This document shows, piece after piece, positions 1 through 64,000 of a stretch of DNA of 64,000 nucleotides. The position numbers and the translations under genes are program-made. The number at the start of each line of letters is the position of its first letter. Within the stretch, counting starts at the first letter, position 1. The notes under the pieces are model-generated. The model worked only from the letters and a program-made list of their open reading frames with translations. It made no database searches and was not told the DNA's origin. Origin of the DNA: Selaginella tamariscina (lineage: Eukaryota; Streptophyta; Lycopodiopsida; Selaginellales; Selaginellaceae); the NCBI GenBank assembly GCA_003024785.1, contig PUQB01000013.1, positions 372,001 to 436,000 on the forward strand, in the 5' to 3' direction.

Positions 1-1110
1 CCAGGCAATTAGCAATAGCTTCTCCAATCGACATTAGTGGTAGAACAAAGTTTTACAACACAATAGACCTAACTTCAATTCCCATGCATGAACTTTTGAA
101 TATATTATTTGACAATAGATTTCTTAGATAACACTAGTGGGAGAACAAAGTTTTGCCACACATTAGACCAAGGTTTGATTCTCATGCATAAATTTTTAAT
201 ATAGTAACCTAAGTTCAATTCTATGTAAGAACTTTTAACATAATATGTGACTCAGGTTGCCAACTGTAATAGATTCCTCAATTGCCAATAGTGAGAGAAT
301 AAAGTTTTGTCACACATTAGACTAAGGTTTGATTCTCATGCATTTTAACATAATATGTGACTCAAGTCATTGACTTAGTTTTCGACAATAGATTCCCCAA
401 TTGACTCTAATGGGAGAACAAAGTTTTGCCACACATTAAACTAAGGTTTGATTCTCATGTATGAACTTTTTAACAAAGTAGACTTATAAGTTTAATTCTC
501 ATGCATGAACTTCCAAGATAATGGTTGGTGACTCAGGTGGTTAGTAATAGATTCCCCAATCAGCACTGTGGGAGAATAAAGTTTTGAAGAACAAAGTTTT
601 GCCAAACAATAACTCAGTTCAATCCCATGCATGAACTTTGTAACATATTATGTCAACTTAGGTTGCCAACTCAAGTGATCAGCAATAACTTTCCCAGTTG
701 GCATTAGTGGTAGTACAAAGTTTTGACACACAAGACCCTGGTGTGACTAACTCTTTAACATATTATGTCTACTCAAGTTGATGACTCAGGTGGTTAATAC
801 TTCCCTAGTTGGCATTAGTGGTAATCAATGGTTTGCCACATAATAACTTAGGTTCAATTCATATGCATGAACTTTTTCACATATTATGTTAGCTCAAATT
901 GCCAACTCATGTGGTTAGCAATATCTTCCTTAGTTGGCATTACTGGTAGTACAAAGTTTTAATATATAGTAGATGCAAGTTTAATTCTAATGCATAAACT
1001 TTTTAATATATTGTGCCAACTTAGGTGGTTAGCAATAGCTTCCCTAGTCATACTAGTGATAAAATAATTTTTTGCCACAATATAGACCTAAGTTTGGTAG
1101 CAAGTCATCC
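1..1110. repeat. Degenerate minisatellite (AAAGTTTTGCCACA / TTCTCATGCATGAACTTT units)
   Basis: Units of very roughly 70-140 bases recur with the phrases 'caaagttttgccacacat', 'gattctcatgcatgaac' and 'ttccccaattggcattag'. They are strongly diverged and irregular in length. The same family, inverted, fills 29.5-31.1 kb. No coding potential is seen. Confidence 0.7.
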
Positions 1111-1489
1111 TCGATTTAGTTGACAAGTGATCCTCTTTACTTCATTTAGTGCCGATTCTAATGAATGACATAAGCTCATACTACATTTGGTGTTGACTTT
1201 AATGAATGGCATAAGCTCTCCCAGTCGTACTTCATCTGGTGCCAACTTAATGAACGACATAAGTTGTCCCAGTCATTTTCATTTGGTGCCAACTCCAATG
1301 AACGGCATGAGCTCTCCAAGGGCAGCAATTAGGTAACCAAGTCATCATTCAATAGATATCCATGTCATCCTCTATAGGTGGCCAAGTCATCCCCATTGGT
1401 CTTTATTTTGTGCCAACACAATTTATCAGCATAAGTAGCATTAGTCAATAGCAAATAGCTCTTTGTCCATTACCCACTTTTAACTCTCC

Positions 1490-2608
1490 CAACTAAAGGG
1501 TCAACACGTGGATGCCGTGGCCATTTAGCATCATCACCCTGGGTGAGTAACGTTAAGTCTTTTAAAGATGACCCTAAGAGTTTACTCAAAATGCCTAATT
1601 AAGCGGAAGGCTCAAAGTCCTACTCTAAGTCCCTTAGACTGACTATCACCCAAACCCTAGAGGATAACTCGAGTAAACTTTAGGATTCTTTTTCAATAAA
1701 CCTAGACAGGCTCATGCCCTAACCTCATCAAGAAGATGTGCCTTACACATGCCCCCGTGACAAAGCTAAGGCATCGTTACTTACCTCTTGAAGAATCACC
1801 CTCATCCGGACATATAACCCCTTTAGGGCGACAAGGGGTACCCTAAACCATGACTAACCCTTGAGGGTTTGAGTGGCCCTAAACTTAGAACTAATACTTA
1901 GTGAGGACACGAGTGTGCGCCATAGGCAAACACGAGTGTTCTGCTAAGTAAACTCCACAAGGCTAGGTTTGGATAACCTTAAGTACATAACCTTGCGAGT
2001 GCTTTATGAAAAGGCTTCTAATAATGAGCTTAAGTTGTTCAATCCTTAGATCCTAAAAAGAACACCCTTTAGCCATGTGTGACAAAGCACACCTAGTTAC
2101 AAGACCTAACCTCCCTCGAGTTTATGTACAAGGCTTAGCACCCTAGTGCGAGCACAAACATGCCTGTTTGTTAAAGTATCCAACTCCTTGGTGACAAACC
2201 TATGACACAACCTCAAAGGGTGTGCCTTAGGCATTGTACTGTGTGCCATCTAGCCTTGTCACATGAAATGTGATATGGACTATCATGCCATAGCCCCTTG
2301 GATTCAAGAGTTGCACCAGGTGCCACAAATGTGACTCTCAATGCCAACTCTAGAACTCCTTCAAGAACTTGATAAGGAAACCATATCAATTAAGAACCCA
2401 CAACCACATTTTAGACAAGGACACGAACATGCCCTACTTAGCTATGAGTGTTGCTCTCCTCAACCTTTGACCCTTGTAACGTGCATTTCGACAAGACCTC
2501 TCATGCATAGATTTGCCAACATTAAAGGTAAGTTACCCCGAAAGTGGGATGTACCTCTGTTATCTAAAAGTTTGGGCGGCACAATAGATAGATATCATAG
2601 ATAGAACC
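1490..2608 (-). repeat. Truncated LTR remnant (same family as 27503-29063)
   Basis: Read on the minus strand this matches the 3' two-thirds of the LTR at 27503-29063, including the blocks around 'gacaaggggtaccc', 'cctctagggttt' and 'agccacgtgttgaccc'. Both LTR termini are missing: the TG start is absent because the copy stops at the 'tctatctattgtgctgccc' block, and the CA end is lost near 1490. The small reading frame at 2341-2604 lies wholly in the LTR and has a relative at 27896-28186; it is LTR sequence, not a gene. Confidence 0.75.
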
Positions 2609-3509
2609 ATAGAATCATTTTTGGTTGTAGCGATTGACATGGGTAAAAACATGTTGGGAATAAAGCAATCTCCTCTACAACCCAAGAGTGTGTGACTTAT
2701 GCAGCTCGTGATTTACAAGCTTATAAGGCATGACAATCTTGTTTGAAATATAGGGTTAGGTATTAAATCATTTTTGGTTGTAGCGATTGACATGGGCAAA
2801 AACATGTTGGGAATAAAGCGATCGTTCAAACTGGTAAGGACTGCCAATGCAAGAATCACAAGCGATGTTAGGCAACTCAGACACCTTTTGTGCTGCTTAG
2901 GTTGGCAATTTTATGATCAAAGCAATGTTAAAGAAAAAGAGAAATATGTAGCCAACTATAGGCCAGAATATTTGTGTGATGTATATAGTTACTATAATAC
3001 ATTAATGTACAATATTATGCAAGTTATTTTCATCGAATAAGATATAAGCACTAAATTTTATAATATAATATTTATGCAAGTTCTAAGACACATAATTTTG
3101 CAATGTAAAACATGCTGCCAAAACAATTATACTCCACATTTACAACATACTAAAAGAATTCTCCTTTGAAGACTTACAGATCCATATTTGTTAACCAGGC
3201 GACCCAAATTTATTTAATCAAAATTCTAAAATATTCTTTAGATATTCTAAAATATCCTAAGCACAAGCCTACTAAGTCCGAGCCTCCTTTGTGGTGGGAC
3301 TCGTTTCATAGCATTTCTAATTTGAATTAAATTATGGGAAATTTACTTGCCCATTTCCCAAATGACAAGTGTTTGATTAGGTTGGAACAATGTATACAAT
3401 GGTTGGTCCAAACTTCACCCCAAGTACCTATCTTGTTAAAAGGCTTGTTACTATGAGAAGCTTCATATGAGGTGTGTGAAAGAAGCAGAGAAGTTTATAA
3501 ACTCAAGCT

Positions 3510-5280
3510 CCATTTCCTAGTGCTAGTTCCTTGTTTAGATCCCTTACAAGGGCCTTGGCAACATGCTCATGAGTTTGGTTTCTACTTTTGTATATGCTTT
3601 AATCATTGTTACTTGACCCAAGCATATACCTTCATGAGCACCATTCATAGGTTCTTCTTGGTTCCTTCTAGAGAGTTTCCCACATGACTTAATGAAATCT
3701 CTGAATAAGCATTTTCAATACAGGTTCAACACTCTAATCACCAAGTATGTAGGTTTTTTAAGAAAGCTTTTTGATTCTTGCTCGCCAACTCCAGACAATC
3801 CTACTCTTCCCAATGTAGTTTACATTCACATGATTTGGGAGTCAAAGAATGAGCTTTACAAGAGATTCTTTTATATAAAAAAAAAAAGAACAAACTCTCT
3901 TGCTTAGTGTTTCATAAATGTTTGTGAAATCAAATTCTTATTATGTCTACTTTTTCTTTTTGTTTTCAAATTCTAAGATTACATTCTTGTACCTTTCAAG
4001 ATACATTATCCATGACTCGAACAAAGTTTAAAGGAGAATAATTAATTATTATGATAAATATTTGTAAAAGTCTCAGTCTTCAGCTAGGGACATTTAATGA
4101 TAATGAGGAATATATGGATCAACTTATGAAGTGTTTAAGATGCAAAAGTGACCAACAAGTGTCATTGTTGGTCCAAAAGTATTATTACGATGTGTTGAAA
4201 GACAAGTTCCATAAATTGAAGATGTATATACCTCACAAAGGCATGCAATGTACAAGTGCAATTGAGCACAACATCTTCATGAGTGATGCATTAGTGACAA
4301 GTGCCATGCACCACCTTTTGATATGTGGCTCATGGTTTTGATGCTTTTTGGTTTATGTATTATTTTTAATCATAATCTTATAATAGGAGAAACCATCTAA
4401 CTAACCATTTAATTATCATTATTTCAACTAGTTATGAGTGTGATTGCCAACACAATACGACTTTATCTTGTACGTTAAACCATACAAAGATGTTACTTTA
4501 ATTAGTTAAAAGATAATATTTATGTTTTAGAAGGTTTAATTAATCAAATATGATGTTTAATTTTATTATTCTAACTAAGGTTAACATGTTGGTTAGGATA
4601 AAAACATTAAAAATTTACATTATGATGTTAGTTAGGACTGTGAAAAAACATTAAGTTATGAGTTTAATTTTTATATACATTCTAATAAATGTTAATTAGC
4701 ATATTTATTCATAATAAACAATAAAAATATATTTCATTCTTATTTTTTTAAAAAGATTAAAGTTATTAATTGAAAAAGACCCCCTATTTTATAAAATCTA
4801 AATGTTATAAAAGTATTAGACTCATGCACGATATACAATATATTTGCATATAAAGCATATGAAATACTCCATTTAAGCTTCCAAGTCTTAAAAACTTTAT
4901 ATAAATAATTGAAATATATACTCCATTTCACTAACAAAGTGTAAATATTATATACCTTTTTTACTTAATATGTTAACATTTAAAATATATACACTTCTAA
5001 CATTTATACTTCTTTTTTTATTCACACTTACCTTATTGTTCCATAAAAAATCAATAATAAAGTTATTAGTTATATAATTAATTTAAATAAAACTTTATAT
5101 ATAAAGAATCCATCTCCCATGTTAAATTCTTCATTATTTAAACTTTTAATATGAATATATATACACTACGAATACATTACATATACACACACCAACCAAC
5201 AAGATTGTACATGGGTGTTTATGTTGTTTACTTCATACAAAAATGAATTTCTATAAATATATTTCCACCAGTATAAATGA
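3510..5280. other. AT-rich stretch without a recognised gene
   Basis: Short reading frames at 3472-3687, 3692-3907 and 4051-4341 show no motif I recognise; the last (96 codons, hydrophilic, several Cys/His) may be a coding fragment. From about 4500 to 5000 the sequence resembles one unit of the AT-rich tandem family seen at 12.1-14.4 kb, sharing the 'ttaacatttaaaatat' and 'catttcatt' blocks. Confidence 0.5.
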
Positions 5281-5719
5281 AGTCAATCATCAATATCTTC
5301 ATTGAGCAACTCAAGATTTGCATACATGACAACAATCTGGAACATGGATATTGTGAATTAATGGAATATATATTGAACAAATAATAAAAACAATACATAC
5401 CCATACTTATGAGCTACCATCTATATATATATCCTAGAATCAAGCACCTAGAGCACCAATAGTCCTACAATGGATGTTCCTTTTGACTGTCACACAACAT
5501 ATACCCATGATATCTTCAAGTTGATTGCTTATCACACTCAACACTCCTCCTTGAACATAAATAATCTCTTTGTTTGTGTTCACACATAACATCCTAAAAC
5601 TCCTCTCGAGAGAAGCAATATTTATAAGAAAAACTCCTTATGTAAAGGATAACTCCTGCTCTATGTATTTTTCTTTTTAGTGATACTCAATAAACTCTTA
5701 GAAATAGTCATTCCTTATG

Positions 5720-8135
5720 ATCTCTCCCCCTTGGACACATACAACTTCGTTGTTTGTGTTCATAAAGAAAAATAAATAAATTAAAATCAAATACAAATAA
5801 ATATAAATGATACTTTCATGTTGAAGATAACAAATGTTGAGTTTGTCTTTTATGGTGAAAGTTTAAGAACATCCAACGTTAAGTCATCCAAAAACATTTA
5901 TGTGCATCAGAAAATCAATTTCTTTAATTTGTTTAGTAAGAATAACGGGTTGAGGGCACATGAACGAGACAGATCTCTCCCAAGTCAACTTATTGCATGA
6001 GCCAACAACCATGCAACTCTATGTGTTTGATATGATGATGCTCATGAGATTCCTAGCCATGTGAATAGCGCTTGTATTGTCATTAGAGATGATCATTAGA
6101 CCTACATCCAACATATTCATATACCTTAATAACTTATGCAACCAAACGGCCTCCTTTGTTTTTATGAAGACAACATGGTACTCTGCTTTGTAGTGGAGAG
6201 AGCGATGATATTTTGCTTCTTACACTTTTAACTTACCAAGGCTCCATTCATTTGAAAGCACCATCCCATCTTGAATGAAATGTCGAAATGGTGACAAAAT
6301 TTGCATAAGCAAATCCTTAAAGATCTTGTGCTCCACCAAACACATCGGAGTTCAAGATGCTTAGTCCTTACAATATAACGAATCAATTGACATGCATTCA
6401 TTGAGTAGGTTGGCGTAGCTTTTGGCTTAAAGAGATTGTTGTCTAGTATCAAAGAAGTCTATAAGCAAAGTGTCATTAGCACTTAAAAAAGAAGTACCTC
6501 TAGAAGAATTTCAAGGCAAGACAGTAAATGTAGCCACTAGTGTTGTAGAGGGTAGACTTCTATTGGTGAAGGAAAAAACCTCAAGTATGTGAATCTCTAT
6601 GTACTTGAAAACCTAAGTAGTGTATTATCTCTTTAGCATTCTTCATATGGAAGGCTACCTTGAGCTCATATTTAATTGTATTTAGAAGATCATAAGTGGT
6701 TACAATAACAAGATTATCAACATAGACTTCTATAAAGACCGATTTATCATTTATATGTTTAATATATATGTATTAAAGTCTGCTTCTAATTTGCGATATC
6801 TATGAGATGAAAAATGACAATTTATGATCTCATACCAAAGACGAGGGCTTTGTTAGAGAAAATGGATTTGCAAAGCTTGTAAGCAAGATTGGAGCGTTTC
6901 TTTGCCTTGAAATACGATAGTTGTTGTAATGTCCCTATGTAGAAAAGCATTCCTGATATCCATTTGATGCACATGGAGATGAAATTATGTAGCTAGAGCA
7001 AGGAAAACCTTAAGACAAATAATCTTAACCAAAGGTGAATAAACCTCAGAAAAGTTTATTCCTTCTTTCTGATTGCAACCCTGTGCTAGAAGTCTAGCCT
7101 TAAATTTAAGAATTTCACAGTGTGGTCCATATTTAACCTTGTAGACCCATTTACAAGAAACAAGTGTCTTATTGAGAGGAAGATCAACAAGGTCCATGAT
7201 TTATTAGCCATTTGTGCATTATATTCATCTTTCATGGCCTGGAGCCATTTGTCCTAATGAGGGCTACTCATGGCTTTAGGCTCATTTACAAGTTGGGCAT
7301 TGTTAACTTCAACATACTCTGAATACCTTTTTTTAGTCTTCAAGGTCTCCAAGAAGAGGTTGATAATTGTTAAGGGTTGTTGTTTTTGTTGATGACCATG
7401 AACAATGTTATGTGTAACATTTGGAATATCCAAAGGATCAGAATCACACAAGTTAGTGTTAAAGTTAAAGCTTTGCATAATGTTTAAGTCGTGCTCAAAA
7501 CAATCATTGTTGTTAACACATCCGGAATCTACAAATGCCAACCCACCCTCATCAAAAATTGTTGTTCTCCTAGTGAAGAACCTTTTCTTCTCACGAGACC
7601 AAACTCTATAGTCATCTTTAGTATGATTGTCATCACACATCTCATTTTTTGCACACCATCCTTGAAGCGCCTTTGCTCCTCGAACTAATGAGCATAACTA
7701 GAACTTCCAAACACTCTTAGATGGGTCACAAATAGTCCATACCTCATATGGTTTCTTATCCTTTACAGCTTTGGTAGGGAGCATGTTATTGTAGTGGCCA
7801 AAGCATTAGTCCAAAACACAGTAGGGACATTCTTATAACATAACATATTTCTTGTAAAAATTTTAACAGTTCTCATTTTTCTCTCAATTGCATCGTTATG
7901 TCTCTTGTCATAAGGACTGAATACTATCTAGCCACACCTCTAAACTCAAGAAAGCTGACAAACCATGCACTCATGAACTTTGAATCCATGTTTATTCTTA
8001 AACATCCTAATTTACGATGAGTAACATTCTTAATCAAATTCAGCCAATTCTTAAATGCATAAAATGCATCGAACTTATTTCTCATGAACAAAACAAAAGT
8101 AAATCTAGAACAATCATCAACAATGAGCATAAAAT
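5720..8135 (-). mobile_element. Decayed Ty1/copia pol region
   Basis: Minus-strand fragments appear in copia order. The integrase core lies at 8130-7924 (starts IVDDCSRFTFVLFMRNKFDAF). A pre-RT linker lies at 7640-7254 (DYRVWSREKKRFFTRRTTIF). The reverse transcriptase start lies at 7197-6985 (CKWVYKVKYG, FKARLLAQG, INFSEVYSPLVKI). An RNase H end lies near 6230-6000 (KAEYHVVFIKTKEAVWLHKL, then SNDNTSAIHMARN). Stops and frameshifts break the frame throughout, and gag and protease are missing. A purine run seen on the minus strand at about 5721-5731 fits a polypurine tract before a 3' LTR, whose far end I cannot define. Confidence 0.85.
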
Positions 8136-8270
8136 AATTCCTCTGAAATGTCTAAATGTACAAGCTCAAGTAACTCATTAGCTCTTGTGTTAGCTACCTT
8201 GGGAAGAGGTTTCTTAAAAAGCTTTCCTAATGCATCCATGATAAGAAAGGGTTTTAGTGCTTCTCTTATG

Positions 8271-9615
8271 CTATCAGAGTTTTAACCTAGAGGGCTAACA
8301 CGTGGCAACACGTGGCTGCCAACGTTAATTCCCTGTGTGAGCAACGCTAAGTCTTCTAAGATGACCCTAAGAGTTTGACTCGGATGCCTAGTTAAACAGA
8401 ATACTTAAAGTCCTACCCTAAGTCCCCTAGAATGACCATCCTTCAAACCCTAGAGGATATTCTGAGTAGACTTTAGAATCTTATTCCAATAGACCTAGAT
8501 AGGCTCATGCCCTAACCCCACAAAGGAGATTTGTTTCACACATGCCCTCGTGGCAGAGCTAAGGCATCGTCACTTACCTCTTAAGGAATCACCCTCATCC
8601 AGGAGTACAACCCCTTTAGGGCGACAAGGGGTACCTTGAACCACAACTAACCCCTAAGGATTTGAGTGGCTATAGACCTAGGGCTAGTACTTAATAAGGA
8701 CATGAGTGTGCATTGTAGGCGGACATGAATGTTCTACTAAGCAAACTCTGAAAGGCTAGGTTTGGATAACCTTAAGTACATGACCTTGCAAGTGTCTCAT
8801 GATAGAGCTTCTGCTAATGAGCTTAGGTTGTTCAACCCTTAGAACACTCCCTAGCTAGGTGTGCCAAAGCACACCTAGTTACGAGACCTAACCTCCCTTG
8901 AGCGGATGTCGAAGGTTTAACACCCTAGTGCGAGCACAAACAATTTACTAAAGTATCCAACCTCTTGGCGACAAAACCTTGACACGACCCCAAAGGACGT
9001 GTCTCGAGCATTGCATCGTGTGACGTCTAGCCTAATGTCACATCTCCATGTGACACTACCTTCCATAATGTGGGCTATCATGTCATAGCCCTTAGATTCA
9101 AGAGTTGCACCAAGTGCCACAAACGTGGCTCTTAAATGACAACTCTAAAACCCCCTTAGTGAACCCTCAAGATCTGGGTAATGTGAACATGTCAAACAAG
9201 ATCCTATGCCCACAGTTGGACAAGGACACGGATGTGCCTTGTTTGGCCATGAGTGCTACACCTAGCTTGATGTGAAGGAAGAGGTTGGAGACAAGCCTCA
9301 ACCTCTACCTCTTGGAATGTACATCCCGATAAGACCTCCCAGACATGGATTTGCTAACGAAGCTACCCTGAAAGTGGGATGTACCCATGTCATCTGGAAG
9401 TTAGGGCGACACAACAGAGGGTTGTATCTTAACAACACAAATTAAAGCTTGCACCGACAGAAGAGCAACGAACTCAGTCATGAACCTAGAAACTCTCCTA
9501 CATGTACTACTTAATATATGTGACAAAGCCCCCTTTGTTTTCCTATTTACATAAGTGGGCTGGAACGAAATCTCATTCCCAAAAAGAATATACTTGGTGA
9601 GTTAATTATTAATTA
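8271..9615 (-). repeat. Partial LTR, minus orientation
   Basis: This is parallel to the remnant at 1490-2608 and inverted relative to the LTRs at 20469 and 27503. Its low-coordinate end falls in 'ctatcagagttttaacc', close to the expected terminal CTCTGACA of the family. At the high end the similarity stops after the 'gtgggctgg...cattccc' block near 9615, so about 330 bases of the LTR head are missing. It abuts the copia fragment, but the missing gag region argues against it being that element's own 5' LTR. Confidence 0.65.
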
Positions 9616-9689
9616 ACTCACCAAGTAGAGAAGAGGTGTTGAGGAATCATTTGGCTCAATACTTAGCTGCTTTATAAATTGGTAATAAG

Positions 9690-10210
9690 CTTTGCATGAT
9701 GAGTATCCAGTTTCTACTCCAGTTTCCAGTTGGTTCATGCAAGAAGGCAACCAACGCTACGTCCGTATGCTTTTCTCATCATGTTGTCCATACTTGTTGG
9801 AAAACACAATGAGCTTCATAAACATGAAGGCAAGTTCACAATTGCTCATGGAAAGTCAAGCTCTAGGAGCGATGGTAATGCTCCCAGGTGTGTGTTGGAG
9901 AGTTCCGGGTCCTAAATGTGATATATTGGTGAACAAAGTGGACGTTGAAACTCCCCGAACATACTGTATCAAGGACTGGTTCTTGGAGCTTGAGTGTACA
10001 CTAAGGAAGCTCTTGCAATAGAGTCAGAGCACATGCAAGAGCTTGGTTGGCAAGGCTGGCAGCACGGGGATGCTGAGTCGGAATGTCATAGCATGAGCTT
10101 TGCCTTTCTCCAACGGGAACAAGTTTATATTGGAGATAACAGAGATCAACGAGGGGGAATGGAACGTCTTGTAGGCAGAACTTTAAAGAGCATATGCAAA
10201 GTTTATGAAA
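9690..10210 (+). other. Unrecognised coding-like fragment
   Basis: Two overlapping open stretches (109 codons from 9692 and 114 codons from 9994) have more balanced base composition than the surrounding DNA. No family motif is apparent. It may be a remnant of a retroelement or of a host exon. No start, stop or splice structure can be defended. Confidence 0.25.
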
Positions 10211-10399
10211 GTCTTGGTCGTGGTCTCAAAAACGGATACTCTAAAAATCATGTCGTCCATATTATATATGTTGATATACCAATAAGCACGAACATATCTG
10301 TTTACAGTAAAAATTATGAATATATTGTAACTAAATAAACATAGTTTGGTCTGCAAATACATACATGTCTTATACAGCCCCTCCACATCATCCACATCA

Positions 10400-11369
10400 C
10401 CTATCGTGCCACTTTAAAACAAGGAGTGACATGGCAGGTGGTATACCTCTTTCATTTTAAATTATAAATATTAAATAATAAATTAATATATATTAAAAAC
10501 TAAGAGAAACAAACATGTATAAAAACTTTGTAAAAAAAAAGACATGTAAAAACTATATGAAAATCAATATAAAAATAATAAATTAATAAATATTAAAACC
10601 AAAAGAAATAAAAATATATAGAAACTTGTATATAGATTAAAAAAATGTGTAAAAATGCTATGCATTAACCTTAAATGAAAATCAATATAAGAATAATAAA
10701 CTAATAAATATTGAAAACTAAAAAAATAAAAATATGTAAAAACTTGTATAGAAATTAAAAAAAAAAACGTGTAAAAACAACGTGCATTAACCCTAAAGGC
10801 CCCTTATGTATATATCCATTAGGTTTTGAGTAAAAATCAAATCTAAAATAATAATTTAAAAAAAATAAATAAATTAAACACCTATTATACAACTTCTTGA
10901 TGTCATCATCACAAATTACTGATGTGACATGTAATGATACGAAAGGATTGTGTAACATAACCTACATGTATCAATTAAATATATTATTTACTTATAATAA
11001 TAAATCTTACTTTCATCTTGGTGACATATGAAGTTTATTTATTCTTATTCTTAATTACAAAAGTAATATGTTATTAAAACGAAGGGAAAGTTATGAAACT
11101 TACTTAACTTAAATTGTTTAGGTAGTTCTCAAAATATTCAAATTAATTTTGAGTTAAATTAATCATTAATTAATTTAATATAACACACATGCAATATTAT
11201 ATATATATATATATTTTATTGGATATATAATGAAAAATGGTATAATATGTATGTGTTATTATTAAACATTTTTAAAACTACCTAAATAATTTAAGATTTA
11301 CATAAAGTTAAAGGGTTAGTTTAATAAAATGAATAATAACCTATATATATATATACAATTTAAAGTCTA

Positions 11370-11400
<31 letters not shown>

Positions 11401-12100
11401 ATTATATAACTTATTTTAAGACATTTAATTAACACACATTGATAAAATTTGCTTCTCACTCTTTATGTTTATTTGCCTTATGTAATCCTATATACATGTG
11501 TATGTGTTTGTTAATACATAGCCATATAAGTAGCTTTATATAACTTTAAAATTATGATTGTGTTTCATAAATACATATTACACTATATTCATGTATAAGA
11601 ACATATATACAATATAATACAAATAATCTCAATATAAACAAAATGTTATAATACACTCGTATATTATGTGTGTACTTTGCACTTTAGTTATATCAAATTG
11701 GACTTTGGATAATATAATTCTTTATTTTTATTTGTTTAATACAAAATAATTTATTATATAAAAGAATACGAGTTATTATATGGAATTATGCATAACAATG
11801 CTATTTATATCAACATAAGCTCACTCTTGTCATTTGTTAGGAATAAATGTTGGTAATAAAAATAAATTTAAAATATTAAGAAATAAACAAGGTTAATAAG
11901 GCAAATCATAAAAATATAAAATTGTTATAGTGTTGTTCAATCTTGTAATTTTTTAATGATTAAATCTTCTGTAACTTCTATATAATCAACATCATGAATT
12001 AGTTTTTAAATTAATAAAATTATGTTTTAAAATATTTTTAATTTAAATCAGGTAATGAGAAACTCATTGATATGTTTATAAATGAAAAAATTGAAACAAC
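10400..12100. other. AT-rich noncoding DNA
   Basis: Very AT-rich sequence with short TA and TG microsatellites, for example at 11205-11215 and 11370-11400. I see no gene, RNA or bounded repeat. Confidence 0.6.
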
Positions 12101-12129
12101 ACTTCTATATAATGGTTAATCCAAACTTT

Positions 12130-14385
12130 ACACCCTAGTGTCAAAAATTAAATTGTCAAGTTAGTTAGGTTTTTTAAAAAAATATTAAAGGTTAAATTAT
12201 GAATTTAATTTTTATATAAATTATAATAAATATAACAAACATTTTTATTCAGAATAAAGAATAAAAATGCATTTCTTGTTTTATTTAATTTTCAAATTCA
12301 AATTATTAAACTTTTGCATAATAATACTTTATTCTTTATATATTTTAATATAAAACCTGTGGAATGTTCCCTTCTAATTTATAAGCCTTAAAAACTTCAT
12401 ATAATGTTAGAAAATATATAAAATATGAAACAACATTTTACTAAGAAAGTGTAAATATTTCACATTTAACATATTTAACATGGCTATATTTATCTCCACT
12501 TATTAAATTTGCCATTAGTAAACTAGAACTAACCAACTTTGTAGTTTATTTACTTGTTTAAGACATTATTTTCTATTAATTATAATTATAAAACTAACAA
12601 AACTATATTTACTTTTAACTTATTAAACATAAAAATATAAATTCTTATATATTCCTTCTCCATTATATCAACAAAATTTTATAACTAACTTAACAATGGT
12701 GGTATATAATGCTAGTTTAAACACAAAACAATTAAAAAACATTATATAGTTAACTATGAAAAACATATAAAATTATTATTTATCACAACGGCGACATTGG
12801 AGTGATTTCAAAATGTATAAGAATAAACAAAAAATGATTTCAAAAAATTAAACTAAAATAAAATGCAAATTTTGACAATCTTTTAATATGTTAACACTTT
12901 AAAATATATTGTCTTAAAGCGATTCAATTAGTCAAAAGATAATATTTTATTTTTAAAAAGATTCAATTAATTAAATATGATATTTACTTTTACATGTGAA
13001 AACATTGAAATTTAAATTATAAAGTTATTTAGGACTTAAATTGTGTAATTTTATATAAATTATAATAAATCTAATTAGCATATTTATTCAAAATAAGAAT
13101 GCATTTCATTTCTTACTTAATTATCAAAGTCAAGTTCAAATGTTAAAAATTATTAAACTTGTGCATAATGATATTTACTCTTTATATATTTAAATATAAA
13201 ACATGTAGAATGTTTCCTTTTAATTTCCAAATCTTAAAACTTTATATAATATTAAAAAATATATAAAGTATGAAATTGCATTTCATACGAAAATGTAAAT
13301 ATTAAATATCTTCTTTCTTTCCTTAGTATATTAACATTTTAAAATATGTTATTTCGTATGTTAAATAATGCAAAAATAGTTATTTCAAAAGAATTTAATT
13401 AGTCAAGAGATTATTATTTATTTATTTTTTAAAAGAATTTAATTAGTCAAATATGATATTTATTTTATTATTCAATGAAGGTCATCAATGTGAAAACATT
13501 AAAAATTAAATTATGAGGTTAGCTAGATTGAAAAAAATATTAAAGGTTAAATTGTGAATTTAATATTTATATAAATTATAATAAATCTAATTAACATATT
13601 TATTCATGATAATAAAAAAATGCATTTCATTTCTTATTTAATTTTCAATTTCAAATTCAAATATTTAAAGTAACTTGGTGCACAATAATACCCCACTCTA
13701 TATATATTTGAATATAAAACATATGTAGTATTCTCTTTCAAGTTCTAAGTCTTTAAAACTTTATATAATATTAAAAAATATAATAAAATATAAAATTGAA
13801 TTACATTAAGAAAGTGTAAATATTACCTTCTTTCCTTAATGTATTAACACTTTAAAATATGTTATCTCGTATGTTAAACTATGCAAAAACTATTCTTCAA
13901 TAAAGATTCAATTAGTTAAGAGATAATATTTTAGTTTTTAAAAAAAATTTACTTAGTCAAATATAATATTTATTTTGGTTAGGTTAATATGTTGGTTATG
14001 ACTGAAAACATTAAAAATTAAATAGGTTAGTAAATGAAAAAAACCATTAAAGATTAAGTTGTGAAATTAAATTTTATAATTATAATAAATTTATTTAATA
14101 TATTTATTCAAAATAAATAGTAAAAATACATTTCATTTCTTATTTAATTATATATTTAGATTCAAATGTTATAAAAGTATTAAACTTGTGCCCAATAATA
14201 CTCCACCCTTTATATATTCGAATAAAAACCTTATGGAATGTTCCATTTCAGTTTCCAAGTCTTCAAAACTTTATATAATATTAAAAAAACATATAAAATA
14301 TGAAATCAGATTTCATTAAGAAAATGTAGATATTATTTATATACCTTCTCTTGTGAGTATATTAACACTTCAAAATATATAAATA
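12130..14385. repeat. Tandem array of AT-rich ~0.45-0.52 kb units
   Basis: Four to five diverged copies share an ordered set of blocks: 'gcatttcatttctta', 'aaacttgtgcataata', 'ctttatatatttaaatataaaac', 'aaaactttatataatatt', 'aagaaagtgtaaatatt' and 'ttaacactttaaaatat'. The last block falls near 12890, 13330, 13845 and 14365, giving spacings of about 440, 515 and 520 bases. A related single copy lies near 4500-5000. No open frame crosses the units. Confidence 0.65.
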
Positions 14386-14449
14386 CATATATACATATAA
14401 ATACATATAAACAATATATTACACACTGATAATGTCCCGGGTAGGCATC

Positions 14450-15105
14450 TCGTCAAGGCTTCCTCGAAGCAGAAAACAGTTGAAAAGGCAGTGACCATGC
14501 CACTTCAAGAGATGTTATCCCACTGTCGAAATTGTGCTTAGCCCTCCAAAAGCAACGAACGCATCCGTAGCAATGTCCCATGTAGGCATCATATCGAACT
14601 TGTTCTCGCTTGTTTTCGATATTATTACATTCCACAAAAGAAGCTCTCTCTGCTGAAGATGTTCTCAGTTACACGCACATCGCTGAGTTCATTCCTTTCA
14701 GGCATTTCCTCGAAGAAAGTCTTCATTGTTTTGATATGCCTTATCACGGGCAAATGCTACTAGCAAGGTATACTTTGGGATCAATCTCAACAACTCGTTG
14801 GTGTTTCTTCCTCCAGGAACACTTGCAACATCGTGTCTCTGCTGGGCATGTTATGGAACAGTACTCTAGCACACTGCAAATGCCCGGTCTGGGCTGCGAT
14901 GAATGAATTCCAGGAGATTACATTCGGCCGCTGCATGACACTCCTTGAAAGCTTCCGCACTTGTATACATTTTGATGAGGTGGTTTCCCAGTAATGTGCT
15001 CTCTCGGTGCCTGCTGTTGATGATTTCATCGTGGATGCGCTTGTCGTTGTTGAGTGTGATAAGCAGTCGGCTTACATGCTGTGTGACGGTCAAGAGGAAC
15101 ATCCG
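14450..15105 (-). pseudogene. PPR protein fragment
   Basis: Minus-strand pieces in two frames read as plant PPR repeats. They include IHDEIINSRHRESTLLGNHL followed by IKMY (about 15040-14960), then PNVISWNSFIAAQTGHLQCA and RVLFHNMPSR (about 14930-14830). Frame changes between them and stops downstream show a broken copy. PPR proteins bind organellar RNA one base per repeat, but too few repeats remain to predict a target. It is an isolated fragment within AT-rich DNA. Confidence 0.7.
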
Positions 15106-15109
15106 TTGT

Positions 15110-17440
15110 AGGACTGTTGGTGCTCACACAAGAATGATAGTTATCAAGAACCTTAATCCAAGAATTATAGTATGTTTATGCGCATGTGTATGTACGCCTA
15201 TAAAATATAGTATGGAGATTCAATGTGTATTAATTCATGTGAGTGCAAAATCACATATTTTTTGTTTTTTATTTTTATATTTAAATTTACTAAATTTATT
15301 TGATAAAAAAATTTCAGTATTCAATTTATAAGATAATAATTCAAATTTAATAGTATAAAAAAGCTATACAAGTTAAGCTCCTTGCTTTTTTATTTTATAT
15401 TTATAATTATATTTTTTCAGTTCTCAAAATTATTTTATACTTTTACATTTATCACATTGCATAAAACTAAATTTTTATTTTTTTAATTTAAGCTTTCTCA
15501 TTAATATAAAAATATGAAAAGAAAATTATAAAATTTAAAAATTAAATTATCCCTAGAAACAAACATGAGCAACTTATTAATTAGTTTAAAATATTTTTTA
15601 CAAATATTAAATTTTAATAAGAATTATCTTAAGATATATTAAATTAAATCATTTTAAATAATTTTAGATATGTAGTGGCATCGCATTATTTATAAATCGA
15701 GTATTAAAACATTTTTCATATTAAAATAAATCTATTTGAACACAAATAATAAATAAAAGTAAAAATGTCTAATTTTGCACTTACATGAATTAACTAACGA
15801 CCATCACATTTGAAAAGCTTAATTTACCTTATAATTTCTTTTTAAATTTTAAGATTAATACAATTAAACGAACTGATGCTTAAGTATGTTCAATTTTATA
15901 TTATACATATATTTAAAATAATTACTATATAATGAAATTATTTTATATTTTCATTTTAAATTTAATTTGAAACATTAGACTCAAAGGTTTAAAATACAGA
16001 TTTTATATATTTAAATTTATATTCTGAATATAAAATTAAGGAGAAATTGTAAGTAATTATTTTACATATAGATAAATTTAAAAAATCTTTGTGGAAATGA
16101 AGATGTTCATTTAGTTAAATAATATGTATGTATGGTTATTATTAAGACATATATTAAAATATATTACATATATACATATGTGTAATACATATACATACAT
16201 TTGGTTTGCTCTCCAAGGTTTTTAAGGAAATTCTAAATTCTTTTATTCATATGTATACGTAAGAAATTACAAATACCACAAACACATGTATATATGTACG
16301 TTTTTTAATTTAAAAACCAATTTCTAAAATTAATATTTTAATTTATTATAACTTATATTGCTAATTATTTTGGTGTGTGAATAAAAACACATAAGCTTAG
16401 TATGCATATATAATATATTTTTTTCTTATATTTAATGGTTTGAATTATTTCTAATGTAAATACTATGTTACAATTTATATGCACATAACATATATAAACC
16501 TATATTTCATTTTCTTTCATGAATCTAACTTTTGAATATCTTAAAATCAAATTTAATCTTAACCGTTAATGTAGAAGTGTATTATTTTCTTTTTATCTTA
16601 CAAACTTGGTTGTGTTTATGTTTCATACTTAAATTATAAATTTAAATATATATAATATATTGTATAATTTAGTAAGTATACATGAAAATGTTAAATTATT
16701 ATTTATGAAATGTATAAACAAGTAAATTGCATATATTACGTACGCATAAACACGATTATGCTGTATATATATATATATAAAAATCTATTTAATATTTAAA
16801 ATTCTTTGTATGTATAAAACTAATAATTTAACTTATAGTTACTAACTATAGAAAGTAAAAATTCATATTTACTACTCATCGATGAAGTTGAATATAAATG
16901 AGAAAACTGAGTCACATGGCCATGACACTGACTCATGTGTCACTATGTATACATACATTTATGAACACATAGTATATTTTCTTTTATATATATAATGTTT
17001 TATCTCGATTACTTATTAGCTATTAAATGTTCATGTTTCTTAGTATATTTAAAGCATATAATATATTGAGTTTATTTTAAATCTATGATTAAATTTCATT
17101 AAGAAATATTGGAATTATAAGAAGAACATTAAAGGCAAGATTAATAAATTAGGGCCAAAAAAATTATAATTACAAATATTAACCGTCAAATACTCATATA
17201 ATATTTATAATATTATCAGAAATACAGAAAAGCAATTAGTAATTATAAGTTATAATGAATAGGATATTGATTTTACAAATATCAAAAGATATATAATAAT
17301 TTATAATTTTCTTACAGTGGGACTTTTATCCATTTCTATTTATATACTATTGTATACAAGTTAGTTTAGTTTTATTTTGATTATTTAATTTATATATATC
17401 GTATAAAAAAAATTAAAAAAAAACAGTGTTATTGCAGTGT
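15110..17440. other. AT-rich noncoding DNA
   Basis: No gene recognised. Only short AT stretches and small TA microsatellites (for example near 16765) are visible. Confidence 0.6.
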
Positions 17441-17455
17441 TAACTTAAGTGTATA

Positions 17456-17603
17456 TGGCCAAGAGAATCTGTGCAACAGTCTCCTGATCGGGCATGGAAC
17501 ATAATGAAGAATGCCAAAACAGTTTTCCCCATTGCAATCCCACATATTGTCCAGAGTATGGAGTACTTACATGGAGATGGGGGCACAGGCACTATCAGAA
17601 TTG
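17456..17603 (+). pseudogene. PR-10 / Bet v 1-family first-exon fragment
   Basis: The frame reads VQQSPDRAWNIMKNAKTVFP, then PHIVQSMEYLHGDGGTGTIRI. The SPDRAW helix start, the FP-x(4)-PH-x(3)-S-x-E stretch and the GDGG(T)GTI glycine-rich loop are the hallmark N-terminal part of the Bet v 1/PR-10/MLP fold, a ligand-binding pocket protein. The exon ends at a good donor (ATTG followed by gtatgcg at 17604), close to the conserved PR-10 intron position after GTIR. No second exon is recognisable downstream, because the bromodomain/PHD gene copy on the opposite strand begins at 17732. The ATG is not clear in this frame. Confidence 0.7.
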
Positions 17604-17731
17604 GTATGCGTGAGTGGGTGCGTGCGAGTGACGTGTATAGTTCTTGTACGAGCTTATACATAGAATTCAGTAAATTTCTCTCATAGTTCGAAGTCCGAAC
17701 AATCTGGAGGCCAAGGAGAGGTTAGATCTGC

Positions 17732-20125
17732 TTAAACATTAGTAGTTTGGCAATAGCGGCATATGAATGAACCTCGTTTCTCCACGTCGTGCTCAATGCA
17801 CAGGTTATGGACCCACATCAAACACTGAACCCAACTGTCAGGACCTGCTACAGGGCAATATCTGGCACAGCAATACAAACATTCCTGCAAGCAAGAGTTG
17901 TTTCATTAGTTTTAGCATCAAACAAAAAAAACTTGATTTACCTCCCCAGGCATCAGTCTGAGCGATGAGCATCGATTGTCAACACATCTCAGGTCGTAAT
18001 GCAGATCACCAAATGGAATCTGTATGTCTTCGTAATCCTTGCACTTCTCATAAGCCCAGCCAACCCAGCAAGAACCCAGAGAAGTATCCGCCTCCTCTTT
18101 TCAGCAGCCGGGAAAGTTTCCATCACCTGCACGGTACGGGGGTGTCTTTTCTTCGCGTTCCGTGCCACTGACAACTGTATAATCACGATAGTCTTCTCAT
18201 CCTCGTAGTATAAATCGGCACCGGTGTGGTTGAAGGCATAGGGAACATGCAGCACCTTCTTGCCACTCCATGGACCCAAGAAAACTGGCCTGAAAAGTGC
18301 CGCACCTCGTCTGGTTTAATTTCCAAGATATCCTGTGCAAAGCTTCCGCCTGAGCCTGCACATAAAGAAGAAGAAGTTAAGAGGAGTTCGCGTGACACCT
18401 CGGCGATACCTTGTACCAGAGCTTCTGGAATTTATCCTTCAAATGCTGTGCGGCCGAGAAAACGGGGTCCTTCTTCTGGTTGTACTTCAAAGCGTTGTCA
18501 AAGACAAGCTCCACATCTTTCGCAAACGCTTCCCCGGAAGAAGCATACTTTCCCGAAAGCAGATTAGTTGCACCGTGCTAAGATCCATTGGCCGGTGGAT
18601 AACTTTGCGGTAGTCGTCCAGCGATGCTGTCCTGAAAACCTCATTCACGGGTCTACTGAAATACCAACTGCTTTCGTCCTTCGTAAGTTCCTGCAAGACT
18701 TGTTGCATAGAATCCGGCAAGACTTGAAAGAATGAAACCCTCGTTTTGGACCACCCGAATCTGTCCAAGATTTATAGCCAGACCTAGTGAGCTGAGTGCG
18801 ATAATCCCTGCTGTTTCTGCATTCCACCCGATCCTGCATATGTTTGTGTCACTTCGAACAGTTAAAGCCACCTTTGCATCTCCTGCTTGGCATCCATCGA
18901 GGCTTGAAGCTTCATCTGCTCAGCAACACCCAAGTGCGTAAGACTTCAAATGATTTGTCAAGCACTCTGCGGTCCCGTTAGGCCCACGGTAGAAACACCT
19001 TGTGCTGAGACCATCAAACAGCTCCTCCACCTTCTCCGTGCCACTGAATATCCGATATATTTCATGCCCTTTGTCAATGTGCTTCTTGACAAATGCCTGG
19101 ATCCCTTCCTGATACCAACTGTAGCAATCCTGCAGCTGTTTCGGAGAGACCAGGTAGCTGAGAAGTCTAGGCACGCACCCCGCCACGTCCTCGTCGTGGC
19201 TGCTTAGAACTATATTCCTGTGCGACAAGTAGTCAGACCTTTCGCTCATCTACAATCAAAACCATAGCAGTATTAGTTAGGCCACAGAGATTGACAGCAC
19301 AGCTTACCGTAAATCCTCCACCAAAAAACTTGTAAGGAGATCCTTTGGAGTTAATGAAAGATTGGACATGCCAGCTTCTCACAGACACATACTACAATGG
19401 CACAGTACTTCATGAGTTTCAAAGCAACACTCCATGCCCATCCATGCCTCGTCTCGTTGTTCCTTTGGAAACTTGACGGTGACTTTTGCTACTCTGCTCA
19501 TCGTCATCTGGGTCCATGGCATTACCGTCGTCGACAAGAATGTAGACCTCATCCTCCTGATTGCTGCCATGAATAAAGTGAGTATGCCGTCGAGAGCTGG
19601 ACGCTCAATCAATGCCATTAGTTCCGGATTCTTGTCTTGAACCATATCGAAGTGAGAAAGCAGAAGAGATGACACGATGGTGTTGCTGGGTTGGTCGAAA
19701 GGTCATCACAGTTATGTACATAATCCGCTTTCGCTTTCTCGGGGCGAAACGGACGTAGAAGCTCCAGCGCCCTTGGCGATTGCAAACGCCCTCGAGCTCC
19801 TTCTGCTTGTCCTCATACTCGTCCACTTGGGCCAGCTTGTTCGAGTCGAGAAAATGAATCACATTTTCAAGGCCTCTTCAATCTTCTTCATGTCCGCAGG
19901 ATCCAGCTTGCCTGCAAGTTGCTCTTCACACACTTCCGCACATTGTCAGCGTACTTCTCGAGCGAGTTCTTCGCCTGGATGTTGGGCAGGAAAAAGTGGT
20001 ACAGATTGCTGCCTTGAGTGATGTAGACTTGCCGCAACCTGGGACGCCCGACACAAATCCCATTACCTTCTGGTCGTAAGAAAAATCTCGGTCTTATCTT
20101 CCCTAAGATCCTCAAAACCGACAAG
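17732..20125 (-). pseudogene. P-loop NTPase - bromodomain - PHD protein, copy 1 (broken)
   Basis: Minus-strand copy of the gene at 47395-49406, with more of the 3' end kept. Order: NTPase exon (about 20120-19310), a splice site before MSERSDYLSHRNIVLSSH (19249), a bromodomain (about 18700-18440), an intron of about 70 bases near 18405-18340, a region reading NHTGADLYYEDEKTIVIIQL (about 18235-18175), then a PHD finger ending at 17732. Damage: the Walker A frame (about 20045) is shifted so that the glycine loop is lost, there are frameshifts near 18275 and in the NTPase, and an in-frame stop lies before KEEADTSLGSCWVGWAYEKC. The PHD finger also lacks codons present at 59.7 kb, including one zinc-binding Cys. 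Bromodomains read acetyl-lysine and PHD fingers read histone tails, so the ancestor was probably a nuclear chromatin protein. Confidence 0.75.
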
Positions 20126-20468
20126 CTGACCTATGAACAAGATAAATCCCTAACCCTATGTGATACTATGTAAATAGTTATATATATATATATATAGGTG
20201 TGTATGTATGTATAATATTGTATATAATCTCCTTATTTAGAACTGTATAACTCAGAATATAGAAATATGTATATTGTATTAGCCCCAGCTAGTGGTTCAT
20301 ATTGAAACCAATGTTAAGATTATTAAAATTTTAATAAATTAAGTTGTACACATGGCCCTCACATCATCCTCTCCTCTCGTAACTGGCTAATGTTCTCTAG
20401 TAGATGTGGACCTTACATCGTCCTCTCGTCTTAGAAACGGTTAATGTTCTCTAGTAAATGGGCCTTGA
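20126..20468 (-). promoter_or_regulatory. Upstream region of NTPase-bromodomain copy 1, shared with copy 2
   Basis: This stretch is homologous to the inverse of 46998-47390, including the two 'gaacatta..gttctctagtagatg' phrases and the TA-rich block. A more diverged relative lies at about 55170-55420. No core promoter motif stands out. It abuts the TG start of the LTR at 20469. Confidence 0.5.
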
Positions 20469-22253
20469 TGTCATAGTTTTTACTATGACTCGACCTTTTA
20501 CTTTAGACATTGATTGTTATTACCTACCGAGTCCGTTAACAAACCTTAAAGGGTGTAAGAAACATGTCTGCTTAGTGCACTTGGGTATATAGTGATGGTC
20601 CGGCCGGGTGTCACTAGGTATTTGCAAGAAACTCTAGGTGAAGCTAACACTTACCTTCTAGAAAGCCCCTCTCAGCGATTTGTGTCCCATTTGGATTTTT
20701 GGTTGGCTCTGGTGAGTTCGGCGTGTCGAATATGGTTAGAAACACCCCTAGGGTTGACTCAACCCCACGCCCTAAACCCCTTGGGGTAGGGTTTAGGGGT
20801 TGATGGGGTCGATTGGGTAAACTCACCGTCTCTTTTGCATTGGGGATAGATTTCTGTGCCAGCCCACTTATTAGAATGGCATTTTAGGGGGGGGGGGGGG
20901 GGGTGGCTCTGTCACAGAAATAAGGTAGAGTAGGTGTGGGGCAAGCAGGCCAGAGATTGAGAGGTCTCTAGTTCCTTCCTCCCCGCCGGCATGGGTTCGT
21001 CTCATGTTGTCAAGGCATCGCTGTGTCCCACTTGCCCACGAGGTACGTCACACTTTAGGGGTAACCTACCCTTATCGTTGGCAAATCTACACTGTTGTGC
21101 CCGGGTACGCTGCATCCAGGGAGTTAGCCAACTCCTTTCGTCCGGTAACCCGCTCGCACATCTGGGTAATCGTTAAGACTTTGTTTCAGTCTCCTCGTCC
21201 ATGCCAAGCTGAGGGCAGCACTCACAGCTCAGCTAGTCACGCATCCTGACTCACAATGTGAGCATTGTCCGTGCACTTAACTAACTGTGGGGATGAGCTC
21301 TCAGGCAGACAGGTTCCCAAAGGGGTATCCGAGTGTGGGCTCTAAGAATTGGCATCTAGTGAGCCACGATCGTGGCACTGGGTCTAACTCTTGTCTCTAA
21401 GAGGGCTATGAAGATAGCCTTGTCCTGTGAAACGGTGCCACACACACATGTGACACTAGGATGGGTTTCATATAAGTGCAACACTCAGGGCATGCCCAAG
21501 GGAGGTTAGGTCTCTTTGCCAAGTGTGCTTACTGGCACACATGGTTAAGGGTGTTTGTTTCAGGATGTGGGAGCATGTTTGAAGGTTGAACAACCTAAGT
21601 TCCTTAGCAAGGGTCTTCTTAGACATAGGCATGGTTCCCTCTGGGGAATAAGGGTTAGGGTTTTCCAACCTTAGCCTCTAAGGAACGCTTAGGGGATCAC
21701 TCGTGCCTGCTGACTGCGGACACTCGTGTGTTCTCTAGGTACTAACCCTAGAGCCAGGGTATGACTTGGCCACTCAGACCCTTAGGGTTAGTTATGGGTC
21801 AAGATACCCCTCGTTCATCTTTTAGGGGTTGTACTTAATTGAGGGTGATTCCTCAAGATGTAGGGTGATGCTTTAACCCTGTTGAGGGTATGTGTGGAAC
21901 ACATGTCTCCTTGATGGGGGTTAGGGCATGAGCCTGTCTAGGTCTTCTAGTGCAAGACCCTAAGTCAACTAGGGTTATCCCTCAAGGGTTTTGGGGGCAG
22001 ACACTCTAGGGAGACTTAGGCTAAACCCTAAGTCAACAAGGGTTATCCCTCAAGGGTTCTGGGGGCAGACATTCTAGGGAGACTTAGGCTAAACCCTAAG
22101 TCTCTTGTCGACTTAGGCATTAGAGTCTAACCCTAGGGGTCGTTGGGGTTGTTCTGGAAGACTTAGCATTGCTCATATAGGGTTATGACACCGGATGGCC
22201 GCCTAGCAGCCACGTGTTGCCATATGTTGGCCCTTCGGGTAAAAACTCTGACA
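20469..22253 (+). repeat. LTR with adjacent primer-binding site
   Basis: It starts TGTCATAGTTTTTACTATGA and ends CTCTGACA. It is followed directly by TTTGGTATCGGAGTC (22254 on), which resembles the standard initiator-Met tRNA primer-binding site of plant LTR elements (TGGTATCAGAGC). It is the family member with the best-defined ends in this orientation. It contains a 17-base G run near 20888, which may be a consensus error, and two near-identical blocks at about 21955-22020 and 22030-22095. No gag or pol follows, so the internal region is lost or very short. The LTR sits directly upstream of copy 1 of the NTPase gene. Confidence 0.85.
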
Positions 22254-22585
22254 TTTGGTATCGGAGTCAAGGTTCTGCGGTCTAAGGTTATTGAGTATTT
22301 GAAAATACTTTAATAACTTTCAGCTGACTAGTCTATATTCCGCGTAGAGCTTGATCCTGTGACGCTGTCTTTTTGAAGAACACTCACTTGATGAGTCAAC
22401 GTGAGATTCTAGAGTCAAGTCCATGAGGCCTTATTGCTAAGCGATGGGTATGGACTCTAATGTTGAGGTAGCACTCGAAAGGCAACTTTCGTGTCGCATG
22501 CCAAAGTTACGTTACTTAACATTTCCACAGGATGTGATGAGTTAGTTTGTTTTGGCTTACAAACTAAGTCCTGGGAAGTGGGTCA

Positions 22586-23349
22586 TGTGATGATCCAAGT
22601 TTATACTCTTTTGAAATTTTTTCTTTAATGTGTATGGACTTGGAATAACACATGATTTTGGAAAACGTGACAGTAATCATTGAGTTTTGGCTTAGGTCAA
22701 GATTCAATATCATTTTCGGCAATAATGTTCAAATGGGGAAAGACTTATGTTTCGATATGCATTTTAACTTTAGGTAAAATGTGTATTTGGACATGAGAAT
22801 AAACACTAGCCTTTTAAACATGTGAAACGAGTTCTCATTATGGCACATGTCTTTATAGACAAGTTATAGTGTTGATCTTATGATTCGGTTGAGAGTTTGT
22901 ATTAACATATGTTAAATATGTTAATCAATTGGAGTTAGTAATGGTTTCAAAAAAAAAAAACTGTCTGATGTTCACAATATGTCGATAACGCTAGCTACAA
23001 GTAACATTAGATTGATTAGTTTACTATGAAACTTTAGTTAGTTGTAAGCGCGCACTCAGTGATTGCGGTTCAGGATATGCCTAGAGGATAAGGGTCATTA
23101 TTTTTAACTCATGACCAGATTAGCTAAGAGTTGTGAATATATAAAAGCTCCGACTTAATTGTTGTACAATTAATTACTATCAACACCAGTCTTTTTACGA
23201 TCAATCTTGTCTTGTCTTGTTCCTTACCTCCTGCTCTTGTCTTCTTCTTGGTTCCTAATTCCTGTCATGCTCCTTGTCCAGCTTCTGAGTCAAGCTTCCT
23301 TATTCTTGAAATCCTGTTCACTTCCTTGTTCCTGGATCGTGGCTTGACA
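22586..23349 (+). repeat. LTR of the gypsy family, probable solo copy
   Basis: It starts TGTGATGATCCAAG and ends GGATCGTGGCTTGACA. Its 3' end (CTTGTTC / CCTGCTC-type C/T-rich repeats from 23205) matches the inverse of 58825-59165 next to the gypsy element. I do not find a convincing target-site duplication. Sequence between 22254 and 22586 is otherwise unassigned. Confidence 0.55.
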
Positions 23350-24180
23350 ATAAAGAGATTCATGAGTTATCACATATATAAAATAATTTAAAAAAGAAAA
23401 AAGGAGTTATTATCACATACACATAATAATTCGAGAGAGAAAAAAAGAGTTTTATTATATATACATAATAACTTACAAAGAAAAAATTATCATATACACA
23501 CTAATTTAAGTTGTAGGATTAAAGATAGAGGGAGAGAGTTAAGTTATAAGAGGGAACATACATATAATAATTTTAAAGAGTTAAAAGAGAAGTTACATAA
23601 CCATTAAAAATATAATTAAGTTATCACATAAAGTAGTTAAAGGATAACAACTAGCTTTAAAGGTTTAATTTAAAGCTAAACTCATTTGATTAAAGATAAT
23701 AACTAACAATATAATTAAAAAGTTATTTGCATATATATAAGAATAAACTCACCATGTTAAGTAATCTTAATAATAAACTTTCTAAATTAAAGGTTTAAAC
23801 TTGTTAAATTAAGAATAACAACTAAGCTAATAATCATTAAATAGTTAAATAAACTTAGAAATTTAAAAATAAACTCATCAAAGTTGGATCCAATTTATGA
23901 ATAAACTCACTAGATTAACCTATTATTAATAATTAAGTTCACCAACGGTGCACGTACTAGTGTGTGTGTATACACACACACACATATATAGATATATATG
24001 TAAGTTTACTTAAATATCAATAAAACACTAGTAATTAATTAATTTTACTTATTACATATAATATTTTGTAGGTTTAATGCTTTTGAATAAGTTTTAATTA
24101 ATAATTATATGGAATTCCTTTACATATAATTAATAAATTTTCATAATTTATTTATGTTTCTTATGGTAATGTATACAGAT
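23350..24180. other. AT-rich noncoding DNA with GA/AT repeats
   Basis: Contains loosely repeated 'gagttattatcacatacacataataa' units (23355-23520) and a TG/CA hairpin near 23960. No gene recognised. Confidence 0.5.
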
Positions 24181-24224
24181 GTGTGTGTGAAACTCAAAAA
24201 CTATATGTGATCCATCTGAGCGTG

Positions 24225-25502
24225 CGTATGGATGGAAGAGTCCCTCAGAAACACGTACGCGTCTGCTTTACGGAGATGTGGCGAAACAGGAGCATTACAA
24301 GACGGCAAATCCATACACAAGAAGATCACGCTCACTCGCGCCTTAGAACGCGACGTCTTCCTGCTCAACCTCGTCGTGCAAATGTACGGAAAATGCAGCA
24401 GCGTGGAGGACGCACGTACGACATTCAACAGGATGCCCAACAAGAACATATTCACGTGGAACCTGATGATTGGTGCATATGCCCAGAATGGGCATCACAA
24501 GGAGGCAATTGCCCTGTTCGCTGAGATGAATTGTCGGCTGACAAGTGTCACATTCGTTGGTGTCCTCAATGCCTGTGCCGGTCTTGGTGAACTCTCCCAC
24601 GTGGTAGCTGTTCATGCACGAATCGAGCCTGACTTGATTGAGCGAGAGCTTGTTCTTGGCACTGCACTTGTCAATGCCTATGAGCTTACATCTAGCAGGT
24701 GTGTGTGTGCGTGTGCGTATGCGTGTGTGTGTGAAACATGTGTTCCAGGTGAAGTGTTTGAGAGGATGAAGAACAAAGACGGGATTTGATACAATGCAAT
24801 GATGTCCGCGGATGCACAGCATGGGGAGTTCACGTGTGCGTTGACTCAGTTCCAGAAAATGCAGCTTGAAGGGATACCAACGACCACCACTACAATCCTG
24901 AGTTTCGCAGCATGCTGCAGAGACTCGAATATTACGAACAAGCAAGTGTTTGACATGGGATTGGACGTTGACATTAACACAATGAACTCACTTATAACAA
25001 TGTAAGTCCTTACGGATACTTGTATATGCACACACACGTACTGTACTGCACAGGTATGCAAACTGTGGAAGTAGGGGTTTAACTGGATGCGAAAGAGAGA
25101 TGTTATTACGTGGAATGCAATGATCTCCGCACACGTACAGTGTGTGGTGAATACAGAGCCGCTTGGCATCTCTATAGGAAGATGGACCTCGAGGGTGTCA
25201 AATTCGAGGTCGTGACTTTCCTTACTGTCCTCCGTGCTTGTGAGGCAGTCTCCGATGGTACATACATTCGTTTACCATTTTTTATAACAATAAAATCCTT
25301 TGTTACAGGGGTGGACGTACATAGCCGACTTAAGGCTGCTGGTTACGACAACTGTAGAGTTGTGGGAACCTCACTTCTGAGCATGTATGGAAGATGTGGG
25401 GATCTTGAGTTACCCAACAGAGAGCAGACGTCGTACAATGCGATGATCACACAGTTCGTACAGTATGGAAAACACACTGAGCCTTCCAGTTATGGAGCTT
25501 GA
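24225..25502 (+). pseudogene. PLS-type PPR protein, broken
   Basis: Plus-strand pieces read as successive PPR repeats: YASALRRCGETGALQDGKSI, VVQMYGKCSSVEDARTTFNR, NIFTWNLMIGAYAQNGHHKE, TSVTFVGVLNACAGLGELSH, then YNAMMSADAQHGEFTCALTQ, VTFLTVLRACEAVSDGT and SLLSMYGRCGDL. A stop at about 24787, a (TG)n-containing insertion at 24700-24735 and lost repeats show decay. Family members edit or stabilise organellar RNA. The segments at 25005-25055 and 25257-25310 look like short introns (gtaagt..cag; cag at 25309). The gene runs straight into the inner edge of the right inverted-repeat arm at about 25497, so the repeat may have cut off its 3' end. Confidence 0.8.
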
Positions 25503-25684
25503 GTTTGTAAACTTCTCTGCTTCTTTCACACACCTCATATGAAGCTCCTCATGGCAACAAGCCTTTGAACAAGATAGGCACTTGGGGTGAAGTTTGGACT
25601 AACCATTGTATACATTGTTCTAACCTAATCAAACACTTGTCATTTGGGAAATGGGCAAGTAAATTTCCCATAATTTAATTCAAA

Positions 25685-25920
25685 ATGCACGTTGTAACTA
25701 AAATGGGCATGTTTATAGTCCCATTTTTTAAAAATATTAGCAGTTTTAAATATTTAATTAGCATTTTTTAATATTAAAGAAATATTCTTTAGAATAATAT
25801 ATGTTTAAAGAAAAATTTAAATATATATTTATTAAATAATTAATTAATTTAAGTATTAATTAATATTTATTTTTTATTCCCATTTTCCTATATCTTGCCC
25901 ATTTTAGTTACAGTGTGCAT
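25685..25920. mobile_element. 236-bp MITE, deletion derivative of the 31864-46532 element
   Basis: Ends are ATGCAC...GTGCAT with inverted repeats of about 25 bases that share GTAACTAAAATGGGCA. The 4-bp direct repeat CAAA flanks it (25681-25684 and 25921-25924). The matching place in the other inverted-repeat arm (3321-3324, TTTG) has a single copy and no insert: a natural empty site. The first ~115 bases match the inverted right end of the 14.7-kb element, including a GTCCCATTT block, TTTAATTAGCATTTT and AATATTCTTTAGAATA. The last ~105 bases match its inverted left end (AAAATGGGAATA, ATTAATTAATACTTAA). Confidence 0.92.
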
Positions 25921-26699
25921 CAAATTAGAAATGCTATGAAACGAGTTCCACCGAAAAGGAGGCTCGGACTTAGTAGGCTTGTGCTTAGGATATTTTGGAA
26001 TATCCAAAAAATATTTTAGAATTTCGATTGAATAAGTTTTGGTCGCCTGGTTAACAAATATAGATCTATAAGTCTTCATAGGAGAATTCTTTTAGTATAT
26101 TGTAAATGTGGAATATAATTGTTTTGGCAGCATGTTTTACATTGTAAAGTTATGTGTCTTAGAACTTGCATAAATATTATATCATAAAATATCAGTGCTT
26201 ATATCTTATTCGATAAAAATAACTTGCAACACTAATGTATTATAGTAACTATATACATCACATAAATATTCTGGCCTATAGTTGGCTACATATTTCTCTT
26301 CTTCTTTAACATTGCTTTGATCATAAAATTGCCAACCTAAGCAGCACAAAAGGTGTCTGAGTTGCCTAACATTGCTTGTGATTCTTGCATTGGCAGTCCT
26401 TACCAATTTGAACGATCACTTTATTCCCAACATGTTTTTGCCCATGTCAATCGCTACAACCAAAAATGATTTAGTACCTAACCCTACATTTCAAACAAGA
26501 TTGCCATGCCTTATAAGCTTGTAGATCACGAGCTGCATAAGTCGCACACTCTTGGGTTGTAGAGGAGATTGCTTTATTCCCAACATGTTTTTGCCCATGT
26601 CAATTGCTACAACCAAAAATGATTTAGTACCTAACCTTATATTTCAAACAAGATCGCCATGCCTTATAAGCTTGTAGATCACGAGCTGCATAAGTCACA

Positions 26700-27502
26700 C
26701 ACTCTTGGGATGTAGAGGAAACTTACAAGTATAGAGTTAGAGGAGAACTATTATAAGAAATCTCATTATGATGCCTGATAACAATCTAATAATTATGTCC
26801 ATGAGGAGTGTGCTCCCAAGTCGTAATGAATTATCAACTGGTTAATTTTCAAAGTCCTATAAAAGCAGCATAATTAGTAAAGATCCATAAAAATGAAATA
26901 AGTCAATTAGATTAAAAAAACATTTGCAAGTAATACCTTCATCCTTTGATGATATCCTTATTCATGCTTGCGGTGAATGAAATATGCCAATAAAAGTCTC
27001 AACCTGATGACATCAATAGCATGTACAACTCCATAAATCATGAAGACTATTGTAAAGACAACAATGTAACCATTTTTTAATACCAACATGAAGCCATTTG
27101 TGGCCATGTGCATGCTTGTGAATTAAAGAGCCTCATCAAGCCTTATTGGATTAAGGTGCAACAGGTTATAGAATGTAGCAATTTCAAGTTATTAAGGAGG
27201 TCGAGGATCACTAGATTAAAACCATACTCACCTGCCTTCCTTTTAGAAATCGTGTTTGAGAATCTATCATATGACATTTAATCACAAGATCTTGCATGGC
27301 ATCGATACTAGTTTTGCTTTCATGTTTGTCTTGATGCTTTTGCATTATATTGGTGAACACTTGACAAAGCTACAAAAAACACTAAATCAAACAACCAATT
27401 TTTAGTATTTGGGGAGGGCAAGAAAAAATCAACAAGATTTATCTGCTAAAGGCCTAGGAGAGTAGGAAGGGCTCGGTGGGTTTTTTTTCGTCAAAAGGTT
27501 GG
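26700..27502. other. Noncoding sequence outside known repeats
   Basis: Present in the right arm but absent from the left arm. No long frame or motif is recognised. A duplicated 130-base block at about 26410-26570 and 26575-26710 ('cccaacatgtttttgcccatg') lies just before it. Confidence 0.4.
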
Positions 27503-29063
27503 TGTCATAGTTTTTATTATTACTCCTTTTTACTTTGAACATTGATTGTTGTTACCTATTGAACTATATTGATAAGCCTTACGTATAGAAGAAATAGGCC
27601 CACTTAGTGTACTTGGATATTTAGTGATGGTTTGGTCGGGTGTCATTAGGTATTTGCAAGAAACTATGCTAAGCTAGCACTTCCAGTTAGAAAATTCATA
27701 TCCATGTCTTGATTAGGTTTTTGGGTGGTTACGATGAGTTCGGCATGTCGAATATGGGTAGAAACACCCCTAGAGTTGACCTAACCCTAGGGTTTCCCTA
27801 CCCTAAACCCCTCAGGTTAAGGTTTAGGGGTTAATGAGTCATTAATTAACTCACTAAGTATATTCCCTTTGGGAATGAGTTTTGTGCCAGCCCACTTACG
27901 TAAACAAGAAAACAAAGGGGGGGGAGGGAGGGGGTCTATCTATTGTGCTGCCCAAACTTCTAGATAACAGGGGTACATCCCACTTTCGGGGTAACTTACC
28001 TTTAACGTTGGCAAATCTATGCATGGGAGGTCTTGTCGAAATGCACATTACAAGGGTCAGAGGTTGAGGAAAGCAACACTCATAGCTAAGTAGGGCATGT
28101 TCGTGTCCTTGTCTAAAATGTAGTCGTGAGTTCTTAATTGATAGGGTTTCCTTATCAAGTTCCTGAAGAAGTTCTAGAGTTGGCATTGAGAGTCACATTT
28201 GTGGCATTTGGTGCAACTCTTGAATCCAAGGGGCTATGGCATGATAGCCAATATCACATCTTCATGTGACATTAGGCTAAATGGCACACAATACAATGCC
28301 TAAGGCACACCCTTTGAGGTTGTGTCATAAGTTTGTCACCAAGAAGTTGGATACTTTAACAAACATGCATGTTTGTGCTCGCACTAGGGTGCTAAACCTT
28401 GTGCATAAACTTAAGGGAGGTTAGGTCTTGTAATTAGGTGTGCTTTAGCACACATGGCTAGGGGGTGTTCTTTTTAGGATCTAAGGATTGAACAACTTAA
28501 GCTCATTAGCAGAAGTCTTTTCATGAAGCACTCGCAAGGTCATGTACTTAGGGTTATCCAAACTTAGCCTTGTGGAGTTTACTTAGCAGAACACTCGTGT
28601 TTGCCTATGGCGCACACTTGTGTCCTCACTAAGTATTAGTCCTAATTTTAGGGTATAACTTGGCCACTCAAACCCTCAAGGGTTAGTCGTGGTTTAGGGT
28701 ACCCCTTGTCGCCCTAAAGGGGTTATATGCCCGGATGAGGGTGATTCTTCAAGGGGTAAGTAACGATGCCTTAGCTTTGTCATGGGGGCATGTGTAAGGC
28801 ACATCTTCTTGATGAGGTTAAGGCATGAGCCTGTCTAGCTTTATTGAAAAAGAATCCTAAAGTTTACTCGAGTTATCCTCTAGGGTTTAGGTGATAGTCA
28901 GTCTAAAGGACTTAGAGTAGGACTTTGAGCCTTCCGCTTAATTAGGCATTTGAGTCAAACTCTTAGGGTCATTTTAAAAGACTTAGTGTTGCTCACCTAG
29001 GGTGATGATGCTAAATGGCCACTTAGCAGCCACGTGTTGACCCTTCAGGTTAAAACTTTAACA
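27503..29063 (+). repeat. Solo LTR with 5-bp target-site duplication GTTGG
   Basis: Starts TGTCATAG and ends TTTAACA. GTTGG precedes it (27498-27502) and follows it (29064-29068), the mark of a retrotransposon insertion later reduced to one LTR by recombination. It is the same family as 20469-22253. A G-rich run lies near 27917. Confidence 0.85.
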
Positions 29064-29499
29064 GTTGGGAGAGTTAAAAGTGGGTAATGGACAAAGAGCT
29101 ATTTGCTACTGACTAATGCTACTTATGCTGATAAATTGTGTTGGCACAAAATAAAGACCAATGAGGATGGCTTGGCCACCTATAGAGGATGACTTGGCCA
29201 CCTATAGAGGATGACATGGATATCTATTGAATGATGACTTGGTTACCTAATTGCTGCCCTTGGAGAGCTCATGCCGTTCATTGGAGTTGGCACCAAATGA
29301 AAATGACTGGGACAACTTATGTCATTCATTAGAGTTGGCACTAGATGAAGTACGACTGGGAGAGCTTATGCCGTTTATTGAAGTCAACACCAAATGCAGT
29401 ATGAGCTTATGTCATTCATTAGAGTCGGCACTAAATGAAGTACAAAGAGGATCACTTGTCAACTAAATCGGGGATGACTTGGCTACCAAACTTAGGTCT

Positions 29500-31100
29500 A
29501 TATTGTGGCAAAAAATTATTTTATCACTAGTATCGACTAGGGAAGCTATTGCTAACCACCTAAATTGGCATAATATATTAAAAGTTTATGCATTAGAATT
29601 AAACTTGCATCTACTATATATTAAAACTTTGTACTACCAGTAATGCCAACTAAGGAAGATAATTGCTAACCACATGAGTTGGCAATCTGAGCTAACATAA
29701 TATGTGAAAAAGTTTATGCATATGAATTGAACCTAAGTCTATTATGTGGCAAACCATTGATTACCACTAATGTCAACCAGGGAAGCTATTGCCAACCACT
29801 TGAGTCATCAACTTGAGTAGACATAATATGTTAAAGAGTTAGTCACACCAGGGTCTATTGTGTGTCCAAACTTTGTACTACCACTAATGCCAACTGGGAA
29901 AGTTATTGCTAATCACTTGAGTTGGCAACCTAAGTTGACATAATATGTTACAAAGTTCATGCATGGGATTGAACTTGAGTTCATTGTTTGGCAAAACTTT
30001 GTTCTTCAAAACTTTGTTTCCCACTAGTGCTGATTGGGGAATCTATTACTAACCACCTGAGTCGGCAACCATTATCTTGGAAGTTCATGCATGAGAATTA
30101 AACTTATAAGTCTACTTTGTTAAAAAGTTCATACATGAGAATCAAACCTTGGTTTAATGTGTGGCAAAACTTTGTTCTCCCATTAGAGTCAATTGGGGAA
30201 TCTATTGTCGAAGACCTAAGTTAATGACTTGAGTCACATATTATGTTAAAATGCATGAGAATCAAACCTTAGTCTAATGTGTAACAAAACTTTATTCTCT
30301 CACTATTGGCAATTGAGGAATCTATTACAGTTGGCAACCTGAGTCACATATTATATTAAAAGTTCTTACATAGAATTGAACTTGGGTTTACTATATTAAA
30401 AAGTTTATGCATGAGAATCAAACCTTGGTCTAATGTGTGGCAAAACTTTGTTCTCCCACTAGTGTTATCTAAGAAATCTATTATCAACCACCTGAGTTAA
30501 CATAATATATTCATCCCACTAGTGTTATCTAAGAAATCTATTATCAACCACCTGAGTTAACATAATATATTCATCCCACTAGTGTTATCTAAGAAATCTA
30601 TTATCAACCACCTGAGTTAACATAATATATTCAAAAGTTCATGCATGGGAATTGAAGCTAGGTTTATTGTGTTGTAAAACTTTGTTCTACCACTAATGCC
30701 GATTAGAGAAACTATTGCTAATTGCCTGAGTTGGCATAATATATTATAAAGTGCATGCATGAAAATTAAACATGGTGGCAAAACTTTGTTCTCCACTAGT
30801 GTTGAATAGGGAAGGTATTGCCAATCACCTACAAAGTGCATGCATGGAAATTAAAATTGAGTCTACCGCTAATGCCAACTAGGAAAACTTATACTAATCA
30901 TATGAGCTAGCATAATATGTTAGAAAAGTGTATCGCATTAGAATCAAACTTACATTTGTTCTATGGTAAATGAATTTTTACCACTAGTGTTGATTTGGAG
31001 AGCTTACGCCAATCATCTAAGTCGACATAATATCATCTGAGTTCTAGGTTTATTTTGTGACATGATATTATTTTATCATTAGTGATGATTATGAAATGTA
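29500..31100. repeat. Degenerate minisatellite, inverse of 1-1110
   Basis: Irregular units built around 'ggcaaaactttgttctcccactag' and 'gttcatgcatgagaatcaaacc'. It belongs to the right arm of the inverted repeat. The short frames in it are not genes. Confidence 0.7.
30476..30642. repeat. Perfect 60-bp tandem repeat, nearly three copies
   Basis: A 60-base unit containing CCCACTAGTGTTATCTAAGA and ending in CATAATATATTCAT is repeated exactly, with no base differences between the first two full units. It sits within an otherwise strongly diverged minisatellite. Confidence 0.95.
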
Positions 31101-31859
31101 AATAAAATGTGTAAAACCTTAACAATGATGGCAAAGGGTAATGGTATTAACAACTTTAGCAATGACGATTAAAATGGTGATAGTGAATATATTTTGGAAC
31201 CCTAATGGCAGACAATAGTGAATGTAGTTTGAAACCCCAGTGACAAATGTAGTTTGGAATTGCTCCTCTTTAAAAAACCCTAGTAAGTCTTGATGGTTAT
31301 TTAATAATTAAAAATTGATAATTAGAATTTAAATAAGGTTCTTTAATTATTAAAATTGATGGTTAAGATTCTAAATAGAATTTTTTAATGATTAAAAATT
31401 GGTGCTTAAGATTGTGAATAGGTTTCTTTAATGATTGAAATTGACAATTAAGATTGTAAATAAGATTCTTTAATGATTAAAAATTATAGTCCTAAAATAT
31501 GAGAGACCTAATACAATAGGATCCACGATTATCATAACTTTGAATGTTAATATATTTATACTTAACAAATTTGACATTTATTTTATTTCTATTGAAAATC
31601 AAATGACAAGAGTAAAATATGACAATATTAATAAGGAATTTTAAACTTTTTTAAAAGAATGTGACACTACATTATAAGGATGTACAAGTTCTAAGTTCAC
31701 TACATCAATGTTTGAACAATGCATAAAACATCTACTTCGACAAACAACATTGACAATTATTTATTATGCAGAGCATTTCATTTCAAACTTAAAGAAGAAC
31801 TTTTAAAAGAGAGGTACACCCTAAGAATTAAGTAATTAAAAGAATTGGGAAGTAGAGTC
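31100..31859. other. AT-rich noncoding DNA left of the large transposon
   Basis: Contains four diverged 'gattctttaatgattaaaaattg' units (31290-31490). No gene recognised. Confidence 0.5.
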
Positions 31860-31863
31860 ATGT

Positions 31864-31889
31864 ATGCACATTGTAACTAAAGTGGGCAT
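31864..31889 (+). repeat. Left terminal inverted repeat of the large transposon
   Basis: Begins ATGCACATTGTAACTAAAG. It pairs with 46507-46532. The ~100 bases inward match the right end of the 25685-25920 MITE. Confidence 0.9.
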
Positions 31890-32171
31890 GATACGTGAAA
31901 ATGGGAATATAAAATAAATTACTAATTAATACTTAAGTTTTAATTATTAATTAATCATTTAATTAATATGTAATTAAGCCTTAAATATTAATTAATTAAT
32001 TAATTAATCCTTCAATAACCTTACTTAGTAAGGAATATTCCTAAAATATCTTAGAATATTCATATTATTCTAAAAATAGTTTACAATAATGAAGAAATAC
32101 TATCAAACATAATTACAAATGAAATCATTTTCTTATCAACATGTTAATTTTTTATAAATACTTTCTTTCTA

Positions 32172-33314
32172 TCATACAAAGAAATTTTTCATTTTGTCTA
32201 AATCATCACTCTCCGGATTAATCAAATCATTTTGGTCAATATCTTGATGTTGTTGCCACCACTTAACACTCTCACGAATGCAATTGGGAGTTGCCATCCT
32301 TGTTAATACATAAGATGTGATAAGAAAGGTCTGCATAAAGGCTCATCTAAAAACTGACGTTCCTTAAGAATAATATTATAAAGCGCCCGGTTGCTATCCT
32401 TCATTTTATAAAATTCAATATCACGAGAAAGAAAAGCTTCAGGAAATGTATGATACGGTGGATACTGCTCACAAAAATTTTCGAGATTCTTCTTTCTGAG
32501 GCACGTATCCAAGTAGTTCACTAGCTCATCCATGATATCGGTATCAGAATATGGATCGAAAGTGATTGGATGAATACAAGCAATGTTTTGGTTGAGCATA
32601 GCCTTCTGAGGAGAGTCGTCTACTACTAACATCTGTGCGTTCTTCATTATCCTTAAGCGACTGATCTCCCCATGAGTCCCAATTATTCTTTCATTCTTGA
32701 AGAAGTATGGCTTGCTTTCCTTTCTTATATTGTGAAATTCGAGAGGTTTATAACATATTCGCTGGTCAAAAATCCAATCTTTACGAATCACCTCTTCTGC
32801 AACACTACAATGTTTCTTAAGTAAATTCAACAGCGGTGTTAAGTTATGAATCTGCATGCATGACCAAATCCCCACAAGCGCACCCATCTCCTTAAGCTTT
32901 TGAAAGAGACGATCCAACCCTGGACGAAAAATAATATCATATCGAAATTTACCATGACAAGGAATGAAATCTCCTTGTTTGATTTCTTTTTTCTATCCTG
33001 GGCCTTTGTCGATGAAGCAGAACACCATTGACATCCAACAACACAATATGGCCATGAGTAACATGAGATAGCGTTGCCTCTTGAATACTTTGCAAATCAC
33101 TTGTTTGCTCCCTTTCACATTTATCCGTTGCCACTATCTCGTTGCCTATCCCTTCATCATTTAATTGTACATCATCCTTACAAGATTCAGATATTGCATG
33201 CGCTGAAGAAATTGATTTCGGAATTGAAGCCAATAAAAATGATGATGAAGTGGCCCCCATGGTAACGATGTTTTGAGCTGCATTATTATCCATTTCCTGC
33301 ATGAACTCTGTCAT
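32172..33314 (-). pseudogene. FCP1/HAD-type phosphatase-like protein (frameshifted)
   Basis: Minus strand. A low-complexity N-terminal part from Met at 33314 leads to HIVLLDVNGVLLHRQRP (about 33040-32990). This is motif I of the FCP1-homology (NLI-interacting factor) branch of the HAD superfamily, with DxN in place of the usual DxD, as in some plant 'DVNGLL' members; the general acid/base Asp is therefore absent. A one-base shift in an A-run near 32995 joins it to QGDFIPCHGKFRYDIIFRPG, then ALVGIWSCMQIHNL (motif II area) and MLVVDDSPQKAMLNQNIACI (motif III VDDSP), followed by DIMDELVNYLDTCL. After a second shift near 32320 the frame continues to KWWQQHQDIDQND and a stop at 32172. Such proteins dephosphorylate RNA polymerase II tails and other phosphoproteins. 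It lies 270 bases downstream of the ParB-like gene in the same direction and may be a captured host gene. Confidence 0.75.
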
Positions 33315-33585
33315 TCTGACATGTGGCACAAGAAATTGTCGCCAAACCCCTCTCTTACCTCATGCAATGCTGAAAATCCATGTTCTCAATTATTTCATTA
33401 CATCTGCAAAATGATAATTAGCTGACCTTAAAATTATCAAGGTATATTATTTACCTTGTTAATGTGTGACCCATGTTTGAACTAAAAGCTTCATTAATCC
33501 TTGAGAATTTATTTTCTGTACAAATATAAAAGAAATATACAAAAATGCCTTATGTTACACTCATTTACAACTATTCATCACTCTA

Positions 33586-36500
33586 TCAATTCATTATCAA
33601 TTCTTCTTCGCTATTACCTTCTGAGTGAGGCGAAGAAGGTCTAAGCCGCTTGTGAGATGGTTCAAGATCTTCTGCATCTTCTATTGATGTTTCCATGGGT
33701 CCTGGAGTGTGCGAATGTTCTGTACTCCTCGAGATAACTTCCGGTCTAATATCTGATTGAAGTTCGTTCTCAGACTCCGAGATTGAACCAGATTCACCTT
33801 CAGAGCTATCGCACTTATCTGGAGGGAACTTTCTCAAATACGCCTTTATGGATTCGTTGGGGTACTCAGTTGAGACCCAATCTATCCACTTGTTCAGGTC
33901 CTCAACCATGGTCTTATCCTTTTCAACGGCAAACACACATGTATGCCGAAGGTAACACTCCTTCAAGACGGACCCCCTAGTGCAGTAGTCAAAAACCCAC
34001 GCATCACTGTGAGGACCCCTAATCAAGTTGACGATGCTCCGTGCCGCTTGACTTGTAATGTTTGGATAACGTACATTGCCGAATACGTCACTCATACCTA
34101 TCGGTGTATCGGATGGAGGTTCAGGGCCGTTGGAGTGCAAACAGATGCCTGGCCAGTCATTTGGAAGCTTGAAATTGTTTGGCGCATTCCTAACAACCAA
34201 GTGAACAACGGTATCAATGCACTTGGGATTAGCATCGTTCATATAAAATCCTGTCCAACGATGTCTATTCTTCTTGGCGAAGGCGAAGGCAAAAGTATCG
34301 GTGACATGAGCAAGAATCAAGAAATAAATACCTGAAAAAGTAGGTATCAGTGAAGAGCGCAAGCATGAATTCAATAATAAATACCTTCTATGTATATGCT
34401 TGCACGGCTAAGTTTCTCCACCAGATCCTCTAGTGCCCTATCTGTCGAAAGATTTTTTGACACCCGCCGATCCATCACGAACAATTGAAACGGTTTCCTA
34501 CAAGCAGTGATGTTACCCCATAAAGTCTCCGAATCTAACAACAAACATCTGTAGGGCTTGTCGTGATTCGTAGCATCCTCCTTTATAAGGTTCAATTCGG
34601 TTCTCCGCTGCTGAAGGACTGCCATAAGAGAAGGCGTCATCCCAATGTTCTCCTTTTTGGCGTTGGCGTGCAATAGATTCTTGCCTAGATCTTCCGATTG
34701 GTTCACCCATTCGACAAGCATATCATCGTTCGTCACATGCAAATATTTGCTGACCTCTTCATATGTTGAAGTCGAGGTCCAACCCAGTTTGTGGCAGTGT
34801 ATTCCCAACCACTCCTTGAAATGCCTGACCGTCTTCAACTCCATTGCCTTGAGATGAAAAGGAGAGGTTGGGCTGCTGTTATTAATTTGTAGTTTGCCAT
34901 CGATCACCAAATCAGCCAAGACTTCCATCTCCTCCATCGTTGTTCCATTTAAAGGCTTCAACCATGTGAGCTTGAAATCGTTGTCTACATCCTTTGTAGA
35001 TTGAACAGACTTAGCCTTCGGCGTCTTACTGGGTTTCTTTGCAGACTTTTCTGAGGGCTCCCCTTCACTTGTCTGCTTCTTCTTCAGTGTTCCTTTTGAA
35101 AAGGATTCCATAATCCCCAACCATTTGGCAAAGATCCTATCTTCGGGGCAAGAAATCAACATCATCAGAAAGGATGTTTCCTTCCCGCCCACCTGGGCAA
35201 AATCAACTGCTGCAATTTCTTCAACTCTCTGAGGAAAAAGACAGATTAATATACCGGCGAGATAAATCCCGCCCAAACAATTTGCTTACCCGGTATTCCG
35301 CAGATTGTGTATTCCCTGCGGTAGCTCTTTGTGGTCGCTGAAGAGATTCCCACACGGCTCGCGTGTGTTTAAACTTCTCCCATATTTTGCTGTTGTAGTG
35401 GTTGGTGTCGGCAGCGTCCCATTCCGCCGATAACTTATGGTACTGCTCGATTGTGAGATTCGGCTTAGCTAAAAACGCCGATCTTTTTGTCAGCTTCTCA
35501 CGGGTATGCTCGGAAAGTTTTGTTGCCATCGTTCCTTTGTTGTGTTCATCGAGAAGTCGTTGGGCTGCCGTTATTGTGTGCTGGCCACTAATGATGTAGT
35601 ACTTGATAGATTTTTATTCTCCGTCTGAATCTTCATGAGTTGTTCTGGTGTTGTGATCCAGACTTTGTCAGCGCCCTTCCTTCTTTCATAGTATGGACAC
35701 AAAACAGCATTATGTGGAACGGTATAAGAATTGTCGTCCTTCATCTTCTCCATGAGCTCAGCTACACGTTCCTGGTTGAGTGGCCTGTAATTGAAGTTTG
35801 GGTTGACGCTGCAATATTTAACCCTACAAGGATAAATCTTATCATCCAACATCATTTCCTTGTGACTTATTGCAGCATGAGATGCCACAGGTGCAGCTGA
35901 CAAAACGATTGATGATTTTCTTTTGCGATCCGAATCAACATGTGTGATCCCCGACTGCAGCTGTTCTAGTGTTCTCGGCACACTCTTCCAGCTCCCAAAG
36001 CTTCCTAAGCAAATTGAACGTGATCTGTAGAGAACCTGAGACCGAGCCACCCTCTCAATCTCCTTATGATGTCGCTGTGTTCTTCTTCAATGTGAAGAGG
36101 GAAGATTGCTCCACTTGCTGATTTTCTGTATTGTGAAGCAATATCTCCTGACAATACACCTACTCGATGAGTCTGAAGATTTCGAAGTAGACATCCAGAT
36201 GGATCCCCTCCATAGATGGGCTTTCGTTGAGTTGAAGAAGAACTCCAAGGTCAACATCATTAGTGAACACGTGAACGTCATTATCCACAAGTCGACAAAA
36301 CCACCCGAAATTAATGTTGTAACTGACGACCTCTGGATCCGAGAACGTGACATTGGATGGAACAAGGCATATGTGTCGAATCGTCCAATCTGGGTTCGCA
36401 GCCTGCTTTCGGGTGCTTGACTAGCGAATCTACTTTCCATTGTTTTGCTTGTCCATGAGATGTGACAGAGGTTAATTTGACAGCACCATGGTTGCTCCAA

Positions 36501-36724
36501 TGCGCTTCCCATTTATCTTAAAATATGGCCAAGTTGATTCCAGAATCCCCCTGCCCATCTCTTCTCCTGCTCTTGTCTTTAATGTCACCTCAATTCCACA
36601 TCTGAATACAAAAATGATTAGTTCAAGTATCCGAGTATAACAGATTTTATTTTAATTCTTACCCAGAATTTGACGACGACTCCATACTAATGACTCGATC
36701 TCCTTGTTTGATCAAATCGTCCTT
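33586..36724 (-). pseudogene. ParB-like domain / DNA-methyltransferase-like fusion (broken)
   Basis: Minus strand, four exons by splice signals: 36724-36663, 36601-35290, 35228-34385 and 34331-33586, with introns of 61, 61 and 53 bases. No start codon was found. Exon 1-2 begins DDLIKQGDRVISMESSS and later DPEVVSYNINFGWFCRL. The ParB/sulfiredoxin-like part reads NYRPLNQERVAELMEKMKDD, then KYYIISGQHTITAAQRLLDE (35610-35550), the pattern 'RP.....RV.EL...I' plus 'Y.II.GqHR..AA'. A one-base deletion in an A-run near 35615 separates the two. Exons 3-4 read FQLFVMDRRVSK (possibly a ruined DPPY motif), IEGIYFLILAHVTDTFAFAF, then VFDYCTRGSVLKECYLRHTC followed by VFAVEKD, resembling motif I of amino-methyltransferases. 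The tail is acidic, Ser-rich, with KRLRP. ParB-methyltransferase fusions are known in phages and bacterial mobile elements. Several other shifts and stops lie in 36.5-36.0 kb. The ParB call is firmer than the methyltransferase call. Confidence 0.6.
35256..35273. repeat. Lone palindrome-array unit inside a ParB-gene intron
   Basis: GGCGAGATAAATCCCGCC is a two-base variant of the 18-bp array palindrome, identical to a unit near 38360 in array I. It lies in the 61-base intron 35229-35289, 1.8 kb from the nearest array. Confidence 0.85.
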
Positions 36725-36827
36725 CTGCAAAATAATACACTATGAATACAAATCATATAAAAACGCACACACACTTGTATAAACCCGAATATACAAAAAT
36801 AATACACAGAGAGAAGTAGACGTAATT

Positions 36828-36914
36828 AACTGTCCGAAGCTCACATTTGTGCTAGTGCAAAAGAAAGATAACATTTCGTTTTAGAACCACCACAAATGTG
36901 AGCTCTGGACAGTT
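36828..36914. repeat. 87-bp hairpin with 24-bp inverted arms
   Basis: Arms 36828-36851 and 36891-36914 (AACTGTCC..AGCTCACATTTGTG) pair with two mismatches around a 39-base loop. It sits just upstream of the first visible exon of the ParB-like gene. It could be a tiny foldback element or a structured 5' leader. Confidence 0.75.
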
Positions 36915-37024
36915 TTACATAGATTCCTAGCTTTTACTCGAAATATTATGATAAGATGATAAAAGTAAATAAAATGAGATATGCAACTTATATATACTAA
37001 TACACATATATATTCACATGGAAG

Positions 37025-38460
37025 GTGCGGCGGGATTAATCTCGCCACCCCTTCAATGCCTCCTGAAAGAGTGGGCGGGATTAATCTCGCCACCTTTCTG
37101 GAGGCCTTGAACGGGAGTGCGGAATTAATCTTGCCACCCTTCTCGGTCTCAGAGAGAACTGGGCAGGATTTATTTCTCACACCCCTTCAGTGACTCCAGA
37201 AAGGAGGCGGGATTAATCTCGCCCACCATGTAAGGGATGGTTAAATGAATTTCCCCACCCTTCCCATTCTCTCCATTGGTATGTTGAAAACCTTCTACGT
37301 CTCAGACAGAAACGTTTGGGATTGGTCCGACTCACCAATGGAGAAAAAAGGAAGGGTGGCGGGATTCATTCCTCCAACAGGCATTGAAGACTCGGCGGGA
37401 TTAATCCCGCCGCCCAGGGCCTTCACTCGGTCCCTATGCGGCGGGATTAATCCCGCCGGACGCCAATTCCCTGCGCGGAATCGGGCGGGATTAATCCCGC
37501 CGCCTAGGCACTTCAGGCAGGCCAATGGCGGCGGGATTAATCCCGCCCGATTCGCGCAGGGAATTGGCGTCGCGGGATTAATCCCGCCTCCCAGGCCCTT
37601 CACTCGGGCCTTAGTCGGCGGGATTAATCCCGCCGAACGCCAATGCCCTGTGCGAAATCTTGCGGGATTAATCCCGCCGCCTAGGCCCTTCAGGCAGGCC
37701 AATGGCGGGGATAAATCCCGCCCGATTCCGCGAGGGCATGCGTACGCGGCGGGATTAATCCCGCCCACCATGTAAGGGATGGTGAAATTAATCCCACCAC
37801 CCTTCTCAGTTCCCTCCATTGGTATTTTGTAAACCTTCTCCGTCTCAGACAGAGTTAGTCGGGATTGATTCAACATACCAATGGAGGAAAAAAGAAGGGT
37901 GGCGGGATTAATCCCGCCACCGGGTAATGAAGGTTCGGAGAGACTAATCCCGCCGCCCTCTCGTAAATCATGCGCTCACACATATATATTGGCTGCGGCA
38001 TTTTGAACAGGGATGGGTGGGGGCGGGATTAATCCCGCCGCTTATATCCTGCGGAAGTGCCTGAGCGGCGGGATTAATCCCGCCGCCCTCCGCGAAGGGC
38101 ATGAGCGTGGGGCCGGATTAATCCCGCCGTTCATGTCCTGCGTGAATTCCCTGGGCGGCGGGATTAATCCCGCCGCCTTACGCGCAGGACATGTCATGCA
38201 GGCTCTTCGGTTAGCCTTCCGTGCAGGATCTTTCATGCAGGCTCTTCGGTTAGCCTCATGAGCGGCGGGATTAATCCCGCCGCCCATCCCCTGTAAATGC
38301 CCTGCGCGGAATCCGGCGGGATTAATCCCGCCCATTAGGGCCTTCACACAGGCCATTGCCGGCGAGATAAATCCCGCCATTCCGCAGGGCATGGGTGAGC
38401 GGCGGATTAATCCCGCCGCCGAGGCCAACCTATAGCGGCGGGATTAATCCCGCCGCTCGA
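37025..38460. repeat. Palindrome array I: ~28 copies of GGCGGGATTAATCCCGCC
   Basis: By eye about 28 exact or near copies of the 18-bp perfect palindrome, centres mostly 40-50 bases apart. Spacers are GC-rich and partly repeated or inverted: 37462-37501 and 37530-37568 form ~39-base inverted arms, and a ~155-base unit with a CCATTGGTATGTTGA hairpin occurs at 37206-37360 and 37747-37905. Degenerate copies show C-to-T or G-to-A changes at the CpG steps (for example ATCTCGCC, ATCCCACC). Both strands have long open frames here (to 193 codons, GGINPA/AGLIPP repeats), but these are by-products of the palindrome. The array lies upstream of the minus-strand ParB-like gene. Confidence 0.95.
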
Positions 38461-38469
38461 GGGGCTTAG

Positions 38470-39620
<1,151 letters not shown>

Positions 39621-39979
39621 TGCACAGCCGCCGTTGCCGATTTCACAGGCCGCCGCCTCTTGAAACCCTAAGAATATACCTAAACCCTAAAGGAATTAAA
39701 TATATATATTAACCCTAATAGAATATTCCTTCTGAGAATATACTTAAACCCTAAAAAGAATAAAATATAGATTTGCCCTAAACGAATATTCTTTCATTAT
39801 ATTATTAGCGCGTGCGTGTGCGTGGTGTATCACATACACCCCAAAAATATAAATCCAGGGATTTAACATGTGTGTGTCCATGAGAGTGTTAAAGTTTCAT
39901 GTGTATCAATACATACATACACATTGCATATATTAATACACATAATATACATACACACGTGTATACACACAGACATACA

Positions 39980-40530
39980 TACATATTACATGGGTTTAGG
40001 GTTTAGGGTTTAGGGTTTTGGATTTAGGATGGATCATGCATGGTGTGTATGTATGAGAGAAGAAAGAGTGTTACTTACACATATTATACACAGATATACA
40101 TACATAATATATAAGAGAAGAGAGACAGTACATATTATGGATCATGCATGGTGTGTATTATACACACAGACATATATACATATTAGTACATAATATTAGA
40201 GAGACCGAGTACATATTATAGATCATGCATGGTGTGTATGTTTGAGAGAAGAGAGACAGTACATATTAACATGGATCATGCATGGTGTGTATGTATGAGA
40301 GAAGACAGAAAGTACACATATATACATACAGAGTACACATATATACATACACACGTGTATACACACAGACATACATACATATTACATGAGTAAATTCATT
40401 GTGTTACATATTAGGGTTTAGGGTTTAGGATGGATCATGCATGGTGTGAAGAGAGAGTGTTGAAAAATTATTTTTGTACACACATGTATACACAGGGTTT
40501 AGGATTTACGGTTTAGGGTTTGCTCCCAAC
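39980..40530. repeat. Interstitial telomere-type TTTAGGG runs with a GGATCATGCATGGTGTG repeat
   Basis: Short runs of the plant telomere heptamer occur at about 39990-40016, 40413-40428 and 40495-40530. Between them a unit containing 'ggatcatgcatggtgtg' and 'gagagaagagagacagtacatatta' is repeated about five times. The heptamer runs are too short to be a functional telomere. Confidence 0.85.
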
Positions 40531-40781
40531 AAGCTTAATATAAATATTACACATGTAAATTCAATGTGTTACATACACACAGATTGAGTACATATATCAT
40601 ACATGCGTTGAACATGATGTTTTCAATAAAGAAGCAACATATTTCTTTAGTTTGGTTTAGGGTTGTGCATGTGTGTGCATATGTGTTTTTGTAAGTTCTT
40701 GTAATGCGTGTGTAAATTTATGATTGTGTTTATATATGTGTGCAAAACAAACATCGAATAATTAAGAAAATAATATTAATA

Positions 40782-41193
40782 AACACACTATGAACATATT
40801 TTAAATTATACATAATAATATATGATTTTATCTAATATATAGCCATATATAGTTTTAATAATATATATTAATTTAATATTGATAAAAAGGTTTAACATTG
40901 AAATATTCTTGAAATAATAAGAAATTAATTGAGAAAATCCCATTAATATATACAAATGTAAATTAAGTACTCAAATAATTAACTAAATTAATTATCATAA
41001 TTATGTTTAATATTGGAATATTCTTGGAATAATAAGAAAATAATAAAGAATATTCCATTAATATAAAGAAGATTAATTACTCAAGTAATTAAGGAAATGA
41101 TATTAATATATATATTATTAAAACTATATATGACTATATATTAGATAAAATGATGTATTATTATGTATAATTTAAAATATGTTCATAGTGTGT
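40782..41193. repeat. ~90-bp inverted repeat embedded in AT-rich direct repeats
   Basis: 40782-40870 and 41103-41193 are inverse copies ('cactatgaacatattttaaa' / its complement). Each is followed by the same direct-repeat block ('aatattcttgaaataataag', 'gagaaaatcccattaatata'), which recurs four or five times from 40890 to 41400. No gene is visible from 40530 to 41640. Confidence 0.8.
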
Positions 41194-41639
41194 ATTAATT
41201 TAATATTGATAATAAGGTTTAACACATGAATATTCTTGAAATAATAACAAATTAATTGAGAAAATCCCATTAATATATACAAATGTAGAATAATTACTGC
41301 AATAATTAAGAACAAGACTAATTTAATTATGATAATCAGGTTTAATATTAGAATATTCTTCAAATATTAATAAAATATGAAAGAATATCCCATTGATACT
41401 AGGAAATGAAAACTAAATACTCGAGTAATTAAGAAAATAATAATAATAAACAGACTATGAATATATTTAAATGATACATAATAATATATCAATTTATTTA
41501 TTGTATAAGTATATATTATATATATATATATAATATAAATATACTTGAATACTAAGAATGTAGAATATAGTCTAAAATTTCGTAATATTAAACAGCTTGA
41601 ATCACTTGAATAACATTAAATGCAATTTTAAAATACTCA

Positions 41640-41950
41640 TTGGAACTGGAGAGTATAAATGTCAGAGTGTCGGATATTTGTGTCAACTCATCTTAAACTT
41701 TATTTTCTGTTCTTTTTAAAAAATTTGAATTTCTGACATATGTATTGTCGGTCTGACATGTAAATTTGAAAATGCATTTAATTTCCCACTCAAATTCATA
41801 TCTGGTTCTTTCTCCGGCAAGGGTTTCTTCATTTCTGTATTTTTCACTCTTTATATCTTCTTTTTTCTTCATAGTGATCATCTCAGGAGCGAGATTAAAT
41901 TGGGTGCTATTCTTTATAGGAAAGCACAGCGCCTTTAGTGCTGTTTACAA
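41640..41950 (+). promoter_or_regulatory. Possible 5' exon/leader of the transposase gene
   Basis: Base composition rises here, and a consensus donor (TTTACAA followed by gtaagtatt at 41951) could pair with the acceptor 'atttatgtgcag' ending at 42868. That would make the leader intron span array II. The coding frame does not continue across this join, so if real it is untranslated leader. Confidence 0.3.
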
Positions 41951-42114
41951 GTAAGTATTATAAACAAATTTAAAAATACTTATAAAGATTCACTCTCTTA
42001 CATTCTCTCTTAAAATTACAATTTAGGGGTTTAGGAATGCATTAGGATTATAATATATTCCGTTAGGGATTTATCCCATTTAAATATCCTTTTAACTTAA
42101 TATTCTAGGTTAAC

Positions 42115-42722
42115 CGGGGCGGCGGGATTAATCCGGCCATTTCTTTTTCGCCTCTTCGAAGAGGTGGCGGGATTAATCCCGCCATCATCTCTCGGGCAAT
42201 GCTTCTCCGCCACTGAAAAAGAGTGGCGGGATTAATCCCGCCGATAACCTTCTCAATTAATGAAGAGTTACCAGAATTTATTAGAAAGAGTTGTCGGCGG
42301 GATTAATCCCGCCAACCATTTTAGGAGGCAGGGAAGGGGTGGCGGGATTAATCTCGCCACCACATCCCTGTTTTAAGGATTTGGGGACAGGATTTATCCC
42401 GAGATCTCTTTGAAATCATAGTTTTGGAGAGAGTTATGTGCGGGTTTAATCCCGCCACCCATTCCCCGTCGTAAGAATTGTGAGCGGGATTAATCTCGCC
42501 GACTCTCTCCGAAGGGGTTGAGTCGGCAGCGGGATTAATCCCGCCGACCATTCCTCGTCAGAGAGAGTCGGCGGGATTAATCCCACCGGACTCCCCCGAG
42601 GAGGAAGTCCAAGGCGGGATTAATCCCGCCGACTCTCTCCGAAGGGGTTGAGTCGGCGGCGGGATTAATCCCGCCGACCGTTCCTCGTCGGAGGGATTTG
42701 TGGGCGGGATTAATCCCGCCCA
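42115..42722. repeat. Palindrome array II: ~13 copies of GGCGGGATTAATCCCGCC
   Basis: Same 18-bp palindrome as array I, with about 13 exact or near copies 40-60 bases apart. The spacer 'gactctctccgaaggggttgagtcgg' is repeated in the last third (42500 and 42630). The array ends about 150 bases before the transposase ATG. Confidence 0.95.
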
Positions 42723-42874
42723 TCAGTTGTATTAATCAAACATGAGATATTATCTCTAAACATAATTATGTATTATTGCATATGCATATTATTAAGTAAC
42801 CGTAATTCAGATTTCTTAGAAATATTGCATAAACAGATATCATAAATAATACAATTATTTATGTGCAGGATAAT

Positions 42875-45640
42875 ATGTTTAATACTGGAGATAAAGTATG
42901 TCTTCTTCGGAACAACGAGATAGTTGGCACTGGAACTGTGGAAGTTCGAGATAATAATGCATCATGTCACAATATTGCCCAAGGATCTTGTGTGTACGTA
43001 TGGGTGAACACCATTTACAAGCATGTTGAGGTTCTGGGAATGGAATTTGAGGAGGGTTCTCCTGTATTGTGGAATTTGGATGAAGTCAAGGCTGACACAG
43101 AATATGCAGAGTCACAAACAAATAGTAGCACAAGTTTACCAGATGATGGCTTGCCTGCTGTGATGGATGAGGTGATTCTCTTTCTTCGTGAGATTGAAGT
43201 CGGAAGAGGCATCATCACAGCTATAAATCCAATGGAAGCAGTGTCAGAAGAGAAACTAGGGTCCGACTTCGTGGGTGTAGTTGTGACAGAGGTTTCACCT
43301 AATGGCACATTGTATCCTGGATCCCTCATGAGGTGGCGAACATCTGAATTAAGATGGCAAGATGGTTCAACATATTCTGGGTTGGATTTCAATAATAACA
43401 ACCCGGAAGAACAACTCATATTTGAAGAGGTTCCTTGCATTGGTCCTATTGTAAGAAAAAGGCGATTCATGGGTTGTAGATCTTCCCCTGCAAGTTTCAG
43501 CAAGAGGGTAAAGATGGATCCTACATCTTCCGAAAGTGTTACGAGCATTTCCACGATTGATTGTTGCAAGAAGAAGTGTTGTCAGATGGCAGACCGGAAT
43601 GAAATTACCCAATGTAGACATGTCTTTCGTATGCTCACCCAAAAGCAAAGGCATGAGTTTGTATATGCTGCACTAACTGGGTGTATTGATGGAATGGCCT
43701 CGGACACAGGTTATCAGAGTACATCCATGGTATTTAATAAGGTGGCCATCTGCTTCAAAGCTTGGTACAATATATACGGGATCCCAAAGACCACGTTCTA
43801 CCGTCGGAGGGATGAGTGGCTAGATGGAGCGCGAACCTCAGTTCATGGGAACACTCGCTTGGTCAAAACCCGCTCTCACATCATGGCAGCCATAGAGATA
43901 CTCAAGGCTTTTGTGGAAGCAAATGCAGACAGGATGCCTCACAAATGCCGAACCACAAATGCAGGGGTCAGGGAAAATCTCAAGGTTTTGCCTTCAATCT
44001 ACACTCAATTGAAACTGTGTGAACATGTGAACAAGTGCCTCAGTTTGATGGGGCTCCAAGCAATCTGCACTGGTACCTTCAACAACATATGGAATACTCA
44101 TTTTAAGGATGTGGAGATTGCAAAACACTCTAGCTTTTCCAAGTGTGACACTTGTACATCATTGAAGGCTGCAAAGGCTTGTGCAAAAACCTTGGTGGAG
44201 ATCACTGCCATTCAAAGGAAGATGGAGGCCCACATGATTGCACAACAAACTTGCCGGTCTCAGTACTATGCACACTGCATGCTTTCTGTGTCACGCCCAT
44301 CAGAGTACCTGTGCTTGATCCATGACAAGATGGATCATTCAAAGACCAGCATTCCAAAGCTCTTTGCAACACCAAAGTGCCTTGGAAATGTCATGAAACT
44401 TCCGATTTCATTGACAGGTGTGCTAACACATGGACACGATTGTGAGTCATATGGACACTTTTCACTTCCACATTGGTCTAGCGACTCCAATTTCACTATT
44501 GGGTCGTTAGCCATGTGTTTCAGAAACCTTGAAGCCCACTCACAGACAAGTCCTATCAGTGATCTCAAAGTGAAGAAACAACACCTTCAACCTTTACATA
44601 ATGCTCTCATGAACACATCTGCACTTGAGGCTACTTGGGAATATGAGAGGCATTGTCAACAGCCTACACAGAAAATAGATGGCCCTGTTGAGAGTTCTGG
44701 TTCAGTGGAGGGATCTAGCTCAAATAGTGTACATGTGTCCTCAACATCAAATAAGCTTCCTCGTTATTTGCTTTTACAGATGGATAATTGTGCAGGCGAG
44801 AACAAAAATAGGTAAATCATTTTACTTAAGGGTTTCTCAAGCTCATACTTACTTTTATTTTCTAGATATGTGCTAGCATACTTGTCAATGCTTGTTGCCA
44901 AAGGTGTGTTTGAAACAATCACGCTCAGTTTCCTTATGGTTGGTCACACTCATGAAGATATTGATGCGTTCTTCAGCAAGGTCTCCAACTCTACAAAAAG
45001 GACAAGTGCACTTACCTTACCGCATATGATGAATCTTTTTGAAAATTGCATCTCCAAAAAAAGTTGTGCTTTGCTTGTGACTGAGGTGCCAGACTTCAAA
45101 AAATTTCTCAAGGAGTATATAAAAGAAGGGAGTGATTCTTTAGTTGGTCACCTTGTGCCGCTACAATTCTTTTTCTCCATACGAGATGGTATACCTATTA
45201 TGCAGTACAAGTTACGGCCATCAGAGCAGGAGTGGTTACCAAAAGAGGGGTTAATGCTCTTCAAAAGTGGAGAGGATGGAAAGCCACTTCTCCCAGAAGG
45301 ACAACCAGACCCTATTCCATTGAGTGCCCAGCTCAAGGAACAAGAGGTTATTATTGATGGCATCAAAAAATATGTGGCATGGGTTCAAAAATCGATGCCA
45401 AAGAATTCTGATAAGGCAACTGGTTACTCAGAACTATATAAGCATGTGGTCAACTATTGGGAGACTGTTGTTCGAGAGTTAGAAGGGCCTATTGTCACAA
45501 GTACAGAATTGCAACACCCTTTCTGGCCTAAAACAAGGTGGCGAGAGGAGATTGAAATGACATCACTGAGCATAGATGACATAGAAGCCAGTAGTGATAT
45601 GGAAGTGCAAACCCCACACTTTGTTGGACAAAGGAACTAA
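42875..45640 (+). CDS. DUF7869-like DDE transposase
   Basis: Two exons, 42875-44811 and 44866-45640, joined by a 54-base GT-AG intron that splits an Arg codon, give about 903 residues to the first stop. ATG 42875 is chosen as the first Met in frame. An upstream acceptor (…gtgcag at 42868) suggests that a leader intron precedes it. N-terminal region: NTGDKVCLLRNNEIVGTGTV and GSLMRWRTSELRW, probably protein/DNA interaction modules. Then come a Cys cluster DCCKKKCC, a helix-turn-helix-like YGIPKTTFYRRRDEWLDG, and a zinc-type FSKCDTCTSLK. Catalytic core: LIHDKMDHSKTSIPKLF (Asp484/487), LLLQMDNCAGENKNRYVLAY (Asp637) and FLMVGHTHEDIDAFFSKVS (675-679). The Asp-Asp-His-x-Glu-Asp layout is that of RNase H-fold transposases. 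In-frame sequence continues past the stop with two more stops (PIWMGQIIDTPE ... KVAWFKPQKT ... ERYNGCLEKTW to 45916), so the C-terminus is probably cut short. Confidence 0.85.
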
Positions 45641-45960
45641 AAACCTAAAGCATACTTTGATTGCTGCAAGGATCTTCAAAAACTAATGATGGTTCTCATT
45701 ACTCCAGATGCGTCATATAATTAGCCTATTTGGATGGGTCAAATTATCGACACACCTGAAGTAATCACAAAAAATAGTATTGTTAAGGTTGCATGGTTCA
45801 AACCACAAAAAACGCGACACGAGAAGGAGAGCGAAAGATATAATGGATGCCTAGAGAAAACATGGTCTCCCAATCAAAAAGACCCAGCATGTTTTATAAA
45901 TGTTAAATCCATTTGATATGGGTGGATGTCAAGAAGCGTTGATAAAGTCACGATTAACAA
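45641..45960 (+). pseudogene. Detached C-terminus of the transposase
   Basis: In the same frame as the transposase, after TAA (45638-45640), are PKAYFDCCKDLQKLMMV, a TAG near 45722, then PIWMGQIIDTPE and WFKPQKTRHEKESERYNGCL up to a TGA at 45914. The W-x-G-x-I ... V-x-W-F-x-P pattern suggests a small beta-barrel domain. The simplest reading is that point mutations created these stops in a formerly longer protein. Confidence 0.6.
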
Positions 45961-46506
45961 AACTGCAAGGGAATGTATGTTTTCTGAAGCTTAAAGCAAT
46001 TACAAAATTATAAAATATTATATATTTAATATTCATAATTATTATAAACTCTTTAATAATAGTACCAAATTGTATACTTAACTATATAAATTTAAAAAAT
46101 GATATGGAAGATTGACTATATTATTATAGGATTTTATATATATATTATTACTACTACAAATTTTTAATTAATAATGTTATATTTAAATATTAATATTTTA
46201 ATAACAACATCAATATTTATATAATGTACCTCTTATGCTCTTCCTTAATTGTTATATTAGGCAATATATTATATAATTTAATACCTTCTACTTTTATAAT
46301 GTTATTAATTTTTGTTCAATGAATGCTATAATTTATTAAAGGGTAGAATACAAAATAGAATATTCTAAAGAATATTCTCTTTTCAAACATATATTCTAAA
46401 GAATATTCTCTTTTCAAACATATATTCTAAAGAATATTCCTTTAATATTAGAAAATGCTAATTAAATAGCTAAAATTGCTAATTATTAGGAAATGGGACT
46501 ATAGCT
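45960..46506. other. AT-rich right subterminal region of the transposon
   Basis: No gene. A ~29-base unit 'tattctaaagaatattctcttttcaaaca' is repeated about 2.5 times at 46350-46440. The last ~115 bases, inverted, match the left half of the 25685-25920 MITE. Confidence 0.7.
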
Positions 46507-46532
46507 ATGCCCATTTTAGTTACAACTTGCAT
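46507..46532 (-). repeat. Right terminal inverted repeat of the large transposon
   Basis: Inverse begins ATGCAAGTTGTAACTAAAAT. It is followed by the target-site duplicate ATGT (46533-46536). Confidence 0.9.
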
Positions 46533-46829
46533 ATGTGAAGTGCTTAGGCCTTACAAAAGCTGGATAGACTCTTTATGGGGGTTATTCTTAGTGTGTTCCA
46601 GCTTCAGGATTCTTTAGCACAAGGAGGTATACAAACACCATTAGAAACATGGAACATGTGTAGCAAATGATGTGATTTTATTCAAGTCCTTCAACATGTT
46701 ATCGTCCTCCTTATATAAAGATCCTTCAAACGAGTGTTGCCCAAGCACTTGACATGTGGGTTATTAAAAAGGAATAGACTTAACAACAAAGGAAGCAAAA
46801 GTTCTCAAGGTGAAAGCTTCAAGCTAGAA

Positions 46830-46997
46830 CCAAAAATCCAAATGGGACACAAATCGCTGAGAGGGGGCTTTTCTATAAAGTAAGTGTTAGCTTCGCCTTG
46901 AGTTTTCTTACACCCTTTAGGGTCTATCAACAAACTCGATAGGTAACAATAATCAACGTCCAAAGTAAAGGGTCGAGTCATAGTAAAAACTATGACA
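46830..46997 (-). repeat. LTR head fragment upstream of NTPase copy 2
   Basis: This is the first ~165 bases of the 20469-type LTR, inverted, starting at TGTCATAG (46997). It occupies the same place relative to copy 2 as the complete LTR does to copy 1, so the LTR was present before the gene was duplicated. Sequence 46537-46829 is unassigned. Confidence 0.8.
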
Positions 46998-47394
46998 TCA
47001 GGCCCATCTACTAGAGAACATTAACCGCTTCTGAGACGAGAGGATGGTGTAAGGTCCACATCTACTAGAGAACATTAGCCAGTTAGGAGAGGAGAGGATG
47101 ATGTGAGGGCCATGTGTACAACTGCATGCACATATACATTACTAATTTATTAAAATTTTAATAATCTTAACATCAGTTTCAATATGAACCACTAGCTCCT
47201 GTAAATAGCTTAAATGTTTGGGGCTAATACAATATACATATTTCTATATTCTGAGTTGTGACAGTTCTAAATAAGGAGATTATATACAATAATACACACC
47301 TATATATATATATATATAATGTTTTGTAAAGAAGTATACGTTTATTAAACAATTTACATAGTATCAACACATAGGGTTAGGGTTTTAGCCGATA

Positions 47395-49406
47395 ATGGTG
47401 AAGCGGATGCGCTGCGAGATAGCAGTCGCGGAGCGTTTGCACGATCGCTTCGTGGAGGCATTCGGGAATCACGACATCGCTGTGCTGACGAATTCCAAGA
47501 ATTGGATTCCTTGCCTTCCAGATCCCGTTGATCCGGATACGAGCTACTGCTATATGGGTCGGCTACTTACGAGGGATATCCGCCAATTTATCTTGTTCGT
47601 AGGTCAGCTTGTCGGTTTTGAGGATCTTAGGGAAGATAAGACCGAGATTTTTCTTACAGACCGCAAGGTAATGGGATTTGTGTCGGGCGTCCCAGGTTAC
47701 GGCAAGTCTACATCACTCAAGACAGCGTTCGGCAATCTGTACCACTTTTTCCTGCCCAACATCCAGGCGAAGAACTCGCTCGAGAAGTACGCTGACAATG
47801 TGCGGAAGTGTGTGAACGAGCAACTTGCAGGCAAACTGGATCCTGCAGACATGAAGAAGATTGAAGAGGCCTTGGATAATGTGATTCATTTTCTCGACTC
47901 GAAGAAGCTGGCCCAAGTGGACGAGTATGAGGACAAGCAGAAGGAGCTCGAGGGCGTTTGCAATCCGATCATCGCCAAGGTCGCTGGAGCTTCTACGTCC
48001 GTTTCGGCCCCGAGAAAGCGAAAGCGGATTATGTACATCAACTGTGATGACCTTGTCGACCAACCCAGCAACACCATCGTGTCATCTCTTCTGCTTTCTC
48101 ACTTCGATGTGGTTCAAGACAAGAATCCGGAACTAATGGCATTGATTGAGCGTCCAGCTCTCGACGGCATACTCCACTTTATTCATGGCAGCAATCAGGA
48201 GGATGAGGTCTACATTCTTGTCGACGATGGTAATGCCATGGATCCAGATGACGATGAGCAGAGTAGCAAAAGTCACCGTCGGAAGTTTCCAAAGCAACAA
48301 TGAGACGAGACATGGAGTTTTCTGAGAAAACTCATGAAGTACTGTGCCATTGTAGTATGTGCGTATGTGAGAAGCTGGCATGTCCAATCTTTCATTAACT
48401 CCAAAGGATCTCCTTACAAGTTTTTTGGTGGAGGATTTACGGTAAGCTGGTGCTGTCAATCTCTGTGGCCTAACTAATACTGCTATGGTTTTGATTGTAG
48501 ATGAGCGAAAGGTCTGACTACTTGTCGCACAGGAATATAGTTCTAAGCAGCCACAACGAGGACGTGGCGGGGTGCGTGCCAAGACTTCTCAGCTGTCTGG
48601 ATTCTCCGATACAGCTGCAGGATTGCTACAGTTGGTATCAGGAAGGGATCCAGGCATTTGTCAAGAAGCACATTGACAAAGGGCGTGAAATATATCGGAT
48701 ATTCAGTGGCACAGAGAAGGTGGAGGAGCTGTTTGATGGTCTCAGCACAAGGTGTTTCTACCGTGGGCCTAATGGGACTGCAGAGTGCTTGACAAATCAT
48801 TTGAAGTCTTACGCACTTGGGTGTGTTGCTGAGCAGATGAAGCTTCAAGCCTCGATGGATGCCAAGCAGGAGATGCAAAGGTGGCTTTTAACTATTTGAA
48901 GTGACACAAACATATGCAGGATCGGGTGGAATGCAGAAACAGCAGGGATTATTGCACTCAGGCATATGTGTCGAGCATCGTTCAATCTAGGTTCATAGCA
49001 TGCTTTCGGATGCTTGACTAGCACACCCACTTCACTAGGTGTGGCTATAAATCTTGGACAGATTCGGGTGGTCCAAAACGAGGTGGATTCTGTGCAACAA
49101 GTCTTGCCGGATTCTATGCAACAAGTCTTGCAGGAACTTACGAAGGACGACAGCAGTTGGTATTTCAGTAGACCCGTGAATGAGGTTTTCAGGACAGCAT
49201 CGCTGGACGACTACCGCAAAGTTATCCACCGGCCAATGGATCTTAGCACGGTGCATACTAATCTGCTTTCGGGAAAGTATGCTTCTTCCGGGGAAGCGTT
49301 TGCGAAAGATGTGGAGCTTGTCTTTGACAACGCTTTGAAGTACAACCAGAAGAAGGACCCCGTTTTCTCGGCCGCACAGCATTTGAAGGATAAATTCCGC
49401 AAATAG
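47395..49406 (+). pseudogene. P-loop NTPase - bromodomain protein, copy 2 (nonsense mutation)
   Basis: Starts at ATG 47395 (MVKRMRCEIAVAERLHDRFV). Walker A is GVPGYGKSTS (residues ~103-112). A likely Walker B is VYILVDDGNAM. The frame reaches KFPKQQ and then TGA at 48301. Copy 1 has CGA (Arg) at that place, so this is a single C-to-T change. Beyond it the same frame continues MKYCAIVVCAYVRSWHVQ and FINSKGSPYKFFGGGFT to a 59-base intron (48442-48500), then MSERSDYLSHRNIVLSS. The C-terminal bromodomain reads SWYFSRPVNEVF, DYRKVIHRPMDLSTV, FAKDVELVFDNALKYNQ (acetyl-lysine-binding Asn in YNQ) and ends at 49406. It lacks the PHD part kept at 17.7 and 59.2 kb. A ~75-base foreign insert lies at about 48959-49033, and a frame change near 48890. 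The NTPase family is not one I can name. Confidence 0.75.
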
Positions 49407-49892
49407 ATAGGAAGTTTATAATAGAAGTGAAACATAGCATATGCCCCTAACTAAGGATATATACATCAACGAGTCAAATCAGTTCAGTACATACCATAAT
49501 CAACATTTGACACACACAGTGGGCGTTTTGCACTAACCTAGCGCTTCAGAACTTCTAAAGCAGGAGATTAACAAGGAGAAAGGCGCTTCAGAACTTCTAA
49601 AGCAGGAGATTAACAAGGAGAAAGCTTCCTCTACAGAAACAGCTAACTCTTGTGGAATTGGCACCGTTGTTCGGGACGAGCTCAGAATACTTTGCATTAT
49701 CCACAATTAAGATAAATCTGAGGTAATAACTCCAGAAGACTCAGGACGTTAGCCTAGTTCATGTCCTAACCATTTGACTACGCCCCATTCTTCTGAAGGT
49801 ATGTGTATTGCCAATGCAGCCATAGCTAGGCACAACTACATTCAATAAGTTATCAGCTTGTACTCAGCTATATATAACACAACAAAGAGATA

Positions 49893-49936
<44 letters not shown>

Positions 49937-51810
49937 AAGCAATAAGAAAACATTTACCTGGTGTGTAAGAATGAAATATGCACTCACCATAAGAGAGGAC
50001 TGCAGGCACCAGCTGGAAGATCTTCTCTTTGAGCCTAAAGGACTTCATTTGATATCAAATAAATCATACACATACCTTTGTTCTTATTGTCTGTGCACAG
50101 AAATAAAAAACTTTGAAACTGCTGCTTGGATCATGGAGCAAGCTATCACAGAACTGTCATATGCTTAGTATGTACGATAATGGGTATCTATTTGAATAAT
50201 GTAGAGCTCTCGCTCCATCTCTCTCTCTTACCCCCATGAGCCATCGATTTGCAGCCATATGCATTTCTGCTTCGCCATGATACAACGCCTGCAGCGCCTC
50301 CTGGTGCGCTGAAATTATTCGAGCCATCGATTTGCAGCCATATGCATTTCTGCTTCGCCATGATACAGCGCCTCCTGCAGGGCGACACGGAACTCCATCA
50401 ATTCCCTTGCTCCACACCCTAGACAGTTCGTCCGTTCTTAGGGTAATCGTCACGCTCACACGTGTATTTGCATTTTTCTAAACTAAAAATTAACATAAAA
50501 GGTTGTTTTTATTTATTTACGATGTGAACTAGTATTTACAATTTTTTGAAGGAAATACATAATAGTTTAATACAATTTAGAAAAGATTTTTATGTACCAT
50601 AATTTTATGTCCTTAATGTTTATAACATGATCACGTAGATATTTAATATAATGTTTTGTAGCATGGTTATAAACGATTGTAGCATGGCTGTAAAAGATAA
50701 AAGATTATTAAAATAAAATATAATCTCGTGGTAAGTTATATTTATAAAATTATAGTTTTATGTTAAAATTTCTTTATAAATGTATTACATCCACTTTCAT
50801 TAGAATTATATTTATTTTAAATATTAGAAATCTGTTTTTTCTTAATGCAAAAATTCTAATATATGTAAAGAACAGCATACTAATCAAAAATTATAATTTT
50901 TGCAAAATAGGATTTTTAACAAAATTGAGAAATTATACTTTTGTTAAGAAATAATAAATCTTGTGAAAATTGTGTCTTACTTTGAAAAAGACTTAATTCA
51001 AACATTATAATTTAAATATAAGCATAATAATTAAGAAATGTTACAATGCACAATAAAAAGAATGAAAATATTACTACAATTGTGTAAAATGTATTTATAC
51101 ACGTATATACATTCTTAAGTATGTATATTTACACGTGACTATAAGAAACATGTATATATACTTTTGTCATAACCTTAATGTTTAATCCTTCTTTCTTGCA
51201 TATTAAAAATAAAAAATATTTATTAAATGATTATGTTTTACCTTTATAAAGAATTTTTTAATTGTCTTATCTTTTTTCTTTATTTTATCTTTATTAAAAA
51301 CCTTTTTCTCTTATGTTTATTAATGTTTATATTTCTTATTTATCGTGTTCATTTCCAATTTGCTACTTTTTAATGTATTATAAGAAAATTAATATTAAAT
51401 GTTAAAGAAGAATTAAATCCGCAATTTTTGTGGGTTATATAAATATAAAATAATACATGTCCTTAAATAGTTGTAAATATAAATTTAATTAAAGTGAGCA
51501 TAACATTGTAAGTTGAAAAAAAATTAATTCCCAATAAAAATATTTTTACATTATAATATAGTTATATACATAATATTTTAATCCTTATCACTAAAGACAA
51601 AATTATATATGTCATTCTAAGTTCTAAGATTTTTTAACTTATTATAATTAATTATACATAATGGTATAGTTAATTATATAAAATTATATAATAGTGACAT
51701 TTAACTTTAACAGTAAACGCTTTTAATGAGGGGTGATTAAAACCCTTACTTTTATAAAAATTCAGAATTCTAACATAAATAAATAATATTTAATGTATAT
51801 ATGCCTTTGT

Positions 51811-51848
<38 letters not shown>

Positions 51849-52915
51849 TGAACTTACAAACACATGTATAAAACAAAAAATGTAAAATGTTCAAATAGAA
51901 TTTGTGAGTGAAAACTTGTATAGCATCTTTAAAACAATCTTAGACTATTGTTATGTCTTGTTATTGCTACTGCTATGTTTGCGTTAGTGTGCACTAGCGT
52001 GTGTGTGCGTCTTTTAGAAGGATAGTTCTACATATTTAGAAGGATGGGCAACACAATTAAGACAAACTAAACCTACATTAACGATATAATATTATATATT
52101 TTAAGTTCAAGTACCTTGAATATATATTATTCATCTTAGTGTACACAACACACACACACACACACATGTTTATGCATATGTATTTTATTACTGTTATTCA
52201 TAATATACATTACTCGTTAAAATGAATATATGTTAAATTTATCAACATACCTAGAAGGTTTAAAGTTCAATCAATACCTGAAACAGATGGCTTGCTATTT
52301 TAATACGTTCTTCATCACCTCTTTCCCAAAAACTACGTTAGTCCATTAAATAATACACACATGCACTCACGTATACGCATACCAACCAGTTAGCAACCGT
52401 TAGATTTGCCTGGGATAGTCAGATCTCTGGTCAGCACTTCAATCCACCCTCACTCGCTTAATGTTCTCAAAACAATCAAAGCTCGTTAATTGTTAGCACT
52501 AAACTTAGTGTTAACAATGCCATTAGTATTAATCCAATATACATATTTACATAAATACAATATCGATTATATATGATGATTAGGTTAATAAATAAATAAT
52601 TTATTTATTATTTACTAAATCTAGTAAATTGATAGGTTATTTAGAATAATCGAAGTTGAATTACTTTAGAAACTGAATGAGATATTCATAATATATTAAA
52701 TATCTTTATTTATATAATATAAGTTCAAAATGATACAAAAGCATGTCTGGCTATATAGTTAAAATTAGTTAGGTAAACTTAAACTGATAAGTATTATTAC
52801 TTATGAATTCATTTAATAAGTATAAAAATATATAATAAATAATTAATTTATAAAACTACGCAGTGAGAATATTCCTAAAATAATAAAAGTAAAACAGCCA
52901 AATATAATAAACGTT
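49407..52915. other. Mostly noncoding: small duplications and AT-rich DNA
   Basis: A 42-base tandem duplicate lies at 49541-49624 (GCGCTTCAGAACTTCTAAAG). An 83-base-period duplicate lies at 50238-50400 (GAGCCATCGATTTGCAGCCA). A (TA)n block is at 49895-49932. The remainder from 50450 to 52915 is AT-rich with TA and CA microsatellites (51815-51845, 52150-52167). No gene recognised. Confidence 0.6.
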
Positions 52916-52919
52916 TGGA

Positions 52920-54125
52920 TCAAGTGCATGTTAGAGAGGGTGAAAGAGAAAGAGGGTTATTATGCTCTCTATAATGGCCGCTTTCTCTGAACCATGGAGG
53001 ACTGGAGAAGCGTCCCACATCAGGATGAAAAATGCACTCCCAACGATCGAGTTCCATATCATACATCAATGCATAGTTAATATTTGTCTTCAGTACCACT
53101 CCAACCTTTCTTCTCCAGCAAAACGTGGTAGCCGTGACCCGCCTAGTCAAGTTTTTAGGTGCACTTTTGGAGACAAACTCGAATAATTTATCCGGACCCA
53201 CACATGACAATTGGAGCCATCTCCTAGTCCTATCTTCCCATTTAAAGAGCCAAAGTGTATGACGCTCATGTTCAATCCTATCTACACTACCAAAGGCCAC
53301 AATGTTATCGTCAGAAAACAGTACAAGCCTTTTGATTTCTATATAGAAAGACTCCTTCGGTATAAAGAGTGTGGTATACATGCCATCAGAAACGGGGAAA
53401 GAAGCCATACTTGTGGTGTCAAGCACATGAAGCCGATAAGAGAAAGAATTATGAATTGAGAAATGTAAAAAACCGGATCTCACTCTATGCCATGCTATCC
53501 ACACGCAATAGAAATCAATTGTTTTCTTGTGCTTCTGCCATTCACATGTCTTTAAAGAGTATATGTAAAACGTATAATGCCTCTCCCTAAATTTGCTACA
53601 GTCCATTTCAATAATAATAATCTTGTCTGAATCGTGATCAAAAACTAGGCTAACATCAACATCGTTGATATACATAGGGCCAAGAAACTCGTCAACAATC
53701 TTCACATCCACGGCCTTTTCCAAGTGAGGCATTTCTATACTCTTAGTGCTCCCTGTTACAATGTTGGTAACCACAATTGCTAGTTCTTCGTGCTTAACTG
53801 TTTGTTTAAGTGTCTTCTTGGCCACTATGCAAGCAACAAGGCCCTTGCTAAACGACCACTCAACCCACCCATGAAAATTGCGTCTCAAAACAACTGGATA
53901 CAAACCAACTTGGAAACAACCAAATCCTTCTTCTTCACAAGTTACACCGCCGTTGCGATCGCAGTGCAGATACAACATCCTAGGGAGAAGAAGCTCGATA
54001 CTCTCCTTCAGTTCAGTAGATAAGAGAGAATACACACTGTAGCGTTCTACACAAGGTAGCTTATCCAAGATCAACCGGATTACATCTGGACATAAAGTCT
54101 CTATACTCGACTTTCCTAGCTCCAT
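52920..54125 (-). CDS. F-box protein with kelch-like C-terminal region
   Basis: A single open frame of 401 codons from ATG at 54125. The F-box occupies about residues 10-50 (ETLCPDVIRLILDKLPCVER, then YSVYSLLSTELKESIELLLP), the Skp1-binding module of SCF ubiquitin ligases. The remaining ~330 residues alternate beta-rich segments with spaced Trp and Asp (WVEWSFSKGLVACIVAKK, CEWQKHKKTIDFYCVWIAWH, LWLFKWEDRTRRWLQLSCVG, YDMELDRWECI), as in plant F-box/kelch-associated domains that pick the substrate. No frameshift or stop interrupts it, unlike every neighbour. Length is typical of the family. The substrate is unknown. A 5' flanking direct repeat lies at 54147-54290. Confidence 0.85.
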   Translation of the reverse strand: MELGKSSIETLCPDVIRLILDKLPCVERYSVYSLLSTELKESIELLLPRMLYLHCDRNGGVTCEEEGFGCFQVGLYPVVLRRNFHGWVEWSFSKGLVACIVAKKTLKQTVKHEELAIVVTNIVTGSTKSIEMPHLEKAVDVKIVDEFLGPMYINDVDVSLVFDHDSDKIIIIEMDCSKFRERHYTFYIYSLKTCEWQKHKKTIDFYCVWIAWHRVRSGFLHFSIHNSFSYRLHVLDTTSMASFPVSDGMYTTLFIPKESFYIEIKRLVLFSDDNIVAFGSVDRIEHERHTLWLFKWEDRTRRWLQLSCVGPDKLFEFVSKSAPKNLTRRVTATTFCWRRKVGVVLKTNINYALMYDMELDRWECIFHPDVGRFSSPPWFRESGHYREHNNPLSLSPSLTCT

Positions 54126-54146
54126 AGCTACTTTAGCTCTTATAGG

Positions 54147-54290
54147 GTTTCATATCCTTTATATCCTTCACTTAAAAGGTTTAATCACTTGGCATATTCC
54201 TTCTTAAAGGAAATGTCAGGGTTTCATATCCTTTATATCCAAAAGGTTTAATCACTTGGCATATTCCTTCTTAAAGGAAATGTTCCTCTT
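54147..54290. repeat. Direct repeat upstream of the F-box gene
   Basis: 'gggtttcatatcctttatatcc' and 'aaaggtttaatcacttggcatattccttcttaaaggaaatg' occur twice in the same order, 70-80 bases apart, directly upstream of the F-box ATG. Confidence 0.85.
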
Positions 54291-54359
54291 AACCAAAACT
54301 TACTGATAACTCACTAAACAATGCAAAGGAAAAAGAAGAAAAACAAAAAAAAAAAAAGA

Positions 54360-55110
54360 ACTCTTCACAGATAAGCTTAGTTTCTTGGAATAGTTAACTG
54401 TGGTAGGAGAGCATCAACAACCTTCTTGTTACGTCTGCATACATCGGACGTGGAATTTACTAACCACAGTGCCTTTTCGTTGTCTGTGACGATGGTTGAT
54501 GTGGCCTCCTGCGCCCATGTCACCGCCTTTTGCCCGTATAAGCGTGCTAAAGATGCTAGCACATTCATCACTTGCAACACATTCAAATAAGATCTCTCTC
54601 TCTCTCTCTTCCTCTCTTTGTGCATTTGTACAACGATAAAGCATATTCATATACTGTATCCAGCTTTTGACACACACACACATGAAGTACGTATAAATAG
54701 CATACACCGAAGGAAAGAGATGAAAGCCCTTCAATATTCGGCTGTTTCTACACACTGTATGCAACTTTCTATATTATATCATCCCACGGGCCTATATACA
54801 CATAAACAATACGGTAAAGTTGAAGAGCAGATATATGTATGCAAAGACACCATCCATGAACACGGAAAATATATACGCAAACCTGTATGGTCTTCAAAGT
54901 GTTCAAAACAAGACAGTTATGAGATTCCTCATGTAATCTCCACAGCTTGGTTCCGCCCCCAAAACCTGCAAGAACTTCTCTGATATGTGTGTGTGTGTGA
55001 ATTATTTATGTTATTTATGGGTTAGATTAATTTTACCTCAGACAGAAGCACCTTCTCCAATCCGGCCGCACAGGACATAGGAATTACGTTTAAGTCCTAA
55101 CCCTAAAAGT
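54360..55110 (-). other. Possible exons of an unrecognised gene
   Basis: On the minus strand, moderately GC-balanced pieces end at splice-like donors: one around 55085-55037 (reading CGRIGEGASV), one around 54985-54890 (FGGGTKLWRLHEESHNCLVL) and one around 54570-54380 (SLARLYGQKAVTWAQEATST). A relative of the NTPase-gene upstream region lies just beyond, at 55170-55420. I cannot assign a family or a continuous frame. Confidence 0.3.
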
Positions 55111-55449
55111 ACACGTGATTAAATAATGTATAAAATTTAAAGTTGTGAGAGCCAAGAAATTTATATTATAAAATTTAAAGTTGTGAGAGCTTGGAATATA
55201 GAAATGTGTATATATATATTGGCCTAGAACCCTAACTTATATAAATAAGTGAGTGATCCAAATTGAAACTAATTCCATGGTTATTAAAATCCACTATGCT
55301 AACATTAGTATATGCACGTGCGGCCATACATATGACCTTATATCATTCCCTTCTCTTGAAAGAAAAAAGGATGGAAGGTGGTTAGGGTTCTTTAGTAGAT
55401 GAGCCTGAATCAGAAGGAACATTAGGAAGACACATTGATGGATCTATGG

Positions 55450-58400
55450 CACAACTTGTTCTTGACCCTGTTGTACAAAATGCTTCAACTATATAATTGC
55501 ACATGCACAATCTTTAGAGAATGTCATGCTAAACTTCATAAACTTGTGGGCATCACTCGATATGGTCCCTTCCACTAAGCAATGAGACTCTTAATTAAAC
55601 CACATACTGTAAACTTGGGAAAATGAACCAGCACTAACTTGTCCACTTTATACTCTGTAAGTGGACGATGATGAGAGTTGTAGCACCATTGTTGTCCCAC
55701 TTGTACATGGCCCAAGTGTTTTGCAAACTCCACTCGGACCAATAGAAGAATGCTTGTTAGATACCAATCCAAGACCTAACATCAGCAGCTCTTGGTAAGT
55801 GAGAAGGTAGATCATTCTCTTGAAAGTCTTAACAAGCCATTTCACTAAACCATCTGTCTAAGGATGATAAGTACTTGTGAAGGTGTGTCATATCCCTAGC
55901 TGAAATGTCAAGACATGAAATGCCTCAACCATAAACATAGGACCATTATCCGAGAGAATCCACTCCGAACAAATACTGGAACATGACCCGATTAAGAAAA
56001 AGTGGCCAACAACAGAGGTAATTGATTAGGAAGAGCACTAACTTCCACCCAATGAGTTAGGTAGTCAAAAGCAATAATAATGTACTTGTTGCTAGCAATT
56101 GACTATAGAAAAGATCCCATCAAATCAAACACCACCAACTCAAATGAACGAGAAATTGTAATTGACTTGAATTGTCCTTCCAAATACACGGGGGAGTATT
56201 GCGAGCTTGGCACCACACATAATTATGCACATACTGAATCACATCTTTTCATAACTCTGGTCAATAAAAAGATTTGTGCAGCTTCTCCATCACACGGCGA
56301 TGTCTCATGTGCTCGTCGAGAACAAGAGTCATGGTAAGTGTGGAGGAAGCGTGGAACGAAGACCAAAGGCATCACTAACTGCAATTGATCATCTGGATCA
56401 ATCCCTATAAAATAAAAGGTCGTCCTGAAGACAATATTGCAAACGTAAGTGCTTGAAAAGCAAGTGATGCAAAATTTTCAAACCCATCACGAAGTCTTTG
56501 AATCCATGGCTCAACTTTTTAAACTTTCTGAACTTCATCCAAAGACAGCAAATCTAACTCTGCTCCTTACGGACATTGAATGTCAAGCACAACAACTACT
56601 GATGGTACCGAATCTTCATCCAAAAAGTCCAATGATGCTGTAATAATTGGCTCCTCATGAATAAAAGAAGAGAGAAAAGGTGGAAAAGGAGCCCGAGAAA
56701 GAGCGTTAGCATTAGCCATGGAACTCCTTGGGCGATGAACAACCTCGAAGTTGTAAATTTGAAGCTTCAAGACCCACCAAGTAGTACGATCAATCAAGTT
56801 CTTTTGCTTCAACAATAGAGTGATTGCAGCATGATCGCCTTCCAATAACGTCCGAGAACCATGTAAGTAGGCATGGAACTTCTCAAAACCCCAAACCACT
56901 GCTTGACACTCCTTTTTGTTGTGGAGTAGTTCACCTTTGCTAGCTGCAACGTACGACTGATGTATGTAATGGAATGTCTTCGGCTAGGTACACTCGTACT
57001 CTCCTGCATCAATACATTATCGAAACTGATGTTAGAAGCATCCATGCACAAGATGAAAGGATGAGTATAATCAAGGTACGCCATTACTAGAGGAGTCATC
57101 AACAGCTCTTTAAGATTTGCAAACACTTGCTTGCAATCCTACATTGACAGCTTCAGCAATGTCCGTAACAATGCAATACGATTTGAAAGATGATCCACAA
57201 AATGGCCCAAATATTATACCTGCCAAGAAAGCGTTTCACATTGTTCACACACTTCGACATGCAGAAGTTCAAAACTATAACAAGTTTGTTAGGATCGACT
57301 TACAAACCTTCACGGGAAATGCAATAGCCAAGATAAGTGGTGTGCTTGGATCTAAACACACACTTAGATGGCTTCAGCTTCAAACTAACTTCTTACAGCC
57401 GATCCAAAACCTTGCGTACATCACTGACATGCTTCTCTCATGTTCCATCCGAGTGGATTAAAACATTGTTGATGAAGTCGACAATCACCTTTAACATATT
57501 GCAAAGAACCTCGTCCATCATATGTTGGAAAGTTGCTACATCATTGCTCAAACGGAAAGGCATCACCACGAACTCATATAAGTTAAATGGTGTTCAAAAA
57601 GCAGTTTTGGGAATGTTCATGTCAACCATCGAAACTTGTTAATATCTAGAGACGAGATCTAATGAACCAACGGCTCCACTTTAGTCGATCCAGAAAATCT
57701 ACAGTATGAGGAAGTGGGTAAACTATGAAATGGTTACATCATTTAATGGGCGATAGTTGATGCAAAATCGAATGCTCCAATCCAGCTTCATCACGCTCAA
57801 GGACTTCAAGATTTTTGGATAACACTCTTCTGCAACATTTCCTTAACATTTACTTGTAAGATCTTGAGCTTCTTTGGTGTTCGATGCCGAACAGGTACCT
57901 TTATTGACTTAGCATTCCCAGTTGGAATAGGGCAATCTTGGCTCTAAACGACAAGTTAAAGTTGAAAAGATTAGTATACTTGTTTTTGAATTGATCAATG
58001 ACTGTAACACGATCATCTGAGGAATTTAAAGAGGGAAAGGAAGAGCATAAAGGGAAGACGGTCGGAAGTAAGGGTGAAACAAAAGTGATGGAAGCAGATG
58101 GACAAAGTGGAATACAAGTAAGAGGAATAAAATAAAGATGAGGGAGAGTCAAACAGGGGGGAGACTTCTTAAAGTCACACTTGGCATGATTGCGAGTCAA
58201 CCAATTTATATTAAGAATAAGGTAAAAAGCTTGACCCCAAAGATTGAAGCTCAAGTTCACGATCGTCCACACAAACAACAATGTCAACTTCATATCGCAA
58301 ACAAGCATAAATGTGTCTATTGCTGTACAAAATGAAGACTAGTTCTACCGTATGATGCAAATGAAGACTTCAACATGTAACAATAGACTGAGAAATAAAA

Positions 58401-58900
58401 GACAAACTCAAACATGTATCTACCAAAACGTGTCATTTGATTAAATTGAGCTTGAAAAGTGAAGATTGAATGAACCGGTGCCGAGTGAACCCCTTGATGG
58501 TACTCCCAAAAGAAAGATGGAGGGGTCACTAACTTATTCACATGAGGACCTTCCTCTACTTGTGCAATTCGTCATTTCCCAGAAGATCCACCGCATCAAG
58601 ACTTTTCACTATAGCAGCATCAACTGGACATTGTTGACGCCAAGGCCTCCACCCTAGAAATGAGGGACGCCAATCGGGAAACATCGACAACATCAATATG
58701 TGTGTCCAACTGAATAATGAAATGCACGTCCATGGCCCCAACCTTGTGCTGGTACACAAGCAACCTCCATCAGAGAATGACCATCCCCAACATGAAGTGG
58801 AACGAGAGAGCGTGAAGATGCAAGTGTCAAGCCACGATCCAAGAACAAGGAAGCTTGACTCAAGAGTAGGACAAGGGAGCTTGACCCAGGAGCAGGACAA
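55450..58900 (-). mobile_element. Decayed Ty3/gypsy element
   Basis: Minus-strand order is as in gypsy pol. Reverse transcriptase pieces lie at about 57620-57300, with KLKPSKCVF and YLGYCIS as in RT motifs. An RT/RNase H joint (LKELLMTPLVMAYLDYTHPF, ILCMDASN, NYSTTKRSV) lies at 57126-56809. RNase H to the chromo-side linker (DHAAITLLLKQKNLIDRTTW, VVHRPRSSMANANALSRAPF) lies at 56899-56567. Integrase (SEWILSDNGPMFMVEAF, HTFTSTYHP, stop, TDGLVKWLVKTFKRMI) lies at 55975-55810, where a Gln codon in HPQTDG has become TAG. Many stops and shifts: inactive. The region 58900-58300 is probably gag remnant. Confidence 0.85.
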
Positions 58901-59165
58901 GGGAGCTTGAGCAGGAGCAAGACAAGGAGCAGGACAGGAACTAGGAACTCATGAGCAGAATAAGGAGTTAGGAACTCAGGAGCAGGACATGAACTAGGAA
59001 CTCAGAAGTCAGGAGTAGGACGAGGAGCAGGACAAGAACTAGGAACTCAGGAGTAGGATAAGGAATTAGGAACTCAGGAGCATGACGTGAACTACGAACT
59101 CAGGAGTAGGATAGGAACTGGAGCAGGATAGCAAGACAAGGAGCAGGATAGGAAATGGAACAGGA
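58825..59165 (-). repeat. LTR end of the gypsy element with internal C/T-rich minisatellite
   Basis: On the minus strand it ends GGATCGTGGCTTGACA like the LTR at 22586-23349. It contains about ten diverged units of 'CTAGTTCATGTCCTGCTCCTGAGTTC' type. It joins NTPase-family copy 3 at about 59170. Confidence 0.7.
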
Positions 59166-59169
59166 TAGC

Positions 59170-59855
59170 ACAAGTTATCGCCGGAGGTGTCACGCGAACT
59201 CCTCTTAACTTCTTCTTCTTTAGGTGCAGGCAGCTTTGCCACAGGATATCTTGGAAATTAAACCAGACGAGGTGCGGCACTTTTCAGGCCAGTTTTCTCG
59301 AGGTCCATAGAGTGGCAAGAAGGTGCTGCATGTTCCCTATGCCTTCAACCACACCGGTGCCGATTTATACTACGAGGATGAGAAGACTATCGTGATTATA
59401 CAGTTGTCAGTGGCACGGAACGCGAAGAAAAGACACCCCAGGTGATGGAAACTTTCCCGGATGCTGAAAAGAGGAGGCGGATACTTCTCTGGGTTCTTGC
59501 TGGGGTTGGCTAGGCTTATGAGAAGTGCAAGGATTACGAAGACATACAGATTCCATTTGGTGATCTGCATTACGACCTGAGATGTGTTGACAATCGATGC
59601 TCATCGCTCAGACTGATGCCTGGGGAGGTAAATCAAGTTTTTTTTCTTTGATGCTAAAACTAATGAAACAACTCTTGCTTGCAGGAATGTTTGTATTGCT
59701 GTGCTAGAGATTGCCCTGTAGCAGGTCCCGACAATCTTGACAGTTGGGTTCAGTGTGAAGAATGTTTGATGTGGGTCCATAACCTGTGCATTGAGCACGA
59801 CGTGGAGAAACGAGGTTCATTCATATGCCGCTATTGCCAAACTACTAATGTTTAA
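59170..59855 (+). pseudogene. PHD-finger end of the NTPase-bromodomain gene, copy 3
   Basis: Starts inside the intron that follows the bromodomain in copy 1, so the 5' two-thirds are missing, replaced by the gypsy LTR. It carries FNHTGADLYYEDEKT sequence (with breaks near 59305 and 59440), KCKDYEDIQIPFGDLHYDLR followed by CVDNRCSSLRLMPGE, an intron (59630-59683) and the best PHD finger of the three copies: CLYC, then CEECLMWVHNLC and FICRYC, stop at 59853-59855. The Cys4-His-Cys3 spacing (Cx2C ... Cx2Cx4Hx2C ... Cx2C) is complete. PHD fingers bind histone H3 tails. Confidence 0.75.
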
Positions 59856-60124
59856 GCAGGCTATGAATACAGAACATTAATCTACAATTTTAATCCATTA
59901 AAAAGAGGATAGGAAAGTCGTGTAAAAAGTGCTGCTTCAATGAATGGAGCTGGAGATGGTGCCATGTAACACATGTCAAGACGCGAAATGTTTGAGTTGC
60001 CTTAGCTACGGCAGGTCGGCAAAAAGGCAGCTGTTGATAGATGCATTGAGTGATTAGCATGCATGAATTCCCTGGCTTGCATTTACATATATTACTAGAA
60101 TCCGCACGGTGGATAATGAGGTCG

Positions 60125-60377
60125 CTTCACTCTTTCAGTCGGGATGCTGCCCTGGCCTTCACTGGCTGGGGCGCGGAGTCGGTGATGTTACTTTGAAAAA
60201 ATTAGAGTGCTCAAAGCAGGCAGTTATTCTGAATACATTAGCATGGAATAATGCTATAGGACTCCGGTCCTGTTGTGTTGGTCTTTGGGATGGGAGTAAT
60301 GGTTAAGAGGGACAGTTGGGGGCATTCGTACTCCATTGTCAGAGGTGAAATTCTTGGATTTACGAAAGACGAACTAT

Positions 60378-60470
<93 letters not shown>

Positions 60471-60481
60471 TGATGCCGACT
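60125..60481 (+). rRNA. 18S rRNA fragment (pseudogene)
   Basis: The sequence reads as conserved nuclear small-subunit rRNA: GATGTTACTTTGAAAAAATT, AATACATTAGCATGGAATAA, GTGAAATTCTTGGATTTACG, GCGAAAGCATTTGCCAAGGA and AGACGATCAGATACCGTCCT. It stops abruptly after ATGCCGACTAG (60481), in the middle of the gene, and begins mid-gene near 60140. Small changes (ACTATTGC for ACAACTGC, 'ggtctttgggatggg') show that it is a drifting fragment, not a working rDNA unit. Confidence 0.9.
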
Positions 60482-61230
60482 AGTAAGGACAATGCTGTTT
60501 AAATTTACAACTTTGTTACGTGGTATATACTCACTATCACTGTTATTTCTCGTGTATTTGTTTTAATTAGAAGTAGCATATGTGTCATGCACGAATAAGC
60601 TGCCTGTTATAAAGTTTGCATTATGAGTTCAAGTGCCAATACAATTTTATATATTTGGCATTTTTAGAATTTGTACAAATAGAGACTTTATGGTTTAATA
60701 CGTAAGATGAAACATATTCTATTACTAAACATGTCCTATTATATATAATGGAAAGAAAAAAAAAAACGTAATTAAATTTTAATGTCATAAAAATTTATAA
60801 ATAATATGTAAAAAAAATCAATATAATTATTATTAAAACTTATTTTCAAAACATTAAAATAACCTATAAAATATTATAATGAATTTATTATGTGCTTTAT
60901 TCTATAAATTAACTGCTTATGATGTTACACTAATGGTTTATTGCTATTTAAGTAAACTTAGATAATAAAAAGACAGAAAATTAGTAAATAATAGAAAAGT
61001 TCAGGGAAAATTACATATATACCTTGAATTTCATTCTAAAATCAAGCAATTTTATATTTACATATAAATATTCTATACAATAAATTCAAAGTTAAAACAT
61101 AAGTAATATTAAATTTAATTATTATAAATATAAAACTTTGAAAACAATTAAAATGAAACGTAGTTTATATTAACCTCTAACAATGTTTAATATACATTTA
61201 AATCCACACATTAATGAAATATTCTCTTTA
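60482..61230. other. AT-rich noncoding DNA
   Basis: No gene or bounded repeat recognised. Confidence 0.6.
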
Positions 61231-61238
61231 TTTATTAA

Positions 61239-63056
61239 TTACATACATATATTTAATTTATAATTGAATTTAGAATCAATTTTTAATGTATTTTCTGAAA
61301 ATATATTCTCTTTAATATTAAATATATATGTCCAAAATGTTAACGATTGACACTTACATTGGAAAGCAAAACATAAGCTGCAGGATCCAAATCTCTCAAG
61401 GTCCACCTTCGTTCGTCTGCCTTGTATATTACAGGCTCCAAGTACACATGTCAAATCCAGACCGTCAGGAACAAATGGCATGCTCGCAAGCAGCTCCTCC
61501 GCATACTGCAAATGCCCAGCCCGCGCCAGGACATCAACCATACACGAATAATGCTGCTTTGTAGGAGCCAAATCATAGTCCATAACCATAGAAAGAAACA
61601 TACTTCTACCAACATACACCTTCCCTGCTCTACTGCACGCTACCAACACCGAAACGAAGCTGAGTTCATCCGGCAACTCAGCAGCACTTAGAGTACTGAA
61701 TGTGAAACTCGCATTGTTAACATCCGAGTTGTGAACATACGCAGAGATAATGGTGTTCCAAGAGAGAAGGTTATGCTCCGGAAGCCTTCAAACAGCTCTC
61801 TTTGCTCTCTCCAAATGCCCATTCTGGGCATATGCAGTAATCATTGCGGAAGTTGTCACTAAGTTCTTCCTGCATATCATTGAACATCTCCTTAGCTTCC
61901 TGTATGTGTCCATTGATGGCATATGCAGTTAGCATTGCAGTCATTGCAACATCATCAGGAAACTCGATCCGATCAAACATCTGTTTTGCTTCGTTTAAAT
62001 ACCCAATATGACATAGGCAGTGAGAAGAAAGTGTACATCCCACAGTGTTCCCCTCCGGTAGTCTATCAAAGATATACTTCACACCTTCAATCTCTCCGCG
62101 TTGTATGTAAGCGTTTGTGATGGTTTTTAACGAAACCGAGTCCTGTTCCGGCATGTCTTCAAAGATCTCCCTCGCTTTTGACATATGCCCTTCTCGGGCA
62201 TATGCAGTTAACAAGATGGTCCAAGTGAGTAAGTTTCTAGCCGGCATTCTGAAGAAGATATCGGACGTGCCCATGAGATCACCGGACTGGAGATATGCAC
62301 AGAGAAGGGAGTTCCACGAAGGTATATCTGGACATTCAATTGTATCAAACACTGCTTTGGCCTCGGACAGATGCCCGTTCTGGGCATATGCGGAAACCAT
62401 TGCATTCGACAACACAACGTCGAGCCGAGGTGAGCTCTCAAAGACCCTCTTCGCGAGACTAAGGTGTCCTGAACTGGAGTGGAAGTCTACCATAACTGTG
62501 TACGTTACAAGGTTCTTCTGTGGCATTGCATCAAAACACTCAACGACTTGCTGCATATGCCCGTGTCCGGCATATGCAGACAGCATGGTGTTCCAGGAGA
62601 CCAGATTCTTACCCGGCATAGAATCGAACAACTTCTTTGTCTCCTCGAGACTATCCTCTGCAAACCACCATCATCACCGAGTTCCACGAAGAGATATCTC
62701 TACGAGGCATTGTATTGAAGAACAGCACAGCCTCCTGCAGATGCCCAGCTTGGGTATATGCATTCAACATGGAGTTCAGGCATGTTATGTCTATCTCCGG
62801 GAGCCTATCAAACACACTCTTGGCCGTCTCGAAATCCCCATTCTGAGAGTATGCATTCAACATGGTCGTGGCAGAGATTAGATTCAACTGCGGAATGTTG
62901 TGGTAGAGCTCTATCGCCTTATGTAAATGCCCATTCCTGGCATATGCAGTCAAGAGAGTACACCATACCACAAGGTCCCGTTGCTCGAGACTGTGAAACA
63001 TCCTCTCTGCTCTCTCAGCGTCCCCTACGTCCACCACTGCAGACATAACACAATGA

Positions 63057-63091
<35 letters not shown>

Positions 63092-63594
63092 TAACACCCA
63101 CATACATGTTGTCAAGACGGGAGTGTATGAGGCAATGCTATGCTCCGGCATTTCTTCGAGGATTTCCAGTGCTTCCCGCAAATGCCCATTCTGGGCAAAT
63201 GCAGTAACCACTGTGTTCCAAGAGATGATATTACGAACAGGTGCCTGATTGAAGAGCCGAACGCAGCTATGTATATCTCTGTTCTCTGAGAAGGCAGCCA
63301 GCATTGTGTTCCAGGAGATCAAATCCTTATCCGGCATTGTTTCAAAGACCCGTTCTGCTTCATGGATATGCCCTGTCTTGGCATTGCATCCAGCATGGTA
63401 GTCCACGAAACTAAACACTGCTGTGGCATTAAATCGATGTTCTCTGGGCCTCCAGTAGCAGACCTCTGTTACCGTATATCTGTAACATCTCGTTGCAGCA
63501 AACACGGTCCCATGGGCATCCTGTGAAAGAGCTCGTGTGCTTTCTCCAGTTGCCCATTCTTCACATATATTGAAAGGTTAGCAAACGCGTCCAT
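61239..63594 (-). pseudogene. PPR protein gene with frameshifts
   Basis: Minus strand from ATG 63594 (DAFANLSIYVKNGQLEKAHE). At least fifteen PPR repeats follow, for example DLISWNTMLAAFSENRDIHS, NIISWNTVVTAFAQNGHLRE, NLVSWNTMLSAYAGHGHMQQ, LLTWTILLTAYAREGHMSKA and VAMTAMLTAYAINGHIQEAK, ending with a typical pre-E block (YSCMVDVLARAGHLQYAEEL, DLTCVLGACNIQGRR). A ~70-base intron with a (TG)n(GA)n tract lies at about 63037-63107 (donor gtatgtgg, acceptor tctgcag). Frame changes occur near 63400 (one base lost from GCATATGCC), 62640 and 61770. Repeats of 31-35 residues suggest organellar RNA binding. If the single-base gaps are sequencing errors the gene could be intact. Confidence 0.8.
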
Positions 63595-63599
63595 AACCC

Positions 63600-64000
63600 C
63601 CACTACTACCTATGCGTGTTGTGTGCGTGTGTGTGTGTGTATGCGCGCGCGTGCGTGCGTGTGCGTGTGTTTGTGTGTGTGCATGAGTGAGGAGAGAGGG
63701 GTAGAATATATAATTTTACAAGTTTGGTAAATCAGGGCCATTTTTGGTATTTTCCCATAATACACGATATGGTTGTGCTGTATGCATGAGAGAGAGAGAG
63801 AGAGAGAGGGGGAGAGAGAGAGGGGGGGGGGAGAGAGAGAGAGAGGGGAGAGAGAGGGAGAGGGAGAGGGGGAGAGGGAGAGGAAGAGAGAGTTAGGTTG
63901 GTGAATGGAGGTCTCCTCAGGACGATATGGTTGTTGTCGTTTGAGAGAGAGAGAGGGAGAGAGGGAGAGGGAGAGCGAGAGGGAGAGGGAGAGGGAGAGA
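63600..64000. repeat. (TG)n and (GA)n microsatellite DNA
   Basis: TG/CG-alternating tract at 63615-63680, then long GAGAGG purine tract to the window end. No gene. Confidence 0.9.

Follow-up and report, generated by a model that had tools for sequence, protein, structure and literature searches.

The element at 31864..46532 of the window (the whole analysed stretch of 64,000 bp of Selaginella tamariscina DNA) is likely a giant cut-and-paste DNA transposon, most probably of the Sola1 type, for which control by a ParB-type protein acting through palindrome arrays is proposed. It has defined inverted ends and 4-bp flanking duplications and is present in high copy number with very low divergence among its copies. 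Moreover, it carries the gene of a predicted transposase, in whose family the DDD motifs are invariant and a structural model shows an RNase-H-like core.

Borders of the element and its short relative

The borders and terminal features are the following:

31864..46532, + strand: whole element, 14,669 bp, with inverted ends and flanking duplication
31860-31863 and 46533-46536: ATGT target duplication
31864..31889, + strand: left terminal inverted repeat
46507..46532, − strand: right terminal inverted repeat
25685..25920, − strand: 236-bp non-autonomous relative with both ends present and a CAAA/CAAA duplication

The left end, ATGCACATTGTAACTAAAGTGGGCAT, starts at 31864, and the right end, whose reverse complement is ATGCAAGTTGTAACTAAAATGGGCAT, finishes at 46532. 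These 26-bp inverted ends are identical at 23 of 26 positions, and a match of at least 22/26 was reached by none of 20,000 random pairs of 26-base segments drawn from the window. The core of the ends was present at four places in the window, against 0.03 expected, and these places corresponded to both ends of the 14.7-kb element and both ends of the 236-bp one. The latter aligned with the right end of the large element over 116 bases (87%) and with its left end over about 106 bases (84%) and is therefore an internally deleted relative. The original prediction of a 14.7-kb DNA transposon with proven termini, accompanied by a tiny second element with the same two ends, was borne out on both points, by the 23/26 inverted ends with ATGT on each side and by the CAAA-flanked 236 bp.

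An 86-base inverted repeat, 97% complementary, was also observed within the element at 40783-41193. Outside it, tandem units at 1138-1392 recur in similar form as the reverse complement at 29163-29442, suggesting the large inverted repeat of another element of about 28 kb, and three perfect tandem copies of a 60-base unit lie at 30454-30633. To the right of the element (47389-48300 and 47716-48081), one reading frame contains a P-loop-like motif, and peptide fragments related to it lie near 19.7 kb (19656-20018), so this frame may be a repeated gene or element. Pentatricopeptide-repeat-like frames, recognized by eye at 24147-25499 and 61242-63577, fit a plant host.

Copies in the host genome

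The search covered a 300.7-Mb assembly of 1391 contigs, window included. The exact 34-base left end was found at 1053 genomic places, and its reversed control at none. The first 150 bases were 99-100% identical at 40 scored places (267 first-look candidates), 23 of which, counting the window's own, were fully identical; similarly, the terminal 150 bases at the right, in full or over 142 of them, were 99-100% identical at 40 scored places (818 candidates), and one right-end variant had 18 exact genomic places.

Both ends could be read in 29 of the 41 copies tried, including the window copy, and a perfect 4-bp duplication flanked 21 of these 29. When the flanks were randomly re-paired in 10,000 trials, the mean number of matching duplications was 1.1 and the maximum was 8. 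The 21 duplications comprised 18 different 4-mers, mostly of A and T, indicating a target that is not fixed, and the copies bearing them varied from 7.1 to 23 kb in size. One of the 21, C120, was counted even though the first base of the element is absent, and for C80, where two family left ends (563731 and 563980) lie 249 bp apart, the duplication-bearing one was counted; the latter arrangement is a possible nested or tandem insertion. No 4-bp duplication was seen in the other eight copies with both ends read (C993, C269, C158, C113:720232, C87, C91:570325, C91:221346 and C3), and the partner end was missing where searched in 12 of the 41 (C1084, C1013, C972, C948, L011, L018, L023, C864, C649, C575, C657 and C643), the contigs of C657 and C643 stopping before it. 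Genome-wide, the ends defined in the window are thus shared by many copies with 4-bp flanks, the observation on which the original prediction depended.

Divergence among copies was very low. Over the final 1.64 kb, pairwise substitution among 29 copies had a median of 0.21%, a value that includes L034, misaligned by a nested end, and many pairs showed none; the window copy differed from the others by 0.8-1.6% (L034 aside). The first 5 kb, cargo included, were common to two copies elsewhere at 99.6% and 96.3%. A very recent spread of the family is likely. Copies free of substitutions nevertheless differed by frame-disrupting indels of one base, so that part of the frame breaks may stem from the assembly.

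Genes carried by the element

The internal features are, from left to right:

32303..33359, − strand: FCP1/NIF-like phosphatase gene (PF03031, E 9e-9), frame broken here
33589..36685, − strand: the opposite-strand gene, about 970 codons long and split into several predicted exons, with its start codon and exon limits placed by eye
37029..38457: palindrome array of GGCGGGATTAATCCCGCC, adjoining the opposite-strand gene at its 5′ end
42121..42723: second array of the same palindrome, immediately upstream of the transposase gene
42875..45640, + strand: DUF7869 gene for a predicted DDD transposase, 903 codons to the first stop
44812-44865: GT-AG intron of the transposase gene, predicted by eye and from motif continuity
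Transposase acidic motifs: HDKMD from residue 483, QMDNC from 635, GHTHEDID from 672

The DUF7869-like transposase, the FCP1-like gene and the palindrome arrays expected inside the element were all recovered, the first as a DUF7869 gene with acidic motifs, the second through its PF03031 match and the third as the two arrays listed.

The acidic motifs are invariant across 37 transposase relatives, and the model of one relative, P0001, showed an RNase-H-like order of the core; on this basis, the DUF7869 gene is predicted to encode a DDD transposase. In the window copy, early stops interrupt the C-terminal domain. Of 30 right-end loci, nine keep exon 2 open through this domain for 372 codons; three of the 30 were unreadable from the anchor, and the locus of the window (L009) was given a separate reading. 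Foldseek ranked Tn5 at the top with E 0.01, no structure reaching 0.001, and the transposase alignment matched no solved structure by sequence. The MazF-like structures inspected covered the C-terminal barrel only and were set aside as a common small-barrel shape. Among the Pfam matches of the transposase and its relatives there was no family named Sola, and the TNP1/EN/SPM domain PF03017 was weakly matched by 4 of the 37 relatives.

The opposite-strand gene has a ParB-like middle and an end that resembles methyltransferases below significance, and its frame is broken at sites that vary from copy to copy. Pfam offered no match to the protein at E <= 10, none of 2805 candidates from 5.8 billion proteins reached E <= 0.001, and neither NCBIfam nor PHROGs named a ParB domain in it. 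Its middle is similar to that of the fern-type relatives described below, around the GGSHSAEAR / SGQHTITAA motif, which we take to be ParB-like; the score of this segment was reached by none of 300 alignment shuffles and none of 100 profile shuffles, although the hhalign probability was only 4.8%. For the methyltransferase part, 33 of 500 shuffles reached the score obtained against the fern-type protein, the profile comparison of the two methyltransferase halves gave nothing, and no clear methylase motifs were visible by eye in the window protein. The ParB-like character originally assigned to this protein holds as far as the similarity to the fern-type relatives and the motif go, no HMM naming ParB, and the methyltransferase-like character is clear in those relatives and below significance in the window's own protein.

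The phosphatase gene, which would represent extra cargo, has a stretch of 296 codons that is open in another copy. Its protein found no relative at E <= 0.001 among 669 candidates from the 5.8 billion proteins and no match by sequence among solved structures.

Fern-type relatives

A scan of prokaryote genome bins revealed 11 DUF7869 loci (L099-L109), seven of which, L100-L106, lie in a single bin that bears the name Trichormus. The cyanobacterium Trichormus azollae is the symbiont of the fern Azolla, and in view of this symbiosis we infer that the transposon contigs of the bin are fern DNA. The presence of eukaryotic transposon contigs in a bacterial bin represents contamination. No relative was found among the viral contigs searched.

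These fern-type elements resemble the window element in having a DUF7869 transposase with an upstream palindrome array. A divergent gene precedes the transposase in four of the seven loci (L102, L103, L104 and L106), the other three contigs starting about 1.2 kb upstream of the transposase, and its product shares the middle segment with the window protein. Moreover, L103 is a 7,724-bp element within a Gypsy retrotransposon, with ends matching at 26/33 and AACA on each side, and joining its flanks restored a single open frame over the insertion site. The ends of L106 match at 30/37, no duplication being seen by reading, and the five other fern-type loci showed a right end only or no visible end. 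They differ from the window element in the smaller size of L103 (7.7 kb), in their own end and palindrome sequences, in the DNA methylase match (PF01555) of a later exon of the divergent gene (4e-8 in L103 and 9e-8 in L106) and in the phosphatase similarity, which was absent from all 11 DUF7869 loci. The AlphaFold model of the fern-type protein had a pLDDT of 36.9.

Palindrome arrays

The palindromes are concentrated between the two divergent genes. GGGATTAATCCC occurs at 23 places in the window, all inside the element at 37397-42717. Under a looser definition, which in the window spacer includes some simple AT/GT repeats, 36 palindromes lie in the element's spacer (6,189 bases) versus 43 in the remaining 57,811 bases, and the 79 palindromes of the window compare with 16-29 in five shuffles preserving single-base composition only. 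Similarly, the eight loci L099-L106 contain 52 palindromes in the 8,807 bases upstream of the transposase versus 28 in 47,846 bases elsewhere; for these counts, the spacer borders were chosen after the arrays had been seen. Six of the seven fern-type loci repeat the core GTCGATRC, or its complement, upstream of the transposase, with a single place elsewhere in the six combined, and the seventh, L100, carries a variant of it. No array was found upstream of the transposase in L107-L109, and the four palindromes of L109 lie downstream of the gene.

The presence of palindrome arrays upstream of the transposase, in the window element as well as in eight related loci, appears to be new: neither such an array nor a lycophyte burst of such an element was found in the literature searched, which mostly lay outside subscription papers and for which "palindrome" was not a search term. 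The array is a candidate target of the ParB-type protein.

Proposed mechanism and alternative explanations

In the proposed mechanism, the transposase would bind the 26-bp ends, excise the element and insert it into AT-rich DNA, at cuts staggered by 4 bp and with no fixed target, and short derivatives such as the 236-bp element would be mobilised by the transposase of the large one. The divergent ParB-type protein would bind the palindrome arrays in the spacer that separates the two genes and, once bound, might control transcription or cluster or mark element DNA. In the fern-type relatives, the DNA-methyltransferase domain that follows the ParB-type part may methylate the element; in the window element, methylase motifs are unrecognisable in this domain, and therefore binding may be all that remains. 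A more tentative generalization is that the giant Sola-type elements found in vascular plants have a ParB/parS-like system of their own, with a methyltransferase in the fern-type ones, and matching arrays in the shared promoter region with which they could mark, silence or cluster their own copies.

There is about an even chance that the arrays are transposase or promoter sites, or mere expanded tandem repeats, unrelated to the ParB-type protein. Arrays stand directly upstream of the transposase also where the contig ends before the second gene (L100, L101, L105 and L099), tandem arrays expand easily, the three more distant loci L107-L109 have no upstream array, and the binding of the palindromes by a ParB-type protein is itself a proposal. 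However, the position in the divergent spacer and the palindromic form recur despite differing palindrome sequences in the window, the fern-type loci and L099, and the density in the spacers of the eight loci exceeds that elsewhere as counted above. Far less credible, indeed highly improbable, is a decayed composite in which unrelated genes and repeats were inserted into a small transposon that then lost its mobility. The early stops in the window's transposase, the broken frames of both cargo genes and the simple repeats that fill about 38.5-39.4 kb of the element would agree with it, but the cargo-bearing first 5 kb are shared with two copies elsewhere, the right ends are nearly identical between copies with their own duplications, exon 2 is open in the nine loci mentioned, and copies of 14-15 kb have moved as units, each with its own duplication. 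These observations favour a giant transposon mobilised as a whole. The analysis overall connects DUF7869, a domain of unknown function, with mobile elements whose ends are proven and whose duplications measure 4 bp, in two probable plant lineages, and documents that an element of 15 kb underwent a very recent burst.

Comparison with Sola and other superfamilies

EnSpm/CACTA elements have CACTA-type ends and a shorter duplication. They were rejected here on the ATGCA...TGCAT ends and the 4-bp duplication, despite the weak PF03017 matches. The TTAA-specific duplication of piggyBac and Kolobok was likewise incompatible with the 18 different 4-mers observed, none of which is TTAA.

As described in the accessible parts of the source papers, Sola elements have a DDD transposase, 4-bp duplications and inverted repeats (PMC10741241, PMC3627910, PMC9033089), the repeats measuring 11-1124 bp and the elements 2-9 kb, with some over 15 kb (PMC10741241). 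They occur in the moss Physcomitrella (PMC10741241, PMC9033089), and cargo genes are known in Sola2 (PMC10741241, PMC3627910, PMC9033089). The window element agrees with these traits in its 4-bp duplications (21 of 29 copies and the 236-bp element), in a DDD transposase predicted from the invariant acidic motifs and the P0001 model, and in its 26-bp ends and 14.7-kb size. The original prediction that it fits no named superfamily is not supported: the element agrees in these traits with Sola, which that prediction had itself named as the first comparison, and a giant Sola1 element whose opposite strand carries a ParB-methyltransferase gene is already in print (PMC12477816). It is unlikely that the element belongs instead to a separate, unnamed superfamily, in which the DUF7869 transposase would have only the 4-bp duplications in common with Sola and the ParB-type gene would have been gained independently. 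The word DUF7869 is absent from the papers searched, mostly other than subscription papers, the likeness to Sola is one of described traits, and 4 of the 37 relatives match TNP1/EN/SPM, all of which would suit such a superfamily; against it stands the joint fit to Sola1 in duplication length, DDD transposase, size range, moss presence (PMC10741241, PMC9033089) and opposite-strand layout.

The element is thus probably a giant member of the Sola1 type, judged by published traits and layout, and among its closest known counterparts is Sola1-1_Ec32 of Ectocarpus, a 21.5-kb element with an opposite-strand gene for a 1104-aa ParB-like and DNA-methyltransferase protein (PMC12477816). Both are giant DNA transposons with a transposase and an opposite-strand gene, which here has about 970 codons and is ParB-like by its resemblance to the fern-type relatives. 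Compared by their descriptions, they differ in that Sola1-1_Ec32 resides in a brown alga, that its accessible description mentions no palindrome array, phosphatase gene or duplication length, and that the methyltransferase half is unrecognisable in the window's protein. The authors of that study suggested that the ParB/methyltransferase protein might bind the DNA of its own element and modify it (PMC12477816), a proposal that in its accessible text had no stated target and for which the palindrome arrays provide a concrete, testable candidate.
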